DNA from: Leisingera sp. ANG-M7
GTDB lineage: Bacteria > Pseudomonadota > Alphaproteobacteria > Rhodobacterales > Rhodobacteraceae
DNA: 64,000 nucleotides
NCBI RefSeq assembly: GCF_000813965.1
Contig: NZ_JWLI01000007.1
Location: 1-64,000 of the forward strand
Direction: 5' to 3'
Shown here: piece after piece, positions 1 through 64,000 of the stretch
How positions within the stretch are numbered: the stretch's first letter is position 1
How the letters are laid out: every line of letters starts with the position of its first letter
The notes under the pieces: generated by a model
What the model was told of the DNA's origin: nothing
The model's database searches: none
What the model saw: the letters and a program-made list of their open reading frames with translations, nothing else
Made by a program: the position numbers and the translations under genes

Positions 1-206
1 GTCACTCTTGTAGCTCATGGCAAGGTTCCTGCTGAGTTTGCATACAATCGCCGGCACGGGAATGCCGGTTTGGCGTTAGACTTAGCCAAAATGCGGCACA
101 ATACGCGCGTGATTTCCGACATTATCACGCCTTGATGCGGCGTGGCGTCTTTCGCAGGCCCTGCCAAGGTTCCTTAAAGGAAACGGAATTCCCCGAAACT
201 GGCCGC
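1..206. other. Left-edge intergenic sequence, no gene seen
   Basis: No credible coding frame was found. Two short perfect inverted repeats are present: CCGGCA/TGCCGG at 51-56 and 63-68 (6-nt loop), and GCGTGAT/ATCACGC at 107-113 and 124-130 (10-nt spacer). The first is followed by a few T residues and could be a weak terminator for a plus-strand gene lying left of the window. Nothing more can be supported. Confidence 0.5.
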
Positions 207-782
207 CTAGGGCGCCCAGGCGCGCTGATCCGGAACAAAGAGCGTAAGTTCGCTGCCCAGCTGCAGCCGGCCGGGATGTTCGACCCAGGCGGTGATTCCC
301 CGGCGATTCTGCGCCGCCGGCTTGAACCGCGCGCCAAAGCCCGCGTGATCCTTTTCGATCTCGCGGCCCGGCAGCACGCAGGGGCGGTTTTCCATGTCCA
401 CTGTCAGCGTCACCCCATCCGGCCCCTGCAGGCGCGAGGACGGCGGCACGAAGGTGAAGTCCGGAATGCCGCGCAGCACGATGGTTGCGCCCAGATGCGC
501 AGGGCTCACGCTGTCCATCCCCATGTCCCCCGCGATCAGTGCCAGTTCCTCTTCCGACAGGATGGTCAGCTGGCGCACGTTTCGGATTTCGGTGCCTTCC
601 GGGTACAGGTTCCTGACCCGCACGCAGGAGGCGCGGTTTTCGCCTTCATGGCGCCCGCCGGCAATGCCGCCAAAGCCCAGGTCCAGATGGTCTGCGGGCA
701 CCGCCTGCAGTCCGCTGCCTGCAGGCACATGGCCCAGCCAGGTAATCTGTCCTGTGAATTCCGTTTTCCGCAGCACCGGCAT
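207..782 (-). CDS. MOSC domain-containing protein
   Basis: The 191-residue product resembles the stand-alone MOSC family (MOCO sulfurase C-terminal fold), whose members handle sulfur or molybdenum-cofactor-linked chemistry. Supporting stretches are the N-terminal GxVxWLGHVP-like strand, the central GENRASCVRVRNL segment and the GPDGVTLTVDMENRPCVLPG region, which holds the conserved cysteine. I chose the ATG at 782 because GGGAGAG lies just upstream; an ATG 18 bases further up would use that same purine run as coding sequence. There is no signal peptide, so the protein is probably cytoplasmic. The substrate cannot be inferred. It follows ftsH on the same strand but the ftsH terminator separates them. 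Confidence 0.75.
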   Translation of the reverse strand: MPVLRKTEFTGQITWLGHVPAGSGLQAVPADHLDLGFGGIAGGRHEGENRASCVRVRNLYPEGTEIRNVRQLTILSEEELALIAGDMGMDSVSPAHLGATIVLRGIPDFTFVPPSSRLQGPDGVTLTVDMENRPCVLPGREIEKDHAGFGARFKPAAQNRRGITAWVEHPGRLQLGSELTLFVPDQRAWAP

Positions 783-895
783 GCCCGCTCTCCCTCGCAT
801 AACCCTTTGACGTTGCGGCGAGCATACAGACGGCGCGGGCCGGCACCAGTGGTGCCGCGATGGTTTTTTGTGGTCCCGCAGTTCAGCACCGGAAA

Positions 896-930
896 TGAAA
901 AACCCCCGGAGGCCAGCGGCATCCGGGGGT
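896..930 (-). terminator. Rho-independent terminator of ftsH
   Basis: ACCCCCGGA at 902-910 pairs with TCCGGGGGT at 922-930. On the minus strand the stem is followed by a run of T. It starts 16 bases past the ftsH stop codon. Confidence 0.85.
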
Positions 931-945
931 CAAAGCCTTGGGTCA

Positions 946-2859
<1,914 letters not shown>

Positions 2860-2914
2860 GGAAAGTTCTCCCTATCAATTAGGCGCACCTGTCAGGCCGC
2901 CTGCGTTGTGCTTA

Positions 2915-2941
2915 AAATAAGGATCATTCGGGCAGGTTCAA
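2915..2941 (-). promoter_or_regulatory. Candidate RpoH-type promoter of ftsH
   Basis: On the minus strand TTGAAC (2941-2936) is followed after 14 bases by CTTATTT (2921-2915). The latter matches the alphaproteobacterial heat-shock -10 pattern CYTATnT, and the spacing fits sigma-32 promoters. The -35 element overlaps the tilS stop codon, so ftsH could be transcribed independently of the upstream operon. That ftsH genes are often RpoH-dependent is known; use here is inferred. Confidence 0.5.
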
Positions 2942-4191
2942 TGCGATAAAAGGGATGCAAAGAACTCTTCTTCATTTGCCACCGGTTCCGCTGTCCATCC
3001 ATTGCCCAGTCCGGCCACCGGCGCGGCCGCCAGTTCGGCGCCGCGCCACACCGCCGGCGAAGACTCCAGCACGGTGCCCGGCACGCCGGTTGCCCGCCAG
3101 GACAGGCATTCAAACAGCCCGTTGCGCCCCAAGGGGCGCACTTCGCAACCCTTTGCATCGCCTCCGAAAACCTTCCACCGGTCGTCCCAGACCTGGCCAG
3201 GAAGCGAGGTTACGCCTGCAACCGCCTTGGCCTCGCGGCAGATCCAGATCTGTTTGGATGTTGTCAGCAGATGGCAGCCTGACACGGTCGCCGCGCCGCC
3301 GCCACGGGCGGCCAGAACAGCGATTTCCATCGGCACCCGGCGCGGCGGATAGGGAGTTCCCGCCACCCATTGGATAGCCTTGACCAGCAGCCGGTAGCCG
3401 GTCTCGCTGGGCAAAGTGCGGAATTTCCGCTGGCACAGGACCACCGCGCCGGCCTGCACGTGGGCCATGTCGCGGGCGGCCAGGAACACGTACCAGTCCA
3501 GTGCCTCGCGCGCCTTGTTCATGTTTTCGGCAACCCGGGACAGCACCGTCGGTGTCAGGCCCAGCGGCGCCAGTTCCGCCAGGGCGCGGCGTGCCCGCAC
3601 CCGTTCATAGCGCAAATCGCTGTTACTGGGGTCCTCGCACCATTCGATGCCGCGTTCCTGCAGGAACTGGCGCAATTCGCTGCGGGTCACTTCCAGCAGC
3701 GGCCGCACCAAGGTAACGCCCTTGTGCACCCGGCGCGGCGGCATGCCGGAAAGCCCCGAAACTCCTGAAGCCCGGGCCATGCGCATCAGCAGGGTTTCGG
3801 CCTGATCGTCCGCTGTATGCGCCACGCAGAGAGTGGAGATACCGTTGCGCCTTGCCCAGGCACACAGCAGATCATAGCGCGCTTCGCGGGCCTGTTTTTG
3901 CAGGTTGCCCTGTCCCGGGCCTTCTTCCCAGCGGATCACCTCATGAGCGATCCCCAATTCGGCAGCGGCCTCGCCTACCCAGTTGGCCTCAGATGTCGAT
4001 TCCGGTCGCAATCCATGGTCCACGGTTGCTGCCTGAAACTCGACCGGCTCCCCTTCAAAAGCCTCCTTCATCAAGTGCATCAGCGCCATCGAATCGCTGC
4101 CGCCGGACACGGCGATGCCAAGCTTGCCGGTCAGTCTGGACTGGAACTGGCCGCGCAGCAGCCCCAGGATATCGCGCCGCAGCCCTGTCAA
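2938..4191 (-). CDS. tilS: tRNA(Ile)-lysidine synthetase TilS
   Basis: TilS uses ATP and lysine to convert C34 of the CAU-anticodon tRNA(Ile) to lysidine, which switches its specificity from Met to Ile codons. The PP-loop signature SGGSDS is at residues 29-34, and the family stretches LRPESTSEA, HTADDQAETLLMR and RPLL follow in order. At 417 residues the length is typical, with a weaker C-terminal tRNA-binding half. The start codon overlaps the end of cpoB by four bases (ATGA), which indicates translational coupling. Placement between the Tol-Pal genes and ftsH is common in Rhodobacterales. Confidence 0.95.
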   Translation of the reverse strand: MTGLRRDILGLLRGQFQSRLTGKLGIAVSGGSDSMALMHLMKEAFEGEPVEFQAATVDHGLRPESTSEANWVGEAAAELGIAHEVIRWEEGPGQGNLQKQAREARYDLLCAWARRNGISTLCVAHTADDQAETLLMRMARASGVSGLSGMPPRRVHKGVTLVRPLLEVTRSELRQFLQERGIEWCEDPSNSDLRYERVRARRALAELAPLGLTPTVLSRVAENMNKAREALDWYVFLAARDMAHVQAGAVVLCQRKFRTLPSETGYRLLVKAIQWVAGTPYPPRRVPMEIAVLAARGGGAATVSGCHLLTTSKQIWICREAKAVAGVTSLPGQVWDDRWKVFGGDAKGCEVRPLGRNGLFECLSWRATGVPGTVLESSPAVWRGAELAAAPVAGLGNGWTAEPVANEEEFFASLLSH

Positions 4192-5030
4192 GAACAGCCC
4201 AGCTTGGCCATTTCTGCCGCGGCCTCAACCGCTTGCGAGCCCCCCGGAAAGCGCACCCCGACCTCGGACAGCGTCACGCAAGCCTGATCGGTCTGCCCCA
4301 GCCGGCCCAGGGCCGCGCCGAGCTCGAACAGGGCCTTGGGTGCCACTGGTCCGGCAGAGTTGCCGGTGAAGGCCGCCAGATAGGCGCGCGCTGCTTCGCG
4401 GGTGTCGCCCAGCCCGTCCAGCGCCTTGCCCCGGCTGAATTCGGCAGCGGGTGCCAGCGGGCTGCCAGGGTAAGACTGGTTGAAGGCCGCGAATTTCTCT
4501 GCCGCGTCCTGATACGCGCCGTCCGCCAGCAGCTTTTCCGCAGCATCGAAGTCCGCCTGTTCGCCAATCGCCAGCTCACCGCCGCCAGTTTCGCCACCAG
4601 TGCTGTCTGCGCCGATGGCAGGCACTGCCGCACCGCCGGATGCAGGCAGTTCGCCACCGCCCAGCGTCGTGGTTTCCTTCAGCGCGCCTAGATCGCCGCC
4701 CTCCAGCTCAACCAGGCGGAATTCCAGGTCACCGATCCGGTTGGTGCCGTCGGTGACGATACGGTCGATCCGGTGATTCATCTGCTCAGTCTGCAAGGTC
4801 AGCCGCTGCAATTCGCTCTCGATCGCAGCGACCCGATCCAGAACCGTATCACCGGAAACGTCCGCCGAGGGCGCCCCGGTTGTCGACATCTCCCGCTTCA
4901 GGCGCTGGATTTCCACATGCAGAACCGTCAGTTCCTGGCGGATGTCGGCCAGCGTCTGGCTGTCCTGCGCCGCCAGCGGCACCGGCAGCAGCATCACGGA
5001 GGCGAAAAGTAAGGTGCGCAGGCACTTCAT
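4188..5030 (-). CDS. cpoB: Tol-Pal cell division coordinator CpoB (YbgF)
   Basis: This is a periplasmic protein that links outer-membrane constriction by Tol-Pal to peptidoglycan synthesis. A signal peptide ends near LAAQD (residues 20-24). A coiled coil with many Leu/Gln/Glu residues spans about 25-120, a Gly-rich linker follows, and TPR-like repeats fill about 160-275 (AEKLLADGAY, AEFSRGKALDGLGDT, ALFELGAALGRLGQT). It lies four bases after pal and overlaps tilS by four bases. The family assignment rests on architecture and position more than on catalytic motifs. Confidence 0.92.
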   Translation of the reverse strand: MKCLRTLLFASVMLLPVPLAAQDSQTLADIRQELTVLHVEIQRLKREMSTTGAPSADVSGDTVLDRVAAIESELQRLTLQTEQMNHRIDRIVTDGTNRIGDLEFRLVELEGGDLGALKETTTLGGGELPASGGAAVPAIGADSTGGETGGGELAIGEQADFDAAEKLLADGAYQDAAEKFAAFNQSYPGSPLAPAAEFSRGKALDGLGDTREAARAYLAAFTGNSAGPVAPKALFELGAALGRLGQTDQACVTLSEVGVRFPGGSQAVEAAAEMAKLGCS

Positions 5031-5034
5031 GGGC

Positions 5035-5541
5035 TTATCCCGTCAGCCCGCCGGCCAGCACGGTGACCGCGCGGCGGTTCTTGGAATAGCAGGCCTCGTT
5101 CGAACAGATTTCCAGCGGGCGCTCCTTGCCATAGCTGACAACCTTGAGTCGGTGGCCCGCAACCCCTTGGGAAATCAGGTATTCCCGCGCGGCATTGGCG
5201 CGGCGGGCGCCCAGGGCAAGGTTGTACTCGCGGGTGCCCTGCTCGTCTGCGTGGCCCTCGATGGTGACAACATAATCAGCGTTCTGGCTCAGCCAGCGCG
5301 CCTGGCCCTGCAGGATGCCCTGTGCCTCCGGCGTCAGCGTCGACTGGTCCACCAGGAACAACACCCGGTCGCCAACGGTCTGCTGGAAATAGGCCGGGCT
5401 TGCCGGATCCAGAGACCCTGCCCCCAAGCCGGCGCCTGCACCGGCGCCGCTGCCGTTTGCCATGTCATCCCACCGGTTGTTGCTGCAGGCTGCCAAGCCC
5501 AGAACGGCAACAGCCGCAATTGCCAATTTCAAACCGCTCAT
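5035..5541 (-). CDS. pal: Peptidoglycan-associated lipoprotein Pal
   Basis: Pal is an outer-membrane lipoprotein that binds peptidoglycan and TolB. The lipobox LAAC is at residues 16-19, followed by a Gly/Ala-rich spacer. The OmpA-type peptidoglycan-binding domain carries the conserved EGHADEQGTREYNLALGARRA block near residues 95-115. At 168 residues the length is normal. Two cysteines in the C-terminal part (CSNEAC) probably form a disulfide. It sits between tolB and cpoB, the usual order. Confidence 0.97.
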   Translation of the reverse strand: MSGLKLAIAAVAVLGLAACSNNRWDDMANGSGAGAGAGLGAGSLDPASPAYFQQTVGDRVLFLVDQSTLTPEAQGILQGQARWLSQNADYVVTIEGHADEQGTREYNLALGARRANAAREYLISQGVAGHRLKVVSYGKERPLEICSNEACYSKNRRAVTVLAGGLTG

Positions 5542-5633
5542 GTTCTCTGCCTATCCCTTTTTGCGTTTCTTGACCGGAAATTAACACATGCCCGGATCAG
5601 GTTCCATGCGGGTATCCCGCCAATTCATTTCAC

Positions 5634-6959
5634 TCAATTCTGCAATGGCGACCAGGCTGGATCCGAGGCCCCGTCCGGTGTCTTCACAGGTTTCAGATTG
5701 CGACCGGTGATGTCCACCGAATAAAGCAGCGCCCGCCCGGCGCTGCCCTGGCTTTCGCGGGTGAACATGATCACCCGGCCATTGGGCGCCCAAGTCGGCC
5801 CCTCGTCCAGGAAAGATGCCGTCAGCAGCCGCTCCTCGCCGCCGTCTGTACGCATCACACCGATATGGAAGCGGCCCTTGTTCTGCTTGGTAAAGGCGAT
5901 CATGTCGCCGCGCGGCGACCATACGGGTGTGCCGTAGCGGCCCTCACCAAAGCTGATCCGCCGCGCCTCACCGCCGCCTGCCGGCATCACATAGAGCTGC
6001 TGGCTGCCGGAGCGGTCGCTTTCGAACACGATCTGGCTGCCATCCGGAGAGAACGACGGTGCTGTCTCGATCGAGGGTGCCGAGGTCAGCCGGGACTTGG
6101 CGCCGGTGCTGATATCCATCGAGAACAGATCAGTATTGCCCCCCTGGGTCTGCGAATAGACAATGGTGCGCCCGTCGGGTGCGAACCGCGGCGCAAAGCT
6201 CATAGTTCCGTCGCCGCTGGACAGCACTTTGCGCTGCACCTGGCCCACGTCCAGCACATGGATCTGCGGGAAGCCGCTTTCATAGCTAGTGTAGAGCACC
6301 CGGTCGCCGGTGGGCGAGAACCGCGGCGCCAGCACGATGGAGGCGCTGTTGGTCAGGTATTGCACGTTGGCGCCGTCGTAATCCATCACCGCCAGCCGCT
6401 TGCGGCGGTCGTTCTTGGGGCCGCTTTCGGAGACATAGACCACACGGCTGTCGAAATAGCCGCTTTCACCGGTGATCCGGCTGTAGACCGCATCTGCCAC
6501 CTTGTGTGCCATCCGGCGCCAGCCGTCGGTGGTGCCGTTGAACTGCAGGCCGGTGCCCAGCTCCTTCTCGGCAAAGACGTCATGGCCGCGGAAGCGCACC
6601 GTCAGCTGGTTGCCGTTGACGCTGACCGCGCCGGTGATCAGCGCCTGCGCGTTCACTGCCTTCCAGTCGGCGTATTTCACCGCGCTGTCAAAGCTTGCCA
6701 CCTTGGAGATATGGGCGCTGGCCGGCACTTCCCGGAACAGGCCGGTGCCGCTCAAGTCGGCTGCGATAACCCGCGCAATCTGGGCGGCGTACTCTGACGC
6801 TGCCGGGGTTTCCGGCACGAAATCCGGCACCGCATAAGGCAAGGGTTCGATCACGCCCTGGTCGATCTCGATGCGGAGCGGGCCGTCCTGAGCCATGGCC
6901 GCGCCCGCGCCTGCCGCCGCCGCGGCACCGATCAGAAGAGCTGCCAGTATTTTCCTCAT
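5634..6959 (-). CDS. tolB: Tol-Pal system beta-propeller protein TolB
   Basis: TolB is the periplasmic propeller protein that shuttles between Pal and TolA. An Ala-rich signal peptide ends near AMAQ (about residue 24). An N-terminal alpha/beta domain follows, then WD40-like PD40 repeats with [44 protein letters not shown] and [13 protein letters not shown]. The length of 441 residues is typical. Its start overlaps the tolA stop by four bases, so the two are translationally coupled. A 92-base gap separates it from pal. Confidence 0.97.
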
Positions 6960-8092
6960 TTGATCCGCATCCTTTCAGGATTGAATGTCATCTCAATATC
7001 GCGCCATTGCGAATATTTTTCAGGGGGAAGCTGAAAGCCTGCGGACCCGCAGCGGATAATTGCCCGCCGGGCCGCCTCATAGGCCTGCTTTGCCGCCGCC
7101 GACGATCCGCCGGTGCTGGACAGCATCCGAATCGAGCCGGTGTCGGGCTTACCGTCCTGCGACAGTGAAACACCCACGACCACGGTTGTCTTCAGCGCAT
7201 CCGTAGACAGCGAGCCAACGTTCCAGCAGCGCGACACCTCAACCCGCAGCGCGTCCTTTTCTCCCAGCGTCAGCGGCGGGCCGGAAGGTTCCGGCGCCTC
7301 CACATCGGCACCGCCTGCAAGCGCCTCAGCCAGCGCATCCGCAACTGCATCCGCAGTATCCGCCTGCGGCGTCTCAGCAGGTTCAGCAGGCTGCGCCGCT
7401 TCCGTCACCTGCGGTTCCGGTTCCGGCTGGGGCCGTGCGGGCCGGGTCCTGGGCCGTTTGGAAACCGCAGGCGCGGCAGAGGCTGCCACGTCCTCCCCCT
7501 CGTTCTCCTCGGTCACGATCCGGTCGCTGGCCGCCTCGCGCGCAGTGGCGTCCTGCACGTCCTGCGGTGTCTCAGCACCTTCGTCAGGCGCAACTTCCGG
7601 CTGGACGATGTCGTCGATCCTGGTGTCCGGCTCCGGCGGCGCAACAGGCTCTGGCGCCACCCGGTCCACCGGGCGCGGCGCGGTTTCAGGCCTCACTTGC
7701 GGCACCAGCGAGGCCACATCCGGCTCCTCCGCGGCAGACGGCAGCTCGATCGGCACCTCCGGTTCAGGCGGTTGATCGGGCAGCTCTGCCACCTGCGGAT
7801 CCGGCTCTGCCGGGGCAATCGGTTCAGGCTGCGTGATTTCCGGTTCCGGATCCGGCCGGGGCGCAGGTTCCGGCGCAGGCTGCACTTCGGCAGGCTCCGC
7901 CAGCGGCGCAGGCTCTGGCGACACCTGCGGCGCCTGGCGCTGCTGGCTCAGCTTCTCGAATTGTTCCGAGGAAATCAGCGCCACCTGCTGCACATTGGAC
8001 GGCAAGGGTTCGGACGGGAACCAGGCGCCGAAGACAACCCAGGTCATCAACAGCCCATGGCCTGCCAGCGAGATTTTGGTTCCGGTCTGCAC
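6956..8092 (-). CDS. tolA: TolA-like energy transducer of the Tol-Pal system
   Basis: TolA spans the periplasm from the TolQR complex to TolB/Pal. It has one N-terminal membrane anchor (about residues 8-27), a long low-complexity linker very rich in Pro, Glu and Ala (about 50-260), and a C-terminal TonB/TolA-like domain with two cysteines ([16 protein letters not shown]). The linker is Pro/Glu-rich instead of the Lys/Ala-rich helix of enteric TolA. The start is GTG with AGGGA eight bases upstream. Gene order between tolR and tolB fixes the identity better than sequence does. Confidence 0.88.
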
Positions 8093-8107
8093 CGTCCGCG
8101 TCCCTGC

Positions 8108-8599
8108 CTACTGCCCTGTGCCTTCAGCCCGCTGCCCGTCCAGCGCCGGGCCGCCGGTGTCAGTCACCAGCCCCACGTTGGAAAAACCGCCCGCATTCAG
8201 CGCGCCCATCACCTGCATCACGTCCGAATAGGCTATCCGCCCGTCGGCGCGCAGAAACACCCGGTCCGAGGACCGCTCTGCCGCAATCGCCCGCAGTTTG
8301 GCCACCAGTTCCTCGCGCGCCACCGGCGTGGTCTGGATCTCCACGCCGCCCTCGGCGGTCATGGTGACGGTCAGCGGTTCCTCCTCGTCGCCGGGCAATG
8401 CGCCAGCGGCGGTCTTGGGCAGTTCCACCGGCACCCCCACGGTCATCAGCGGCGCCGCCACCATGAAGATGATCAGAAGCACCAGCATGACGTCCACAAA
8501 TGGCGTCACGTTGATTTCGGACATCGGCCGGCCGCGGCGGCGGCGGCGGCCCCGGCGGCGGTCGCCGCCTCCCGAAGGCTGCTGGACTGCGGCGCCCAT
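8108..8599 (-). CDS. tolR: Tol-Pal proton channel subunit TolR (ExbD family)
   Basis: TolR forms the ion-conducting motor with TolQ. An Arg-rich cytoplasmic tail precedes MSEINVTPFVDVML, which holds the functional Asp of the single membrane helix (about residues 35-55), and a periplasmic ExbD domain follows. I placed the start at the ATG at 8599, four bases past the tolQ stop, because the frame upstream runs through tolQ. An upstream in-frame ATG at 8644 is a less likely alternative. The ribosome-binding site is weak, consistent with coupling to tolQ. Confidence 0.92.
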   Translation of the reverse strand: MGAAVQQPSGGGDRRRGRRRRRGRPMSEINVTPFVDVMLVLLIIFMVAAPLMTVGVPVELPKTAAGALPGDEEEPLTVTMTAEGGVEIQTTPVAREELVAKLRAIAAERSSDRVFLRADGRIAYSDVMQVMGALNAGGFSNVGLVTDTGGPALDGQRAEGTGQ

Positions 8600-8603
8600 G
8601 GCC

Positions 8604-9299
8604 TCAGGAGTCCAGCTGGCGGCTGAGGATGGTGGCGAACTCATCGGCAAAGGCCTCATAGCCGCCGATGATGCGGTCGCTGTCCGCGCTCAGCTTGTTG
8701 TAGAAGACCACCGCCGGGATCGCCGCCAAGAGGCCCAGGCCGGTCGCCATCAGCGCCTCGGCAATGCCCGGCGCCACAACGGCGAGGTTGGTGTTCTGCT
8801 GCTCGGCAATTTCGATAAAGGCGGTCATGATGCCCCAGACGGTGCCGAAGAGACCCACGAAGGGCGCGGTGGAACCCACGGTTGCCAGCACCGACAGCCC
8901 GCCCTGCAGGCCTTCGGTCTCCTTGGCGATGGCGACATCCATCGAGCGGTCGATACGTGCCTGCGCGCCGGGGATCAGCCCGCCGTCGCTGCGGTGGCTG
9001 CGGCGCCACTCGCTCATCCCGGCCGAGAAAATCCGCGCCGCCTGGCCCGAGGGTTCGGACCCCAGCCGCTCAAACAGCTCATCCAGCGGGTTGCCGGACC
9101 AGAACGCCCGGTCAAAAGCATCCGCTTCCCGGCGGGCAAGACGGTAGTTGATGGTTTTCTGGATAATGATGCCCCAGGACCAGATCGAGGCCCCCACCAG
9201 CATCAGCATCACCAGTTTCACGGTTACGGTGGCCCGCGCGAAAAGGCCCCACATGGAGAAATCAATCTCCTGCGCCAGCGCCAGAGTTTCTGCTTCCAT
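8604..9299 (-). CDS. tolQ: Tol-Pal proton channel subunit TolQ (ExbB family)
   Basis: TolQ is the pentameric inner-membrane component of the TolQRA motor. The 231-residue protein has three hydrophobic spans (about 18-42, 135-160 and 172-195) and the MotA/ExbB core GLFGTVWGIMTAF and GIAEALMATGLGLLAAIPAVVFYN. The start ATG has GAGCAGG just upstream. It is the first of the tolQRAB genes, with ybgC about 107 bases upstream on the same strand. Confidence 0.96.
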   Translation of the reverse strand: MEAETLALAQEIDFSMWGLFARATVTVKLVMLMLVGASIWSWGIIIQKTINYRLARREADAFDRAFWSGNPLDELFERLGSEPSGQAARIFSAGMSEWRRSHRSDGGLIPGAQARIDRSMDVAIAKETEGLQGGLSVLATVGSTAPFVGLFGTVWGIMTAFIEIAEQQNTNLAVVAPGIAEALMATGLGLLAAIPAVVFYNKLSADSDRIIGGYEAFADEFATILSRQLDS

Positions 9300-9406
9300 T
9301 CGCCTGCTCTACGGTTTTTCCCAGCCGTTTATCCGGCCTTATTTGGCAAGACGCTAGCGCAGATCAATGGCAAAGGCCATTAAAACAGGCGCACGGGGGC
9401 CAAATG

Positions 9407-9790
9407 TTACCGCAATGCGCGAATCTCTGCCGGAAGCCGGGCCGGTTTGCCGCCCGTTGTGATGCAGACAATGGTGATCTGGGCACGGAACAGCGGCTGG
9501 CCGCCGCGGGTGACTTCCTGATTCAGGACCATCCGGGCAGGTGTTACATTGTGCATAGAGGTGGTGACCAGCAGTTCCTCGTCGAACTTGGCAGGTGCCA
9601 GGTAGTCCGCCTCGATCCGGCGCACCACATAAATCAGACCGGCCTCGCGCATGGCGTTCTGATCCACCCCAATGCCCCGCACCCAGTCGCTGCGGGCGCG
9701 CTCGATGAAGCGCAGGTAGTTGGCGTGATAGACAATCCCGCCCATGTCGGTGTCCTCGTAATAGACCCGGACGGGGAATTGGTGGTTCAT
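9407..9790 (-). CDS. ybgC: Tol-Pal-associated acyl-CoA thioesterase YbgC
   Basis: This is a hotdog-fold thioesterase. The family signature VYYEDTDMGGIVYHANYLRF near the N-terminus contains the catalytic Asp, and ERARSDWVRGIG follows. At 127 residues it is slightly short for the family. YbgC is usually the first gene of the tol-pal operon and probably acts on acyl-CoA or acyl-ACP near the membrane. AGGAG precedes the ATG. Confidence 0.93.
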   Translation of the reverse strand: MNHQFPVRVYYEDTDMGGIVYHANYLRFIERARSDWVRGIGVDQNAMREAGLIYVVRRIEADYLAPAKFDEELLVTTSMHNVTPARMVLNQEVTRGGQPLFRAQITIVCITTGGKPARLPAEIRALR

Positions 9791-9851
9791 TGCCTGCGCT
9801 CCTGCATTTGCTTGCGCACCCTATGGGCGGCACCAATCCGCTGCAAGCGGC

Positions 9852-10394
9852 TCAGCCCTCCAGCGGATACTCCGCCAGAATGTCATACCGCGCGCCCTCT
9901 GGCGCCAGCGTCGACTGGAACAGCACGAAACTGTCTGCTTCGCATTCCAACCGGAACTCCGATGCTGCGGACAGGTAGCGTGCGATCTTTTTCACCTGGC
10001 TCACCTCCAAGTGACGGGAAAAGCGTGCCAGCGTCACATGGGGGCGGAAGCGTTCGCGGGACAGCTCGATCCCGGCGGTGCGGCAGGCGCTGCGGACGTG
10101 GTCGCGCAGGCGGGTCAGTTCCCGCGTTTTCTGAACCTGAGCCGCCAGAACCCGCGGCAGCTTGCCTCCAAAGGTGTCCAGCCCGCGGAACGTCAGCTGC
10201 AGGGGCGGCACGCTGATCTCTGCCATCAGCTGATGCAAGGTTTGAAGCGCGTCCTCCGGCTGGTTATCGAGGAAGGCCAGAGTCAGATGCATGCTCTCTG
10301 CCGGGACCTGCCGGCCCACGGTCAGCCCTTCCTGCACGCGTTCCAGCGCGTCCAGGGCTGCGTCCGGCAGCAGCAGGCCGACAAAGGCGCGCAT
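9852..10394 (-). CDS. thpR: RNA 2',3'-cyclic phosphodiesterase ThpR (LigT family)
   Basis: This 2H phosphoesterase hydrolyses RNA 2',3'-cyclic phosphates. The two HxT motifs are HLTLAF near residue 37 and HVTLAR near residue 127, and the fold-specific FVGLLLP start is present. Length (180 residues) is normal. Its start codon shares one base with the stop of the upstream gene (TGATG), so the two are translationally linked. Confidence 0.92.
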   Translation of the reverse strand: MRAFVGLLLPDAALDALERVQEGLTVGRQVPAESMHLTLAFLDNQPEDALQTLHQLMAEISVPPLQLTFRGLDTFGGKLPRVLAAQVQKTRELTRLRDHVRSACRTAGIELSRERFRPHVTLARFSRHLEVSQVKKIARYLSAASEFRLECEADSFVLFQSTLAPEGARYDILAEYPLEG

Positions 10395-11059
10395 CAGGAC
10401 TGCGGCGGCTCTGCCGGGGCCTGCAGGCGGGCAAACAGGCGCAAGGCGTGGGATTTATCCTCTGCCGCCACCGGCATCATCCTGTCGTAAGCGGCAGCAA
10501 TCACCCCCGCGATTTCGGGCCGCAGGATGGTGGCGCCGGTCTCTGGCAGCACCGCCAGCGGCGACGCCTCGGCAAAGGCCGCATCGCCCCACATCAGCGC
10601 CACTTGCACCGCCTGGGTGAGCGCCAGCGTCTCGGCCGGCATCTGCGCCATTGCTCCTTGCATCCGCAGGAACACAAAGGCTGCCTTGATGCCGCCCTGA
10701 TCGTCAAAGCGGAAGGCACGGTACTGGCTGGCGTCTGCTTCTTTCAGCCGTGCGATCAGCGGCTGCAGGCCCGGGATCAGGCGGTCGAGGTCCGGCACTT
10801 CCAGAAGTTCATCCCAGTCGCGGAAGAAAAAGAACATCAGGTTGGAGCCCAGCTCCGGATCGGTCTCGGCCATCTGATGGCCCGCCAGCGTCATAACCGC
10901 CTCCAGCGCGCCTTTGACGGTTTTCAGGGTCTCGTCCTGCACCCCGAACACAATCGGCGCCACCGGCCGGCCCCAGCGGGCAAAGGCGTAGGCGCCGTCG
11001 TGGCGGGTGAACAGGGCTTCGATCTGTTCCGGCGTCAGGTCTGGCAGCTGGGCGGTCAT
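10394..11059 (-). CDS. Conserved protein of unknown function
   Basis: I do not recognise a functional family. The 221-residue product is soluble with no signal peptide and is rich in Ala and Leu. Noticeable parts are FARWGRPVAPIVFGV near the N-terminus and a Phe run (MFFFFRDWDEL) near residue 75. It is translationally coupled to thpR and has a good AAGGAGA ribosome-binding site. A role together with thpR in RNA metabolism is only a guess from position. Confidence 0.75.
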   Translation of the reverse strand: MTAQLPDLTPEQIEALFTRHDGAYAFARWGRPVAPIVFGVQDETLKTVKGALEAVMTLAGHQMAETDPELGSNLMFFFFRDWDELLEVPDLDRLIPGLQPLIARLKEADASQYRAFRFDDQGGIKAAFVFLRMQGAMAQMPAETLALTQAVQVALMWGDAAFAEASPLAVLPETGATILRPEIAGVIAAAYDRMMPVAAEDKSHALRLFARLQAPAEPPQS

Positions 11060-11214
11060 GGGCGTCTCCTTGATCCTGCCCCGTCTATGCCGTCTGCACC
11101 GCGCGGCGGCAAGGGGGGCTCCCGCGCCTGCCCGGTCTCCTGGCTATGCCAGGCCGCCGGAAGCAGCCTTGGGCCTGGCGCCGCTGGCGCGGCGCGGCAC
11201 CGGCTTGACGCAAC

Positions 11215-11238
11215 GGCGCCGCGCGGCAGCGCGGCGCC
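11215..11238. repeat. Perfect 10-bp GC-only hairpin
   Basis: GGCGCCGCGC at 11215-11224 and its exact complement at 11229-11238 enclose the 4-base loop GGCA. It lies in the 256-bp gap downstream of ruvB and upstream of the unknown gene. There is no T run, so it is not a classical terminator. Confidence 0.8.
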
Positions 11239-11315
11239 CGGCCCAATGGCTGCGGCGGCATCCTTGATGCCTCTGCAGCAGGCGGAAGCCCCTCTTGCAA
11301 CAGCAAAGGCCAGTC

Positions 11316-12335
11316 CTACCCGAACAGGTCGCTCTGGCTGCGCGGCGGCGCCATGCCGAGGTGGGTCCAGGCCTTTTGCGCCAGCATCCGTCCGCGCGGG
11401 GTGCGCTGGATCAGCCCTTGCTGCAGAAGGTAGGGTTCTATCACCTCCTCCAGCGCGTCGCGGCTTTCGCTGAGGGCAGCCGAGATCGTCTCGATCCCCA
11501 CCGGGCCGCCGCCGTAGTTTTCGGCAATCAGCTTCAAATAGCGCCGGTCAGCGCCGTCCAGCCCAAGCTGATCCACCCCCAGCCGGGTCAGGGCGCCGTC
11601 AGCCAGTTCCCGGGTGATGGTGCCATCGCCCTCGACAACCGCGAAGTCCACCACGCGGCGCAGGAGCCGCCCGGCGATCCTAGGGGTGCCCCTTGCGCGC
11701 CGCGCGATCTCGCGGGCGCCGGCATCATCGGCTGGGGCGCCCAGCTTGCGGGCGTTGCGGCTGACGATCTCAAACAGCTCATCAATGGTGTAGAACTGCA
11801 GCCTGGTCGGGATGCCGAACCGGTCGCGCAGCGGCGTGGTCAAGAGACCCATCCGGGTGGTGGCGCCGACCAGTGTAAAGGGCTGCAGCTCGATCCGCAC
11901 GGTCCGTGCTGCCGGGCCTTCGCCGATCACCAAGTCCAGTTCGAAATCCTCCATCGCGGGATAAAGCACCTCCTCCACCGCCGGATTCAGACGGTGGATT
12001 TCGTCGATAAACAGCACATCGCGCGACTCAAGATTGGTGAGGATTGCTGCCAGGTCACCCGCCTTGGCCAGCACCGGGCCGGATGTCATGCGGAAGTTCA
12101 CCCCCAGCTCGCGCGCCACAATCTGCGCCAGCGTGGTCTTGCCGAGGCCCGGGGGCCCATGGAACAGCGTGTGGTCCATTGCCTCGCCCCGGCGGCGGGC
12201 GCTTTCGATGAAGACGCGCAGGTTGGCGCGGGCTTCGGCCTGGCCGATGAACTCGCCCAAGCCCTGCGGGCGCAGGGCGCGGTCGTTGTCTTCCGGCAGC
12301 GGCTCGGGGCGCAGGGCGGGATCGGCGTCAATCAT
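11316..12335 (-). CDS. ruvB: Holliday junction branch migration helicase RuvB
   Basis: RuvB is the AAA+ motor that drives branch migration with RuvA. From the ATG at 12335 the protein is 339 residues, with Walker A GPPGLGKT at 60-67, Walker B DEIH at 111-114, sensor [18 protein letters not shown] near 160-178 and a C-terminal winged helix ([15 protein letters not shown]). A longer in-frame extension upstream runs through the repeat-rich gap and is not part of the gene. It is third in ruvC-ruvA-ruvB, set off from ruvA by 148 bases. Confidence 0.97.
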
Positions 12336-12369
12336 AACTATGTATCCGCAATCTGTGGAGCAGCGGTCA

Positions 12370-12454
12370 GGGCAGCGCCCGTCCCGGCGGGGTGGAAGCG
12401 AAGCGCCCGCCCAGTGGGGGGCGGGACGGTCGCTGCCCGGCCTAACAGCCGGGC
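12370..12454. repeat. Composite palindromic element between ruvA and ruvB
   Basis: GGGCAGCG-c-CCGTCCC at 12370-12385 pairs with its complement at 12423-12438 with one mismatch, enclosing a 37-base GC-rich loop. A second perfect hairpin, GCCCGGC/GCCGGGC with a 6-base loop, adjoins it at 12435-12454. The structure looks like an interspersed intergenic repeat, but copy number elsewhere in the genome cannot be seen here. Confidence 0.7.
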
Positions 12455-12483
12455 GGAACACGAAACTTCAAATGGCATGCCCA

Positions 12484-13173
12484 TTACCCCTTTGGCGCAA
12501 GCAGCCGCAGCGCGGCACGGATCAGCTCGGCCTCATCCGCATCCGGATAGGTCGCTGCCGCCTCTGCCACTGCGGCAGCTGCATCCGACGGCCCATAGCC
12601 CAGATTGCCAAGCGCCGACAGCGCACCAGCTGAGGCAGCGGCTGCCCCTGAGGGTTTCTTTGGCGGTGCCTTGCGGGACGGTTTGGCCGCGGGCGCGCCC
12701 CCCGCGTCCTCGACCAGCTCCAGCCCCGGGCCGTCCATCGCATCGGCAACGGTCCCGCCCATCGCCATCACGCCAGGCGCCTTGTCCTTGAGGTCGAGCA
12801 CGATGCGCTGCGCGGTCTTGGGCCCAACGCCCTTGGCTGCCTTGACCGTGGCCCAGTCGCCAAGTGCAATTGCCCGGCTCACTCCGTCCGGCCCCAAGGC
12901 ACCGAGGATCGCGAGCGAGACCTTGGCGCCAACCCCCTGCACCGAGGTCAGCAGCCGGTGCCATTCCTTCTCCACCAGCGAGGTGAAGCCGTAAAGCTGC
13001 ATCAGATCCTCACGAACCACCATGTCAGTGTAGAGCGCAATGGCTTCGCCCACGCCCGGCAAAGCCGCCATAGTGCGGTCGGAGCAATAGACGATATAGC
13101 CGACACCGCGCACGTCGATCAGCACATGATCCTGCGCCCGGTAGTCGAGACGTCCCGTCAGCTTGCCGATCAT
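12484..13173 (-). CDS. ruvA: Holliday junction DNA-binding protein RuvA
   Basis: RuvA is the tetrameric junction-binding partner of RuvB. The N-terminal OB-fold domain starts [12 protein letters not shown], the helix-hairpin-helix segments are [17 protein letters not shown] and [19 protein letters not shown], and domain III, which contacts RuvB, occupies the last 50 residues ([15 protein letters not shown]). The linker is longer and richer in Ala/Pro/Lys than in E. coli. At 229 residues it is slightly long. The ATG at 13173 overlaps the ruvC stop by four bases. Confidence 0.97.
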
Positions 13174-13667
13174 GCGCGTTTCTCCCTCAGCTGGCGCTGC
13201 TGCGTGCCGCCGTAATAGGCGTGGCAGATCGCAATCGCCAGCGCATCTGCGGCATCGGCGTTCTTGGGCAAACACCCCGGCAGCTGCAGTTTCACCATAT
13301 GCATTACCTGCTCCTTCTCGGCGTGGCCGACGCCCACCACGGTTTTCTTGACCCGGTTCGGAGCGTATTCGCCCACCACAAGCCCGGCCTTGGCCAGCGT
13401 CAGCAGCGCCACACCGCGCGCCTGGCCCAGCTTCAGCGTGCCGGCGCCATCCTTGTTCACAAAGGTCTGTTCGATTGCCGCCTGATCCGGAGAGAAGGCT
13501 TCGATGATCTCAGTGACCTGATTGTGCAGGGACAAGAGCCGCTCCCCCAGGTCATCGCCGTCAGAGGTGCAAACGCCGTTGGCAACGTGGCTGAGGCGGG
13601 TGCCGCGCGATTCGATTACCCCCCATCCAAGGTTCCGCAACCCCGGATCAATTCCCAAAATCCGCAT
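13170..13667 (-). CDS. ruvC: Crossover junction endodeoxyribonuclease RuvC
   Basis: RuvC resolves Holliday junctions. The four acidic catalytic residues fall at D7, E66, D138 and D141, all at canonical positions in a 165-residue protein. It is first in the ruvCAB operon and is coupled to ruvA. A near-match to a CtrA box lies 49 bases upstream (13716-13730, TTAA-N7-TTAG), but one half-site is imperfect. Confidence 0.98.
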
Positions 13668-14005
13668 GATGTGCCTGCCCCTGCCCGCATGCCGGCCCGT
13701 TTGCCGGAAATTATTTTAACGTACGATTAGCACAAAAGGCGAACATGTCCAATCGCTTTCACATCGGATTGTTCTCGCTGAGAGCACAAGTGCGGCCTGG
13801 AAACGACCGTTCATAATGGCGGAAACGACATTTTCGCACTTGTTCAGCACCGCAAGGGAAACCCCTTATTTACAAGGCGGAAAGCTATGCGCACAGCGCA
13901 TATGACACATGCATTTTCAGGTCTTGCTGCGCAGATATTCCGCCACTAGATGCCCGCCATCGCAATAACGCGACGGATGCTAACAGCTAATCAGAGGACA
14001 CGGAT
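13668..14005. promoter_or_regulatory. Divergent intergenic region ruvC / DUF1127 gene
   Basis: These 338 bases contain no gene. The region must hold the ruvC promoter (minus) and the promoter of the DUF1127 gene (plus). An exact 9-bp direct repeat, GGAAACGAC, occurs at 13799-13807 and 13821-13829, 22 bp apart (two helical turns). A CtrA-like TTAA-N7-TTAG lies at 13716-13730. No unambiguous -35/-10 pair was identified. Confidence 0.5.
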
Positions 14006-14224
14006 ATGGCCGCATTTGATACCACCCGCACCACCTATGGTTCCACCGGCCTGTTTGGCCGTTTCGGCGCTCTGGTCGCCGCCGCAACCGGCGCATTCGC
14101 CGCCTGGAATGACGCCCGCGTGACCCGCAACGCGCTGAACGGCCTGTCCGACCGCGAGCTGGCCGACATCGGCATGTGCCGCGGCGACATCGATGGCGTG
14201 GCCACCGGCAAAACCGTCTTCTAA
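14006..14224 (+). CDS. DUF1127 domain-containing small protein
   Basis: The 72-residue basic-acidic protein ends with the DUF1127 pattern (TRNALNGLSDRELADIGMCRGDID). In alphaproteobacteria such small proteins are linked to stress responses, phosphate and carbon metabolism and RNA turnover; the role of this one is unknown. An Ala-rich stretch (about 20-33) may be a short hydrophobic helix. It is monocistronic, with AGAGGA before the ATG and a strong terminator after the stop. Confidence 0.9.
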   Translation: MAAFDTTRTTYGSTGLFGRFGALVAAATGAFAAWNDARVTRNALNGLSDRELADIGMCRGDIDGVATGKTVF

Positions 14225-14270
14225 GACACCCCTGATTTCGCCCTCCTCCTCCCTTGGGGCGCACAGGGAA

Positions 14271-14305
14271 ACGCCGCGGACCTGAACAGGCCGCGGCGTT
14301 TTTTG
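14271..14305 (+). terminator. Rho-independent terminator of the DUF1127 gene
   Basis: ACGCCGCGG and CCGCGGCGT form the outer stem, CCTG/CAGG extends it inside, and TTTTTTG follows on the plus strand. Confidence 0.92.
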
Positions 14306-14333
14306 TTGTCCTGCAGCCCCAGCGGGCCGGGGA

Positions 14334-14370
14334 GAACATAAAATAAGGCCGCTGCCCTGCCAGCGGCCTT
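14334..14370 (-). terminator. Rho-independent terminator of the small membrane protein gene
   Basis: AAGGCCGCTG at 14345-14354 pairs perfectly with CAGCGGCCTT at 14361-14370 (6-base loop). On the minus strand it is followed by TTATTTTATG. Confidence 0.85.
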
Positions 14371-14399
14371 TGATATTCGTCTTCAGAGCGGAGCAGCGC

Positions 14400-14744
14400 T
14401 TAGCGCAGAACCGGCCCGATCTTCTGAGCGATGTATAGGGAAGCGGGTTCTGCCTGCATGAGGAACGCGCCGGCGCGTTCGACCGCACTGCCCCCTGCCA
14501 GTTTCACAACCCGGTCATCATAGCTGGCCGAACCAAGTGCTGCGATCAGGAACCCCTTGAACAGCAGAAAGGCGGCGGTGAAGAACACCACCGTGCGGGC
14601 CGAAATCCGGGACTGCACCCGGCGCGGCTGAATCACCAGCAGCCCGTCCGGCCGCATCTTCGCGGAAAACCCCTCGGACAAGGCCGCATGCTTGCGGTTG
14701 ATTTGCTTCAACCGCGAATGAAACTGATCACGATGTTCGACCAT
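14400..14744 (-). CDS. Single-span membrane protein of unknown function
   Basis: I do not recognise the family. From the ATG at 14744 (GGAG eight bases upstream) the protein has 114 residues: a basic, Gln/His-rich cytoplasmic N-terminus, one hydrophobic span (about residues 50-70, ARTVVFFTAAFLLFKGFLIAA), and a short C-terminal part. It has its own terminator and lies between prmA and the DUF1127 gene, so it may be cotranscribed with prmA, which is upstream on the same strand. Confidence 0.7.
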   Translation of the reverse strand: MVEHRDQFHSRLKQINRKHAALSEGFSAKMRPDGLLVIQPRRVQSRISARTVVFFTAAFLLFKGFLIAALGSASYDDRVVKLAGGSAVERAGAFLMQAEPASLYIAQKIGPVLR

Positions 14745-14847
14745 CACTAGTCTCCGAACTGGCCCCCACCAGCGGATGGCCCATGATTGGCTAAAAATGC
14801 GGCGAAAATGGGGCAAGCATCTCAAATTTGCCGCAAACTTAGTTCAA

Positions 14848-15720
14848 TCAGTCCGTTTTACGGAGAAGTAACGTTGTCCATTCACCAATTTCGTCCCGGC
14901 GCGCCAGATTGGTGCCGTTCTGTGCATAAACGCTGACCACGTCATCGGCCTGCTCGTTCAGGATTCCGGAGAGAATCGCATAGCCGCCCGGGCGCAGATT
15001 CGCTGTCAGGTCCGGCGCCAGGGCAACCAGCGGGCCCTTCAGGATATTGGCGAAGATCAGGTCATAGGGCGCCTGCGCCTGCAATTCCGGGTTGTCAAAA
15101 CCCGCAGCCTCCAGGCAGATGACCTGACCTTCCATGCCATTGGCCTTGAGGTTGGCTTCGGCCACCTCAACCGCCACCTCATCAATGTCGCTGGCCAGGA
15201 TGGCGCCGTCCCAGACCCGCGCAGCGGCCATCGCCAGCACCGCGGTGCCGCAGCCGATGTCAGCCACTTTTTCGCCGCGGAAGCCCTCGTCCAGCAGATG
15301 GTCCAGCGCCTTGAGGCAGCCCAGCGTGGTGCCGTGGTGGCCGGTGCCAAAGGCCATCGCAGCCTCGATCAGCAGCGGGATCTTGCCCGCCGGCAACTTG
15401 TCCGCGTCGTGGGAGCCGTAGACGAAAAAGCGGCCTGCCTCGACCGGGGCCAGCTCGCGGCGCACATGGGCGACCCAGTCGGTTTCCGGCACTTCCGAGA
15501 CCACAAAGGGCTTGGCCTCATGCACCGCGGCCAGCAGTGCCAGGCCCGCCTCGTCGGGGGCTTCGGTGAAATAACCGCCAACCTCCCACAGGCCGGAGCC
15601 ATCCTCCATCTCAAAGACGCCGATGCCGGTAGGTTCAGGGTTCAGCCGCTCCATGGCTTCGCCCAGCGCTTCGGCCTGGGCTTTTGCGGTGAGCGTGGTG
15701 AGGGCGGTGAATGTGGGCAT
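14848..15720 (-). CDS. prmA: Ribosomal protein L11 methyltransferase PrmA
   Basis: PrmA trimethylates L11 using S-adenosylmethionine. The SAM-binding loop VADIGCGTAVLAMAAARVW is near residues 155-175. The segment AMAFGTGHHGTTLGCLKAL before it is the family's AFGTGxHxTT signature, and NILKGPLVALAP corresponds to the NILxxPL substrate motif. The length of 290 residues is normal. AGGAG precedes the ATG. Confidence 0.94.
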   Translation of the reverse strand: MPTFTALTTLTAKAQAEALGEAMERLNPEPTGIGVFEMEDGSGLWEVGGYFTEAPDEAGLALLAAVHEAKPFVVSEVPETDWVAHVRRELAPVEAGRFFVYGSHDADKLPAGKIPLLIEAAMAFGTGHHGTTLGCLKALDHLLDEGFRGEKVADIGCGTAVLAMAAARVWDGAILASDIDEVAVEVAEANLKANGMEGQVICLEAAGFDNPELQAQAPYDLIFANILKGPLVALAPDLTANLRPGGYAILSGILNEQADDVVSVYAQNGTNLARRDEIGEWTTLLLRKTD

Positions 15721-15856
15721 GGCGTTGCTCCTGAAACTGTTGCCATGCGCCTAGGCTTCCGCGCGCCTCGCGTCAAGCGCCCGCCTGTCCCGAGGCTAGG
15801 CACCGCCTGCGCTTAACTCATGCGCGGGCGCTCCGCCCCTTGCCGGGGCGGACGGG

Positions 15857-17092
15857 TCATTCCGCGGGCGCAGGCCGTGCGTATTTGCTGAAGATGGTCT
15901 CGTTGCCCGGTTCCGGGTGGCGCGGGATCAGCAGCGACAGAGACAGCGACACCAGCGCCATCGCGGCTGCCAGGGCAAAGACCAGGCCCGGTTCATAAAC
16001 CCAGAGCAGGCCCAGCAGCACTGGCAGGAACACCGCGGCGATGTGGTTGATGGTGAAGGCCACCGCCGCCGTGGGAGCGATGTCGCCCGGGTCGGCGATC
16101 TTCTGGAAGTAGGTCTTGAGCGCCAGCGCCAAGGCAAACAGCACATGGTCCACTACATAGAGCACTGCCGCGATGACCACGCCCCAGCCGAACCAGTAGA
16201 TGCCGCCATAGGCCGCAAACACGATGGCCAGGCCTGCGTATTCAAAGATCAGCGTACGGCGTTCGCCAAAGGCGGCCACGGCGCGGCCCAGCAGCGGTGC
16301 CACGGTCATGTTGATCACCAGGTTGACCAGGTAGAGCCCGGTCAGCTCATGCACTTCAAAGCCGAATTTCTCGACCATCATGAAACCGGCAAAGACCACG
16401 AAGATCTGCCGCCGGGCACCCGCCATGAACTGCAGCGCATAATACAGCCAATAGCGCTTGCGCAGGATCAGCTTCTTGGTCTGCGGGTGCGGCGCGTCGA
16501 ACTGCGGATAGGCAAAGAGCGCAAACAGGGCGATGGCAGCGGTCAGCCCGCCTGCGGCCAGGAACACGGTGTTGTAGCTGAGGCCCAGGCTTTCCCAGGT
16601 CAGCACGATCAGCCCGTAGACCACCAGCGTGGCTGCCGACCCGGCAGCGACCAGCCAGCCCAGCGTCTGCGGCGCGCGGTCCTTGGGCAGCCATTGCAGC
16701 TGCAGCGACTGGTTCACCGTCTCGTAGTAGTGGAAACCGATGGAACTGAGCAGGGTCACCATCAGGAGCCCCCCAAGCGAGGGGAACCAGGCAGTGACGG
16801 CGGTGGCCACCCCCAGCATCACCAGTGAAATCAGCCCCAGCACCTGCTCACGCATGAACAGGATCACGGCGATCACGCCAACGGCCAGAAAGCCCGGGAT
16901 TTCCCGCACGGTATGCAACAGACCGATGTCGGCACCGTCGAAATTGGCGGCCTCGATCACGAAGTTGTTGAGCAGTGCGCTCCAGGTGTTGAAAGCAATC
17001 GGCATCGCCAGCGCCATCAGGAACAAAAGCGTCACGGGACGGCGCCAGAACGGGAGGCTCTGGGCCTCGGAAAGGGGCATCGGTTTGAACAT
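15857..17092 (-). CDS. MFS transporter
   Basis: The 411-residue protein has about 12 hydrophobic segments and the overall layout of a major facilitator. Recognisable parts are an N-terminal basic cytoplasmic region, a hydrophilic central loop (AYPQFDAPHPQTKKLILRK) and paired six-helix halves. The substrate cannot be told. I used the ATG at 17092; a TTG six bases upstream is possible and neither has a strong ribosome-binding site. A perfect 8-bp hairpin (15832-15852) lies just past the stop but lacks a T run. Confidence 0.85.
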   Translation of the reverse strand: MFKPMPLSEAQSLPFWRRPVTLLFLMALAMPIAFNTWSALLNNFVIEAANFDGADIGLLHTVREIPGFLAVGVIAVILFMREQVLGLISLVMLGVATAVTAWFPSLGGLLMVTLLSSIGFHYYETVNQSLQLQWLPKDRAPQTLGWLVAAGSAATLVVYGLIVLTWESLGLSYNTVFLAAGGLTAAIALFALFAYPQFDAPHPQTKKLILRKRYWLYYALQFMAGARRQIFVVFAGFMMVEKFGFEVHELTGLYLVNLVINMTVAPLLGRAVAAFGERRTLIFEYAGLAIVFAAYGGIYWFGWGVVIAAVLYVVDHVLFALALALKTYFQKIADPGDIAPTAAVAFTINHIAAVFLPVLLGLLWVYEPGLVFALAAAMALVSLSLSLLIPRHPEPGNETIFSKYARPAPAE

Positions 17093-17201
17093 GAGCAAGG
17101 GTTTACGCCTGTTCCGCCGGTCTGGCGAGGGGGAAAGAGGCCTTGCACATCTAGCTCCGCATCAGCGCGCAGAGGCCTTTCATGCGAGGCTCTGCCTCGC
17201 G

Positions 17202-17268
17202 CTCCGGGATACTTGAGGCCAGAAGAACAAGGGATCCGCTCTTCTTTTGGCCGAAAATATCCCGGGGG
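17202..17268. repeat. Imperfect inverted repeat in the MFS-priA gap
   Basis: The left arm at 17202-17227 and the right arm at 17241-17268 are complementary over most of 26-28 positions, sharing CCGGGATA, GGCCA and AAGAA blocks. Two further hairpins flank it: GCGAGGC/GCCTCGC at 17184-17200 and GGCCGGGG/CCCCGGCC at 17277-17298. Together they fill much of the 211-bp gap. The style matches interspersed intergenic repeats I associate with roseobacters. Confidence 0.55.
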
Positions 17269-17303
17269 AGGCCGCAGGCCGGGGGCAGCGCCCCGGCCCG
17301 GTC

Positions 17304-19499
17304 TCAGAAAAAGCTCTGCGGGTCGATGTCGATGCTGAGGCGCAGATCGCCCTTCAGGCGCAGCGGCGCGGTCCAGCGGGCCAGCGCCTCCTGCAAAGGC
17401 ACGCCTTTCGGCGCCTTGACCAGCAGACGCACGCGGTGGCGGCCGCGGACGCGGGCAATGGGCGCAGGCGCCGGGCCGAACAGCTGGGCGCCGATCTGGC
17501 GCAGCGGGCCGTCGTTGCGGGCCATGGCGTTGCCGAGGTCGAAAACCGCTGCCAGGTCCGGACCCGACAGGATGATCCCGGCCATGCGGCCATAGGGCGG
17601 CACCCCGGCAGCCTGGCGTTCGGCAGCTTCGGCTTTCCAGAAGCTTTCCTCATCCCCCGACAGAATGGCGCGGATCACCGGGTGCTCGGGCTGGAAGGTC
17701 TGCATCAGGGCCTCGCCCGGGCGTTCGGCGCGGCCTGCCCGCCCCGCCACCTGGCGCATCAACTGGAAGGTCCGTTCTGCCGCGCGCAGGTCGGAGCCTT
17801 GCAGGCCAAGGTCAGCGTCAATCACCCCAACAAGCGTCAGCAGCGGGAAGTTGTGGCCCTTGGCGACCAGCTGGGTGCCAAGAATGATGTCCGCCTCGCC
17901 CGCGGCAATCTCTTCGATCCGCTGCTTCAGCGCGCGGGCGGAGCCGAACAGGTCGGAGCTGAGCACCGCGATGCGTGCCTCCGGGAACAGGCCCGTGGCT
18001 TCCTCTGCCAGCCGCTCGATTCCGGGGCCGACGGGGGCCATCTTGCCCTCCACCTCGCAGGAGGGGCAGGCCTCCGGCACCGGCTTGGTCTCGCCGCACT
18101 GGTGGCACATCAGCCGTTTCATGAAGCGGTGCTCCACCATCCGCGCGTCGCAATGGTCACAGGCCACCTGCGCACCGCAGGCGCGGCAGATGGTGACCGG
18201 GGCAAAGCCGCGGCGGTTCAGGAAGAGGAGCGATTGCTCGCCGCGCTCCATCCTGAGGGTCATCGCTTGTTTCAAGGTCGGCGAGATCCAGGTGGAGGGC
18301 AGCAGGTCCTCTGACCGCATATCCACTGCGCGCATGTCCGGCAGCACCGAGGCGCCGAAGCGGGAGGTGAGGTTCAGCCGGTTGTATTTCCCGGCCTCGG
18401 CATTGGCCCAGGTCTCCAGCGACGGCGTGGCCGAGGCCAGAACCACCTGCGCCGTACACATGGCGGCCCGCAGCACCGCCATATCGCGGGCGTTGTACAG
18501 AACCCCGTCCTCCTGTTTGTAGGAGGTGTCGTGCTCCTCATCGACGATGATCAGACCCAGATCGCGGAACGGCAGGAACAGCGACGAGCGGGCGCCGATC
18601 ACCAGCTGTGCCGCCCCCTGCCCGACCATCTTCCAGACCCGGCGGCGTTCGGTCATGGTCGCGCCGGAGTGCCACTCGGCGGGCCTGGCCCCGAACCGGG
18701 CCTCAACGCGGGTGAGGAACTCCGCCGTCAGCGCGATCTCCGGCAAGAGCACCAGCGCCTGCCGCCCGGCGCGCAGGGCGGCGGCGACGGCCTCCAGATA
18801 GACCTCGGTCTTGCCGGAGCCGGTGACGCCTTTCAGGAGTGTGGTGCCATATCGCCCGCTGTGGACGCCTTCGGCCAGCGCGGCGGCAGCCTTGGCCTGG
18901 TCCTCGGTCAGCTGCTTGGAGGGCAATTCCGGGTCCAGATGCGGATAAGGAGTGTCGCGGGGGGCTTCCTCCTCGCGCAGGGCGCCCTGCTTGACCAGCC
19001 CCTTCACCACCGACGGCGTGACATCGGCCATATCGGCAAGTTCCTTTGGCGTGAAGGCGAGGCCGCCGAACTCCTCCAGCACCTCGAGCACGCGGGTGCG
19101 GGCATCTGTCATCCGGTCCGGCACACCGTCGCCACGGCGCAGGATCTTGCGCATCGAGGGCGGATCTGAAAGCCCCGGCGCACGGGTCGCCAGCCGCAGC
19201 ATCGCGGGCATGGGTGTCAGGGTGTAATCGGCGGCCTTGCCGAGGAACTGGCGCATCTCTGTCCGCATCGGCGCCACGTCCAGCACCCGTATCACCGCGC
19301 GCAGTTTGGCCGAATCGAAGTTACCCGCACCCGGCCCCCAGACCACGCCCAGCACCTTGCGCGGGCCCAGCGGCACCTCGACATAGGCGCCGAGGAAACA
19401 GCCGCCTTCCGGCGCGCGGTAATCCAGAAGACGGTCAAGGGGTTGCGTGGTCAGAACCCCAACCCGTTCGCCTGCCTGAAAGAACTCCTGCCCGCTCAT
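17304..19499 (-). CDS. priA: Primosomal replication restart helicase PriA
   Basis: PriA restarts stalled replication forks. From the ATG at 19499 it has 731 residues, the family's usual size. In order: an N-terminal 3'-DNA-binding domain (DYRAPEG, GAYVEVPLGPRKVLGVVWG), Walker A GVTGSGKTEVYLE, DEEHD, and a zinc-binding insertion with CRACG, CDHC, CHQCG and CPSC. Helicase motif VI is QVAGRAGRAERPG. The open frame continues about 295 codons upstream, but that part is antisense to the transaldolase-like gene and is not coding. Confidence 0.96.
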   Translation of the reverse strand: MSGQEFFQAGERVGVLTTQPLDRLLDYRAPEGGCFLGAYVEVPLGPRKVLGVVWGPGAGNFDSAKLRAVIRVLDVAPMRTEMRQFLGKAADYTLTPMPAMLRLATRAPGLSDPPSMRKILRRGDGVPDRMTDARTRVLEVLEEFGGLAFTPKELADMADVTPSVVKGLVKQGALREEEAPRDTPYPHLDPELPSKQLTEDQAKAAAALAEGVHSGRYGTTLLKGVTGSGKTEVYLEAVAAALRAGRQALVLLPEIALTAEFLTRVEARFGARPAEWHSGATMTERRRVWKMVGQGAAQLVIGARSSLFLPFRDLGLIIVDEEHDTSYKQEDGVLYNARDMAVLRAAMCTAQVVLASATPSLETWANAEAGKYNRLNLTSRFGASVLPDMRAVDMRSEDLLPSTWISPTLKQAMTLRMERGEQSLLFLNRRGFAPVTICRACGAQVACDHCDARMVEHRFMKRLMCHQCGETKPVPEACPSCEVEGKMAPVGPGIERLAEEATGLFPEARIAVLSSDLFGSARALKQRIEEIAAGEADIILGTQLVAKGHNFPLLTLVGVIDADLGLQGSDLRAAERTFQLMRQVAGRAGRAERPGEALMQTFQPEHPVIRAILSGDEESFWKAEAAERQAAGVPPYGRMAGIILSGPDLAAVFDLGNAMARNDGPLRQIGAQLFGPAPAPIARVRGRHRVRLLVKAPKGVPLQEALARWTAPLRLKGDLRLSIDIDPQSFF

Positions 19500-19580
19500 G
19501 CTGCTGCCTATGTTGCCGCCCGTAATCCCATGAGGTAAAGGCAGAAGCGACCGAGGCCAACCCATCCAAAGGACTGCCCC

Positions 19581-20234
19581 ATGAAATTCTTCGTAGATAC
19601 CGCCGAGATCGACGCCATTGCCGAGCTGAACGATCTGGGCATGGTGGACGGTGTCACCACAAACCCGTCGCTGATCAAGAAATCCGGCCGCGACATCATC
19701 GAGGTCACCAAGGAGATCTGCGATCTGGTCGACGGGCCGGTCTCTGCTGAGGTCACCGCAACCGATGCCGAGACCATGATCGCCGAAGGCCGCAAGCTGG
19801 TGGAGATTGCCGAGAACATCGCAGTGAAAGTGCCGCTGACCTGGGACGGCCTGAAGGCCTGTAAGACCCTGAGCGACGACGGCCACATGGTGAACGTGAC
19901 CCTGTGCTTCTCTGCCAACCAGGCGCTGCTGGCGGCCAAGGCCGGCGCGACTTTCATCTCCCCCTTCATCGGGCGTCTGGACGATATCAACCTGGACGGC
20001 ATGGAGCTGATCGAGGACATCCGCACCATCTATGACAACTACGGTTTCGAAACCCAGATCCTGGCGGCCTCGATCCGCTCCGTGAACCACGTGCTGGATT
20101 CGGCCCGCATCGGCGCTGACGTGATCACCGCGCCGCCCGCGGTGATCAAGGCGATGGTGAACCACCCGCTGACCGACAAGGGCCTGGATGCCTTCCTGGC
20201 CGACATCAAGGCGGCTGAGATCAAGATCCTCTGA
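19581..20234 (+). CDS. Transaldolase / fructose-6-phosphate aldolase family protein
   Basis: The 217-residue product is a short-type transaldolase (TalC/FsaA subfamily). It has [13 protein letters not shown] at the start, [10 protein letters not shown] near residue 25, the Schiff-base lysine in VKVPLT near residue 86, and [24 protein letters not shown] near 165. It is annotated as transaldolase in many roseobacters; whether it transfers dihydroxyacetone or acts as an aldolase cannot be told. It is divergent from priA with 81 bases between them, and monocistronic with its own terminator. Confidence 0.92.
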
Positions 20235-20258
20235 TCCGCTCCTCTGACGGAAAGAGAG

Positions 20259-20290
20259 AAAAAGGCGTCCTAATCCGGGCGCCTTTTTTG
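20259..20290 (+). terminator. Terminator of the transaldolase-like gene
   Basis: AAAGGCGTCC at 20261-20270 pairs with GGGCGCCTTT at 20277-20286 (one G-T pair, 6-base loop) and is followed by TTTTG. Confidence 0.88.
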
Positions 20291-20448
20291 TTTTCGGTCT
20301 TGCACTGGCAAAATCCGCTGCGCGACGGCTGGCAGCACCACTGCGTTCAGCAATTTCCGTCCGCCCCGCATTTTTCCGCGTCATCGTGCAAATCCCATGC
20401 TATACACGTTTCCAAACCCGTCAGAGGTCCGGAGCCGTAAGAGTTCAC

Positions 20449-21156
20449 ATGAGCAGTTCAAGCAATACAGTCAGCCTGGAAGACCAGCTGCGCGAGGCGA
20501 TTCTCGCCAAACCTGATGCGGTGCTGGAAGATCAGCACCTGATGAATGCCCTGGTTGCCGCCAATGAGCGGGCGATGGGCTCCAACGTTGTCGACCTGCG
20601 CGGCATCGCGATGGAGCGGATGGCAGCACGGCTGGACCGGCTGGAGGATACCCACCGTTCGGTGATTGCCGCTGCCTATGACAATCTGGCAGGCACCAAC
20701 CTCATTCACCGCGCCGTGCTGCGGCTGCTGGAGCCGCGCGACTTCACCGCCTTTCTTGCCTGTCTGGAGCAGGACATGCCGGAGATTCTGCGTGTGCATG
20801 CGCTGGCGCTGGTGCTGGAAACCGCCCAGCCCGGCGGCGCCGAGGTGGAGCGCAAGTCCGGCGCGCTGAAGCTCGCTGGCCCCGGTTTCGCCGAAAGCTA
20901 TGCCGGGCAGCCCGGCAGCGAACGCCCGGTGACCCTGCGCCAGACCCAGGGTGGCAGCCCGCGCGTCTATGGCCAGAAGGCAGAATGGATCCGCTCCGAG
21001 GCCTGCCTGATGCTGGATCTGGGCGAGGGCCGCCTGCCTGGTATGCTGGTAATGGGATCAGAAGACCCGCATCAGTTTTCGCCGATGCAAGGCACGGACC
21101 TCCTGACCTTCTTCGGCGGCGTCTTTGAACGCTCGATGCGCTACTGGCTGTCATGA
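20449..21156 (+). CDS. DUF484 family protein
   Basis: The 235-residue protein belongs to DUF484, a GAF-like family found beside xerC in many proteobacteria. The N-terminal helix (LEDQLREAILAKPDAVLEDQHLMNALV) and the segment MLVMGSEDPHQFSPMQGTDLLTFFGGVFERSMRYWL are typical. Function is unknown. The stop overlaps the xerC start by four bases, so the two proteins are made together. I placed the start at the ATG at 20449; a longer frame lacks a plausible ribosome-binding site. Confidence 0.88.
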   Translation: MSSSSNTVSLEDQLREAILAKPDAVLEDQHLMNALVAANERAMGSNVVDLRGIAMERMAARLDRLEDTHRSVIAAAYDNLAGTNLIHRAVLRLLEPRDFTAFLACLEQDMPEILRVHALALVLETAQPGGAEVERKSGALKLAGPGFAESYAGQPGSERPVTLRQTQGGSPRVYGQKAEWIRSEACLMLDLGEGRLPGMLVMGSEDPHQFSPMQGTDLLTFFGGVFERSMRYWLS

Positions 21157-22073
21157 CTATGATCTCCCCTGCCTGCCGCGACGCCCTGCAGCTTTGGCTG
21201 GCACGGCTGGGCGGGCTGGAGGATGCTTCGGACAACACGCTGACCGCCTACCGCGGCGATGTGACTGCTTTTCTGGCCTTCATGACACAGCACAGCGGCG
21301 GGCCGCAGGGGCTGGGCGCGCTGGTGCGGATCACGACATCGGACATGCGGGCCTGGATGGCGTCGGAACGCAACTCCGGCACCGGGGCGCGGTCGCTGGC
21401 ACGCAAGCTGTCGGCGGTCAAGAATTTCTACCGCTGGCTGGCGGAGCGCGAAGGGTTTGAGCCGGCCGCGGTGCTGCTGGCACGCTCTCCCAAGTTCCAG
21501 AAAAAGCTGCCGCGCCCACTGGCGCCAGAAGCGGCCAAGGCCGTTCTCGAAACCGTTGAGCTGCAGTCGCAGCAGGACTGGGTCGCGGCGCGGGATGTTG
21601 CAGTGGTGACGCTTCTTTACGGTTGCGGGCTGCGGATTTCCGAGGCGCTTGGGCTGACGGGTGCGGATGCGCCGCTGCCGCCGGTCCTGCGCATTCTGGG
21701 CAAGGGCCGCAAGGAGCGGGTCGTGCCGGTGCTGCCCGCCGCCCGCGATGCGGTGGAGCGCTACCTGTCGCTGTCCCCGCATCCGCAGGAGGCTGACAAA
21801 CCCCTATTCCGCGGTGTGCGCGGCGGTGCGCTGAACCCGCGCCAGATCCAGGGGGTGATGGCCAGGACCCGCGCCCAGCTGGGCCTGCCTGCCACCGCTA
21901 CCCCGCACGCGCTGCGCCACAGCTTTGCCACCCATCTGCTGGAGGCGGGCGGCGACCTGCGCGCCATTCAGGAGCTCTTGGGCCATGCCTCGCTGTCGAC
22001 CACTCAGGCCTATACGGCAGTGGACACCACCCATCTGCTGGAGGTCTACAACAAGGCTCACCCGAAAGCGTGA
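21153..22073 (+). CDS. xerC: Site-specific tyrosine recombinase XerC
   Basis: XerC and XerD resolve chromosome dimers at dif. The 306-residue protein has an N-terminal SAM-like core-binding domain and the full catalytic set: R161 (CGLRISE), K184 (LGKGRKE), H252 and R255 (HALRHSF), H278 (LLGHASL) and nucleophile Y287 (TTQAYTAV). Linkage to DUF484 argues for the housekeeping enzyme and against a mobile-element integrase. Confidence 0.94.
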   Translation: MTMISPACRDALQLWLARLGGLEDASDNTLTAYRGDVTAFLAFMTQHSGGPQGLGALVRITTSDMRAWMASERNSGTGARSLARKLSAVKNFYRWLAEREGFEPAAVLLARSPKFQKKLPRPLAPEAAKAVLETVELQSQQDWVAARDVAVVTLLYGCGLRISEALGLTGADAPLPPVLRILGKGRKERVVPVLPAARDAVERYLSLSPHPQEADKPLFRGVRGGALNPRQIQGVMARTRAQLGLPATATPHALRHSFATHLLEAGGDLRAIQELLGHASLSTTQAYTAVDTTHLLEVYNKAHPKA

Positions 22074-22124
22074 CTTGACCGAGGCCCTTGGCCTGGCCTT
22101 TGCTGTCAGCAGGAGGACCTGCCC

Positions 22125-22352
22125 ATGTCCGGCAAACAAACCCTGCAAGTGGAACTAACCAGCATCCTGACCTGCCCCGCCTGCGGGCATGAGGCGGCAG
22201 AGGAGATGCCGCAGGACGCCTGCCAGTGGTTTCACGAGTGCCCCGCCTGCAATACCCTGTTGCGGCCAAAGCCCGGCGATTGCTGTATTTTCTGCTCTTA
22301 CGGGACGGTCCCTTGCCCACCGGTGCAGGCGGGTGACGGCTGCTGCGGGTGA
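22125..22352 (+). CDS. Small cysteine-rich protein with GDCCxFCSYG motif
   Basis: The 75-residue protein holds CPACG near residue 17, CPAC near 39, GDCCIFCSYGTVPCPP at about 51-66 and a terminal CCG. The first two pairs look like a zinc ribbon. The GDCC-x-FCSYG-x-VPCPP block is a conserved signature that I recall from short uncharacterised proteins, some beside metal transporters; this is from memory. It lies 51 bases after xerC and may be cotranscribed. Metal binding is an inference. Confidence 0.75.
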   Translation: MSGKQTLQVELTSILTCPACGHEAAEEMPQDACQWFHECPACNTLLRPKPGDCCIFCSYGTVPCPPVQAGDGCCG

Positions 22353-22465
22353 CGGGCAGGCAGCCCGGTTTAATAAAATACGCGCTATTTTGCGAAGCTG
22401 GCAGCAAGCCTCTGTTAAGCCGGCGCAGGCCAGATGGCAGAAACCGATCCAGAAAGGATTCTGCC

Positions 22466-22672
22466 ATGACCAGTGCCGGCTATGCCATTTCGTTTTCAGA
22501 TGGTGCCCCTGCGGCCCCTGCCCCGCCGCCCGGCGTACAGCCTTGGGAACGTGACCGTCCCGCAAACTCCCCCTTCTCCGCCCCCGCCATCACCGACCCG
22601 GTGCCATATGGCCGCCGCATGGCCCGTATTCTGCTGCCGGCAGGTACGGATTTCCGCCCAAATTTGCACTGA
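22466..22672 (+). CDS. Small Pro-rich protein, hypothetical
   Basis: A 68-residue frame begins at an ATG with GAAAGGA seven bases upstream. The N-terminus (TSAGYAISFSDG) is followed by a Pro/Ala-rich part and PYGRRMARILLPAG. It resembles no family I know. It ends 39 bases before pcs on the same strand. The good ribosome-binding site and position favour a real gene, but overlapping frames exist and it could be spurious. Confidence 0.4.
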   Translation: MTSAGYAISFSDGAPAAPAPPPGVQPWERDRPANSPFSAPAITDPVPYGRRMARILLPAGTDFRPNLH

Positions 22673-22711
22673 ATGGTTGCGGCTCCGGGGTAAATTCGCC
22701 ATCACGGTCGG

Positions 22712-23422
22712 ATGACACCTCAGATCCGCGCCCTCTCCGTTCATCTGCTGACCGCCACAGGGGCAGTCTTTGCCATGCTGGCTATGCTGGCCGCGGCCGA
22801 AGGCAAATGGAGCCTGATGTTCCTTTGGCTGGTAGTGGCCTTTGCCGTCGATGGCATCGACGGCCCATTGGCGCGACACTATCACGTCAAGCGCTACTCG
22901 CCGGAATTCGACGGGGTGCTGCTGGACCTGATCATCGACTACCTGACCTATGTCTTCATCCCTGCCTTTGCCCTCTTCCAGTCCGGGCTGATGGCAGGCT
23001 GGACCGGCTGGTTCGCCATCATCGTGATCACCTTCGGGAGTGCGATGTACTACGCCGACACGCGGATGAAGACCAAGGACAATTCCTTTTCCGGCTATCC
23101 CGGCGTGTGGAACATGCCGGTGCTGGTGATCTTTGCGCTGGAGCCGAGCCATTGGACCAGCCTGGTGCTGGTGACACTGCTGTCCGTGGCGATGTTCCTG
23201 CCGCTGAAGTTCATCCATCCCGTGCGCACGGTGCGCTGGCGCAAGGTTTCGCTGCCGATGGCGCTGGCCTGGACCTTCTTTGCCGGCTGGGCCGCTTGGG
23301 TCGACTTCCACCCGGCCAGCTGGGCTCATTGGGGGCTGGTGGTCACGTCGGTCTACCTGCTGTTTGTCGGCATCGCCCAGCAGATCGTGCCGGAAAAACA
23401 CCGCAGCTCTTCCACGGACTGA
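22712..23422 (+). CDS. pcs: Phosphatidylcholine synthase (CDP-alcohol phosphatidyltransferase)
   Basis: Pcs condenses CDP-diacylglycerol with choline to make phosphatidylcholine at the inner membrane. The CDP-alcohol phosphotransferase motif is visible as DGIDGPLAR at about 49-57 followed by FDGVLLDLIIDYLTYV, which fits DxxDGxxAR...GxxxDxxxD. The DYLTYVFIPAFALFQ segment is close to known bacterial Pcs. About eight hydrophobic spans and 236 residues match the family. Phosphatidylcholine is common in Rhodobacterales membranes. Confidence 0.88.
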   Translation: MTPQIRALSVHLLTATGAVFAMLAMLAAAEGKWSLMFLWLVVAFAVDGIDGPLARHYHVKRYSPEFDGVLLDLIIDYLTYVFIPAFALFQSGLMAGWTGWFAIIVITFGSAMYYADTRMKTKDNSFSGYPGVWNMPVLVIFALEPSHWTSLVLVTLLSVAMFLPLKFIHPVRTVRWRKVSLPMALAWTFFAGWAAWVDFHPASWAHWGLVVTSVYLLFVGIAQQIVPEKHRSSSTD

Positions 23423-23503
23423 CAGCCTCGGGCAGTGCGGGTATTCCGGCAGCCATGAGTTCTGCCGCTCTGAAAACGCTGGCCCCGGATGCAGCCAGCC
23501 ATG

Positions 23504-23956
23504 TCAGATCAAAAGGCTGGCGGCACCTTCAAGTTTCAGCAGCGCCACCTTGGTCTCCACGCCGCCCTTGCCGGAAAACCCGCCAAGCCCGGAAGCACCC
23601 AGCACCCGGTGGCAGGGAATGATCACCGGGATCGGATTGCCGCCGCAGGCATTGCCGACCGGCTGCGGCGGGGCGCTCAGATCCCTGGCGATATCACCAT
23701 ATGTACGTGTTTCGCCAAAGGGGATCGCCAGCATGGCGTCGCAGACAGCGCGTTGAAAGCCCGAACCCGCCACCTGCAGCGGCAAGTCGAACACCGTCAG
23801 CTCCCCCGCAAAATAGGCCTGCAGCTGCTTCAGCGCCCGTGAAAGCAGCGCGGACTGGCCGCTGGCCTCAGCCGTCCAGTCCAGCCGCACGATGGCGCCG
23901 TCCCGCTCTGACACGCTGAGCGGTCCAACGGGCGTCTCAAGGCTTGCTGAAATCAT
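23504..23956 (-). CDS. ogt: Methylated-DNA--[protein]-cysteine S-methyltransferase
   Basis: This is a suicide repair protein that accepts alkyl groups from O6-alkylguanine. The active-site motif IPCHRVLG carries the acceptor cysteine, and the helix-turn-helix segment FGETRTYGDIARDL and the PxPVGNACGGNPIPVI region precede it. At 150 residues it is a short Ogt without an Ada domain. The ATG at 23956 has a strong GGAGGAGA upstream. It is convergent with pcs. Confidence 0.93.
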   Translation of the reverse strand: MISASLETPVGPLSVSERDGAIVRLDWTAEASGQSALLSRALKQLQAYFAGELTVFDLPLQVAGSGFQRAVCDAMLAIPFGETRTYGDIARDLSAPPQPVGNACGGNPIPVIIPCHRVLGASGLGGFSGKGGVETKVALLKLEGAASLLI

Positions 23957-24042
23957 GTCTCTCCTCCGGCCTGCAGGCGGCTGCATTCTCCTGTGCCGCC
24001 ACCCGAACTGCAAGCCCCGCCCGCCAAGCAGGCCGCGGCATG

Positions 24043-24058
24043 TTAACGTCTTGTTAAC
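24043..24058. promoter_or_regulatory. CtrA box (full site)
   Basis: TTAA-N7-TTAAC, matching the CtrA consensus at every fixed position. It lies 78 bases before the start of the 113-residue gene (plus) and 86 bases before ogt (minus). CtrA is the cell-cycle and motility master regulator of alphaproteobacteria; binding here is inferred. Confidence 0.75.
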
Positions 24059-24136
24059 CAGTGCTAAAGGTTTCCCGCCGGGTTGTATCAAATTCTAATA
24101 AAGTGAGCATCAAGAACAGAGCTAAAGGTCAGTAAA

Positions 24137-24478
24137 ATGTTTGCACCAGTCTCCAGCACCGCCGGTTTCTATACCTCGATGAAGAAGATCCAGGCTCCGG
24201 CCGCCGGCACCGCAGCTGACGCAACTCTGACCAACGGCATGGCGCCGGCCCGCGAAGCCCTTCAGGCCGGCGAGCACGCTGATGCCCTTACCACTCAATA
24301 CATCGGCCCCGCCCGCGAAGCTGCCCGGGCAGAAGCGCTGGAACCGCGTCCGGTAAAGGGCATCGACATGGATGCGTTTTATCAGGATCTGATGAATGGT
24401 TGCCAGGCCGGCCCCAAGCCGGTGAGCGCGCTGGCTGCAGAAGCGAACTATGCCAAGGTGCAGCGGATCATCGGCTGA
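24137..24478 (+). CDS. Small hypothetical protein (MF-x-PVS type), CtrA-box gene
   Basis: I do not recognise the family. The 113-residue protein is soluble, Ala-rich and has no signal peptide. It starts MFAPVSS, and the next plus-strand gene starts MFIPVSG; beyond this the two share little. The C-terminal half (GIDMDAFYQDLMNG) may be helical. AAAGGT precedes the ATG and a full CtrA box lies 78 bases upstream, so cell-cycle or motility-linked expression is likely. Confidence 0.65.
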   Translation: MFAPVSSTAGFYTSMKKIQAPAAGTAADATLTNGMAPAREALQAGEHADALTTQYIGPAREAARAEALEPRPVKGIDMDAFYQDLMNGCQAGPKPVSALAAEANYAKVQRIIG

Positions 24479-24532
24479 GCACGGCCGGAACCGGCCCGAT
24501 GGAATAGCAACAAACTCCACCGGCGGAATGTG

Positions 24533-24548
24533 TTAACCTGCAGTTAAG
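24533..24548 (+). promoter_or_regulatory. CtrA box (full site)
   Basis: TTAA-N7-TTAAG lies 58 bases before the start of the 116-residue gene. The spacing suits an activator site overlapping the -35 region. The last base deviates from the preferred C. Confidence 0.72.
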
Positions 24549-24606
24549 CCTATTGTGGTAAAAACCGTTTTAAGATCGGTTCAATGCCTCTGCGAAGGAC
24601 CCTCTG

Positions 24607-24957
24607 ATGTTTATACCAGTTTCGGGACGTATAGATCCTATCAAACCGAACCGCGGGTTTCTAACCGCCCGCCCCGTTGTCCGATCCGACGATCCGGACA
24701 AAAGCGAATCCGCCGACAACACGCCGCGCGGGCAAGAGGAGCAGCTGCCGGATGCGCTGCATCCGGAAGACGACAACCCTGTCTGGGATACTCCCGGTCC
24801 GCAAACACCTGTATCCGCCGATGACTTGCTTCACGAAAACGCGGTGCTGGCGGAGCATCTGCTGATGCAGCGCGCCTGGCCTGCAGACCGGATCACCGCA
24901 GGTGAAGCCAAGGCCGCCTTTCACGGTTATGAAGAGGCCAGGTCGCTAACGGCCTGA
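24607..24957 (+). CDS. Small acidic hypothetical protein (MF-x-PVS type), CtrA-box gene
   Basis: I do not recognise the family. The 116-residue protein is acidic and probably disordered in the middle (RSDDPDKSESADNTPRGQEEQLPDALHPEDDNP), with a helical C-terminus (DDLLHENAVLAEHLLMQRAWPADRI). GAAGGA precedes the ATG. It has its own CtrA box and converges with the LysM gene pair, with 19 bases between the stops. Confidence 0.65.
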   Translation: MFIPVSGRIDPIKPNRGFLTARPVVRSDDPDKSESADNTPRGQEEQLPDALHPEDDNPVWDTPGPQTPVSADDLLHENAVLAEHLLMQRAWPADRITAGEAKAAFHGYEEARSLTA

Positions 24958-24976
24958 CCGCTCTCTTCCGCTTACC

Positions 24977-25999
24977 TTACTGCAGCTGGGCCCAGAACAA
25001 TTCCAGATGGCGCGACATGATCTCCTCGAACCGGCCGCTCTCCCGCAGCTTCTGCAGGCCCGCATTGATCCGGTAAAGATGGGTGGTGCCGCGCCAGTGG
25101 CGCTTGGAAATCACGACATGCAGGCCTTCCTCTGACAGCGGTTTCTCCAGCGGCACCACGGTGTCGCGCAGATTTTCCGCAACGATCGTGTTGGCGCCCA
25201 GGAACAGGTTCACCGCTGCCGCATCCACCTGGCCGTCCGCCACCATGCGAAAGCAGTCAGCCGGGGTTTTGGGCTGAACCAGTTCGATCTTCCCCTCGGC
25301 CAGCCAGCGCCGGTCTGAACGGTTCAGGTCGTGGGTGAAATAGCCGGCAGGACGGCACAGGGTCTTGCCTTCGACATCAGTGTCTGCGGTGTATTCAAAC
25401 CCGCCGCCGGCCCGCACAAACAGCATGATCGGCATTGTCATGACCGGCTCGGAGAAGTGGAAATTGACACAGCGCTCGTTGCCCGGTTCAGCCGCGCAAT
25501 CAGGCTTGAGCCAGGGAAATCCCATGTCGAACTCTTTCTTGTTCAGCATCGGGAACAGGTGTTTGGACCAGTCGTCCTCCCAGCTGACGGAGTAGCTGAC
25601 CGGCGCGGGGGCCAGTTCCAGCGCGGCGTTGATCAGCTCCGTCACCATCCCCTGCCCGGGCAAGCTGCGGTCGGTGAAGGGGCCATAGCCGCTGCCCGTG
25701 AGCAGCGTCAGCTCTGCCTTTTCCTGGCGCAGCGGCGTGGCATCCGGCGCGGTGGCGCCGGTGATGCAGGGGATGAACAGCTTGCGTCCCGGCAGCACGG
25801 TCGCCCCGGCAAGCAGCTTCTGGTTGGCGTAGTAGACCATGGTCCAGCGGTTGCGGTCGCCATAGTGGGCCTCCGCAATTGTAAACAGCGAGTCCCCGGG
25901 CTGCGCCACATACTCCACGTCGCAAATCGCCCAGGCTGCAGCCGGCGCCATTGTGAACAGGGCGGCCAGTTGGAAGAGGTGTGAGAGAAACCGTCTCAT
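24977..25999 (-). CDS. Secreted LysM plus family-3 solute-binding-domain protein, copy 2
   Basis: The 340-residue protein has a signal peptide (about 1-24), a LysM domain starting YVAQPGDSLFTIAEAHYGDRNRW (about 30-75), and a C-terminal domain like periplasmic amino-acid-binding proteins (LLTGSGYGPFTDRSLPGQGMVTELINAAL...). LysM binds peptidoglycan, so the fusion would be tethered to the cell wall. Cysteines in CAAEPGNERCVNFHFSEP are shared with the upstream copy. It starts 14 bases after that gene ends, with a strong GGAGG site. No ABC permease is nearby, so a sensing or scavenging role is as likely as transport. Confidence 0.82.
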   Translation of the reverse strand: MRRFLSHLFQLAALFTMAPAAAWAICDVEYVAQPGDSLFTIAEAHYGDRNRWTMVYYANQKLLAGATVLPGRKLFIPCITGATAPDATPLRQEKAELTLLTGSGYGPFTDRSLPGQGMVTELINAALELAPAPVSYSVSWEDDWSKHLFPMLNKKEFDMGFPWLKPDCAAEPGNERCVNFHFSEPVMTMPIMLFVRAGGGFEYTADTDVEGKTLCRPAGYFTHDLNRSDRRWLAEGKIELVQPKTPADCFRMVADGQVDAAAVNLFLGANTIVAENLRDTVVPLEKPLSEEGLHVVISKRHWRGTTHLYRINAGLQKLRESGRFEEIMSRHLELFWAQLQ

Positions 26000-26013
26000 A
26001 CAGGCATCCTCCC

Positions 26014-27093
26014 TCAGAACCCGGCCCAGATCCGGGCCATGTGATCCTCGACGATGGTCTGGTAGCTGCCGTTCTCCTGGATCGACCGCAGGCCCTTGTT
26101 GATCATCGCCAACATTTCATCCGCCCGCGGATGGGTCTTGTGCACCACCACATAGATACCCAGCACCGACAGCGGCTGCGGCAGCACGGTGAATTGATCG
26201 GCGATGCCCGCCTCCTTCATTACGCTGCGGCCGGTGAATTCATTGATCGCCACCGCGTCCGCCTCACCAGCGGCTACCATGTCGAAACAGTCCTTCACCT
26301 TGTGCGGCTGCTTCAGGGTGATCTTCTTCTCCGCAATCCAGTTGCGGCCGCGCTCATCCAGATCGAAGGTCAGGTAACCAGCGGGGCGGCACAGGGTCTT
26401 GCCTTCGATGTCGCTGTCGCTGGTGAACGCAAACGGCCGATCCTTATGCGCAAACAGCAGCATCAGGGTTTCGAACATCGGCTCGGAGAAGTGGAAGTTC
26501 TGGCAGCGGTAGCTGTCCGGCATCGTCTCGCAATCGGGCTTGTACCAGGGAAAGCCCAGATCCAGCAGCGCGTTGGAGAGCAGCGGGTCGAAATGCGAGG
26601 ACCAGTCATTGACCCAGTGGATCGCATAGCCTTCAGCCGGAGCAGCCTGTGTCATTGCTGCATTCACCACCTCGGTGATCAGGCCGCCGTTGTGCGACGC
26701 CTTGGAGGTAAAGGGCGCATAGTCGTCGCCGGTCAGCAGGTTGATTTTCTGGCGCACCGCCGCGTTGCCCGGCGCGACCTTGACCGGCACTGCCGATGCA
26801 GGGGCGGCGGCGGAAATGTCCTTGCCGCCAGGCAGGCCCAGCGGCAGCCCCTCAAGGCAGGCCAGCGAGAGCTTCATGCCGACCCGGATCGCGCCCGGCT
26901 TGGGGCCGATCTGGTCGATGTTGCGGTTGTGGATGGCGCTCCACTTGCCCGCATCCTTGTAGAGCTTGTCGGCAATCACCGACAGGCTGTCGCCAGACTG
27001 AACGGTATAGATGCCACCGCAGGTTTCTGCAGCGGCGGCGGTAGCAAACAGGCCGGACAGCCCGAAGGCGGCGGCGGCAAAGAAGGTTTTCAT
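26014..27093 (-). CDS. Secreted LysM plus family-3 solute-binding-domain protein, copy 1
   Basis: The 359-residue paralogue of the next gene has the same order: signal peptide (about 1-22), LysM (IYTVQSGDSLSVIADKLYKDAGKW, about 28-70), a linker, and a solute-binding-like domain (LLTGDDYAPFTSKASHNGGLITEVVNAAM). The blocks FPWYKPDCETM, CQNFHFSEPMFETLMLLF, GKTLCRPAGYLTFDL and DCFDMVAAGEADAVAIN line up with the other copy. GGGGGG precedes the ATG by four bases. The pair is a tandem duplication. Confidence 0.83.
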   Translation of the reverse strand: MKTFFAAAAFGLSGLFATAAAAETCGGIYTVQSGDSLSVIADKLYKDAGKWSAIHNRNIDQIGPKPGAIRVGMKLSLACLEGLPLGLPGGKDISAAAPASAVPVKVAPGNAAVRQKINLLTGDDYAPFTSKASHNGGLITEVVNAAMTQAAPAEGYAIHWVNDWSSHFDPLLSNALLDLGFPWYKPDCETMPDSYRCQNFHFSEPMFETLMLLFAHKDRPFAFTSDSDIEGKTLCRPAGYLTFDLDERGRNWIAEKKITLKQPHKVKDCFDMVAAGEADAVAINEFTGRSVMKEAGIADQFTVLPQPLSVLGIYVVVHKTHPRADEMLAMINKGLRSIQENGSYQTIVEDHMARIWAGF

Positions 27094-27229
27094 GGTTCCC
27101 CCCGGAAATGTGCAGCGCCTGATCCGCTGAATTGGCGGGCGGCGCTTGTTGTTTTGTCGTTGATTGAGGTCCGCGGGCAGTACTGCTGACCGCGCGGCAG
27201 TGCCTTTCTGGCGCCGCAGCCGATGGGTC

Positions 27230-27976
27230 TTAGTTGCCGACGAACAGCGCCAGCAGCGTTGCGGTATCCACCCGCCCGTCAGCGCCGATCAGACTGGCCG
27301 GAACAGTGATTTCCTGACGTTCATATGCGCCGTTCACCAGCTGGTCGATATAGGCTGCGGACTGGCCCTGCGCGGCGGCGGTCAGCACCATCTTGTAAAG
27401 CGCCGAACCCTCAACGGGCGCGGCCTGCGCATCCTGAACTGCCGCGGCGGGCTGTGCCTGCTTGCTGCGAAGGGCGGCCAGCGTGCCTTCGGTGATGCGG
27501 GCAACCAGTGCATCCTCGCCGCTGGCAGCAGAGCCTTCCAGACCCGCTGCTGCCGCGGCCCCTGCAGGAAGCTCTGCCACGGCTTTCTCAGCCGTTACCG
27601 GCTGATCGGTTGCTGGCGCACTGCCGCCGAACTGGAAGTAGAGCAGCATCGCAGATGCAACCGCCAGCCCCGCAGCGGCGAGGCCCAGTTTTGGCAGCGC
27701 AGACTCATTCCCGGCCGGCAATGGTGCAAACTGCTGTGGTTCCATGGCGGGTTCCGGCTTCGCGGAGGTAGGTTTCACAGCACTGACCGGACTGTCGGCC
27801 TTGGCGTCTTTTGCCGTTCCGCCAGCCGCAGGCTTTGCCTTGACCGGCCCCGCGCCGGCAGCGACCAAACCGATTTTGATATTCTTTGGCGCCGACACCC
27901 CGTCAATCCGGATTGCCGCGCCGCGTGCTTTGCCAAGCTCAGCCGCCAGCTGCGCATCCGCTTTCAGCTTCAGCAT
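27230..27976 (-). CDS. Single-span membrane protein of unknown function, CtrA-box gene
   Basis: I do not recognise the family. From the ATG at 27976 (AGGGGG upstream) the protein has 248 residues: a Lys/Ala/Pro-rich N-terminal cytoplasmic part, one membrane span (LGLAAAGLAVASAMLLYFQF, about 98-118 by this start), and an Ala-rich periplasmic part ending in VDTATLLALFVGN. A start at 28003 is possible but lacks a ribosome-binding site. A full CtrA box lies 58 bases upstream. It is followed by the two LysM genes on the same strand (136-base gap), so it may lead their operon. Confidence 0.68.
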   Translation of the reverse strand: MLKLKADAQLAAELGKARGAAIRIDGVSAPKNIKIGLVAAGAGPVKAKPAAGGTAKDAKADSPVSAVKPTSAKPEPAMEPQQFAPLPAGNESALPKLGLAAAGLAVASAMLLYFQFGGSAPATDQPVTAEKAVAELPAGAAAAAGLEGSAASGEDALVARITEGTLAALRSKQAQPAAAVQDAQAAPVEGSALYKMVLTAAAQGQSAAYIDQLVNGAYERQEITVPASLIGADGRVDTATLLALFVGN

Positions 27977-28034
27977 TGAAAATTGCCCCCTGCCCCATGC
28001 CATCTTTTGAAATGACGTAAAAATCTACATGGAA

Positions 28035-28050
28035 TTAACGAATTCTTAAC
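28035..28050. promoter_or_regulatory. CtrA box (full site)
   Basis: TTAA-N7-TTAAC lies 58 bases upstream of the 27976 start, the same distance as the second CtrA box has from its gene. This also supports the shorter start for that gene. Confidence 0.75.
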
Positions 28051-28145
28051 CAATTGTGGAAAACCGGTCAACATCTAGGGGAAAACGCGGCAAGGGAACA
28101 CAAGGCATTTCTCGGATAGCGTGTGCAAAATGACGCAGAAAGAAC

Positions 28146-28182
28146 GTAAAAAGACAACGCCCGGCGCTGTGGCCGGGCGTTG
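28146..28182 (-). terminator. Rho-independent terminator of ileS
   Basis: CAACGCCCGGC at 28155-28165 pairs perfectly with GCCGGGCGTTG at 28172-28182 (6-base loop). On the minus strand it is followed by TCTTTTTAC. Confidence 0.92.
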
Positions 28183-28208
28183 CATGCAATTCAAGGGTGA
28201 GACAGGGT

Positions 28209-31200
28209 CTATCCCAGTGCGCTGTCGCAGCGGCCGCAGACGCCCTCATGCCCGTGGCTGCCGACATCCGGCAGGATCTTCCAGCAGCGCTGGCATTTTC
28301 CGCCGTCGGCCTTTTCAAACACCACCGACACGCCGTCGACTTCCGGCATCCGGAAGGCTTCCGCCGGGGCCGGATCGTTGGTCAGCGCGATGTCCGAGGT
28401 GATGCAGACATCTGCGAAGTTCACCGACTTCAGCGCCTCCAGCGCTTCACCGTCACGCACATGCACAACCGGCGAGGCCTCCAGCGAGGCACCGATTACC
28501 TTGTCGGTCCGCTGAACCTCCAGCGCCGCAGTCACCACCCGGCGGGCCTGGCGGATTTTGGACCATTTGGCGGCCAGCGGCTCGTTCAGCCAGTCGGCGG
28601 GCGTCACCGGGATGTCCTGCAAATGCACGGAGCTGCCCTCGCCCGGGTATTTCTCCAGCCAGACTTCTTCCATGGTGAAGACCAGGATCGGCGCCAGCCA
28701 AGTGGTCAGGCGGTGGAACAGGATGTCCAGCACGGTGCGGGCTGCACGGGCGTTCAGGGTGTCGCCATCGCAATAAAGTGCGTCCTTGCGGATGTCGAAA
28801 TAGAAGGCCGACAGGTCCACGGTGGCAAAGTTGAACACTGCCGAGAACACACCCTGGAAATCAAAGGTCTGATAGCCGGTGCGGACCTTGTGGTCGAGCT
28901 CGGCCAGGCGGTGCAGCACCCACTGTTCCAGCTCCGGCATATCTGCCGGGTCAACCCGCTGATCCTCGCTGAAATCACCCAAGGAGCCCAGCATGAAGCG
29001 CATGGTGTTGCGCAGGCGGCGGTAGCTATCGGCGGTGCCTTTCAGGATTTCCGGCCCGATCCGCTGGTCGGCGGTGTAATCGGTCTGGGCCACCCACAGG
29101 CGCAGGATATCGGCGCCATACTGCTTGACGACCTCCTCCGGCACGATGGTGTTGCCGAGCGACTTGGACATCTTCATGCCCTTCTCGTCCAGCGTGAAGC
29201 CGTGGGTCACCACGTTGCGGTAGGGTGCGCGGCCTTTGGTGCCGCAGGCCTGCAGCAGCGAGGAGTGGAACCAGCCGCGGTGCTGGTCGGTGCCTTCCAT
29301 GTAGACATCAGCGATGCCGTCCTCGGTGCCGTCCTCGCGGTCGCGCAGCACAAAGGCATGGGTCGAGCCGCTGTCGAACCACACGTCCAGCACGTCGAAC
29401 ACCTGGTCGTAGTCATCCGGGTCCACGGAGTTACCCAGCACCCGCGCTTTGAAACCATCCTCGTACCAGACGTCGGCGCCGTGCGCGTCGAACTCGGCTA
29501 CGATGCGCTTGTTCACCTCTTCATTGCGCAAGAGGAAGTCCGCATCGGTCGGCAGCGCGCCTTTCTTGGTGAAGCAGGTGAGCGGCACGCCCCAGGCGCG
29601 CTGGCGGCTCAGCACCCAGTCAGGGCGGCTTTCGATCATCGAATGCAGGCGGTTGCGGCCGGTTTGCGGCCACCACTTCACCAGTTCGTCGATCGAGCGC
29701 AGGGCACGTTCGCGGATGGTATCGCCCATCTCATCCATGCCGTCGTCCATCTTGCGGTCGACAGAGGCAAACCACTGCGGCGTGTTGCGGTAGATGATCG
29801 GCGCCTTGGAGCGCCAGGAATGCGGGTAGCTGTGCTTGATCTTGCCGCGCGCCAAGAGGCCGCCAACCTCAACCAGCTTGTCGATGATCTTCTTGTTGGC
29901 ATCGCCCTCGCCGCCCTTGCGGTTCAGGATGTAGGTGCCGCCGAAGAAAGGCAGATCGGCGCGGAAACCGCCGTCGTCCATCACGTTATAGGTGATCATC
30001 TGCTCCAGCATTCCAAGGTCGCGGTAGAGCTCGAACTCCTCCATACCGTGGCTGGGTGCGCAGTGGACAAAGCCGGTGCCTTCGGTGTCGGTCACAAAAG
30101 GCGCCGCGCGGAAGTCGCGGATGCCGTCCCATTCGCCGTTGGAGCCTTCGGTGCCGTGCAGAGGGTGGGCCAGGCCAACGCCTTCCAGATCGGAGACCGG
30201 CACATCGGCAACGCGGGTATACTGGTCTTCGCTCAGGCGCGCGCGCTTGAACACCTCAGCCGCCAGATTGTCGGCGAGGATGTATTTGTCGCCCACGGCG
30301 GCCCAGCATTCATCCGGGGTGCCGGTGACCTCATAGAGGCCATAGGCAATCTCCGCACCATAGACCACGGCCTTGTTCGACGGAATGGTCCAGGGAGTAG
30401 TGGTCCAGATCACCACCTGAGCGCCAGAAAGATGTGTAGCGTCTTTAGAGTAGCCTGCGACGGTCACATTCGCTCCACCGCCAGCGTTTGTTGATGCAAC
30501 TTCTTTCTTACCAATAACCTTGAACTTCACCCAGATGGTGAAGCTTTCCTTATCGTGATACTCGACCTCCGCCTCCGCCAGTGCGGTCTTCTCGACCGGC
30601 GACCACATCACCGGCTTCGAGCCCTGATAAAGCGTGCCGTTCATCAGAAATTTCATGAACTCGTCCGCGATGACAGCCTCGGCGTGGTAGTTCATGGTCA
30701 GATACGGGTCATCCCATTTGCCGGTGATGCCCAGACGCTTGAACTCCTCGCGCTGGATATCGACCCAGCTGTCGGCAAAGGCGCGGCATTCCTGGCGGAA
30801 TTCGACAACCGGCACCGCATCCTTGTTCTTGCCCTTCTTGCGGTACTGCTCCTCGATCTTCCATTCGATCGGCAGGCCATGGCAGTCCCAGCCCGGCACG
30901 TAACGGCTGTCAAAGCCCATCATCTGGTGCGAACGGACGATCATGTCCTTGATGGTCTTGTTCAGCGCGTGGCCGATATGCAGGTGGCCGTTGGCGTACG
31001 GGGGGCCGTCATGCAGGGTGAAGGGCTTGCGCTCCGCGTCGCCGCCCTTGGCCGCGGCCGCTTTCTCGCGGAGTTTGTCGTAGACGCCGATCTCGGCCCA
31101 GCGTTCCAGCCAGGCAGGCTCGCGCTTGGGCAGGCCTGCGCGCATCGGGAAACCGGTTTTCGGCAGATTCAGGGTGTCTTTATAGTCAGGCGTCTGGGGT

Positions 31201-31214
31201 GTGTCGGCGCACAT
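28209..31214 (-). CDS. ileS: Isoleucyl-tRNA synthetase IleRS
   Basis: A class I synthetase that charges tRNA(Ile). From the ATG at 31214 (AAAGGA eight bases upstream) it has 1001 residues. The HIGH motif is at 79-82 ([10 protein letters not shown]), KMSKS lies near 680 ([10 protein letters not shown]), the editing domain holds [12 protein letters not shown], and the C-terminal zinc site has CQRCWK and CGRCD. Residues about 232-266, before the editing motif, are encoded by AT-richer, atypical codons and look like an inserted stretch. The gene has its own terminator. Confidence 0.97.
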
Positions 31215-31447
31215 CGGGGGCGTCCTTTGGATGATCAAGGTCGGAAATTGGGATATTCGGTTCGGCGCGATGGCTCAAGCGCCTTTGCCCGGCGGCTCAA
31301 TGGTTTCAGAGCGCCGGGGATATAATTCGAATAATGATGGCCGCGAATAGGGACATGAAGCGCCTTATAGGACGGGGCTGCGGCGGGGTAAAGCGGCAGT
31401 TGCGGCGCATTTTGATGAGGGCAGCGAGCGGAACCGCCCATCCTGCG

Positions 31448-31936
31448 TCACCGTACCAGCCAGACACCCAGATCCGGGCGGGCCAGCATCAGCCAGAGGA
31501 TTGCCAGAACCGCGGCAAAGGCCGGAATGCCGCAGGCAAACCAGATCGCAAACAGGCGGTGGTAACGGGCGGGCAGTGCCCCTCCCGTCTCTGCCGCCGC
31601 CCGCGCCAGATTGCGCAGCCGCAGCTGGATCCAGACCACCGGCAGCCAGAACAGCCCAGTCAGCACATAAAGCCCCAGCGACAGCGCCAGCCAGCCGGTG
31701 CTCAGCGGCCAACCCAGCCGCCAGGCAAGAAGCCCGCCTGTTATAGGCTGGGCAATCACTGCCGTTGCGGTGAACAGGAGGTCGGCCACCACCACCACGC
31801 TTGCAGTGTGGGCAATCAGCGCCGCGTCCCGTGTCCGGTGCGCCATCAGCATGAAGAAGGCGATGCCCGCGCCGGTTCCCAGCAGCACGCAGGCGCCAAT
31901 CACATGCAGCCACCGCAGGATCAGGTCCGCATCCAC
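31448..31936 (-). CDS. DUF2269 family integral membrane protein
   Basis: The 162-residue protein has four hydrophobic segments (about 5-30, 45-65, 78-105 and 125-150) and the family's typical N-terminus (LRWLHVIGACVLLGTGAGIAFFMLMAHRT). Function is unknown. It starts with GTG (cac at 31934-31936) just two bases after the upstream gene's stop, so it is translationally coupled to the SDR-membrane fusion. Confidence 0.8.
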   Translation of the reverse strand: MDADLILRWLHVIGACVLLGTGAGIAFFMLMAHRTRDAALIAHTASVVVVADLLFTATAVIAQPITGGLLAWRLGWPLSTGWLALSLGLYVLTGLFWLPVVWIQLRLRNLARAAAETGGALPARYHRLFAIWFACGIPAFAAVLAILWLMLARPDLGVWLVR

Positions 31937-31937
31937 C

Positions 31938-33245
31938 TCAGCGCTCCTGCAGCAGCTGATGGGTGATCAGCGCCAGCAGCAGGCCCGGCAGCACCTTGAC
32001 CAGCGGCCCCAGCGGATCCGCCCACATGTGCGGTGTGACAGCGGTGGCTGCAGCCAGGTAGATCAGCGAGACCGCTGCCATCCCCAAACAAGCGCGCGCC
32101 GCCCAGGGCCGCCACAGGATGGCCAGTCCCAGGGCGATGTCGGCCAGCGACCAGAAGGCAACGCTGGCTTTCGCCGGCAGGCTACCCCAGCCTGAGTCCG
32201 TCAGCACCGTTGCAGCCTCCTCCAGCTGCCAAAGACCGATCAAACCCGAGGCCAGCCAGAACAGGCACAGCACCGCGACGGCGACCGGCATCAGCAGTGC
32301 CAGCCGCGCCTCCAGCCGCTGGGCGCGCCCCGAAGGCAGCGGCTGATAGATGGCCTTGAGCGGTGCAATCCCCTGCCCCATAGCGGCCCGGTACGGTGCG
32401 GGATCGCCGCACACGCCGCTCTGGATTTCGGCCATTGCGGTGGTGCGCAGCGGCGAACGCCAGCCCAGCCTTCCGAAAGCGTCGGCATATCGCGCCACCG
32501 GCGGCAGCAGCCAGTCCGGCAGGCGCAGCAGCCTGCGCGCCGGGGCAAACCCCAGCCACGCCCGTGTCTCTGCCAGCACCTCCGCCAGCGTATGCGGCTG
32601 GTCCTCCACCAGATCATAGGTGCCCTGCGGCAGATTTTCCTGCAGCGCCGCAGCAACCGCTGCGGCAAGATCGGCCATACCGATGCATTGCACCGGCGCG
32701 TCTGCCAGCGCCACCGGCTGCACCAGCGGCACCGCCGCCAGCATCCGCAGCAGACCGGTGCCGCCATAGGCATTTTGCCCGATCACCAGCCCCGGCTTCA
32801 GGATACGCAGCGGTGCGCCAGCGGCCCGCAAGGCTGCATCCCCCCGCCCCTTGCTGCGCATGAACTCTGTCCCGGCATCCGGCCCTGCCCCGGCTGCTGA
32901 AATCTGCACCACGGCGATACCCCGTTCTACACAGGCTGCCCCCAAGGCTGCGATGGCCGTGTGGTGCACCATCTCCAGCTCGCCCGGCGCCATATCCTGC
33001 AGAACCCCCGCGCAATTGACCACGGCGTCCGCATCCTGCAGCAGCGGCGCCCAATCCTCAGGCCGCAACAGCCGCAGCAAGTCGCCCTGCACAAAGGAAA
33101 CCCCAGGCAGCACCCGCGCTGCCTGCGCGGCGCTGCGGCCCAGGCCGGTCACATGAATTCCAGCGGCCCGCAAGGCACGCACGACCTCGGCCCCGATAAA
33201 CCCGTAGGCGCCCAGAATCAGCACCCGCTTTGCGCTCTCCGCCAT
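31938..33245 (-). CDS. NAD(P)-binding SDR fused to a DoxX-like membrane domain
   Basis: The N-terminal 300 residues form an extended/atypical short-chain dehydrogenase with VLILGAYGFIGAEVVRAL (GxxGxxG) at the start and an NmrA/YbjT-like body (NCAGVLQDM, VQISAAGAG). The canonical Tyr-x3-Lys is not clear. The last 130 residues hold four hydrophobic spans resembling DoxX. From the ATG at 33245 it has 435 residues; a TTG start at 33266 is possible. The DUF2269 gene follows directly, suggesting a small membrane redox unit. The substrate is unknown. Confidence 0.82.
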   Translation of the reverse strand: MAESAKRVLILGAYGFIGAEVVRALRAAGIHVTGLGRSAAQAARVLPGVSFVQGDLLRLLRPEDWAPLLQDADAVVNCAGVLQDMAPGELEMVHHTAIAALGAACVERGIAVVQISAAGAGPDAGTEFMRSKGRGDAALRAAGAPLRILKPGLVIGQNAYGGTGLLRMLAAVPLVQPVALADAPVQCIGMADLAAAVAAALQENLPQGTYDLVEDQPHTLAEVLAETRAWLGFAPARRLLRLPDWLLPPVARYADAFGRLGWRSPLRTTAMAEIQSGVCGDPAPYRAAMGQGIAPLKAIYQPLPSGRAQRLEARLALLMPVAVAVLCLFWLASGLIGLWQLEEAATVLTDSGWGSLPAKASVAFWSLADIALGLAILWRPWAARACLGMAAVSLIYLAAATAVTPHMWADPLGPLVKVLPGLLLALITHQLLQER

Positions 33246-33402
33246 CAATGAATGCCTTTTTGCCAAATCTCCCGCTCACCATAACGGCAGCAGCCGCAGG
33301 CGCCAGCGCTGCCGCAAGCTCAGATTGCGGCAGATGCGCCTTTGCCCTTCCGCTCGGCTTGGCTTCCACTTATCTACAGGCCAAAGCAGGCCGGAGCAGA
33401 CA

Positions 33403-33825
33403 ATGACCGACACCGGAACACAGAACCCGCTGGCGCGGTTCGAGATCACCACGGAGGAGATTTCCCGCGTGGTTGCCGTGTTTTACATGCAGGTGCGTGC
33501 GGACGACGTGCTGGGGCCGGTGTTTGCCGCCCATGTCACCGACTGGCCGGAACATGAAGAGAAGATCGCGGGCTTCTGGCGCAATGCGATCCTGCGCGAG
33601 CGCAGCTACAGCGGCAATCCGATGCGGGTGCACGTAAGCCGCCCCGACGTTAAGGCAGAGCATTTCCCCCTGTGGCTGGGCCTGTTCCACCAGGTGCTGC
33701 GGGCGGAGCTGCCGGAAGGCACCGCGCTGCAATGGGGCGCCCTGGCGGACCGTATCGGCGAAGGTTTCCGCACCGGCGTGGTGGCCATGCGCCAGCCCAA
33801 GGACCAGCCCCCGAAACTGTTCTGA
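33403..33825 (+). CDS. Group III truncated haemoglobin
   Basis: The 140-residue globin fits the trHb3 type (VVAVFYMQVRADDVLGPVFAAHV, WPEHEEKIAGFWRNAIL, HFPLWLGLFHQVL). The proximal histidine is probably in AEHFPLW. Such proteins bind oxygen or nitric oxide; the physiological role is unsettled. GGAG precedes the ATG at 33403. It is divergent from the SDR gene. Confidence 0.88.
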   Translation: MTDTGTQNPLARFEITTEEISRVVAVFYMQVRADDVLGPVFAAHVTDWPEHEEKIAGFWRNAILRERSYSGNPMRVHVSRPDVKAEHFPLWLGLFHQVLRAELPEGTALQWGALADRIGEGFRTGVVAMRQPKDQPPKLF

Positions 33826-33831
33826 CGGCGT

Positions 33832-34821
33832 CTATTTTTCTTTTGAAAACAAACCCGTCAACGCCCGCTGCACCACCTTGCGGGTGCTGGGTTTGTGCTG
33901 CGCGGAGAACGGCATCGGGCGGCAAACCTCCATCGCGGCGATGCCAACGCGGGCGGACAGGGCACCGTTGACCAGCCCCTCGCCGAAACGGCGGGAGAGC
34001 TTGGACAGCACCGACCCGCCCAGCACCGGCTCCAGCAGGTCATCGCCTGCGGCCACTGCGCCGGTGGCGGCCAGATGCGCCAGCACCGCGCGGGTCAGCC
34101 TCCAGGAGCTGAAGAACCCCGCCCGGCCGCCATAAATCCCGGCCACCCGGCGGATCATCCTGAGCGAGGAGACCAGCGCCGTCAGGATGTCAGCCAGCGC
34201 CATCGGAACCAGTGCCGTTACCGTGGCGACCTGGCGGGCCGCCGCCTCCACCTCGCGCAAGGCAATGGCGTCCAGCGGCACCAGCAGTTCTTCCTCTGCC
34301 AGCAGCAGCAGCGCGTCGCCGTCCATCACCTCCGCCTGCCGCTCTGCCAGCCTTGCCTGATGCCAGCTGAGATCCTCGCGCCCGTTGTAGAAAGCCTCCA
34401 GCCGGGTGGCGAAGGCGCGGGCGGCGGTCAGATCCACGGCCTCCGCTGCCTGCTGGCGCAAGGCATCGACCCGGCGCAGCCGGGAGAGCGCGGCCAGTTC
34501 ACGCAAGGCCATCGCCAGCGCCAGCAGCAGGAGCAGCCCCAGACCAGCGGTAACGGCCCAGCCCAGCACCGGCACCCGCGCGATCAGGCCAGCGGCAAAA
34601 TCCCAGGCCGCGACGGAGGCCATGGCGCTGAATACCGCCACCAGCAGCGCCCAGAACCAGCGGGCCAGCCGCGAGGGGCGCCGCGCCGCGATGCGGGCCG
34701 CCTGCTCCATAGCATTCGGCCGCGCAGCCAGCGGTGCGGGATCAGGCACCGGCGGCGCCTCAGTGACAGACGGGACGCCAGCGTCTTCCTCCAGATCAAA
34801 CAGGACCGGCTTGTTGCTCAT
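33832..34821 (-). CDS. TIGR01620 / DUF697 membrane protein (YcjF-like)
   Basis: The 329-residue protein has a cytoplasmic N-terminus, two close membrane spans (about 55-75 and 85-110), and a DUF697 C-terminal domain rich in Ala. It is the partner usually encoded after the YcjX GTPase. The ATG at 34821 has GGAGG eight bases upstream and overlaps the stop of the GNAT gene by four bases. In enterics the ycjXF pair responds to envelope stress. Confidence 0.85.
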   Translation of the reverse strand: MSNKPVLFDLEEDAGVPSVTEAPPVPDPAPLAARPNAMEQAARIAARRPSRLARWFWALLVAVFSAMASVAAWDFAAGLIARVPVLGWAVTAGLGLLLLLALAMALRELAALSRLRRVDALRQQAAEAVDLTAARAFATRLEAFYNGREDLSWHQARLAERQAEVMDGDALLLLAEEELLVPLDAIALREVEAAARQVATVTALVPMALADILTALVSSLRMIRRVAGIYGGRAGFFSSWRLTRAVLAHLAATGAVAAGDDLLEPVLGGSVLSKLSRRFGEGLVNGALSARVGIAAMEVCRPMPFSAQHKPSTRKVVQRALTGLFSKEK

Positions 34822-35273
34822 GCCGCGGCCTCCGGGGCGGTGCGCCATTCATAGGCGATGTCGGGCAGGCCTTCCTCGTTGTTCAGGCCATCGCCCCGCC
34901 CGGTCTCAGTGAACCCTTCGCGCTGGTAGAACCGCTGCGCACGGCCGTTGGCCGTGAAGGTGCGCAGGGAGAGCCGCGGGGATGCAGCCTTGGCGGCATC
35001 CAGCAGCATCTTGCCGGCGCCCTGCCCGCAGGCGCCCGGAGCAAGGTAGAGAGAGCAGACCTCCTCCTCCTTGCGGGCGAGGAACCCGAGGATTGCTCCG
35101 TCCCGCTCTGCCACTGTGACCCAGCCGCGGTCGATCATGACGCCGCAGAAAAAGATAACCTCGGCAGAGGAGTAAAGCTTGGGCATCCAGGCGGTATCCT
35201 GCTGAAACCGGTAGAGAATTTCCCCAACCGTTCCGGCATCCAAAGGCGTGGCAGGGCGCAGGGAGAGGGTCAC
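34818..35273 (-). CDS. GNAT family N-acetyltransferase
   Basis: The 151-residue protein has the acetyl-CoA binding motif (SLYLAPGACGQGAGKMLLDAAKA) and a C-terminal RAQRFYQREGFTETG typical of GNATs. It starts with GTG, overlapping the ycjX stop by four bases (GTGA), and its stop overlaps the next gene. The acceptor substrate is unknown. Insertion of an acetyltransferase between ycjX and ycjF-like genes is the only special feature. Confidence 0.87.
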   Translation of the reverse strand: MTLSLRPATPLDAGTVGEILYRFQQDTAWMPKLYSSAEVIFFCGVMIDRGWVTVAERDGAILGFLARKEEEVCSLYLAPGACGQGAGKMLLDAAKAASPRLSLRTFTANGRAQRFYQREGFTETGRGDGLNNEEGLPDIAYEWRTAPEAAA

Positions 35274-36682
35274 AGGGCGTCTCCGATCAAGAAGTCTGCG
35301 GCGCGGTCCAGGCGGATATGCGGCGGCCCGCTGCCGTGTTTCAGGGTGAGTGGTGCGGGCGCAAAAGCCATCGACTGGTAATCGCCCTCCAGCCAGCGTT
35401 CGGCGCCTTGCCGCGCCGGGGTCAGCAGCTGGGCCGGGTCCTGCGGCAAAGCGCCGGGGTAGAAGGCCGCCTGCTTGCCGCTCTCCAGCAAGGTGCCGCG
35501 CACGCAGGGCAGCTCGGTGCCATTGTGCAGGCGCATTTCTTCCGTGGTGGTGCGCAGGGAGGCCATCGCCAGCGCCGCGGTTCCGGCGCCTGCAAAGCGG
35601 GCACGGTCCTGCGCCTCGCGCGTGAGCGCCTCGATGATAGCGGTCATCTGGGGATGCTGGGCATGGTGCAGGTGGTCGGCCTTGGTCGCGGCAAAAAGGA
35701 TTTTCTCCACCCGTTTGCCGCCCAGAAGCCGGGTCAGGAAATGATTGCGCCCCGGTTTGAAGGCGCTGAGGATATCCGTCATCGCATGGCGCAGATCCTC
35801 CACCTCCTGCGGCCCGGAATGGATCGCCGAGAGCGCATCCACCAGCACCACCTGCCGATCGATACGGGCGAAGTGGTCGCGGAAGAACGGTTTCACGACC
35901 TTGGATTTATAGGCCTCGTAGCGGCGCTCCATCTCGCGCCAGAGGCTTCCGCGCGGGGCGCTGGCCTCCGGTGGCAGCGGGGCGAAGGTCAGCACTGGCG
36001 AGCCTTCCAGATCGCCCGGCAGCAGGAAACGGCCCGGGGTGCAGTCGTAGAAGCCAGCCGTGCGGGCGGTTGTCAGGTATTCCGTGAAGGCGGCGGCGAG
36101 CGCCTGCGCCTGCGGCTCGTCATGCGTCCCTGCGGGGACAGCCTTGGATTGCTCTGCCAGGAAGCGGTCCGCCTGCGGACGGCTGGCAATGCGGGACAGC
36201 ACATCTGCAGACCACTCGGCGTAGGTCTTGTCCAGCAAAGCCAGATCCAGCAGCCATTCGCCGGGATAGTCGACAATATCCAAATGCAGTGTGCGCGGCC
36301 CCTGCAGGCCTGCCAGGAGGCCGGCGGGCCGCACCTTCAGGCTGAGACGCAGCTCGGAAACCGCCCTTGTGCTGTCCGGCCAATGGGGTGACGGCCCGGT
36401 CAGCGCCGCGAGGTGGTTTTCATAGTCGAACCGCGGCACGGTGTCGTCGGGCTGGGGCTGCAGGAAGGCGGCCTCGATCCGGCCCTCGCGCGCGGCGCCG
36501 AGCTGCAGCATCCGGCCCCGGTCCATCAGGTTGGCGACCAGCGAGGTGATGAATACCGTCTTGCCGGAACGCGCCAGCCCGGTGACCCCCAGCCGGATCG
36601 GCCGGTCGAACAGCGCCGCGGAAAGGCCGCTGGCGGCGCTCTCCACCCCGCTCATCACCCCGTCTGCAAGGGAGGTTATCAC
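35270..36682 (-). CDS. ycjX: YcjX family GTP-binding protein
   Basis: The 470-residue protein is a dynamin-like P-loop GTPase; Walker A is GLARSGKT (LGVTGLARSGKTVFITSLVANL), and DYPGEWLLDL is the G3-like segment. I placed the start at the GTG at 36682 (V-ITSLADGV); the frame continues upstream but runs antisense into truA. It is first in a three-gene operon with GNAT and the YcjF-like gene and is divergent from truA. Confidence 0.88.
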   Translation of the reverse strand: MITSLADGVMSGVESAASGLSAALFDRPIRLGVTGLARSGKTVFITSLVANLMDRGRMLQLGAAREGRIEAAFLQPQPDDTVPRFDYENHLAALTGPSPHWPDSTRAVSELRLSLKVRPAGLLAGLQGPRTLHLDIVDYPGEWLLDLALLDKTYAEWSADVLSRIASRPQADRFLAEQSKAVPAGTHDEPQAQALAAAFTEYLTTARTAGFYDCTPGRFLLPGDLEGSPVLTFAPLPPEASAPRGSLWREMERRYEAYKSKVVKPFFRDHFARIDRQVVLVDALSAIHSGPQEVEDLRHAMTDILSAFKPGRNHFLTRLLGGKRVEKILFAATKADHLHHAQHPQMTAIIEALTREAQDRARFAGAGTAALAMASLRTTTEEMRLHNGTELPCVRGTLLESGKQAAFYPGALPQDPAQLLTPARQGAERWLEGDYQSMAFAPAPLTLKHGSGPPHIRLDRAADFLIGDAL

Positions 36683-36797
36683 CAAGGCCCTGATCCTGCT
36701 CTGTTCTTGCTGCTGACAAGATAGGCAGCATCCCGCCCGGATACCAGAGCGCACACGGGGCTTGCCCCGGCCCGGCCCTGTTGCTACTTGCCCGGCC

Positions 36798-37565
36798 ATG
36801 CCGCGTTTTGCTTTGAAAGTCGAATACCAAGGGAAGCCTTTTGCCGGCTGGCAAAGGCAGAAGGACCTGCCGTCGGTGCAGGGGGCGATCGAGGCTGCGC
36901 TGGCGCGGCTGGAGCCTGGGGAGCACACCATCGCTGCGGCCGGGCGCACAGATACCGGCGTGCACGGGCTGGGACAGGTTGCGCATTGCGACATGGCCAA
37001 GGAGTGGGACCCGTTCCGCCTGTCGGAAGCGCTGAATTACCACCTGAAACCCGATCCGGTTGCCATCGTCGACTGCGCCCGGGTGGAGGGGGACTGGCAC
37101 GCGCGGTTCTCAGCCGTGGAGCGGCAGTATCTGTTCCGCATCCTGATCCGCCGCGCACCAGCCACCCATGACGCCGGCCAGGTCTGGCAGATCAGCCACG
37201 ATCTGGATGCAGACGCCATGCAGGATGCCGCCAACCATCTGATTGGAAACCATGATTTCACCACCTTCCGCTCCTCGATCTGCCAGGCGGCGAGCCCGGT
37301 CAAGACGCTGGATGAGCTGCGGGTGGAACGCGTGCAGGGTTTCTCCGGGCCGGAAATCCATTTCCATGTACGCGCCCGCAGCTTCCTGCACAATCAGGTC
37401 CGCAGCTTTGTCGGCACCCTGGAACGTGTGGGCGCCGGGGCTTGGGAACCGGAGGATGTGAGGTCTGCGCTGGAGGCCTGCGACCGGGCGGCCTGCGGGC
37501 CGGTCTGCCCGGGCCACGGCCTCTATCTAGCGCGGGTGGGATATCCGGACGATCCCTTTGCCTGA
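36798..37565 (+). CDS. truA: tRNA pseudouridine(38-40) synthase TruA
   Basis: TruA isomerises uridines 38-40 in the tRNA anticodon arm. From the ATG at 36798 the protein has 255 residues, with the catalytic Asp at position 52 in [11 protein letters not shown] and the C-terminal motifs [17 protein letters not shown] and [11 protein letters not shown]. Length is normal. The upstream region is shared with the divergent ycjX. Confidence 0.95.
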
Positions 37566-37576
37566 GCCCGGAAATG

Positions 37577-37622
37577 GGGGGTGACATCCGTACACCCCCT
37601 GTGCACCGCTTGTGCACCCCCA
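37577..37622. repeat. Inverted repeat and three 11-bp phased direct repeats
   Basis: GGGGGTG at 37577-37583 pairs with CACCCCC at 37593-37599. Direct repeats GTACACCCCCT (37590), GTGCACCGCTT (37601) and GTGCACCCCCA (37612) start exactly 11 bases apart, so they lie on one face of the helix. The array is 12 bases after the truA stop and 154 bases before the NYN gene. It may be a protein-binding array. Confidence 0.7.
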
Positions 37623-37775
37623 AGACAGCACCCATCTGACCGGCGGGCCGTTAGGCCGCCATTTAATCGCCACAACACCCGTTCATACTTGCCGGAACAC
37701 AGGCAAACCGGCAGCCCCCTGCGGCGGTATTGAGCACCGCTGCGGCAATCAGAAACAAAAAGGCAGAGCACCCGA

Positions 37776-38510
37776 ATGGCAACAGCAACCAAACCGCCGC
37801 TCCTGGCCGTCCTGATCGACGCCGACAATATCTCTGCCAAATACGCCGAGGCGATGTTCGAGGAGATCGCCTCCTTTGGCGAGGCCAGCATCCGGCGCAT
37901 CTATGGCGACTTTGCCGGCGGGGGCCCCCAGGGCTGGAACAAGGAGAAGCTGGCGTCGCTGGCGATTGTGCCGCACCAGCAGTTTGCCAATACCACCGGC
38001 AAGAACGCCTCAGACATTGCGCTGGTGATTGACGCGATGGACATCCTGCATTCGGGGCGCTTTGACGGGTTCGTGCTGATCTCTTCGGACAGCGATTTCA
38101 CCCGGCTGGCCAGCCGTATCCGCGAACAGGGGGTGGATGTGTTCGGCATGGGAATGCGCAAGACGCCCGCCGCCTTTGTGCAGGCGTGCAAGCGCTTCAT
38201 CTATGTGGAGAACCTGCTGGAAGAGCCTGCAAAGGCGAAGGCCAAGCCCAAGAAGGAAGAGGGCAACGGCAACGCGCCATCGGAGCTCGCGGACCCGACC
38301 AAGCTTGTTGTGCGGGCGATGGATGCGATCGGACAGGAGGACGAATGGTTCACCCTGGGCCAGATCGGCCAGTACATCACCGCAGCGTTTCCTGATTTCG
38401 ACACCCGCAGCTATGGCCAGCGCAAGCTGAGCGACCTGATTGCCACGCTGAAACTGTTTGAGACCAAGCGCGGCGAGGGCAACCAGATCCTGGTGCGGCG
38501 GCTGGACTAA
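37776..38510 (+). CDS. NYN domain protein with C-terminal OST-HTH (LOTUS) domain
   Basis: The 244-residue protein has a PIN-like NYN (LabA/DUF88) domain with acidic residues in VLIDADNIS, ALVIDAMDIL and LISSDSDFTRLASRIRE, all consistent with a metal-dependent ribonuclease site. A charged linker (about 150-175) leads to an OST-HTH/LOTUS-like domain (IGQEDEWFTLGQIGQYITAAFPDFDTRSYGQRKLSDLI), which binds RNA in other proteins. RNA processing is likely but unproven. The ribosome-binding site is weak. Confidence 0.88.
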   Translation: MATATKPPLLAVLIDADNISAKYAEAMFEEIASFGEASIRRIYGDFAGGGPQGWNKEKLASLAIVPHQQFANTTGKNASDIALVIDAMDILHSGRFDGFVLISSDSDFTRLASRIREQGVDVFGMGMRKTPAAFVQACKRFIYVENLLEEPAKAKAKPKKEEGNGNAPSELADPTKLVVRAMDAIGQEDEWFTLGQIGQYITAAFPDFDTRSYGQRKLSDLIATLKLFETKRGEGNQILVRRLD

Positions 38511-38590
38511 GGCTGCGGTTTCCATCTTTCGTTTGCGCGCAATCCGTGGCTTAGTCCCGCAAAGGGACGCGGCGGCGGGGAGGAACGCGC

Positions 38591-39526
38591 ATGGCAATGC
38601 TGATCAGTATCGGCCACGACGGCTGGTACACCGAGGAACAGCTGGTGGAGGAGTTGCAGGCGATGGCGCCCGGCGCCGATATCCGGCCCGTCTCTGCCCC
38701 CGGCAACCTGGATGAGATCACGGTGCTGGCCGTTTCCGCGCTGAAAGGCGATCTGCCCGCGCATTTGCCAAACCTGAAGCTGGTGCAGAAACTCGGCGCA
38801 GGGGTGGATACCATCGTGGCGCACCCCAGCCTGGCTCCGCATGTGCGCGTCGCCCGGCTGAGACCGCTGGAACCTGCGCATGAGATCGCGGAGTTCTGCC
38901 TGGCCTATGTGCTACGTGATCAGCGCAACATGCGGGCGCACGCAGCCTCGCAGACCCGCAGCGGCTGGGAACCGCTGGCGCCCAAACGCCCGCAGGAGAC
39001 CACGGTGGGCATACTGGGCCTCGGCCATATCGGCGGCATGACGGCGCGGCTGATGCGCGACCTGCGGTTCCGGGTGCTGGGCTGGAGCCGCTCGCCCAAG
39101 GAGATCGACGGCGTGGACTGCCGCCATGGCGAAGCGGCGTTGCCGCAGATGCTGGGCGAATGCGATTATGTCTGTGCGATCCTGCCCTCCACCCCCGCCA
39201 CCCGGCAGCTGATGAATGCAGAAATGCTGGCAGCGATGAAACCGGGCGCGGTGCTGATCAACGCAGGCCGCGGCGATCTGGTGGATGAACCGGCCCTGCT
39301 GGCGGCGCTGGACGCGGGCACGCCCGGCCATGCGGTGCTGGATGTGGTGAGCAAGGAACCCCTGCCCGCGGACAGCCCGCTGTGGGCGCATCCGAAGGTC
39401 ACCCTTACCCCGCATGTGTCGGGCTGGCACCTGGGGGATGCGCTGAAAGACGTGGTGGAGAACCTGCAGCGGCTGGAGGCGGGCGAAGACCTGCTGCACG
39501 AAGTGGATCGTGAGCGGGGGTATTGA
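38591..39526 (+). CDS. Glyoxylate/hydroxypyruvate reductase (GhrA-like)
   Basis: The 311-residue D-isomer-specific 2-hydroxyacid dehydrogenase has the nucleotide-binding motif GILGLGHIGGMTARLM near 137-152, catalytic Arg in INAGRGDLVDE near 232, Glu in DVVSKEPLP near 262 and His in LTPHVSGW near 280. Similarity to GhrA suggests reduction of glyoxylate or hydroxypyruvate. GAGGA precedes the ATG. It is convergent with the GFA gene and near gcvH, which fits a glyoxylate/glycine setting. Confidence 0.87.
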   Translation: MAMLISIGHDGWYTEEQLVEELQAMAPGADIRPVSAPGNLDEITVLAVSALKGDLPAHLPNLKLVQKLGAGVDTIVAHPSLAPHVRVARLRPLEPAHEIAEFCLAYVLRDQRNMRAHAASQTRSGWEPLAPKRPQETTVGILGLGHIGGMTARLMRDLRFRVLGWSRSPKEIDGVDCRHGEAALPQMLGECDYVCAILPSTPATRQLMNAEMLAAMKPGAVLINAGRGDLVDEPALLAALDAGTPGHAVLDVVSKEPLPADSPLWAHPKVTLTPHVSGWHLGDALKDVVENLQRLEAGEDLLHEVDRERGY

Positions 39527-39539
39527 ACGGCAGCTGCCC

Positions 39540-40001
39540 TTAGATGCCGCCGCGATCCAGATACTCAGCCATCAGGGTTTCCAGTTCTACCGCCGTTTCC
39601 GGGAACCGGGCATAACTATGCGTGGCAGGCACACTTGACCACGGCAGCTTCTCCTCTGTCATCAGTTCGACAAAGGGTTCAAACCTGGCGAGGTCAGCGA
39701 ACAGAGCCGTACGCAGATTGACACGGCTCTCCGCGCCCTGAATGCGGGTAAACACAAAATTCAGGCAGTCGCGGCAAAAGTTATGCTCCCGCCGCCCGGA
39801 CCTGAGGCCCCCTGCCAGCAGTCTGCCAGTGACAGAAAAAGACTCTGCCGCAAACATAGCGGTCAAGGAGAAGGCGCTCGCACAGAGCTTCTGACAGTCG
39901 CGGCAGTGGCACGCGAGCGTCAGAAGGGGCGGTGCGGTCACACAGACTTGCACTTGGCCGCACAGGCACGCGCCTTTCATCGGGAGCTGAAGAAAAGCCA
40001 T
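39540..40001 (-). CDS. GFA family zinc protein
   Basis: The 153-residue protein has the glutathione-dependent formaldehyde-activating fold: CLCGQV near residue 12, CHCRDCQK near 33 and CRDC near 80 provide the zinc cysteines. Actual formaldehyde activation is doubtful for most GFA proteins. The ATG at 40001 follows GGAAGG. It lies 126 bases after gcvH on the same strand. Confidence 0.85.
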   Translation of the reverse strand: MAFLQLPMKGACLCGQVQVCVTAPPLLTLACHCRDCQKLCASAFSLTAMFAAESFSVTGRLLAGGLRSGRREHNFCRDCLNFVFTRIQGAESRVNLRTALFADLARFEPFVELMTEEKLPWSSVPATHSYARFPETAVELETLMAEYLDRGGI

Positions 40002-40127
40002 CGGAACCTTCCGGTTGAGAATGCGCACGGCCGGGGCCAGGGTCATTGTTTTCCGCGCCACCGGCCCCAAAAACGCAAAACTTCAGTGGCTTGCCCCGCG
40101 CACGCCCGGTGCCGCGGGGCAGCCCGG

Positions 40128-40487
40128 TCAGCCGATAAAATCTTTGTAGCCGGCCTCATCCATGTAATCGTCCATCGGCGACAGGTCCGACGGTTTGATC
40201 TTGAAGAACCAGGCGTCACCCTCGGCGTCTTCGTTCACCTTGCCGGGATCGTCGGCCAGCGCTTCGTTCACCTCGACGATCTCACCGTCCAGCGGCGCGA
40301 GGATGTCGGAGGCGGCCTTGACCGATTCAATCACCACGATCTCGTCATCCTTGGAGACTTCGGTGCCCGGTTCGGGCAGCTCGACATAGACCACCTCGCC
40401 CAGCTGCTCGGCGGCGTGGGCGGTGATGCCGACGGTGATCAGGTCGCCCTCGGGCAGCAGCCACTCGTGTTCCTCGGTGTATTTCAT
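40128..40487 (-). CDS. gcvH: Glycine cleavage system H protein
   Basis: GcvH carries the aminomethyl group on a lipoyl arm. The lipoylated lysine is K57 in VVIESVKAASD, and YTEEHEWL and PLDGEIVEVN complete the signature. The 119-residue length is normal. The ATG at 40487 follows GAAGGAAA. No gcvT or gcvP is adjacent: the neighbours are a GFA gene and a glutamine-synthetase-like gene. Whether this is the only H protein of the genome cannot be seen. Confidence 0.94.
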   Translation of the reverse strand: MKYTEEHEWLLPEGDLITVGITAHAAEQLGEVVYVELPEPGTEVSKDDEIVVIESVKAASDILAPLDGEIVEVNEALADDPGKVNEDAEGDAWFFKIKPSDLSPMDDYMDEAGYKDFIG

Positions 40488-40662
40488 GGGGGTGTTTTCC
40501 TTCGAAGAGGCGTGGGTTTCAATGTCTCTGGCCACCGGAAATGGCGCCGCGGATGGCAAGGGCACGGCCCCCGCATACGCGGGTATACGGTATCAACGGG
40601 CGGGGCTGGCGATCAAGACGGCAAATCACCCGTAGGCTGAGATTTTGCTGCCCTTCGGGGCG

Positions 40663-42111
40663 TCAGAACAGGTTGAAATACTCCGCCTGCTCCCATTCGC
40701 TGACGGTATCCAGGTAGCGTTCCCACTCAAAGGTCTTGAGCTGCAGCAGGTAGTCTGCGGTCTCCGCGCCCAGCGCCTGGCGGCACAGGGTTGAGCCTGC
40801 GAACCCTTCCAGCGCCTGGCCCAGCGAGCGCGGCAGGCGGTCCGCGTCTTCGCTGTATGGCGACAGGGTGGGTTTCGGGGCTTCCAGGCCATCCCGGATG
40901 CCGGCAGCGCCTGCGATGATCTGGGCGGCCAGCGCGTAATAGGGGTTGGCAGTGCTGTCCGGGGCGCGGTTCTCAATCCGGCTGGCGGGGTCATGGGGCT
41001 GCATCAGCGCCCGCAGCATGGCACCGCGGTTATCCTCGCCCCAGCCGATGCGGCTGGGGGCCAATTGGAACGGCAGGTAGCGTTTATAGCTGTTCACTGT
41101 GGGGGCGATCAACAGCGAGGTCTCAGCCGCGTATTTCAAGAGGCCGGCCATCCAGGCGCTGGCGGGCGGTGCCAGCATCCCGGTAGTTTCCGGCATGAAC
41201 AGGTTGCGTCCCGTCGCCAGGTCCTGCAGCGACTGGTGGACGTGCCAGCCGTTGGCCATGGCATTGTCCAGCCGCGGCTTGGCCATGAAGCTGGCGTGCA
41301 GGCCATTGCTGGCGCAGACCTCCTTGACCATGGTGCGGAACATCACCATCGCGTCTGCCTGCGCCATGGCGCTGCCGGGGGCAAAGGTGAATTCGACCTG
41401 GCTGGGGCCCATTTCGATTTCCACCGAGCGCACCTGCAGGCCCAGCTTCTGGGCGTTACGGCGCAAGAGGTCCAGGATACCCTCAACCTCGCCATAGCGG
41501 GTTTCGGTGAGGTACTGATACCCTTGCGTCAGGTTGCGGGTTTGCACCGGGGAACCGGGGCGGGTCGCCTGCGTATGGGCGGCGGATTTGTCGGCCAGAT
41601 CGAAGAGGTGGAACTCCACCTCCAGCCCGAAGGTGGCGGCCATGCCCTGCGCGGCCAGCATCTCCACCTGCCGCTGCAGCACCCCGCAGGGGGCAAAGGG
41701 AATGGGCCGGCCGTCCGGATAGACCGGGGTGCAGAAGATCCAGGCGGAATGGCCGGACCAGGGCAGCGCCCGCCAAGTGTCCGGGCGCGGCACCAGCAGC
41801 ACGTCGCCCGCTCCCTGCATCGGGCCGGCCAGATCCGCGCCCTCCTCCCAAACCGGAAAGGCGGTGCGGTGCGAGGTATCCTTGAGCAGCAGGGTTGCGG
41901 GCACGTTGAGGCCGCTGTCAAAGACGGAGGCGAAAGCCTCTGCCATCACCGTCTTGCCGCGCAACAGCCCGTGCTGATCGGGGAACAGAACCCGCACCGT
42001 TTCGATCCCGTCGAACTGGGCGCGGGAGGTGATCTCCGCCGCCTTGCGGCAGTCTTCGGGGGTCAGCAGCCCCAGGCGGGCCAGTTTGCCGGATGTGAAA
42101 TCTTCTGCCAT
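40663..42111 (-). CDS. Glutamine synthetase family protein
   Basis: The 482-residue protein has the GS beta-grasp and catalytic domains: FGLEVEFHLFD near residue 165, EIEMGPSQVEFTF near 243, NGWHVHQSL near 293, and PTVNSYKRY and ENRAPDSTANPY later. It is not the nitrogen-assimilating GlnA type I recognise; such paralogues ligate glutamate to amines (PuuA-like) or act on other acids. The ATG at 42111 has GAGG six bases upstream. It is divergent from an IclR regulator, which probably controls it. Confidence 0.85.
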   Translation of the reverse strand: MAEDFTSGKLARLGLLTPEDCRKAAEITSRAQFDGIETVRVLFPDQHGLLRGKTVMAEAFASVFDSGLNVPATLLLKDTSHRTAFPVWEEGADLAGPMQGAGDVLLVPRPDTWRALPWSGHSAWIFCTPVYPDGRPIPFAPCGVLQRQVEMLAAQGMAATFGLEVEFHLFDLADKSAAHTQATRPGSPVQTRNLTQGYQYLTETRYGEVEGILDLLRRNAQKLGLQVRSVEIEMGPSQVEFTFAPGSAMAQADAMVMFRTMVKEVCASNGLHASFMAKPRLDNAMANGWHVHQSLQDLATGRNLFMPETTGMLAPPASAWMAGLLKYAAETSLLIAPTVNSYKRYLPFQLAPSRIGWGEDNRGAMLRALMQPHDPASRIENRAPDSTANPYYALAAQIIAGAAGIRDGLEAPKPTLSPYSEDADRLPRSLGQALEGFAGSTLCRQALGAETADYLLQLKTFEWERYLDTVSEWEQAEYFNLF

Positions 42112-42229
42112 GGGCGGCCTCGTCATACGGAGTTGTTTGAAATTGCACCGGAAATGCCTCGCCGTCCACCCGGCAACCGTTTTTGCCGCAACCCGTTGCA
42201 CTATCTGGATATTGCGGAGGTTTTGCGCC

Positions 42230-42258
42230 TTGACAGCGTTCGCAAAGCGAACATTGAT
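42230..42258 (+). promoter_or_regulatory. Promoter with IclR-type operator in the spacer
   Basis: TTGACA (42230-42235) and ATTGAT (42253-42258) are separated by exactly 17 bases. The spacer ends with the perfect palindrome GTTCGC-AAA-GCGAAC (42238-42252). The sequence resembles the boxes bound by IclR-family PcaR. It lies between the GS-like gene and the IclR gene and suggests autoregulation with control of the divergent gene. Confidence 0.68.
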
Positions 42259-42320
42259 GCCAGTATCCGCACAATGCCCGGCCGGGCAGCGGCACTACAG
42301 GGACAGAACGGGACGGCCAA

Positions 42321-43100
42321 ATGATGACAGCGGCAGACCAGGACAGGAATATTTCGTCAAGCTTTGCCAAGGGGCTGGCGGTGCTGGCGGTGTTTGATGC
42401 CGAGACCCCCTGCATGACACTGGCCGAGATTGCCCGGCGCAGCGGCCAGGACCGGGCCACCGCCCGCAGGGGGGCGCTGACGCTGGTGCAGGCAGGCTAT
42501 CTGCGCCAGGACGGGCGGATGCTGTCCCTGACTCCGCGGGTCCTGGCACTGGCGGGCGGGTTCCTGCAAGCCAACCAGTTCGGCCGCCGGGTGCAGCCGG
42601 TGCTGAACCGCCATGCCCAGCAGATGGAGATTGAGGTGACGCTGGCGATGCTGGATCAGGGGCGGGTTCTGCTGCTGGCGCAATCGACTGTCGAGCACGG
42701 CCATATCACCTATGGCTTTACCGCCGGTTCCCACATTCCGCTGGCGCATACCAGCCTGGGTCGGATGCTGCTGGCCGGGCTGCCGGCGGAAGAGGCCGCC
42801 AAGGTGTTGGCGGAAACGGACCTCCCGCGCCACACAGAGGCCTCGCTGACCGATCCCGCTGCCATTCTGGAGCGCGTCGCACAGGCCCGGGAGCAAGGCT
42901 ACTGCCTGACGGACAGCGAATTCGAGTCCGGGATCACTGGCTACGCGGTGCCTGTGTCGCGGCCCGGCCAGACGCCAATCGTGGCGGGGTGCTCTGCGCC
43001 GCGGGGCCAGCAGCCGGAAGCGGATGCCGAGCGGCTGCTGCGCGGGCTGCAGCTGTGCGCGGCAGAGCTGCGCCATGCGGAGGCGGTGGATCACCTGTAA
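42321..43100 (+). CDS. IclR family transcriptional regulator
   Basis: The 259-residue protein has the winged helix-turn-helix (SFAKGLAVLAVFDAETPCMTLAEIARRSGQDRATARRGALTLVQAGYL) and the effector domain with HTSLGRMLLAGLP and GYCLTDSEFESGITGYAVPV. It resembles the PcaR/PobR branch. GGGACGG precedes the first ATG. A palindromic candidate operator lies 69 bases upstream. Its divergent neighbour is the GS-like gene. Confidence 0.92.
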   Translation: MMTAADQDRNISSSFAKGLAVLAVFDAETPCMTLAEIARRSGQDRATARRGALTLVQAGYLRQDGRMLSLTPRVLALAGGFLQANQFGRRVQPVLNRHAQQMEIEVTLAMLDQGRVLLLAQSTVEHGHITYGFTAGSHIPLAHTSLGRMLLAGLPAEEAAKVLAETDLPRHTEASLTDPAAILERVAQAREQGYCLTDSEFESGITGYAVPVSRPGQTPIVAGCSAPRGQQPEADAERLLRGLQLCAAELRHAEAVDHL

Positions 43101-43166
43101 GCAGCACCTTGCAAAGCCCCTGCCCTGCGCTAGGCTGAGACCAGAGATTTCCGCAGGAGCATTTCG

Positions 43167-43481
43167 ATGATGAAACAGACTGCATTGGCAGCGGCCCTAT
43201 GTGCCGCGCTGGCCCCGGCTGCAGGGGCCAAGGGCGTGGAAGGCAAGCAGGTCACCGTGCTGGGCCGCGACTGGGTGGTGGCCCCGGTGGAGGACGCCCC
43301 GGACCGCTACAGCGCCACCCGGATGAACCTGGAGCATCTGGCCTTCCGCCCGCCCGCGGTGCTGACCGCGCGCCAGGCGGTCAGGGCCATTCGCACCGCC
43401 ACCGGCTGCAGCGTCAATCTGGACACAATGGTGCGCAACATCACCGGCACCTACTACGCCCAGGTGACCTGCCGCAAATAG
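43167..43481 (+). CDS. Small secreted protein of unknown function
   Basis: The 104-residue product has a signal peptide (about 1-21, ending in AAGAKG). The mature part has two cysteines (TGCSVNLD and VTCRK) that could form a disulfide, and the segment RQAVRAIRTATGCSVNLDTMVRNITGTYYAQVTC. I do not recognise the family. AGGAG lies seven bases before the ATG. It sits between the IclR gene and gap. Confidence 0.7.
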   Translation: MMKQTALAAALCAALAPAAGAKGVEGKQVTVLGRDWVVAPVEDAPDRYSATRMNLEHLAFRPPAVLTARQAVRAIRTATGCSVNLDTMVRNITGTYYAQVTCRK

Positions 43482-43531
43482 GCATGCGCCTGACGCTTGC
43501 CCGGTTTTGCAGCGTTTTTCTGAAACATCCT

Positions 43532-43558
43532 CTTGGGAAATGTGATCATTTTCCCGAG
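43532..43558. promoter_or_regulatory. Inverted repeat upstream of gap
   Basis: CTTGGGAAA at 43532-43540 pairs with TTTCCCGAG at 43550-43558 (one G-T pair, 9-base centre). It ends 44 bases before the gap start codon, a suitable place for an operator. Confidence 0.45.
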
Positions 43559-43602
43559 CACAGCGGATTGAGCGGCGCCAGTGCGCCTGCCATAGATTGC
43601 GC

Positions 43603-44586
43603 ATGAAACTTGCTATCAACGGATTCGGCCGCATCGGCCGCGCCATCCTGCGCCAGATTCTGACCACATCGCGCGGAGACGGCATCGAGGTGGTGCGGAT
43701 CAATGATATCGCACCCTTGGACATGTGCGCCTATCTGTTTCAGTACGACAGCACCTTTGGCCCTTTTGCCCATCCGGTGGAGCTTGGCGATGACGCGCTG
43801 CAGGTGATGGGGCGCTCCATTCCGGTGAGCCACGAACCGGATCTGACAAAGGTGGATCTGTCAGGTGTCGATCTGGTGCTGGAATGCACCGGCATCGCGC
43901 GGACCTCCGATGTGGCGGAGCGCGGATTGAAGGCGGGCGCCGCCAAAGTGCTGATCTCCGGCCCCTCCCCCGCGGCTGAGCTGACCGTGGTGCTGGGAGC
44001 AAACGAGGAGACCCTGGGCGATGCACGGATCGTCTCCAATGCCTCCTGCACCACCAACGGGCTGACACCGCTGGTCAAGCTGCTGGATGCCATTGCAGGC
44101 ATCGACACCGCGCATATGACCACCATCCACTGCTACACCAACTCGCAGCCGATGGTGGACGCGCCGCGCGGCGATTTCGCGCGCTCTCGCGGCGGTGCGC
44201 AGTCAATGGTGCCGACCACCACTTCCGCAACGCATCTAATTGACGAGGTGCTGCCGCATCTGAAAGGCCGGGTCAGCGGCTCGGCGGTGCGGGTGCCGAC
44301 GGCGAGCGTCTCAGCTGTTGATCTGGTGGCGCAGCTGAAGACCCCGATGAGCGAGGCAGAGTTCGATGCCGCCCTGCGAGAGGGTGTGGCCGCGTCGAAG
44401 GTGCTGGGCTGGACGGATATGCCGCTGGTGTCCTCAGACTTGCGGGCGCGGCCGGAGTCGCTGGTGATTGCCGGTCCGGAAACCCGCATGGCCGGGGATG
44501 CGCAGGTGCGGGTGTTCGGCTGGTATGACAATGAATGGGGGTTTTCCGCCCGGATGCTGGATGTGGCGCGGCTGATGGCCGGGTAA
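43603..44586 (+). CDS. gap: Glyceraldehyde-3-phosphate dehydrogenase
   Basis: The 327-residue enzyme has the Rossmann start KLAINGFGRIGRAILRQI, the catalytic Cys in SNASCTTNGLTP near residue 146, and TIHCYTNSQ, RAAATSxx-like GGAQSMVPTTTSATH and WYDNEWGFSARM. The active-site loop LRARPESLVI differs somewhat from the common form, so it may be a paralogue with another aldehyde substrate or cofactor preference. I used the ATG at 43603; a TTG two codons upstream is possible. No clear ribosome-binding site was seen. Confidence 0.9.
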   Translation: MKLAINGFGRIGRAILRQILTTSRGDGIEVVRINDIAPLDMCAYLFQYDSTFGPFAHPVELGDDALQVMGRSIPVSHEPDLTKVDLSGVDLVLECTGIARTSDVAERGLKAGAAKVLISGPSPAAELTVVLGANEETLGDARIVSNASCTTNGLTPLVKLLDAIAGIDTAHMTTIHCYTNSQPMVDAPRGDFARSRGGAQSMVPTTTSATHLIDEVLPHLKGRVSGSAVRVPTASVSAVDLVAQLKTPMSEAEFDAALREGVAASKVLGWTDMPLVSSDLRARPESLVIAGPETRMAGDAQVRVFGWYDNEWGFSARMLDVARLMAG

Positions 44587-44612
44587 ACCCCATGTCCACT
44601 GCTCCGAACTGC

Positions 44613-44636
44613 AAGCCCGCCTCCGGCGGGCTTTGC
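44613..44636 (+). terminator. Terminator after gap
   Basis: AAGCCCGCC at 44613-44621 pairs with GGCGGGCTT at 44625-44633 with a 3-base loop, followed by a short TTTGC. It could also serve the converging membrane-protein gene. Confidence 0.65.
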
Positions 44637-45244
44637 TATTCCTGCCGGCAGCGCTGTTTGCCCGTCAGACGGATCCAGCGGAATACCAGCGTCAGCGCCA
44701 GCATGCAGACGGCAAGACCGACCAGGTCGCCGGCGGCATAGATCGCCATCACCGGAAGCTGGTCTTCGGGAAAAATCAGGCCGGAAAACACCACCGATTG
44801 CCCCGATGAATTGATCAGGGAAGCCAGCGCGCCAACCGCCAGCAGGCTGGTCCAGGCAATCCGCCGCGCCTGGCCCGCGTAAAGGTTCCACCCGAACATC
44901 CTGGCAATTTCAAATGCCGCAAAGGCAGCAACCGCGCCGACGGCGATGGACTCCAGCAGCACCGGTTCCATCACCTGCCGCACGCCGGCGTCGGTGAATA
45001 TCAATTCCGACAAGAAGGCGCCTGCGGCCAGCGGCAAAACCGCCCGCCAGCCAAGCAGCCAGACCGCCAGCACCCGCACCCCATGCGGCAGGTAGGCCAG
45101 ACTGGCAAAAACCGTGATCTCCGGCAGGAAGACCCCCTGCACGGGCGTCACCACCCAGGCGGTCAGCCCGTGGCAGATAACATAGGCGGCCGTGATCACC
45201 GCAAAACTTTGAAGGCCAGCAAACAGCTGAAAAACTCGTCTCAT
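44636..45244 (-). CDS. Integral membrane protein of unknown function
   Basis: The 202-residue protein has about six hydrophobic spans (FAVITAAYVICHGLTAWVV, VRVLAVWLLGWRAVLPLAAGAFLS, IAVGAVAAFAAFEIARMFG, TSLLAVGALASLINSSGQSVVF and others). The layout recalls MASE1-type sensory membrane modules, but no signalling domain is attached, so this is only a resemblance. The ATG at 45244 has AAAGGGGG just upstream. The winged-helix gene lies 66 bases upstream on the same strand. Confidence 0.75.
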   Translation of the reverse strand: MRRVFQLFAGLQSFAVITAAYVICHGLTAWVVTPVQGVFLPEITVFASLAYLPHGVRVLAVWLLGWRAVLPLAAGAFLSELIFTDAGVRQVMEPVLLESIAVGAVAAFAAFEIARMFGWNLYAGQARRIAWTSLLAVGALASLINSSGQSVVFSGLIFPEDQLPVMAIYAAGDLVGLAVCMLALTLVFRWIRLTGKQRCRQE

Positions 45245-45310
45245 GCCGCCCCCTTTAGACGGGAGCGGGGAAACCTGCAATCCGCGGAATGTATGATCGG
45301 CGCGGCGCCG

Positions 45311-45613
45311 TCACTTTGCCGCAGGATTGAAACTCACCACATAGTGTTTGGCCTTGCTGCCGCCGGCCCGTTTGATCAGCCCCAGCTCCAGCAGCGACTT
45401 TAGTGTGCGGTGAAAGGTGGCCTGGGCCAGCCCCTTGACCAGCCGGTGATTGCGGATCTGTTCGGATTGCACCGCCTCGCCGGGCGTCTTTGTCAGCGAA
45501 TTTGCCGCCAGCAGCACATCCCGCTCTGACCGGCTCAGTCGGTCCAGGCCTAAATCACGCTCCATCTGGTGAAGCATGTCGCGAAGTTCGAAAATTGGTC
45601 TCAACCGGTCCAA
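45311..45613 (-). CDS. Small winged-helix DNA-binding protein
   Basis: The 100-residue protein has a MarR-like winged helix (LSRSERDVLLAANSLT, GEAVQSEQIRNHRLVKGLAQATFHRTLKSLLELGLIKRAGGSKAKHYVVS). It starts with TTG preceded by GGGAGAG; an ATG at 45577 is an alternative. It is probably a regulator, perhaps of itself and the downstream membrane-protein gene. The region upstream contains a matched 11-bp inverted repeat around a TATAAT box on the minus strand. Confidence 0.72.
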   Translation of the reverse strand: MDRLRPIFELRDMLHQMERDLGLDRLSRSERDVLLAANSLTKTPGEAVQSEQIRNHRLVKGLAQATFHRTLKSLLELGLIKRAGGSKAKHYVVSFNPAAK

Positions 45614-45664
45614 AACCGCTCTCCCGGATCCTCATAAACCGCACCCCGGCAGGGCCAAGGGTGA

Positions 45665-45730
45665 AATGATACCACACAACTTTATCAAACTGACAATTAT
45701 ATAGACAGTAAAATCATGCGTGGTATCATT
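45665..45730. promoter_or_regulatory. Widely spaced 11-bp inverted repeat around a TATAAT box
   Basis: AATGATACCAC at 45665-45675 and GTGGTATCATT at 45720-45730 are exact complements, 44 bases apart. The interval is AT-rich, and TATAAT lies on the minus strand at 45701-45696. This suits a paired operator acting on the winged-helix gene. Confidence 0.55.
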
Positions 45731-45800
45731 CCAGTCAGGCTGGCTGCTTTGTGAGTGGTGGCTGCGCCTGACGTTGCTCTTGTTCTTTGTTAAACAGTGA

Positions 45801-45829
45801 CAGCTCCGGCGGAATACCCGCTGGAGCTG
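45801..45829. repeat. 12-bp hairpin
   Basis: CAGCTCCGGCGG at 45801-45812 pairs with CCGCTGGAGCTG at 45818-45829 with one G-T pair and a 5-base loop. A short GTTTAAT follows on the plus strand, too weak for a confident terminator. Confidence 0.6.
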
Positions 45830-45901
45830 GTTTAATCTATCACATACCCTGTTCCGCTTTCCAATGCTGATTAGCTGCTGCCGTGACACCGCCGCCAATG
45901 C

Positions 45902-45940
45902 GCGGCAATCCGCCGTTGCCTGACACCGGCGGATTGCCGC
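45902..45940. repeat. Perfect 14-bp hairpin before tamA
   Basis: GCGGCAATCCGCCG at 45902-45915 pairs with CGGCGGATTGCCGC at 45927-45940 (11-base loop). It ends 107 bases before the tamA start and lacks a T run. Confidence 0.7.
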
Positions 45941-46047
45941 CGCTTTGCAGGTTCCATCCCTCAATTTTCCCGTGCTAGGCTTGCTTTGGAACGCCTGGGC
46001 CTCAGCCGGGGTCAGGCGGCAATTTTACGCCCGCTGCCGGAGCAGAC

Positions 46048-47850
46048 ATGAATTTTCCCTTTCGCCCGCGCTGCCTGGCGCGCGCTCTCGCCTTCAGTCT
46101 CCTGACCCTGCCGGCGCTGCCAGGCAATGCGGCCGAAGCAACCTTGCAAGCCCCCGGGGCGGACGAGGCCCTTGCGGAAAAGCTGCGCGGCGCGTCAGCT
46201 TCGGTTGCGGCCAGCGGCGAGACCAACGTGCAGGAACTGCTGGCAGCCGCGCTGTCGGATTACCGGACGCTGGTGCAGGTGCTTTATGACGCAGGGCACT
46301 TCTCGCCGGTTGTGAACATCCGCCTGGACGGGCGCGAGGCCGCACAGATCCAGCCGCTGAACCCTCCGAAAACCGTAAACAAGGTGGAAATCACCGTAAA
46401 ACCCGGCCCGCAGTTCGTCTTTGGCCGGGCCGAGTTGGTACCGTTCCCGCAAATCAGCGATGTGGAGATCCCCGAGGGATTCGCCCCCGGCAAGCCGGCC
46501 GGAACCGCGGTGATCCGCGATGCCGCCATTGCAGGCGTCCGCGCCTGGCGCCGCAGCGGCCATGCCAAGGCGGACGTGGCGGAGCAGAACATCACCGCCA
46601 ACCACCTGCAGGCGCGGCTGGATGCCCAACTGCGCCTGGCGCCGGGGCCAAAACTGCGGTTCGGGCAGATGCGGATCACTGGTGACACCGCCGTGACCGA
46701 AGACGCCATCCGCCGCATTGCAGGCTTCCCGGCGGGAGAAGAATTCCACCCTGACCTGATCTCGAAATCTGCCACAAGGCTGCGGCGCACCGGCACGTTT
46801 TCCAGCGTTGTCCTGCGCGAAGCGGAACAGCCGAACCCGGACGGCACCCTCGATTTCGTGGCGCAGGTTGAGGACCTGCCGCCCCGCCGCCTGACATTTG
46901 GTGCCGAGGTCAGCTCATCCGACGGGCTGGAGCTGTCAGGCAGCTGGATGCACCGCAACCTGTTCGGCAACGCCGAGAAGCTGCGGATCGAAGCCCGCAT
47001 CAGCGGCATCGGCAGCAGCAACGACATCGACGGGCGCGTCGCGGTGCGGCTGGACCGGCCCGCGAAACTGGGCCCGGATGACCTGATCTTCTACTTGGCG
47101 GAGGCGGAGCGGCTGGACGAAGAGCATTACACCGCCACTCGTGTCTATGGCGCCATCGGTGCGCGGCGGACCTTCTCGGATACGTTTTTTGCTGAAGCCG
47201 CGCTGGGGGTGTCCTCAACCCTGGCAGAGGACGTGTTCGGCAAGCGCCGTTTTAAGTACGTGGCGGGAAGGTTCCGGGCCGAATACGACGCCCGCGACAG
47301 CCGGGTGAACCCCACCGAGGGCTATTTCCTGCAAGGGAGTGCCACGCCTTTCATCGGTTTTGGCGGCAGCAAGTCCGGTTTGCAGATGAAAGGCGACGGG
47401 CGCGCTTACTATGGATTGGGCACTGACGACAGGATCGTGCTGGCAGGCCGGCTGCAGCTGGGCTCTGTGGTGGGCCCCTCGCTGAGTGAGGTCTCTCCTA
47501 CCCTGCTGTTCTTCTCCGGCGGCGCGGGTACCGTGCGCGGGCATGAATACCAGTCGCTGGGCGTTCCCGCCAATGGCGGCACTGCGGGCGGGCGCAGCTT
47601 TGCATCCCTGTCCGCCGAAGTGCGCGGCAAGGTCACAGACAAGATCTCGCTGGTTGGTTTCTACGACCTGGGCTTTGTCGATGCGGACAGTTTCGTCTCC
47701 GGCTCCTCTGCACGCCATGCAGGCGCGGGCATCGGTGTGCGCTATGATGTGGCGGGCATCGGCCCGATCCGGCTGGACCTCGCCTATCCGGTGGACGGCG
47801 GGTCCGAGGACGGGCTGCAATTCTATATCGGGATAGGACAGGCGTTTTGA
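46048..47850 (+). CDS. tamA: Outer-membrane translocation/assembly module protein TamA
   Basis: An Omp85-family beta-barrel that works with TamB in outer-membrane protein or lipid delivery. The 600-residue protein has a signal peptide (about 1-29), two or three POTRA domains (about 55-285; VNKVEITVKPGPQFVFG, LRFGQMRITGDTAVTEDAIRRIAGFPAGEEF), and a C-terminal 16-strand barrel with VRGHEYQSLG (the conserved VRGY/F-type motif) and a terminal aromatic residue (IGIGQAF). Its stop overlaps the tamB start. Confidence 0.93.
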   Translation: MNFPFRPRCLARALAFSLLTLPALPGNAAEATLQAPGADEALAEKLRGASASVAASGETNVQELLAAALSDYRTLVQVLYDAGHFSPVVNIRLDGREAAQIQPLNPPKTVNKVEITVKPGPQFVFGRAELVPFPQISDVEIPEGFAPGKPAGTAVIRDAAIAGVRAWRRSGHAKADVAEQNITANHLQARLDAQLRLAPGPKLRFGQMRITGDTAVTEDAIRRIAGFPAGEEFHPDLISKSATRLRRTGTFSSVVLREAEQPNPDGTLDFVAQVEDLPPRRLTFGAEVSSSDGLELSGSWMHRNLFGNAEKLRIEARISGIGSSNDIDGRVAVRLDRPAKLGPDDLIFYLAEAERLDEEHYTATRVYGAIGARRTFSDTFFAEAALGVSSTLAEDVFGKRRFKYVAGRFRAEYDARDSRVNPTEGYFLQGSATPFIGFGGSKSGLQMKGDGRAYYGLGTDDRIVLAGRLQLGSVVGPSLSEVSPTLLFFSGGAGTVRGHEYQSLGVPANGGTAGGRSFASLSAEVRGKVTDKISLVGFYDLGFVDADSFVSGSSARHAGAGIGVRYDVAGIGPIRLDLAYPVDGGSEDGLQFYIGIGQAF

Positions 47851-50800
47851 GACAGGTTCTTGGCTATACGCTCGCACTGGGCCTGACCTTGGCGCCGGTT
47901 GCTGCGCAGGAGACCACAACGGAGGACGCCGGCGGGCTGCTGGTTGATTTCCTGGAGGACACCCTGTCAGGCGACAGCCGCTATATCAGCGTGTCGGGGC
48001 TGGAGGGCGCGCTTTCCTCTGAGGCCAAGATCAAGAAGATCACCGTCGCCGACGAGAAAGGCATCTGGCTGACCGTCGAGGGTGCGGTTCTGGACTGGAA
48101 CCGGCTGGACCTGTTGCGCGGGCGGTTCTCGGTCAATGAGCTGTCGGCAGAGCGCATCGCGGTGGAACGCGCGCCCGAAGCGCTGCCGCCGGACCCGGAG
48201 CTCCCGGAAGCCGAGACCACGCCCTTTGCCCTGCCGGAACTGCCGGTGGCCATCGAGCTGGGCCAGATCAAGGCAGCCCGGATCGAGCTGGGCGAGGATC
48301 TGGCGGGCAGCGCAGCCACTCTGCGGGTCGACGGCGCGCTAAAGCTGGCAGACGGCGCGCTGGACACCAAGCTGGAGGCTGCACGGCTGGACAAGCCCGG
48401 CGACCACATCCGGCTGGAGGCAGCCTATGCCAATGAAACCCAGCAGATCACCCTGGACCTGTCGGTGGATGAGGCCGCAGGCGGGCTGATTTCTCGCGGG
48501 CTGGACCTGCCGGGCAATCCCGATCTGCAGCTGACGGCCAAGGGCAGCGGCCCGGTCACGGATTTCGCTGCCGATATCGCCTTCAGCACCAATGGCACCG
48601 AGCGGCTCGGCGGCCAGGTGGTGCTGGCAGCCCGTCCCCTGCCCGAAGACGCCGCCCCGGAAACGCCGCGCGACATCGGGTTTTCCGCCGATCTGGGCGG
48701 CAATATCGACGTGCTGCTGCCGCCGGTGCACCGGCCGTTCTTCGGCCCCGGCCTGCGCCTGAACGTCAAAGGCCTGCGCGAAGGCAGCGGCGCTGTAACG
48801 CTGGATACGCTGGTCCTGCGCACCAACGCCCTGCGGATCACCGGCGCCGCAGCGCTGGATGCCGGCGGCAAGCTGGCCACCGCCAACCTGAAGACCGCGA
48901 TCACCCCGCCCGCCGGCCAGGCTGCTGTCACGCTGCCGACCAGCGACGGCCAGACCACGCTGGCCAAGGCCGACCTGCTGTTGCAGAAAACACTCGAAGG
49001 CCGCTGGGTGCTGGACGGGGTGCTCAATCAACTGAGCCACCCGGGTGCGCTGGTGGATGCGGCTGAGATCGTCGGCCGCGGCACCTTGGATCAGACCAGC
49101 GGCTTTGCGCTGGAGGGCCGGCTGACGGCCGGCCTCAGCGGGTTCCAGCCGCGCGACCCGGCGCTGGCCAAGGCAACCGGCAATGAGATCCGCTTTGAAG
49201 GCACCCTGAGCACCGATGGCCCCGGCGCGCTGCATGTCACGGATATGGAGCTGCGCGGCAGCGATTATCAGGCCGCAGGCGATGTGGCCTTTGACGGTCT
49301 GGAAGAGGGGTTGAATGTTACCGCGGACCTGGCGGCGGGCGCGGCGGATCTCGGCCGTTTTTCCGAGCTGGCAGGCCGCCCTCTGGGCGGCGCGGTGCAG
49401 GCCGTGGTCACGGGATCCTTCATTCCGCTGACTGGCGGTTTTGACACCGATCTTTCAGTGCAGGCGCAGGACTTGTCTGCGGGCATCGCCCAGGCGGATG
49501 AACTGCTGGCTGGCACCACAACCGTCGCTCTGACGGCGGCACGGGATGAGGACGGCATAACCATAGACAGGTTTGACCTGTCCGGCAGCGCGCTGGCTGC
49601 CACAGCCAAGGGCACGCTGAACAACCAGGCCGGCCAGCTGGATATCACCGCCAGGCTGAACCGGCTGGAGGTTCTGGTGCCGCAGGCGCCAGGCACGCTG
49701 GAGCTGGCCACCACCCTCAGCCGCGCCGGCGACACCTTCAGCGGCGTGGCGGAGCTGAAGGGGCCGCATACCTCCAGCGCCAAGCTGGACGGATCGGTGA
49801 CGCTCGAAGGGGATGCCGATTTCACCTTTGCTGCCGCCTGGAATGAGCTGGAACGCTTTGTGCCGCAGCTGGCAGGCAAGCTGAGCGCCGAGGGTGTGGC
49901 GGAACGGCGCAATGGCGAATGGCAGGCGACTGTTCAAGCCGCCGGCCCTGCGGGGATATCCGTGGAGACCGAGGCCCGTTTCACCGAAAGCAACGGCAGC
50001 ACCGATCTGAAGTTCGACGCGGTAGTGGCAGAGCTGCAGCGGCTGGTGCCGGACCTGCCCGGCCGGCTGGCGGCCGCGGGCACTGCGACCCGGCGCGGCG
50101 GCACCTGGACGGTGGACAGCACCGCCAGCGGCCCGGCAGGCATCGACAGCCGCATCTCAGGCAGCTGGAACGAGGCGAAGGGCACCGCCGATGTTACCGC
50201 CAAGGGCACCCTGCGGCTGGAAGGCCTCAATCCCTTTATTTCCCCCAACCTCATGCAAGGGCCTGCGAACTTCGACATGTCGATACGCGGCGTGCCGGCA
50301 CTGGACGGGGTCAGCGGCACCATCTCCATCCCCGGCGCCTCGCTGGCGATCCCGGCCGCGGCGCAGCGAGTGGATGACATCAACGCGACAGTCTCCATTG
50401 CCCGCTCCAATGCACAGGTGCAGGTTTCTGCCCGCCCCCGCGATGGCGGCACGGTGCGGATCAGCGGTCCGGTCGGGCTGCTGCCGCCGTTCAACGGCAA
50501 CCTGCAGATCGCCATCGGCGATGTGGTGGTGACCGACCACCTGTCTTATGAATCCCTGCTGAACGGCAGCCTGGCGATGTCCGGAGCCATGGCGGGCAAC
50601 AACCGGATTGCAGGCCAGATCAACGTTGGCGAGACCAACATCAATCTGAATACCGCAGGCGGTTCGGTGTCTTCCGCGCCGATCCCGCCAATCCGCCATG
50701 TGGGTGCACCGGGCGACGTGCGCCGGACACTGGCCCGCGCCGGGCTCACCGGCACCGGCAGCAGCAGCGCGGGCGGCTCCGGCAGAACAGACCTGGACAT

Positions 50801-51476
50801 CATGATCAGCGCGCCGTCTCGCATCTTTGCCCGCGGCCGCGGGCTGCGCTCAGAACTGGGCGGCCAGATCCACCTGCGCGGCACCACCGCGCGGCCCTCG
50901 CCCTCCGGCCAGATCAGCCTGATCCGCGGTACCTTCGATATCCTCGGACGGCGGCTGGAACTGGATGAGGGCCGGATCACCCTCTTGGGCGATCTGAAGC
51001 CCTATCTGGAGTTCAAATCCACCGCTGCCACGGAGCAGGGCACCGCAACGCTTGAAATCTCCGGCCGGGTCGATGCGCCGGAGATCAAGGTGACCTCCGA
51101 TCCGCCGCGACCTAGCGAAGAGGCTTTGGCGCTGCTGCTGTTCGGTGACAATATCGGGGACATCTCGCCCTTGGCGCTGGCACGGCTGGCAGGCTCTGCC
51201 CTCACGCTCAGCGGCCGAGGCGGCGGCGCCCAGAGCAAAGTGCGCGAAGCCACCGGCGCGGCAGATGTTGATATCGGCACCGACAACCTAGGCACCGGGC
51301 AGCTGGGGCTGGGCGGTTACGTGGCGGAGAACGTCTATACCGATTTCAACGTCAACACCCAGGGCGACAGCGAGCTGAGCATCAATCTGGATGTCACCAA
51401 AAGCCTGACGGTTCAGGGCACGGTGGACAGCGAGGGAGAGACTGGCGTCGGCCTGTTTTTCAAGCGGGATTACTGA
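47847..51476 (+). CDS. tamB: Translocation and assembly module protein TamB
   Basis: The 1209-residue protein has an N-terminal signal-anchor (about 3-20), a long repetitive beta-rich body that should form a hydrophobic groove between the membranes, and the C-terminal DUF490 domain (QGTATLEISGRVDAPEIKVTSDPPRPSEEALALLLFG, LSINLDVTKSLTVQGTVDSEGETGVGLFFKRDY). It starts with TTG overlapping the tamA stop by four bases. Such AsmA-like proteins are implicated in lipid transport to the outer membrane. Confidence 0.93.
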   Translation: MRQVLGYTLALGLTLAPVAAQETTTEDAGGLLVDFLEDTLSGDSRYISVSGLEGALSSEAKIKKITVADEKGIWLTVEGAVLDWNRLDLLRGRFSVNELSAERIAVERAPEALPPDPELPEAETTPFALPELPVAIELGQIKAARIELGEDLAGSAATLRVDGALKLADGALDTKLEAARLDKPGDHIRLEAAYANETQQITLDLSVDEAAGGLISRGLDLPGNPDLQLTAKGSGPVTDFAADIAFSTNGTERLGGQVVLAARPLPEDAAPETPRDIGFSADLGGNIDVLLPPVHRPFFGPGLRLNVKGLREGSGAVTLDTLVLRTNALRITGAAALDAGGKLATANLKTAITPPAGQAAVTLPTSDGQTTLAKADLLLQKTLEGRWVLDGVLNQLSHPGALVDAAEIVGRGTLDQTSGFALEGRLTAGLSGFQPRDPALAKATGNEIRFEGTLSTDGPGALHVTDMELRGSDYQAAGDVAFDGLEEGLNVTADLAAGAADLGRFSELAGRPLGGAVQAVVTGSFIPLTGGFDTDLSVQAQDLSAGIAQADELLAGTTTVALTAARDEDGITIDRFDLSGSALAATAKGTLNNQAGQLDITARLNRLEVLVPQAPGTLELATTLSRAGDTFSGVAELKGPHTSSAKLDGSVTLEGDADFTFAAAWNELERFVPQLAGKLSAEGVAERRNGEWQATVQAAGPAGISVETEARFTESNGSTDLKFDAVVAELQRLVPDLPGRLAAAGTATRRGGTWTVDSTASGPAGIDSRISGSWNEAKGTADVTAKGTLRLEGLNPFISPNLMQGPANFDMSIRGVPALDGVSGTISIPGASLAIPAAAQRVDDINATVSIARSNAQVQVSARPRDGGTVRISGPVGLLPPFNGNLQIAIGDVVVTDHLSYESLLNGSLAMSGAMAGNNRIAGQINVGETNINLNTAGGSVSSAPIPPIRHVGAPGDVRRTLARAGLTGTGSSSAGGSGRTDLDIMISAPSRIFARGRGLRSELGGQIHLRGTTARPSPSGQISLIRGTFDILGRRLELDEGRITLLGDLKPYLEFKSTAATEQGTATLEISGRVDAPEIKVTSDPPRPSEEALALLLFGDNIGDISPLALARLAGSALTLSGRGGGAQSKVREATGAADVDIGTDNLGTGQLGLGGYVAENVYTDFNVNTQGDSELSINLDVTKSLTVQGTVDSEGETGVGLFFKRDY

Positions 51477-51554
51477 CAGGCCGGGCTTGCAGCGGACGGA
51501 ATATGCCGGCAAGCTGCCAGCATTATTCCGGGCAACCGCATATCAGGGGACGCT

Positions 51555-52592
51555 GTGGGCAAAACACTCACCCAGAAACTGGCAGGGCGCGCCAGCCGTA
51601 TCGCGCACCGCGCCAGGTTCCGCGCGTCGCTGCGTCATCTGCACGGGCCTGCCCGGTGCTTTGCCGCGCCTGATCAGGTGGTGCTGATCGCACTGGTGCG
51701 CGACGGGGCCTATTACCTGGATGTGTTTTTTGACCACTACCGGCGGCTGGGTGTATCGGCGTTTGTCTTCTTCGACAACGGCTCCTCTGACGGCACGATT
51801 GACCGCATCCGGCAGGAACCGGACACCGCGGTGCTGCAGTCCCCCCTGCCCTGGCTGAAATATGAAAACACCTTCCGCGCGTATGCCGCGGACCGCTATG
51901 GCCGGGACCGCTGGTGCTTGTTTGCAGACATGGATGAACTGTTCGACTTTGAGGGCAGCGCTGCGGTGGGGCTGGGCGGGCTGACACGCTACCTGGCTCA
52001 AAATGGGTACACGGCGCTGCAAGCCGAAATGCTGGAGATGTTTCCCGAAGGTCCGCTGGCTGCGGCGCGCGCGCTGTCTTATTCCGAAGCGGTGCAGAGC
52101 TTCCGGTTTTCTGACATAAGCACCGTGTCGGCGGTGGACTACATGTCCGGCAACACGGGCTTTGCCTATTACCTGCGCCAGAACGCCTTGCCGCCCGGCG
52201 GTGCGCAGATGCAGTTCGGCGGCGTGCGCGGCAAGGTCTTTGGCGAGACCTGCTGCCTCAGCAAGCACCCGCTGGTGTTCAATGGGCCGGGCGTTCAGGC
52301 AGCTGTGCATCCGCATGCCTCGGCAGGCGTGCGGGTGGCCGATATTGAGGGTCTGATACGCCACTACAAGTTTGCCAGCGACAGTCTGGCCCGGGATTTG
52401 CAGATCCAGGCCGAAACGGTCTCAGAACACGGCGAGGACCGCCAGCGCAGCAGCGCAATGCAGGCGCAGCCGGAACTCAGCCTGTGGTCCGCCGACGCGG
52501 CCGCGGACGCCGGGATATCGCGGCTGCAGCACCAGGGTTTCTTGCGCGGGTCATCTCGATACCGGGCGTTTCTTGCCGGGGCGGCCGCATGA
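51555..52592 (+). CDS. Glycosyltransferase family 2-like protein
   Basis: The 345-residue protein has a GT-A type fold: VLIALVRDGAYYLDVFFDHYRRLG near 42-66, FFDNGSSDGTIDRI near 72-85 and the metal-binding FADMDELFDF near 122-131. It belongs to the group of GT2-like proteins with a DMDE motif. The start is GTG with AGGGGA four bases upstream. Donor and acceptor are unknown. It overlaps the next glycosyltransferase by four bases (ATGA). Confidence 0.85.
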   Translation: MGKTLTQKLAGRASRIAHRARFRASLRHLHGPARCFAAPDQVVLIALVRDGAYYLDVFFDHYRRLGVSAFVFFDNGSSDGTIDRIRQEPDTAVLQSPLPWLKYENTFRAYAADRYGRDRWCLFADMDELFDFEGSAAVGLGGLTRYLAQNGYTALQAEMLEMFPEGPLAAARALSYSEAVQSFRFSDISTVSAVDYMSGNTGFAYYLRQNALPPGGAQMQFGGVRGKVFGETCCLSKHPLVFNGPGVQAAVHPHASAGVRVADIEGLIRHYKFASDSLARDLQIQAETVSEHGEDRQRSSAMQAQPELSLWSADAAADAGISRLQHQGFLRGSSRYRAFLAGAAA

Positions 52593-53539
52593 GCGCCCCC
52601 GCCATCGCTGCAGTGGTCATTGGCCGCAACGAAGGGGAACGGCTGATCCGCTGCCTGCGTTCGCTGCAAGGCCAGGTGCAGCAGCTTGTCTATGTCGACA
52701 GCGGCTCCACGGACGGGTCGGCAGCGGCGGCGCGGGAATTGGGCGCCTTGGTGGTGGATCTGGATCTCAGCCAGCCGTTCACCGCCGCCCGCGCCCGAAA
52801 TGCCGGTTTGGCGGCGCTGCAGACCGGGGTCGAGTTTGTGCAATTTGTGGACGGCGACTGCGAGGTGGACCCGGGCTGGATCGCCAAAGCAGCGGATTTC
52901 CTGCAAGCACACCCCAAGGCAGCAGTGGCCTGCGGGCGGCGGCGGGAGCGGTTTCCGGAAGCGTCCGTCTACAACCGGCTTTGCGATGCGGAATGGAACA
53001 CGCCTGCAGGAGAGGCCGCAGCCTGCGGCGGCGACGCACTGATGCGGGTGGCGGCGGTCTATACCGCGGGCGGCTACCGCGAGGCTCTGATCGCCGGGGA
53101 AGAGCCGGAATTGTGCCTGCGCCTGCGCCGGGCAGGCTGGCAGGTGTGGCGGCTGGAGGCTGAGATGACCCTGCATGACGCACAGATGCTGCGCTTCACC
53201 CAATGGTGGAACCGCAGCCGCCGCGCAGGCCACGCCTTTGCCGAAGGCGCCGCCTTGCATGGCACCGGGCCGGAGCGGCACTGGGTGGCCGAAACCCGCC
53301 GCGCGCTGCTGTGGGGCGCCGCCCTGCCTGCCGGTATTGCCCTGGCAGCACTGGCATATCCCTTGTTGCTGATGATTGCGCTCATCTACCCGGCGCAGGT
53401 GCTGCGCCTGTCACGCCGCATGAGGTTTGAACAGGCGCTGTTCACGGTTCTCGGTAAGTTCGCCGAGGCCGCAGGCGCGCTGGAGTTTTACTGGCGCCGC
53501 TGGCGCGGCTCGGCCCGCGGCATATTGGAGTACAAATAG
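52589..53539 (+). CDS. Glycosyltransferase family 2
   Basis: The 316-residue protein has VVIGRNEGERLIRCLRSL and VYVDSGSTDGS at the start, FVDGDCEVDPGW (DxD) near 87, and EEPELCLRLRRAGW later, all typical of GT2. Two C-terminal hydrophobic spans ([23 protein letters not shown]) anchor it in the inner membrane. It is coupled to the previous gene. Both probably build a cell-surface glycan. Confidence 0.9.
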   Translation: MSAPAIAAVVIGRNEGERLIRCLRSLQGQVQQLVYVDSGSTDGSAAAARELGALVVDLDLSQPFTAARARNAGLAALQTGVEFVQFVDGDCEVDPGWIAKAADFLQAHPKAAVACGRRRERFPEASVYNRLCDAEWNTPAGEAAACGGDALMRVAAVYTAGGYREALIAGEEPELCLRLRRAGWQVWRLEAEMTLHDAQMLRFTQWWNRSRRAGHAFAEGAALHGTGPERHWVAETRRALLWGAALPAGIALAALAYPLLLMIALIYPAQVLRLSRRMRFEQALFTVLGKFAEAAGALEFYWRRWRGSARGILEYK

Positions 53540-53545
53540 CAGTTC

Positions 53546-54298
53546 CTATTGCACCCGAATGCGCCAAGCCGTGCGGATCTGCCCCGGCAGAATGGCCAGG
53601 CACTTTGCATAGCGAGGCACCATCCGCGACGGACTGGACAGCGCCCGCCACAGCCATTCCATCGCAATCGCGCGGACCCAGGCCGGGGCGCGTTTCTGAT
53701 GGCCGCCGAGAAAGTCCAGACCGGCCCCGACAGAGGCAAAACCAGCTGCGGGCGCCAGCTTGCGGCCGCGTTGGGCAAACTGCTCCTGTTTCGGCGCTCC
53801 CAGCGCCAGAAAACACAGGCAAGGACCGGTTTCATCCAGCCGGTGCAGGATCTGATCCGCCTCTTCCCCTTCTGGATCAAAACAGCCGGAGGGGGCATGA
53901 GTCCAGGCAACCTCCAGCCCCGGCACCGCATCCGTCAGCGCCTCTTCGGCATCCTGCAGCGCCTCATCCGTGCTGCCCGCCAGCACCACCGGCACCTTGG
54001 CCTCAACCGCCAGGCGGCACAGCGGCAGCACCATGTCGGAGCCCGGCATCAGCTCCACCGGGCGGCGGGCAAGATGTGACAGCCAGACAATGGGGCGCCC
54101 GTCCGCCACCACCAGATCCTGCGCCTGATATGCGGACAGGAAGTCCGCCGACCCTGCCATCTTGACCAGGTGGTCCAGGTTCACTGTCGCCAGCGCAAAG
54201 CCTTGCCCTGCCTTGAAGCGGGCTCGGATTTCGGCTTCCAGCCCGGTCCGCGTGGCCGTGTTCACCGCAACCCTGCGGCCTTGGCATTCAAAAAACAT
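53546..54298 (-). CDS. WecG/TagA/CpsF family glycosyltransferase
   Basis: The 250-residue GT26 protein resembles enzymes that add the second sugar (for example N-acetylmannosamine) to a lipid-linked intermediate. Motifs are VNLDHLVKMAGSADFLSAYQ, VVADGRPIVWLS, ALGAPKQEQF and GAGLDFLGGHQKRAPAWVRAIAMEWLWRAL. The ATG at 54298 follows GGGGA. It is convergent with the GT2 gene and divergent from the polymerase gene. Confidence 0.92.
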   Translation of the reverse strand: MFFECQGRRVAVNTATRTGLEAEIRARFKAGQGFALATVNLDHLVKMAGSADFLSAYQAQDLVVADGRPIVWLSHLARRPVELMPGSDMVLPLCRLAVEAKVPVVLAGSTDEALQDAEEALTDAVPGLEVAWTHAPSGCFDPEGEEADQILHRLDETGPCLCFLALGAPKQEQFAQRGRKLAPAAGFASVGAGLDFLGGHQKRAPAWVRAIAMEWLWRALSSPSRMVPRYAKCLAILPGQIRTAWRIRVQ

Positions 54299-54490
54299 GG
54301 GCGTCCCCGGGTCTGCTTTGCCCCGTGATAGCGCCGCCGCCGCCGCCCGGCCAGTCTTGCGGGCACCGAACCGCTGGCAGCGTGGCAAAGCTGCACCCCG
54401 TTAACCCGTTGTTGCAAATCCGCGCGACAGCGCGACCCGCAACAGGTAAACTTTGATGTAAATACCGGGGAACTGAGGGAGCACGGGGCT

Positions 54491-55954
54491 TTGCCCAACG
54501 CTTTGGCCTATCTGATGCTGCTGGCCTGGCCGCTGGCCAGCCTGATCCTGTTCCGGCGCTTGCCGCTGGAGCGGGCCATCCTGTGGTGCATCATTGCCGG
54601 CTACCTGCTGCTGCCGCCGCTGGCCGAGTTCGACCTGCCGCTGGTGCCGGACTTGGACAAATTCGCCATCCCCTCGGTGATGGCCTTTGTGCTGTGCGTA
54701 TTTCTGCTGCGCAAACCGGTGCCGCTGCTGCCACGGCACCCGGCGGTGAGGACGCTGGTGCTGCTGTTCGTGTTCGGGGTCATTCCCACCGTGCTGACCA
54801 ATGGCGAGCCGATCCTGTTCCGCAAGATCGCCAATTCCGACCCGATCATCTTTCTGACCGATCAGCTGCCGGGGCTGCGCTGGCGCGACCTGGGGTCTGT
54901 GGTCATCAACCAGATGATCGTGCTGATCCCTTTCCTGCTGGCGCGCCGGTATCTGTCCACCCCGGAGGCCCAGCGCGAACTGCTGCTGGCGCTGATGATT
55001 GGCGGCCTAGCCTATACAGTCCCTTCGCTGATCGAAATCCGCTTCAGTCCGCAAATCAACGTCTGGATCTACGGCTTCTTCCAGCATGATTTCAGCCAGA
55101 TGATACGTCAGGGCGGCTTCCGTCCCATCGTGTTCCTGCCGCATGCGCTGTGGCTGGCATTCTTCATGCTGTCGGCGCTGCTGGCGGCCACCGCGCTGGC
55201 CCGCACCGCAGCAGGCGGGGACCGCATCCGCCTGCTGCTGGCCGCCGGTTACCTGTTTGCGGTGCTGGTGCTGTGCAAGAGCCTCGCCTCGCTGGCCTAT
55301 GCGCTGGCCTTTGTGCCGGTTGTTGCCTTGGCGCCGCTGCGCTGGCAGCTGCGTGCGGCCCTGCTGCTGGCTGTGATTGCCGTGGTCTATCCGATGCTGC
55401 GCAACACCGGGCTGGTCCCGACCGAGGAACTGGTGGCCCAGGCCGGAGCTATCAGCGCCGAGCGGGCGCATTCGCTGAACTACCGCTTTGAAAACGAAGC
55501 ACAGATGCTGGCCCGTGCCGCGGAGAAGCCCTGGTTCGGCTGGGGCGGCTGGGGCCGCAACCTGGTGCGGCACGAAGAAACCGGGCAGATCCTGTCGATC
55601 CCGGACGGGCGCTGGATCATCGTTTTCGGCACCTTCGGCTGGCTGGGTTACATCGCCGAGATGGGGCTTCTGGCCGCACCGCTGATGCTGCTGGCTGTGG
55701 CGGCAGCCCGCGCGCCGCGGGGCAGCGTGTCGCCCTATGCCGCTCCGATTGCCCTGATCCTGGCGGCCACCATGGTGGACATGCTGCTGAATGCGACGCT
55801 CATTCCGATCACCTGGATGTGCGCCGGATCCGTTCTGGGCTATGCCGAGAGGCTGCTCTACCCCGGCTTGTTCCAAAAGAAGCCCGCGCTATTTGGCGGG
55901 ACGCAGGCGCTGATGCCTGACACCGGACGGCCTGAGCGGCGCAGCATCCTGTGA
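54491..55954 (+). CDS. O-antigen ligase/polymerase-like membrane protein
   Basis: The 487-residue protein has about 11-12 hydrophobic spans and a periplasmic loop between about 275 and 370. The loop carries KPWFGWGGWGRNLVRHE and GRWIIVFGTFGWLGYIAEMG, typical of Wzy/O-antigen ligase-like proteins. It probably polymerises or ligates a lipid-linked glycan at the inner membrane. The start is TTG with GAGGGAG about nine bases upstream. It is followed by the polyketide synthase. Confidence 0.82.
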   Translation: MPNALAYLMLLAWPLASLILFRRLPLERAILWCIIAGYLLLPPLAEFDLPLVPDLDKFAIPSVMAFVLCVFLLRKPVPLLPRHPAVRTLVLLFVFGVIPTVLTNGEPILFRKIANSDPIIFLTDQLPGLRWRDLGSVVINQMIVLIPFLLARRYLSTPEAQRELLLALMIGGLAYTVPSLIEIRFSPQINVWIYGFFQHDFSQMIRQGGFRPIVFLPHALWLAFFMLSALLAATALARTAAGGDRIRLLLAAGYLFAVLVLCKSLASLAYALAFVPVVALAPLRWQLRAALLLAVIAVVYPMLRNTGLVPTEELVAQAGAISAERAHSLNYRFENEAQMLARAAEKPWFGWGGWGRNLVRHEETGQILSIPDGRWIIVFGTFGWLGYIAEMGLLAAPLMLLAVAAARAPRGSVSPYAAPIALILAATMVDMLLNATLIPITWMCAGSVLGYAERLLYPGLFQKKPALFGGTQALMPDTGRPERRSIL

Positions 55955-56215
55955 TGCCGCAATGTTTCCGTTTTTCCGGCCGAAATTGACACAATGCGTC
56001 CACAGGACAGCCGCATGGATTGACGAAAGTAAATTTGAGTTCACCCGGCCCCGCGGAACAGATGGGGATCCAAGCCGCCAGGCCGGGCCAGCAGCCGGGG
56101 AGCACCCCGGCACCCGAAAATAAACCCGTCCGGCGGGCCCTGCCATCTTCGCAAAGCGGATTGGCTGCGGCGTGCCGGGTTGTTTGCGAAGGGCTAGTGG
56201 GGTCAGGTATTGACG
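55955..56215. promoter_or_regulatory. Leader region of the polyketide synthase gene
   Basis: This 261-base stretch has no gene. It contains TTGACA at 55986 without a clear -10, a perfect hairpin GCCGGGG/CCCCGGC (56094-56111, 4-base loop), and a 9-bp inverted repeat CTTCGCAAA/TTTGCGAAG (56147-56155 and 56183-56191) ending 24 bases before the ATG. The last could be an operator or an mRNA structure. Confidence 0.5.
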
Positions 56216-59200
56216 ATGCAGGATGGGACATCCGCAGCGGGGGGCGCTGCAAAACAGACAAGGCCCGGTGACATTGCCATTGTCGGGCTGTCGGTAACAG
56301 TGCCGGGCGCCGCATCTGCCGAAGCGTTCTGGCAGAACCTGCGCGCAGGCATTGAATCGATTGAGGTGCTGGACCGCGAAACGCTGCTGGAAAACGGCGA
56401 GCGTGCATCGGTCATGGCCGACCCGAACTATGTGCCCGCCTCGGCCCGGCTGCAGGGATTTGACGAGTTTGACGCCGAATTCTTCGGCTTCAGCCCCAAG
56501 GAAGCCGCGATCCTGGACCCGCAGCACCGCAAGTTCCTGGAGGTGGCCTGGGGGGCGATGGAAAACGCAGGCCATCCGCCCGAAAGCATCAATGGCCCCA
56601 TCGGTGTTTACGCGGGCTGCGGCATGGGCAGCTATTTCTACTTCAATATCTGCTCCAACCCGGGCCTGGTCGATGACGTGGGCATGTTCCTGCTGCGCCA
56701 CACCGGCAACGACAAGGACTTCCTGTCAACCCGCGTGAGCCATGTCTTCGACCTTCATGGCCCTTCGGTGAACGTGCAGACCGCCTGCTCCACATCACTG
56801 GTGGCGGTGCATTACGCCTGCAAGGCCCTGCGCGAAGGCGAGTGCGGTATGGCGCTGGCGGGCGGTGTCACCATCGAGCTGCCGCAGGGCCGCGGCTACC
56901 TTTATAAGGAAAACGAGATCCTTAGTCCGGATGGCCACTGCCATGCGTTCGACCACCGGGCGCAAGGCACGGTCTTCGGCTCCGGTGCCGGCGCTGTGGC
57001 GCTCCGGCGGCTGGAGGATGCGATTGCCGACGGCGATCACATCTGGGCGGTCATCAAGGGTTCTGCCATCAACAACGACGGCGCGGACAAGGCCGGCTAT
57101 CTGGCCCCCTCGGTGGGCGGCCAGTCGGCAGCGGTGCAAATGGCGCTGGAGGCCGCGGGCACCCCGGCGGAGACCATCGACTACGTGGAATGCCACGGCA
57201 CCGGAACTTATCTGGGCGACCCGATCGAAGTCTCCGCCCTGACCGACGCCTACCGCGCCACCACCACTGACACGGGCTATTGCCGCATCGGCTCGGTCAA
57301 GACCAACATCGGCCATCTGGACACCGCGGCGGGCGTTGCCAGCCTCACCAAGACCGCGCTGGCGCTGCATCACAAAGAAATTCCGCCTTCGCTTGGGTAT
57401 GAGGCGCCGAACCCGGCGATTGATTTTGAGACCTCGCCGTTCCGCGTGAACGCCGCCCTCACCCCGTGGACACCGCACAAGGGGCCGCGGCGCGCCGGCA
57501 TCAACTCGCTGGGAGTGGGCGGCACCAATGCGCATCTAATTCTGGAAGAGGCCCCGGAACGCGCGGCCTCGGAAGAAAGCGATTTCCCGTTCCAGATCCT
57601 TTGTGTTTCCGGCCAGTCCAAGGCGGCGCTGGACGCCAACACCCAGGCCCTTGCGGACTATTTGAAATCCAATCCCGCGGCTGATCTGGCCGATATGGCC
57701 TTTACCCTCAAGGAGGGCCGCCGCGGCTTTGCCAAGCGGCGGGTTCTGGTGGCGGAAACCGCTGCCGAAGCCATTGACCTGATTTCAGAAAACGATCCCC
57801 GCAAGGTCTTTACCCACGACCGCCTCAGCGGCAGTCCCGAGGTGGTGTTCATGTTCCCCGGCGGCGGCGCGCAATACGCGGGCATGGCGCGGGATCTATA
57901 CGAGACCGAACCGGTCTTTGCCGAGTGGATGGACCGCGGGCTGGACCATCTGCAGCAGAGCCTCGACTACGATATCCGCGCCATCTGGCTGCCGGAAGCA
58001 GGCGAGGAGGATGCGGCCAACGCCAAGCTGCAGCAGCCCTCGGTGCAGCTGCCGCTGATCATGATCGTCGAATACGCGCTGGCGCAGCTGTGGATCAGCT
58101 GGGGCGTGAAGCCCGCCGCGCTGGTCGGCCACTCAATGGGCGAGAACACCGCCGCCTGCCTGGCCGGTGTGATGTCCTTTGAGGACTGCATTGATCTGGT
58201 CCTCTTGCGCGGGCGGCTGTTTGACACCGTGCCCGCAGGCGGCATGCTGTCCATCGCCCTGCCGCTGGCCGAGGTTGAGGCCATCATCGGCGATGATCTG
58301 GATATCGCCAGCGTGAACGCGCCCTCGCTCACCGCCGTCTCCGGCCCGCAGGAAGCGCTGGACAGGCTGTCGGCAGAGCTGACCGCCCGCGAGGCCGAAC
58401 ACCAGCGCATCCCCATCGACATCGCCGCCCACTCGCGGATGCTGGACGGCATCCTGCAGGACTATGGCGATTTCATCCGCAATCTGACCCTGTCGGCGCC
58501 CGGCCTGCCGGTGATTTCGAACCGCACCGGGGCTGCCTTGACCGCGGAACAGGCCACCAGCGCTGATTACTGGGTCGGCCAGCTGCGCAATACCGTGCGC
58601 TATGCCGATTGTATCGAGACCCTTGCCAAGACCCCGGACCGGGTGTTCCTGGAAGTCGGCCCCGGCAAGGCCCTCAGCGCCTTGGCGCAGATGTCGCCTG
58701 CGGTGAAACAGGGGCAGGTGCTCAGCACGCTGCGCCATCCCGATCAGCAGGTGATGGACGACAGTTATTTTTTCGGCGTCATCGGTCGGCTCTGGGCCTG
58801 CGGGGTGGAGGCCGACTGGCCGCAGATCTGGGGCGAGGCGCGCCGCAACCGCCTGCCTTTGCCGGGCTATGCATTCCAGCGCAGCCGCTATTTCATCGAG
58901 CCGGGGAAACCAGCCGCTGAGAGCGAGGGTGACGCCCCGTCCCGTCACGATGATCTGGGCGAATGGGGCTACCGCCCGGCCTGGCGTCCGCGGCTGGCCG
59001 ATTGCGCGCTGGATGTGGCGCAAGAGCTGGCGCAGGAACTGCACAGCTGGCTGATCTTCGAGGACGAGGCAGGCCACGCCGCCCGCATTGCCGAAAGGCT
59101 GGAGGCTGCAAACCACAGCGTTGTGCGTGTCCGCGCAGGCGACACGTATGCGCAGCTTTCACCCGCCTCCTATATCCTGCCGCCGGAACAGGGCCGCGCC

Positions 59201-62200
59201 GCCTATGGCGCCCTGCTTGCGGATCTGGCAGAGGCCGGGCGACTGCCGGACCGCATCGCGCATTTCTGGCTGGTGACCGAGGGCGAAAGCTTCCGCCCCG
59301 GTTCCTCCTTCTTTGACCGCAACCTTGAGATGGGATTCCATTCCCTGACCGCACTGGCGCAGGAACTGGGCAATGCCGATCTGCCCGGCCCGGCGCATCT
59401 GACGGTCTTTACCACCGGTGCCGCGCAGGTCCGGGATGAGGCGCTGCCCTACCCGGAAAAGGCCATGATCGCAGGCCCGCTTGGGGTGATCCCGCGCGAG
59501 CTGCCGGGGCTGACCTGCGCCGCGGTGGACATCGAACTGCCGCAGACGCCGCGAGGCATATTCGCCCGCCGCAATCCCGAGCAGGCCGATATCACTTCCC
59601 GCCTGCTGGAAGAGCTGATGGCCGATCCCGCCAGCACTTCGGCTGCCTGGCGCGGGGAGAAACGGTTCGAGCTCAGCTGGCGCCCGCAGCCGCTGCCCGA
59701 GCCGGAAACCCCGCCCTTCAAACAGGGCGGCCACTACCTGATCACCGGCGGCTATGGCGGCATCGGCCTGACCATTGCGGACCACCTGATGCGGAACTAC
59801 GGCGCCAGGGTCTCGCTGATCTCCCGCGGCGGTCTGCCGCCGCGCGAGACCTGGGAGCGGTATCTGGCCAGCCACAGCCCGGCCAACCGCACCGCCCAGC
59901 GCATCCGAGCAGTCATGGCGCTGGAGGCGAATGGCAAAGGTGCGGTGCTGCCGCTCGCTGCCGACGTCTGCAACAGCGGCGACCTGCGTGCGGCACGGGA
60001 GCAGGCCGAGGCGGTCTTTGGCCCCGTCACCGGGGTGTTCCATGGGGCCGGCGTCATCCATGACGGTCCGCTGCTGGCCAAGGACGAAGACCAGATCGCC
60101 CGGGTCCTGGCCCCCAAGGTCAGCGGACTGCGGGCGCTTGATACTGTGTTCCCGGACGGCAGCCTGGAGCTGATGGTGCTGTTTTCCTCCTCCTCCACCG
60201 TGACCCGTCCAGCGGGCCAGGTGGATTACATCGCTGCCAACGAATACCTCAACGCCTGGGCCCAGCACCGCGCGGGCGGTCACACGCAGGTCATTGCCGT
60301 GGATTGGGGCGTCTGGGCGGATACCGGCATGGCCGCTGACGCCATGGCAGGGCGCAATGGAAACGCCGGCGCCAGCACGCCCGAGCCCTGCCCGCAGCCG
60401 TTGCTGCAGCAGCAGGCGTTTGATGCCGCGGGCAACCGCATCTTCACCCCCGGCTTCAGCACCGCGGACTGGCTGCTGGATGAGCACCGCACCAAGGATG
60501 GCACCGCGCTGGTGCCCGGCACCGGCTATATCGAAATGGCCGCCGAGGCGTTGGCGGCCATTGGTGTGGAAGATCCTTTCGAGATCCGGGATCTCTACTT
60601 CCTGCGCCCGCTGATTGCAGAAGCAGGCCATCCGCGCGAGGCACTGGTAAAGTTAGAAGCTAATGAAAATGGTTATGAACTGTTTGTTTACTCGGGGTTT
60701 ACAAATGGTTACCGTTTGAATTGTCAGGCAATGCTGGCCTTAACGGCGGCGGCAGAACGCCCCGCCCCCCTCCCCCTCAAGACGATTTTCACCCGATGCC
60801 CGGAGGAGCAGGCGCCTGTTCGCAGGCGCCTGCGTTCCCCGCAGGAGGCGCATCTGAATTTCGGCCCGCGCTGGCATGTGCTGAACCGCGCAGCGCTGGG
60901 GGACGGTGAAGGGATTGCCGCCCTGTCGCTGCCGGATGCGGCGGCTGGCGACGGCTGCCTGCTGCACCCCGGCCTGCTGGATCTGGCCACTGGCTGGGCG
61001 ATGCAGCTGATCCCGGGTTACGAAGGCACCGCGCTGTGGGTGCCAGTCTCCTACGGCACCATCCGGGTCTATGCGCCGCTAACTCAGCAAGTCTTCAGCC
61101 ACATGCGCCTCGCCAGCAGTGATGCCAATGGCTCAGCCGCCTTCGACGTGACCCTGACCGGCCCGGACGGCACCGTGCTTGTGGAAATCGAGGGTTTCCG
61201 GATGCAGCGCCTTGCCGGCGGCTTTGACGCGGCCGCAGAACAGGGCGAGGCGGATGCAACAGCCGCCCAGCTGGGGCTGGAACCCGCCAGCAGCCCGCAG
61301 CCGCTGTCGCCCGAGGAGCGCCGCTTGCAGCTGAATATCTCAAACGGCATCAAGGCAGAGGAAGGCGGTGAGGCTCTGGCCCGCGCCCTGACCGCTGGCT
61401 TGCCGCAGGTGGTGGTTTCCTCACTGGACTTGCCAGCCCTGATCGCCCAAGCGGAGCAAAGCACACCGGCTGAGGCGGAGGCCCAGACATTTGACCGGCC
61501 GCAGCTCGACACCGACTATGTCGCTCCGCGCAACCCGGTGGAAGAGCAGCTGGCAAAGCTGTTTGCCTCGCTCCTGGGCGTCAGCCAGGTCGGTATAGAA
61601 GACAGTTTCTTTGACCTCGGCGGCCACTCCCTGATCGCGGTGCGGCTGTTTGCGCAGGTGAAACGCGCCTTTGATGTGGAATTCCCGCTGTCGGTTCTGT
61701 TCGAGGCGCCCAGCGTTGCCGCGCTGGCGGAACGGATCATTGAACGCACCGGCGGCGGAGTTGCTGAGGAGCCGGGCGGCGGCACGCAGGCTGCCGAAGA
61801 GAAGCCGCAGTTCACCCACCTGGTGCAGCTGCACCCCGGCGACGGCACCGGGCGGCGGCCTTTCTTCCTGGTTGCAGGCATGTTCGGCAACGTGCTGAAC
61901 CTCCGGCACCTGGCGCTGCTGGTGGGCAAGGACCGCCCGGTCTATGGCCTGCAAGCCAAGGGGCTGGTAGGCAGTGATGCGCCGCATGACAGGATTGAGG
62001 ATGCCGCCCGCAGCTGCCTGGACGAGATCCGCCGGATCCAGCCCGAAGGCCCCTATCTGCTGGGCGGCTTCTCCGGCGGCGGCATCACCGCCTATGAGAT
62101 GGCACAGCAGCTGAAGCAGCTGAGCCAGGAAACAGCGGCGCTGATCCTGCTGGATACGCCGCTGCCGGTGCGCCCGGCCCTGTCCCGGCAGGACAAGGCG

Positions 62201-62668
62201 CGGATCAAGCTGGCGGAACTGCGCGGCAAGGGCGTTGGCTACCTTGGTGAATGGGCCAAGAACCGGATCGCCTGGGAGTTTGAAAAACGCCGCGCCAGAC
62301 CGGCGGAAACCGGCGCTTTGCCCGAATTCAACAACCGCAAGATAGAACTGGCCTTCCGTGCGGCAGTCGAAAGCTATGGCCTGAAACCCTGGGATGGCCC
62401 GCTCACCCTGTTCCGCCCGCCCTTGGACCGCAAGTGGCAGGTCTCGGGCGGCAATTGGGTCAGCAGCGAACGCGAATATGTGTTCGCCGACAACGACTGG
62501 ACCTGCTGGGCGCCCGCCGTCGAGGTGGACGAAGTGCCGGGCGACCATGACAGCATGGTGCTGGTGCCGAACGTCAGCGTGCTGGCAGCCGGCGTCAAGA
62601 CGCGGCTCGATACCGCAGACCGGGCAGCAGCCTCCAGCCCGTCCCGCTCCATCCGGGCGGCGGAGTAA
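56216..62668 (+). CDS. Type I polyketide synthase, KS-AT-KR-DH-ACP-TE
   Basis: The 2150-residue single-module synthase has, in order: ketosynthase with C191, H327 and H367 (TACSTS, ECHGTGT, KTNIGHL); acyltransferase with S640 (GHSMGE); ketoreductase with GGYGGIG near 1180 and Y1338/N1342; dehydratase with H1424 and D1589 (HPGLLDLA); acyl carrier protein with S1805 (LGGHSL); and thioesterase with S1953 (GFSGGG) and H2111. There is no enoylreductase or methyltransferase. All catalytic residues I can check are present. KR before DH is the order of iterative PUFA and enediyne synthases. The product should be a beta-reduced, unsaturated acyl chain released by the thioesterase; length is unknown. 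A TTG at 56210 is an alternative start. Codons 1478-1505 are AT-rich. Confidence 0.93.
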   Translation: MQDGTSAAGGAAKQTRPGDIAIVGLSVTVPGAASAEAFWQNLRAGIESIEVLDRETLLENGERASVMADPNYVPASARLQGFDEFDAEFFGFSPKEAAILDPQHRKFLEVAWGAMENAGHPPESINGPIGVYAGCGMGSYFYFNICSNPGLVDDVGMFLLRHTGNDKDFLSTRVSHVFDLHGPSVNVQTACSTSLVAVHYACKALREGECGMALAGGVTIELPQGRGYLYKENEILSPDGHCHAFDHRAQGTVFGSGAGAVALRRLEDAIADGDHIWAVIKGSAINNDGADKAGYLAPSVGGQSAAVQMALEAAGTPAETIDYVECHGTGTYLGDPIEVSALTDAYRATTTDTGYCRIGSVKTNIGHLDTAAGVASLTKTALALHHKEIPPSLGYEAPNPAIDFETSPFRVNAALTPWTPHKGPRRAGINSLGVGGTNAHLILEEAPERAASEESDFPFQILCVSGQSKAALDANTQALADYLKSNPAADLADMAFTLKEGRRGFAKRRVLVAETAAEAIDLISENDPRKVFTHDRLSGSPEVVFMFPGGGAQYAGMARDLYETEPVFAEWMDRGLDHLQQSLDYDIRAIWLPEAGEEDAANAKLQQPSVQLPLIMIVEYALAQLWISWGVKPAALVGHSMGENTAACLAGVMSFEDCIDLVLLRGRLFDTVPAGGMLSIALPLAEVEAIIGDDLDIASVNAPSLTAVSGPQEALDRLSAELTAREAEHQRIPIDIAAHSRMLDGILQDYGDFIRNLTLSAPGLPVISNRTGAALTAEQATSADYWVGQLRNTVRYADCIETLAKTPDRVFLEVGPGKALSALAQMSPAVKQGQVLSTLRHPDQQVMDDSYFFGVIGRLWACGVEADWPQIWGEARRNRLPLPGYAFQRSRYFIEPGKPAAESEGDAPSRHDDLGEWGYRPAWRPRLADCALDVAQELAQELHSWLIFEDEAGHAARIAERLEAANHSVVRVRAGDTYAQLSPASYILPPEQGRAAYGALLADLAEAGRLPDRIAHFWLVTEGESFRPGSSFFDRNLEMGFHSLTALAQELGNADLPGPAHLTVFTTGAAQVRDEALPYPEKAMIAGPLGVIPRELPGLTCAAVDIELPQTPRGIFARRNPEQADITSRLLEELMADPASTSAAWRGEKRFELSWRPQPLPEPETPPFKQGGHYLITGGYGGIGLTIADHLMRNYGARVSLISRGGLPPRETWERYLASHSPANRTAQRIRAVMALEANGKGAVLPLAADVCNSGDLRAAREQAEAVFGPVTGVFHGAGVIHDGPLLAKDEDQIARVLAPKVSGLRALDTVFPDGSLELMVLFSSSSTVTRPAGQVDYIAANEYLNAWAQHRAGGHTQVIAVDWGVWADTGMAADAMAGRNGNAGASTPEPCPQPLLQQQAFDAAGNRIFTPGFSTADWLLDEHRTKDGTALVPGTGYIEMAAEALAAIGVEDPFEIRDLYFLRPLIAEAGHPREALVKLEANENGYELFVYSGFTNGYRLNCQAMLALTAAAERPAPLPLKTIFTRCPEEQAPVRRRLRSPQEAHLNFGPRWHVLNRAALGDGEGIAALSLPDAAAGDGCLLHPGLLDLATGWAMQLIPGYEGTALWVPVSYGTIRVYAPLTQQVFSHMRLASSDANGSAAFDVTLTGPDGTVLVEIEGFRMQRLAGGFDAAAEQGEADATAAQLGLEPASSPQPLSPEERRLQLNISNGIKAEEGGEALARALTAGLPQVVVSSLDLPALIAQAEQSTPAEAEAQTFDRPQLDTDYVAPRNPVEEQLAKLFASLLGVSQVGIEDSFFDLGGHSLIAVRLFAQVKRAFDVEFPLSVLFEAPSVAALAERIIERTGGGVAEEPGGGTQAAEEKPQFTHLVQLHPGDGTGRRPFFLVAGMFGNVLNLRHLALLVGKDRPVYGLQAKGLVGSDAPHDRIEDAARSCLDEIRRIQPEGPYLLGGFSGGGITAYEMAQQLKQLSQETAALILLDTPLPVRPALSRQDKARIKLAELRGKGVGYLGEWAKNRIAWEFEKRRARPAETGALPEFNNRKIELAFRAAVESYGLKPWDGPLTLFRPPLDRKWQVSGGNWVSSEREYVFADNDWTCWAPAVEVDEVPGDHDSMVLVPNVSVLAAGVKTRLDTADRAAASSPSRSIRAAE

Positions 62669-62673
62669 CCATC

Positions 62674-63690
62674 ATGGCCCAGCAGCGCATCCTCATCATC
62701 CTTCTGAATTTCCGTACCCCGGACATGACATTGCAGGCCGCTGAAACGGCGCTGTGCGAGCTGGAAGACCTGCCGGGCGAGCTGTTGATCATCGACAACG
62801 GATCCGGCGACAGCTCCTTTGACCAGATCCGGGCGGCTGCCCGGGCACGCGGCTGGCTGGACAGCAACCGGGTGCGGGTAATCGCCTCGCCGGTGAACGG
62901 CGGCTTTGGCGCAGGCATGAACATCGGCCTCGGCACCGGCCTCGCGGACGGCAGCGCACCAGAGTTCTACTACCTCCTGAACTCCGACGCTTTTGTGCAG
63001 GGGGACACCATCCGCACCCTTCGCGATTTCCTGCTGGAGCGTCCCGGCGCGGGCCTTGCAGGGTCTTATGTGCGCGGCACGGACGGGGCGCCGCACCGCA
63101 CCGCCTTCCGCTTTCCCTCCATCGCGGGCGAATTCGAGGCCAGCGTGCGGACCGGCATCTTCACCCGGCTGCTGAAACCCTGGGTCGTCGCCATGGAGAT
63201 GCCGCAGGCAGAGGTGCAGGTCGACTGGACTGCCGGCGCCAGCCTGATGATCCGGCGCGAGGCGATTGAGGCCGCTGGCGGTTTTGACGAGACTTTCTTC
63301 CTTTACTTTGAAGAGACCGACCTCTGCCGCCGCGCCGCACGGGCGGGCTGGCGCACCCACTATGTGCCCGCCAGCGAAGTGGCGCATATCGGCTCCGCCT
63401 CGACCGGCATGAAGGGCTGGCAGCGCACGCCGCGCTACTGGTTCGACTCGCGCCTGCATTACTTCGTCAAGAACCACGGCCGCGCCTATGCCGCCGCCGC
63501 CACGCTGGCCCGCATCACCGGCAGCCTGATCTATGGCCTGCGCCGCCTGATCCAGAACAAGCCGCAGGCCGATCCGCCGCATTTCCTGCGCGATCTCTGC
63601 CTGCACAGCCTGCGCGCGCCGTTTGCGCCGCGCCACCACCCCACTTCGGAAACGCGCCTCCCTTCTCCGCTTGCAAAGGAGCAGAAATGA
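62674..63690 (+). CDS. Glycosyltransferase family 2 (rhamnosyltransferase-like)
   Basis: The 338-residue protein has ILIILLNFRTPDMTLQAAETAL, IIDNGSGDSSF and SPVNGGFGAGMNIGL at the start, LLNSDAFV (DxD-like) near 100, and the WbbL-type GASLMIRREAIEAAGGFDETFFLYFEETDLCRRAARAGW block near 188-228. It starts five bases after the polyketide synthase stop, so they are cotranscribed. It may glycosylate the polyketide product or a shared glycan. Confidence 0.9.
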   Translation: MAQQRILIILLNFRTPDMTLQAAETALCELEDLPGELLIIDNGSGDSSFDQIRAAARARGWLDSNRVRVIASPVNGGFGAGMNIGLGTGLADGSAPEFYYLLNSDAFVQGDTIRTLRDFLLERPGAGLAGSYVRGTDGAPHRTAFRFPSIAGEFEASVRTGIFTRLLKPWVVAMEMPQAEVQVDWTAGASLMIRREAIEAAGGFDETFFLYFEETDLCRRAARAGWRTHYVPASEVAHIGSASTGMKGWQRTPRYWFDSRLHYFVKNHGRAYAAAATLARITGSLIYGLRRLIQNKPQADPPHFLRDLCLHSLRAPFAPRHHPTSETRLPSPLAKEQK

Positions 63691-64000
63691 CCGCATTCAC
63701 CTGTGCACTGATTGGCAATGAATCCCTTCTGATCGGCTGCGCCGACGCGCTGCTGGCCCGCGGCCACCAGATCCGGCCGGTGGTATCGCAGGATGCCGAC
63801 ATTCGCGCCTGGGCCGCGGACAAGGGGCTGGACATTCTGAACACTCCCGCAGAGCTCAATGGCGGCTTTGACTGGCTGCTGTCGATCGCCAACCTGACGG
63901 TGATCCCGGATGCGGTGCTGGCGCAGGCCGCCAAGGGCGCAGTTAATTTCCACGACGGCCCGCTGCCCCGCTACGCAGGCCTCAACACCCCGAACTGGGC
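63687..64000 (+). CDS. Formyltransferase-like protein, N-terminal part (cut by window end)
   Basis: The first 104 residues are visible. They resemble the N-terminal domain of 10-formyl-THF-dependent formyltransferases: TCALIGNESLLIGCADALLARGH at the start and AVNFHDGPLPRYAGLNTPNW, which corresponds to the catalytic His region of Fmt/ArnA-type enzymes. The start overlaps the glycosyltransferase stop by four bases and AAAGGAG lies five bases upstream. Similar formyltransferase domains can head nonribosomal peptide synthetases or act on amino sugars; the missing part is needed to decide. Confidence 0.75.
   Translation, partial: MTAFTCALIGNESLLIGCADALLARGHQIRPVVSQDADIRAWAADKGLDILNTPAELNGGFDWLLSIANLTVIPDAVLAQAAKGAVNFHDGPLPRYAGLNTPNW

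Follow-up and report, generated by a model that had tools for sequence, protein, structure and literature searches.

A glycine-coded NRPS-type loader and a single-module polyketide synthase share glycan loci in Leisingera and relatives and may supply a polysaccharide substituent

What does a single-module type I polyketide synthase (PKS) do in the midst of glycan-assembly genes? The question is raised by a contig of Leisingera sp. ANG-M7, the first 64,000 nucleotides of which form the stretch analysed here (the window). The initial annotation placed the synthase between a Wzy-like polymerase gene and a glycosyltransferase family 2 (GT2) gene, amid further GT2 and WecG-type genes, and all of these were located, the Wzy-like gene through a sub-threshold match. 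The adjoining tamAB genes are recovered as best NCBIfam matches, all below cut-offs. The window holds the following features.

46048-51476: Omp85 (BamA/TamA-type) and TamB-like pair
51555..52592, + strand: GT2a, glycosyltransferase family 2 (PF13704, above Pfam cut-off)
52484..53539, + strand: GT2b, glycosyltransferase family 2 (above Pfam cut-off)
53546..54388, - strand: WecG/TagA/CpsF-family glycosyltransferase (above Pfam cut-off)
54491..55954, + strand: Wzy-like polymerase (PF04932, sub-threshold)
56210..62668, + strand: type I PKS, single module, KS-AT-KR-DH-ACP-TE, 2152 aa as listed
62674..63690, + strand: GT2c, glycosyltransferase between PKS and FALT (Pfam)
63687..64000, + strand: 5' part of FALT (formyltransferase domain), the gene ending at contig position 68252

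The contig goes on to position 419,149, and extending the reading to the right of the window, as had been suggested, yielded the rest of FALT followed by a PPTase, SGNH proteins, Wzx and further glycan genes, all outside the window on the same contig.

68249-68938, + strand: PPTase
68935-69873, + strand: SGNH1
69870-72380, + strand: SGNH2-glycosidase
72377-73213, + strand: GT2d
73345-74553, - strand: GT4
74612-76159, + strand: Wzx
76266-77597, - strand: Wzz-like
77625-78668, - strand: tyrosine-kinase-like
78626-79495, - strand: sugar transferase

From the PKS to GT2d the genes form a single run, neighbours overlapping by 4 bp or standing 5 bp apart; GT2c itself lies 5 bp from the PKS and shares an ATGA overlap with FALT. 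Wzy-, Wzx-, Wzz- and kinase-like genes, a sugar transferase and glycosyltransferases flank this run. The initiating sugar transferase (PF02397, 192 bits) and the Wzx flippase (PF13440, 140 bits) are above cut-off, as is TIGR00696 for the WecG-type protein, whose best NCBIfam model, EPS_EpsA, falls below its own. The Wzy-like protein scores 21 bits against a PF04932 cut-off of 31.7, with no match in the NCBIfam scan, and the Wzz-like and kinase-like proteins find their best NCBIfam models, polysaccharide chain-length determinant and autokinase, below cut-off, with Pfam matches absent or sub-cut-off. Searched against PDB sequences, GT2c and SGNH2 gave no match at the limits set; by eye, a signal peptide is not obvious in SGNH2. 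Among the genes scanned at contig 51555-79495 no dedicated exporter or resistance gene was found, in keeping with the earlier remark that resistance genes of the secreted polyketide type are missing, and the sole transporter is the Wzx flippase. Some neighbour genes were called by a simple longest-first choice of open reading frames, which may include antisense artefacts; the frames U338 and U265 were rejected as such artefacts of GT4 and the Wzz-like gene.

The arrangement was followed across 102 loci, which include the best 80 of at least 504 confirmed relatives (genome contigs) and 20 hand-picked loci with weaker full-length family matches; the short contigs G069 and G245 were omitted, as was G144, which was examined separately. 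FALT is common, with a match in 145 of 394 genomes drawn evenly from the family of the window (partial matches and G144 counted in), and diverse: no pair among the 102 loci exceeds 97% identity, and 94 groups remain at 90%. The order PKS, GT2c, FALT holds in 99 loci, and GT2c is absent from between the two synthases in three. At least one homologue of the window's Wzx, Wzy, Wzz-like, kinase or sugar-transferase genes accompanies the pair in 92/102 loci, compared with 1/20 control windows. For equal 20-kb stretches the figures are 17/20 loci and 1/20 controls (Fisher p = 4e-7, relatedness uncorrected). The association of PKS and FALT with glycan genes is therefore not due to chance, and the placement of the synthase within a glycan-assembly locus is upheld.

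The association also recurs across lineages. WecG-type and Wzy-like homologues occur in 60/102 and 61/102 loci, respectively, GT2b in 46/102 and GT2a in 12/102, many stretches stopping short of the GT2a position. PKS and FALT are paired with glycan genes on plasmids of Aminobacter, Shinella, Neorhizobium and Rhizobium, and in four of five Hydrogenophaga loci. The glycan genes around the cassette are reshuffled between lineages, yet mostly remain in glycan loci. GT2c may play an indirect part, since it is missing between the synthases in three loci and had no match in the four from Hyphomicrobiales. The window's PPTase found no match in 12/99 ordered loci, some of these stretches ending early and the family being diverged. 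One locus, L144, retains PKS, FALT and PPTase with no glycan-reference match within its 20 kb, and its five scanned neighbours are non-glycan genes; the distant FALT-PKS locus G673 adjoins a Wzz/kinase-type gene. The locus tree was built with FastTree, which gave long-branch warnings, and loci ending early carry no state in it. Distances for FALT correlate with those for eight other genes at r 0.74-0.92, values that could reflect linkage or common descent alike.

The 1,521-aa FALT protein comprises Formyl_trans_N/C, a region without assignment, an AMP-binding domain split by Bac_luciferase, and a PP-binding domain. Its N-terminus has the formyltransferase fold with the catalytic Asn-His-Asp present, so that the formyltransferase-like gene of the initial annotation is real as a domain, forming the start of FALT. 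Because the frame opening at 63687 continues into adenylation (A), luciferase-like monooxygenase (LLM) and carrier (T) domains, its reading as a free enzyme, of the kind found in glycan loci with sugar N-formyltransferases, was rejected; in a fold search those enzymes share the fold of the FALT formyl domain. Of the formylated sugar or amino acid that had been foreseen, the amino acid is the more likely, the formyl domain most probably serving to formylate glycine. The A and T domains (PF00501, PF13193, PF00550) follow in order, with the attachment residue Ser1443 kept in 104/105 homologues, and the insert matches TIGR04020 (MupA/Atu3671 LLM monooxygenase) at 472 bits against a cut-off of 244.45. 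Read off an alignment to 5u89, which we take to be DhbF, the specificity code is DILQLGMIWK, presumably a glycine code, and DILQ-x-G-(M/F)-(I/V)-W-K is found in 105/105 homologues; this points to a glycine-activating domain, as predicted from sequence. Residues ~293-525 (~230 residues) have no Pfam match and are well modelled in structure prediction. Judged by eye, the region resembles a remnant condensation domain; some NRPS chains align to FALT from residue 466 onward, and a fold search with residues 1-540 was filled by formyltransferases and so is uninformative on this part.

The best PDB matches of FALT are chains of LgrA (linear gramicidin), which likewise unites an N-terminal formyltransferase with A and T domains in one protein; FALT differs in the monooxygenase inside its A domain, the ~230-residue region that precedes it, and a PKS partner in a glycan locus. 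The myxothiazol/melithiazol proteins, MtaG/MelG, offer a second comparison. According to passages of PMC10204066, the myxothiazol/melithiazol lines possess a glycine A domain with a monooxygenase insert between motifs a4 and a5, and solanimycin SolF has a glycine A domain whose insert lies instead between a8 and a9. The insert of FALT occupies the a4-a5 position, as in myxothiazol/melithiazol. Those modules work in antibiotic lines, after other modules, whereas FALT is apparently initiating and formylated. Formyl domains of NRPSs are described as rare, with three products, in passages of PMC8949500. Oxime formation as in althiomycin was dropped as a role for the insert, since the oxime there is attributed, in passages of PMC3445576, to a separate AurF-like enzyme.

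The PKS retains the catalytic residues of each domain in 95-97 of 97 homologues, the remainder being gaps; an alternative ATG start is possible 6 bases downstream of the listed one.

56270..57400, + strand: KS (Cys193, His329, His369)
57845..58681, + strand: AT (Ser642, His741)
59729..60322, + strand: KR (Ser1327, Tyr1340, Asn1344)
60398..61216, + strand: DH (His1426, Asp1591)
61544..61738, + strand: ACP (Ser1807)
61937..62665, + strand: TE (Ser1955, Asp1982, His2113)

No enoylreductase (ER) domain was found by Pfam and NCBIfam profile scans, and, unless the PKS is iterative, its product should be short, of C4 type. A long lipid chain is unlikely because no ER was found and the loader is glycine-coded; a lipid-type reading of the acyl chain first proposed for the synthase thus gives way to a single module partnered with an NRPS-type formyl-glycine loader.

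Taken together, we favor, with somewhat better than even confidence, a model in which PKS, GT2c, FALT and PPTase constitute a two-protein NRPS-PKS line supplying an exopolysaccharide of the Wzx/Wzy type with a short residue that is not a sugar. The PPTase, judging from its family, would arm the carrier domains, and the A domain would adenylate glycine and load it onto the carrier domain of FALT. The formyl domain would formylate the amine, and the luciferase-like insert would oxidise the loaded glycine, the alpha carbon being the probable site. The KS could then accept an N-formyl-(hydroxy)glycine starter and add one malonyl unit, to be processed by KR and perhaps DH; the resulting group would be of the 4-formamido-3-hydroxybutanoyl or 4-formamidocrotonyl type, possibly bearing an additional hydroxyl. 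In the least certain step, the TE or another acyltransferase may move this group onto a repeating-unit sugar, possibly the residue added by GT2c. Such decoration would precede Wzx export and Wzy polymerisation, and the SGNH proteins and SGNH-glycosidase of the gene run may trim or re-acylate the polymer. The TE might merely hydrolyse its product to the free acid, which would speak against this model.

A partial parallel is the Dlt system, in which DltA adenylation, a carrier protein and the SGNH-fold DltD give plain D-alanyl esters. As in the favored model, adenylation and carrier chemistry there provides a surface polymer with an amino-acid-derived acyl group; unlike the cassette, Dlt involves no formylation, oxidation or PKS extension.

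Alternatively, the cassette could make a hybrid NRPS-PKS metabolite for secretion, to which GT2c perhaps adds a sugar, and lie beside exopolysaccharide genes only for biofilm co-regulation. In published surveys, clusters of this kind are assigned to the NRPS-like/T1PKS metabolite class (passages of PMC10584327, PMC10608839, PMC8273931 and PMC4062626). Two distant FALT-PKS loci, G731 and G144, gave no match to the glycan references, the G144 pair lying within a multi-module NRPS/PKS cluster, and Paracoccus and Hydrogenophaga loci possess additional NRPS genes. The initial annotation had held that a downstream NRPS and exporter, synteny with a known compound cluster and independently varying glycan genes would overturn the glycan assignment. 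Directly downstream there is indeed an NRPS-type module, and the glycan genes are reshuffled; however, Wzx alone is exporter-like in the window's cluster, a close known cluster is not reported in the survey passages, and through the reshuffling the genes for the most part keep to glycan loci. The lack of a resistance gene in the window's cluster scan, the glycosidase/SGNH gene within the same overlapping run and the excess of glycan genes over controls likewise argue against secretion, which we regard as unlikely.

We consider it improbable that the PKS product goes to the polymer end or an exported protein in place of the repeating unit, GT2c then using the acyl product itself as its substrate. 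GT2c is the nearest of all glycan genes, standing between the synthases in nearly every locus; however, the three exceptions, its matches to ordinary GT2 Pfam families, and weak, sub-cut-off NCBIfam matches (mycofactocin and rhamnosyltransferase models) speak against it. Weakest, and more doubtful still, is an iterative synthase furnishing a lipid anchor or primer of the polymer, as proposed for the rkpA/wcbR capsule synthases: the Leisingera synthase does have DH and KR domains, but an ER was not found and a glycine-coded formylating loader is an improbable lipid start. The likeness is one of gene arrangement, type I PKSs among capsule biosynthesis and export genes of rhizobia and Burkholderia being described in passages of PMC3908369; the Leisingera PKS differs in its formyl-glycine loader, own PPTase and terminal TE.

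The favored exopolysaccharide model bears on clusters already catalogued. Roseibaca NRPS (4,527 nt) and T1PKS (6,333 nt) genes lie ~1 kb apart (passages of PMC10584327 and PMC10608839), and by gene sizes and spacing they probably belong to the FALT-GT2c-PKS family. Passages of the same papers interpret the orphan NRPS-like/T1PKS clusters of Roseibaca and Rhodoalgimonas as metabolite clusters, and the words glycosyl, formyl and exopolysaccharide are absent from the PMC10584327 main text. In titles, abstracts and passages of the open-access PMC literature we found no proposal of a glycan role for the NRPS-PKS pair. That these common orphan clusters of the NRPS/T1PKS metabolite class, widespread in the family of the window and present also in Hyphomicrobiales and Hydrogenophaga, really are glycan-decoration systems we judge to be an evenly balanced proposition.

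For the specialist, the surprise lies in the regularity of the gene order and in a loader that combines glycine, formyl and monooxygenase functions. If the model is true, assembly-line natural-product enzymology would have a direct link to a structural surface polymer, and a polymer substituent is predicted that falls outside the scope of sugar analysis. An NRPS/PKS cluster that is common in marine Rhodobacteraceae and as yet uncharacterised would then move from the antibiotic candidates to biofilm and surface chemistry.

We read the window (bases 1–64,000 of a 419,149-base contig in a 4.58 Mb genome) together with a further 36 kb of the contig. The initial annotation had described a type I polyketide synthase (PKS) embedded among glycan-assembly genes at 51555..64000, and a gene and domain scan recovered in the window all of the glycan-assembly genes that it listed, along with the PKS. 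From FALT, the 1,521-aa NRPS-type protein made up of a formyltransferase, an A domain with an inserted flavin monooxygenase, and a carrier, the locus continues as follows:

63687-68252, +, FALT
68249-68938, +, Sfp-type PPTase
68935-69873, +, SGNH1
69870-72380, +, SGNH-glycosidase protein, 836 aa
72377-73213, +, GT2d
73345-74553, -, GT4 glycosyltransferase
74612-76159, +, Wzx flippase
76266-77597, -, Wzz-like (chain-length match below cut-off)
77625-78668, -, tyrosine-kinase-like (match below cut-off)
78626-79495, -, initiating sugar transferase

Beyond the sugar transferase lie other kinds of gene, of sugar kinase and ABC-transporter types. The PKS and GT2c, the glycosyltransferase between PKS and FALT, are separated by a 5-base gap, and ATGA overlaps join each of the five further gene pairs up to GT2d; synthases and glycan genes thus form a single run, which is probably translationally coupled from PKS to GT2d. 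Leisingera sp. SS27, among the closest relatives fetched, shares 95% (FALT), 96% (PKS) and 99% (GT2c) identity. Long antisense open frames, easily taken for genes in this GC-rich DNA, overlie the GT4 (L003 13345-14553) and Wzz-like (L003 16266-17597) genes.

The PKS has the domain order KS-AT-KR-DH-ACP-TE, with KR preceding DH, and its catalytic positions are conserved in 95–97 of 97 homologues, the remainder being gaps. The domain scan detected neither an ER nor a loading domain; the absent loading domain and terminal TE are consistent with a two-protein line running from FALT to the PKS. In each of the three distant loci inspected (genomes G673, G731 and G144), FALT sits immediately upstream of a PKS and shares its strand. 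On a Tateyamaria omphalii plasmid (L006 19790-26202) the PKS frame is apparently broken, with a 1,875-aa ORF, the rest of the match in another frame and no annotated gene. On Paracoccus marcusii pCP157_02 (L173 21271-25862) the annotation divides FALT into two overlapping CDS, one for the formyltransferase part and one for the remainder.

Homologous cassettes were surveyed in 102 loci: two plasmids, the best 80 of at least 504 confirmed relatives (genome_contigs) and 20 weaker full-length family matches. The order PKS>GT2c>FALT is kept in 99 (exceptions L131, L135 and L144), with a PPTase homologue downstream in 87 of these. In 92 of the 102 we obtained a match to one or more of five proteins from the window's locus: Wzx, Wzy, Wzz-like, kinase and sugar transferase. 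Of the ten unmatched loci, four are short contigs of 9.9–14 kb (L038, L066, L086, L107), and another four (L076, L084, L105, L131) are matched by glycan references outside those five; L144 and L147 match no glycan reference, L147 carrying a polysaccharide deacetylase. Twenty 20-kb stretches served as controls, one cut from the window's genome and the other 19 from genomes behind the 20 weaker family matches; the glycan references matched in one of them. These references were drawn from the window's locus, and the controls are shorter than the majority of the 102 loci; at equal length, 17/20 loci matched versus 1/20 controls (Fisher p = 4e-7, uncorrected for kinship among loci).

The glycan context itself changes across lineages. 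Looking up to 3 kb upstream of the PKS, we found Wzy in 52 of the 102 loci, Wzx in 24 and neither in 14, 12 stretches ending too early. Mapped onto a phylogeny that FastTree built from 97 PKS proteins and that carries long-branch warnings, these states require at least nine changes. The betaproteobacterial genus Hydrogenophaga nests among Rhodobacteraceae in the PKS tree, as expected from transfer, and four of its five loci match glycan reference genes, the fifth (L086) being an unmatched 10-kb contig. Around ten loci of the Wzx-upstream or neither type, 104 of 203 candidate neighbour ORFs gave matches to 105 Pfam families, glycosyltransferases being the commonest; MFS, ABC and TonB families were absent from the 25 of those families listed. 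At L099 22222-26565, genes for an AT3-SGNH acyltransferase, a GMC oxidoreductase and an SDR adjoin the cassette; members of the corresponding ORF clusters occur in 7, 8 and 6 loci, respectively (e.g. L111, L115, L117), hinting at further acyl or oxidised decorations.

Six further loci were not counted in the 102. The Ruegeria (L172) and P. marcusii (L173) plasmids carry PKS, GT2c and FALT amid glycan genes. On the Aminobacter and Shinella plasmids the PKS is divergent from FALT-PPTase; neighbours are annotated as O-antigen ligase, polysaccharide export and glycosyltransferase in Aminobacter, with a TolC-family gene on the opposite side, and as WecG, polyprenyl glycosylphosphotransferase and flippase in Shinella. 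The unannotated Neorhizobium and Rhizobium grahamii loci have WecG and Wzx matches at equivalent places. FALT bears the glycine-type code pattern in all four, and GT2c was matched in none of them, so the PKS-FALT pair does not require GT2c.

Three loci count against a glycan role: G731, where none of the scanned neighbours of the FALT-PKS pair is a glycan gene; G144 (C1:382001-412000, L126-L127), from the window's family, where the pair sits inside a larger NRPS/PKS cluster that also encodes another PKS and more A domains, and where glycan references went unmatched; and L144, which keeps PKS-FALT-PPTase, lacks GT2c and yielded no glycan gene. G673 has a Wzz/kinase-type gene near the pair. Extra NRPS genes in Paracoccus and Hydrogenophaga loci could favour a product that is instead lipopeptide-like. 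Such genes (L007 4684-8739, L173 1944-5822, L088 18095-24022) stand close to WecG or sugar-transferase genes inside glycan loci, those of Hydrogenophaga reading AMP-ligase/carrier/C-A-T-TE, and possibly encode other assembly-line glycan decorations.

In the family sample, 145 of 394 genomes had a FALT match (E <= 1e-100); in a class-wide sample only 7 of 385 did (E <= 1e-200), five of the seven, the window's own genome included, belonging to its family. An assembly labelled Nocardioides marinus (L046) holds a Leisingera-like cassette with 77% FALT identity, within the alphaproteobacterial PKS tree, and is probably mislabelled.

Earlier surveys have encountered such clusters as orphan NRPS-like/T1PKS clusters. 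A hybrid NRPS-like/T1PKS was reported in 18 of 37 species, its Roseibaca gene sizes and spacing matching FALT-GT2c-PKS (PMC10584327), and such a locus was compared across four genomes in a figure (PMC10608839). The P. marcusii CP157 plasmid cluster was considered a possible antimicrobial source (PMC8273931); the plasmid treated there carries the cassette amid glycan genes. In Phaeobacter inhibens, the PKS Inhi_1972 lies two numbers from Inhi_1974, one of three NRPSs (PMC4062626), likely the same PKS-FALT pair. T1PKS/NRPS clusters without demonstrated function are also listed (PMC11225332, PMC11595833, PMC8383342, PMC9728324). A PKS inside a capsule cluster is known from rkpA/wcbR (PMC3908369), so the general idea has precedent; in the open PMC literature searched, its formyl-glycine NRPS-PKS form appears to be undescribed.

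We hold with high confidence that this is a glycan locus with synthases built in, and with fairly high confidence that the substrates predicted from sequence are glycine and formyl. A single malonyl extension yielding a short acyl chain is predicted with moderate confidence, and the putative attachment of that acyl to the repeating unit is a reasoned guess.
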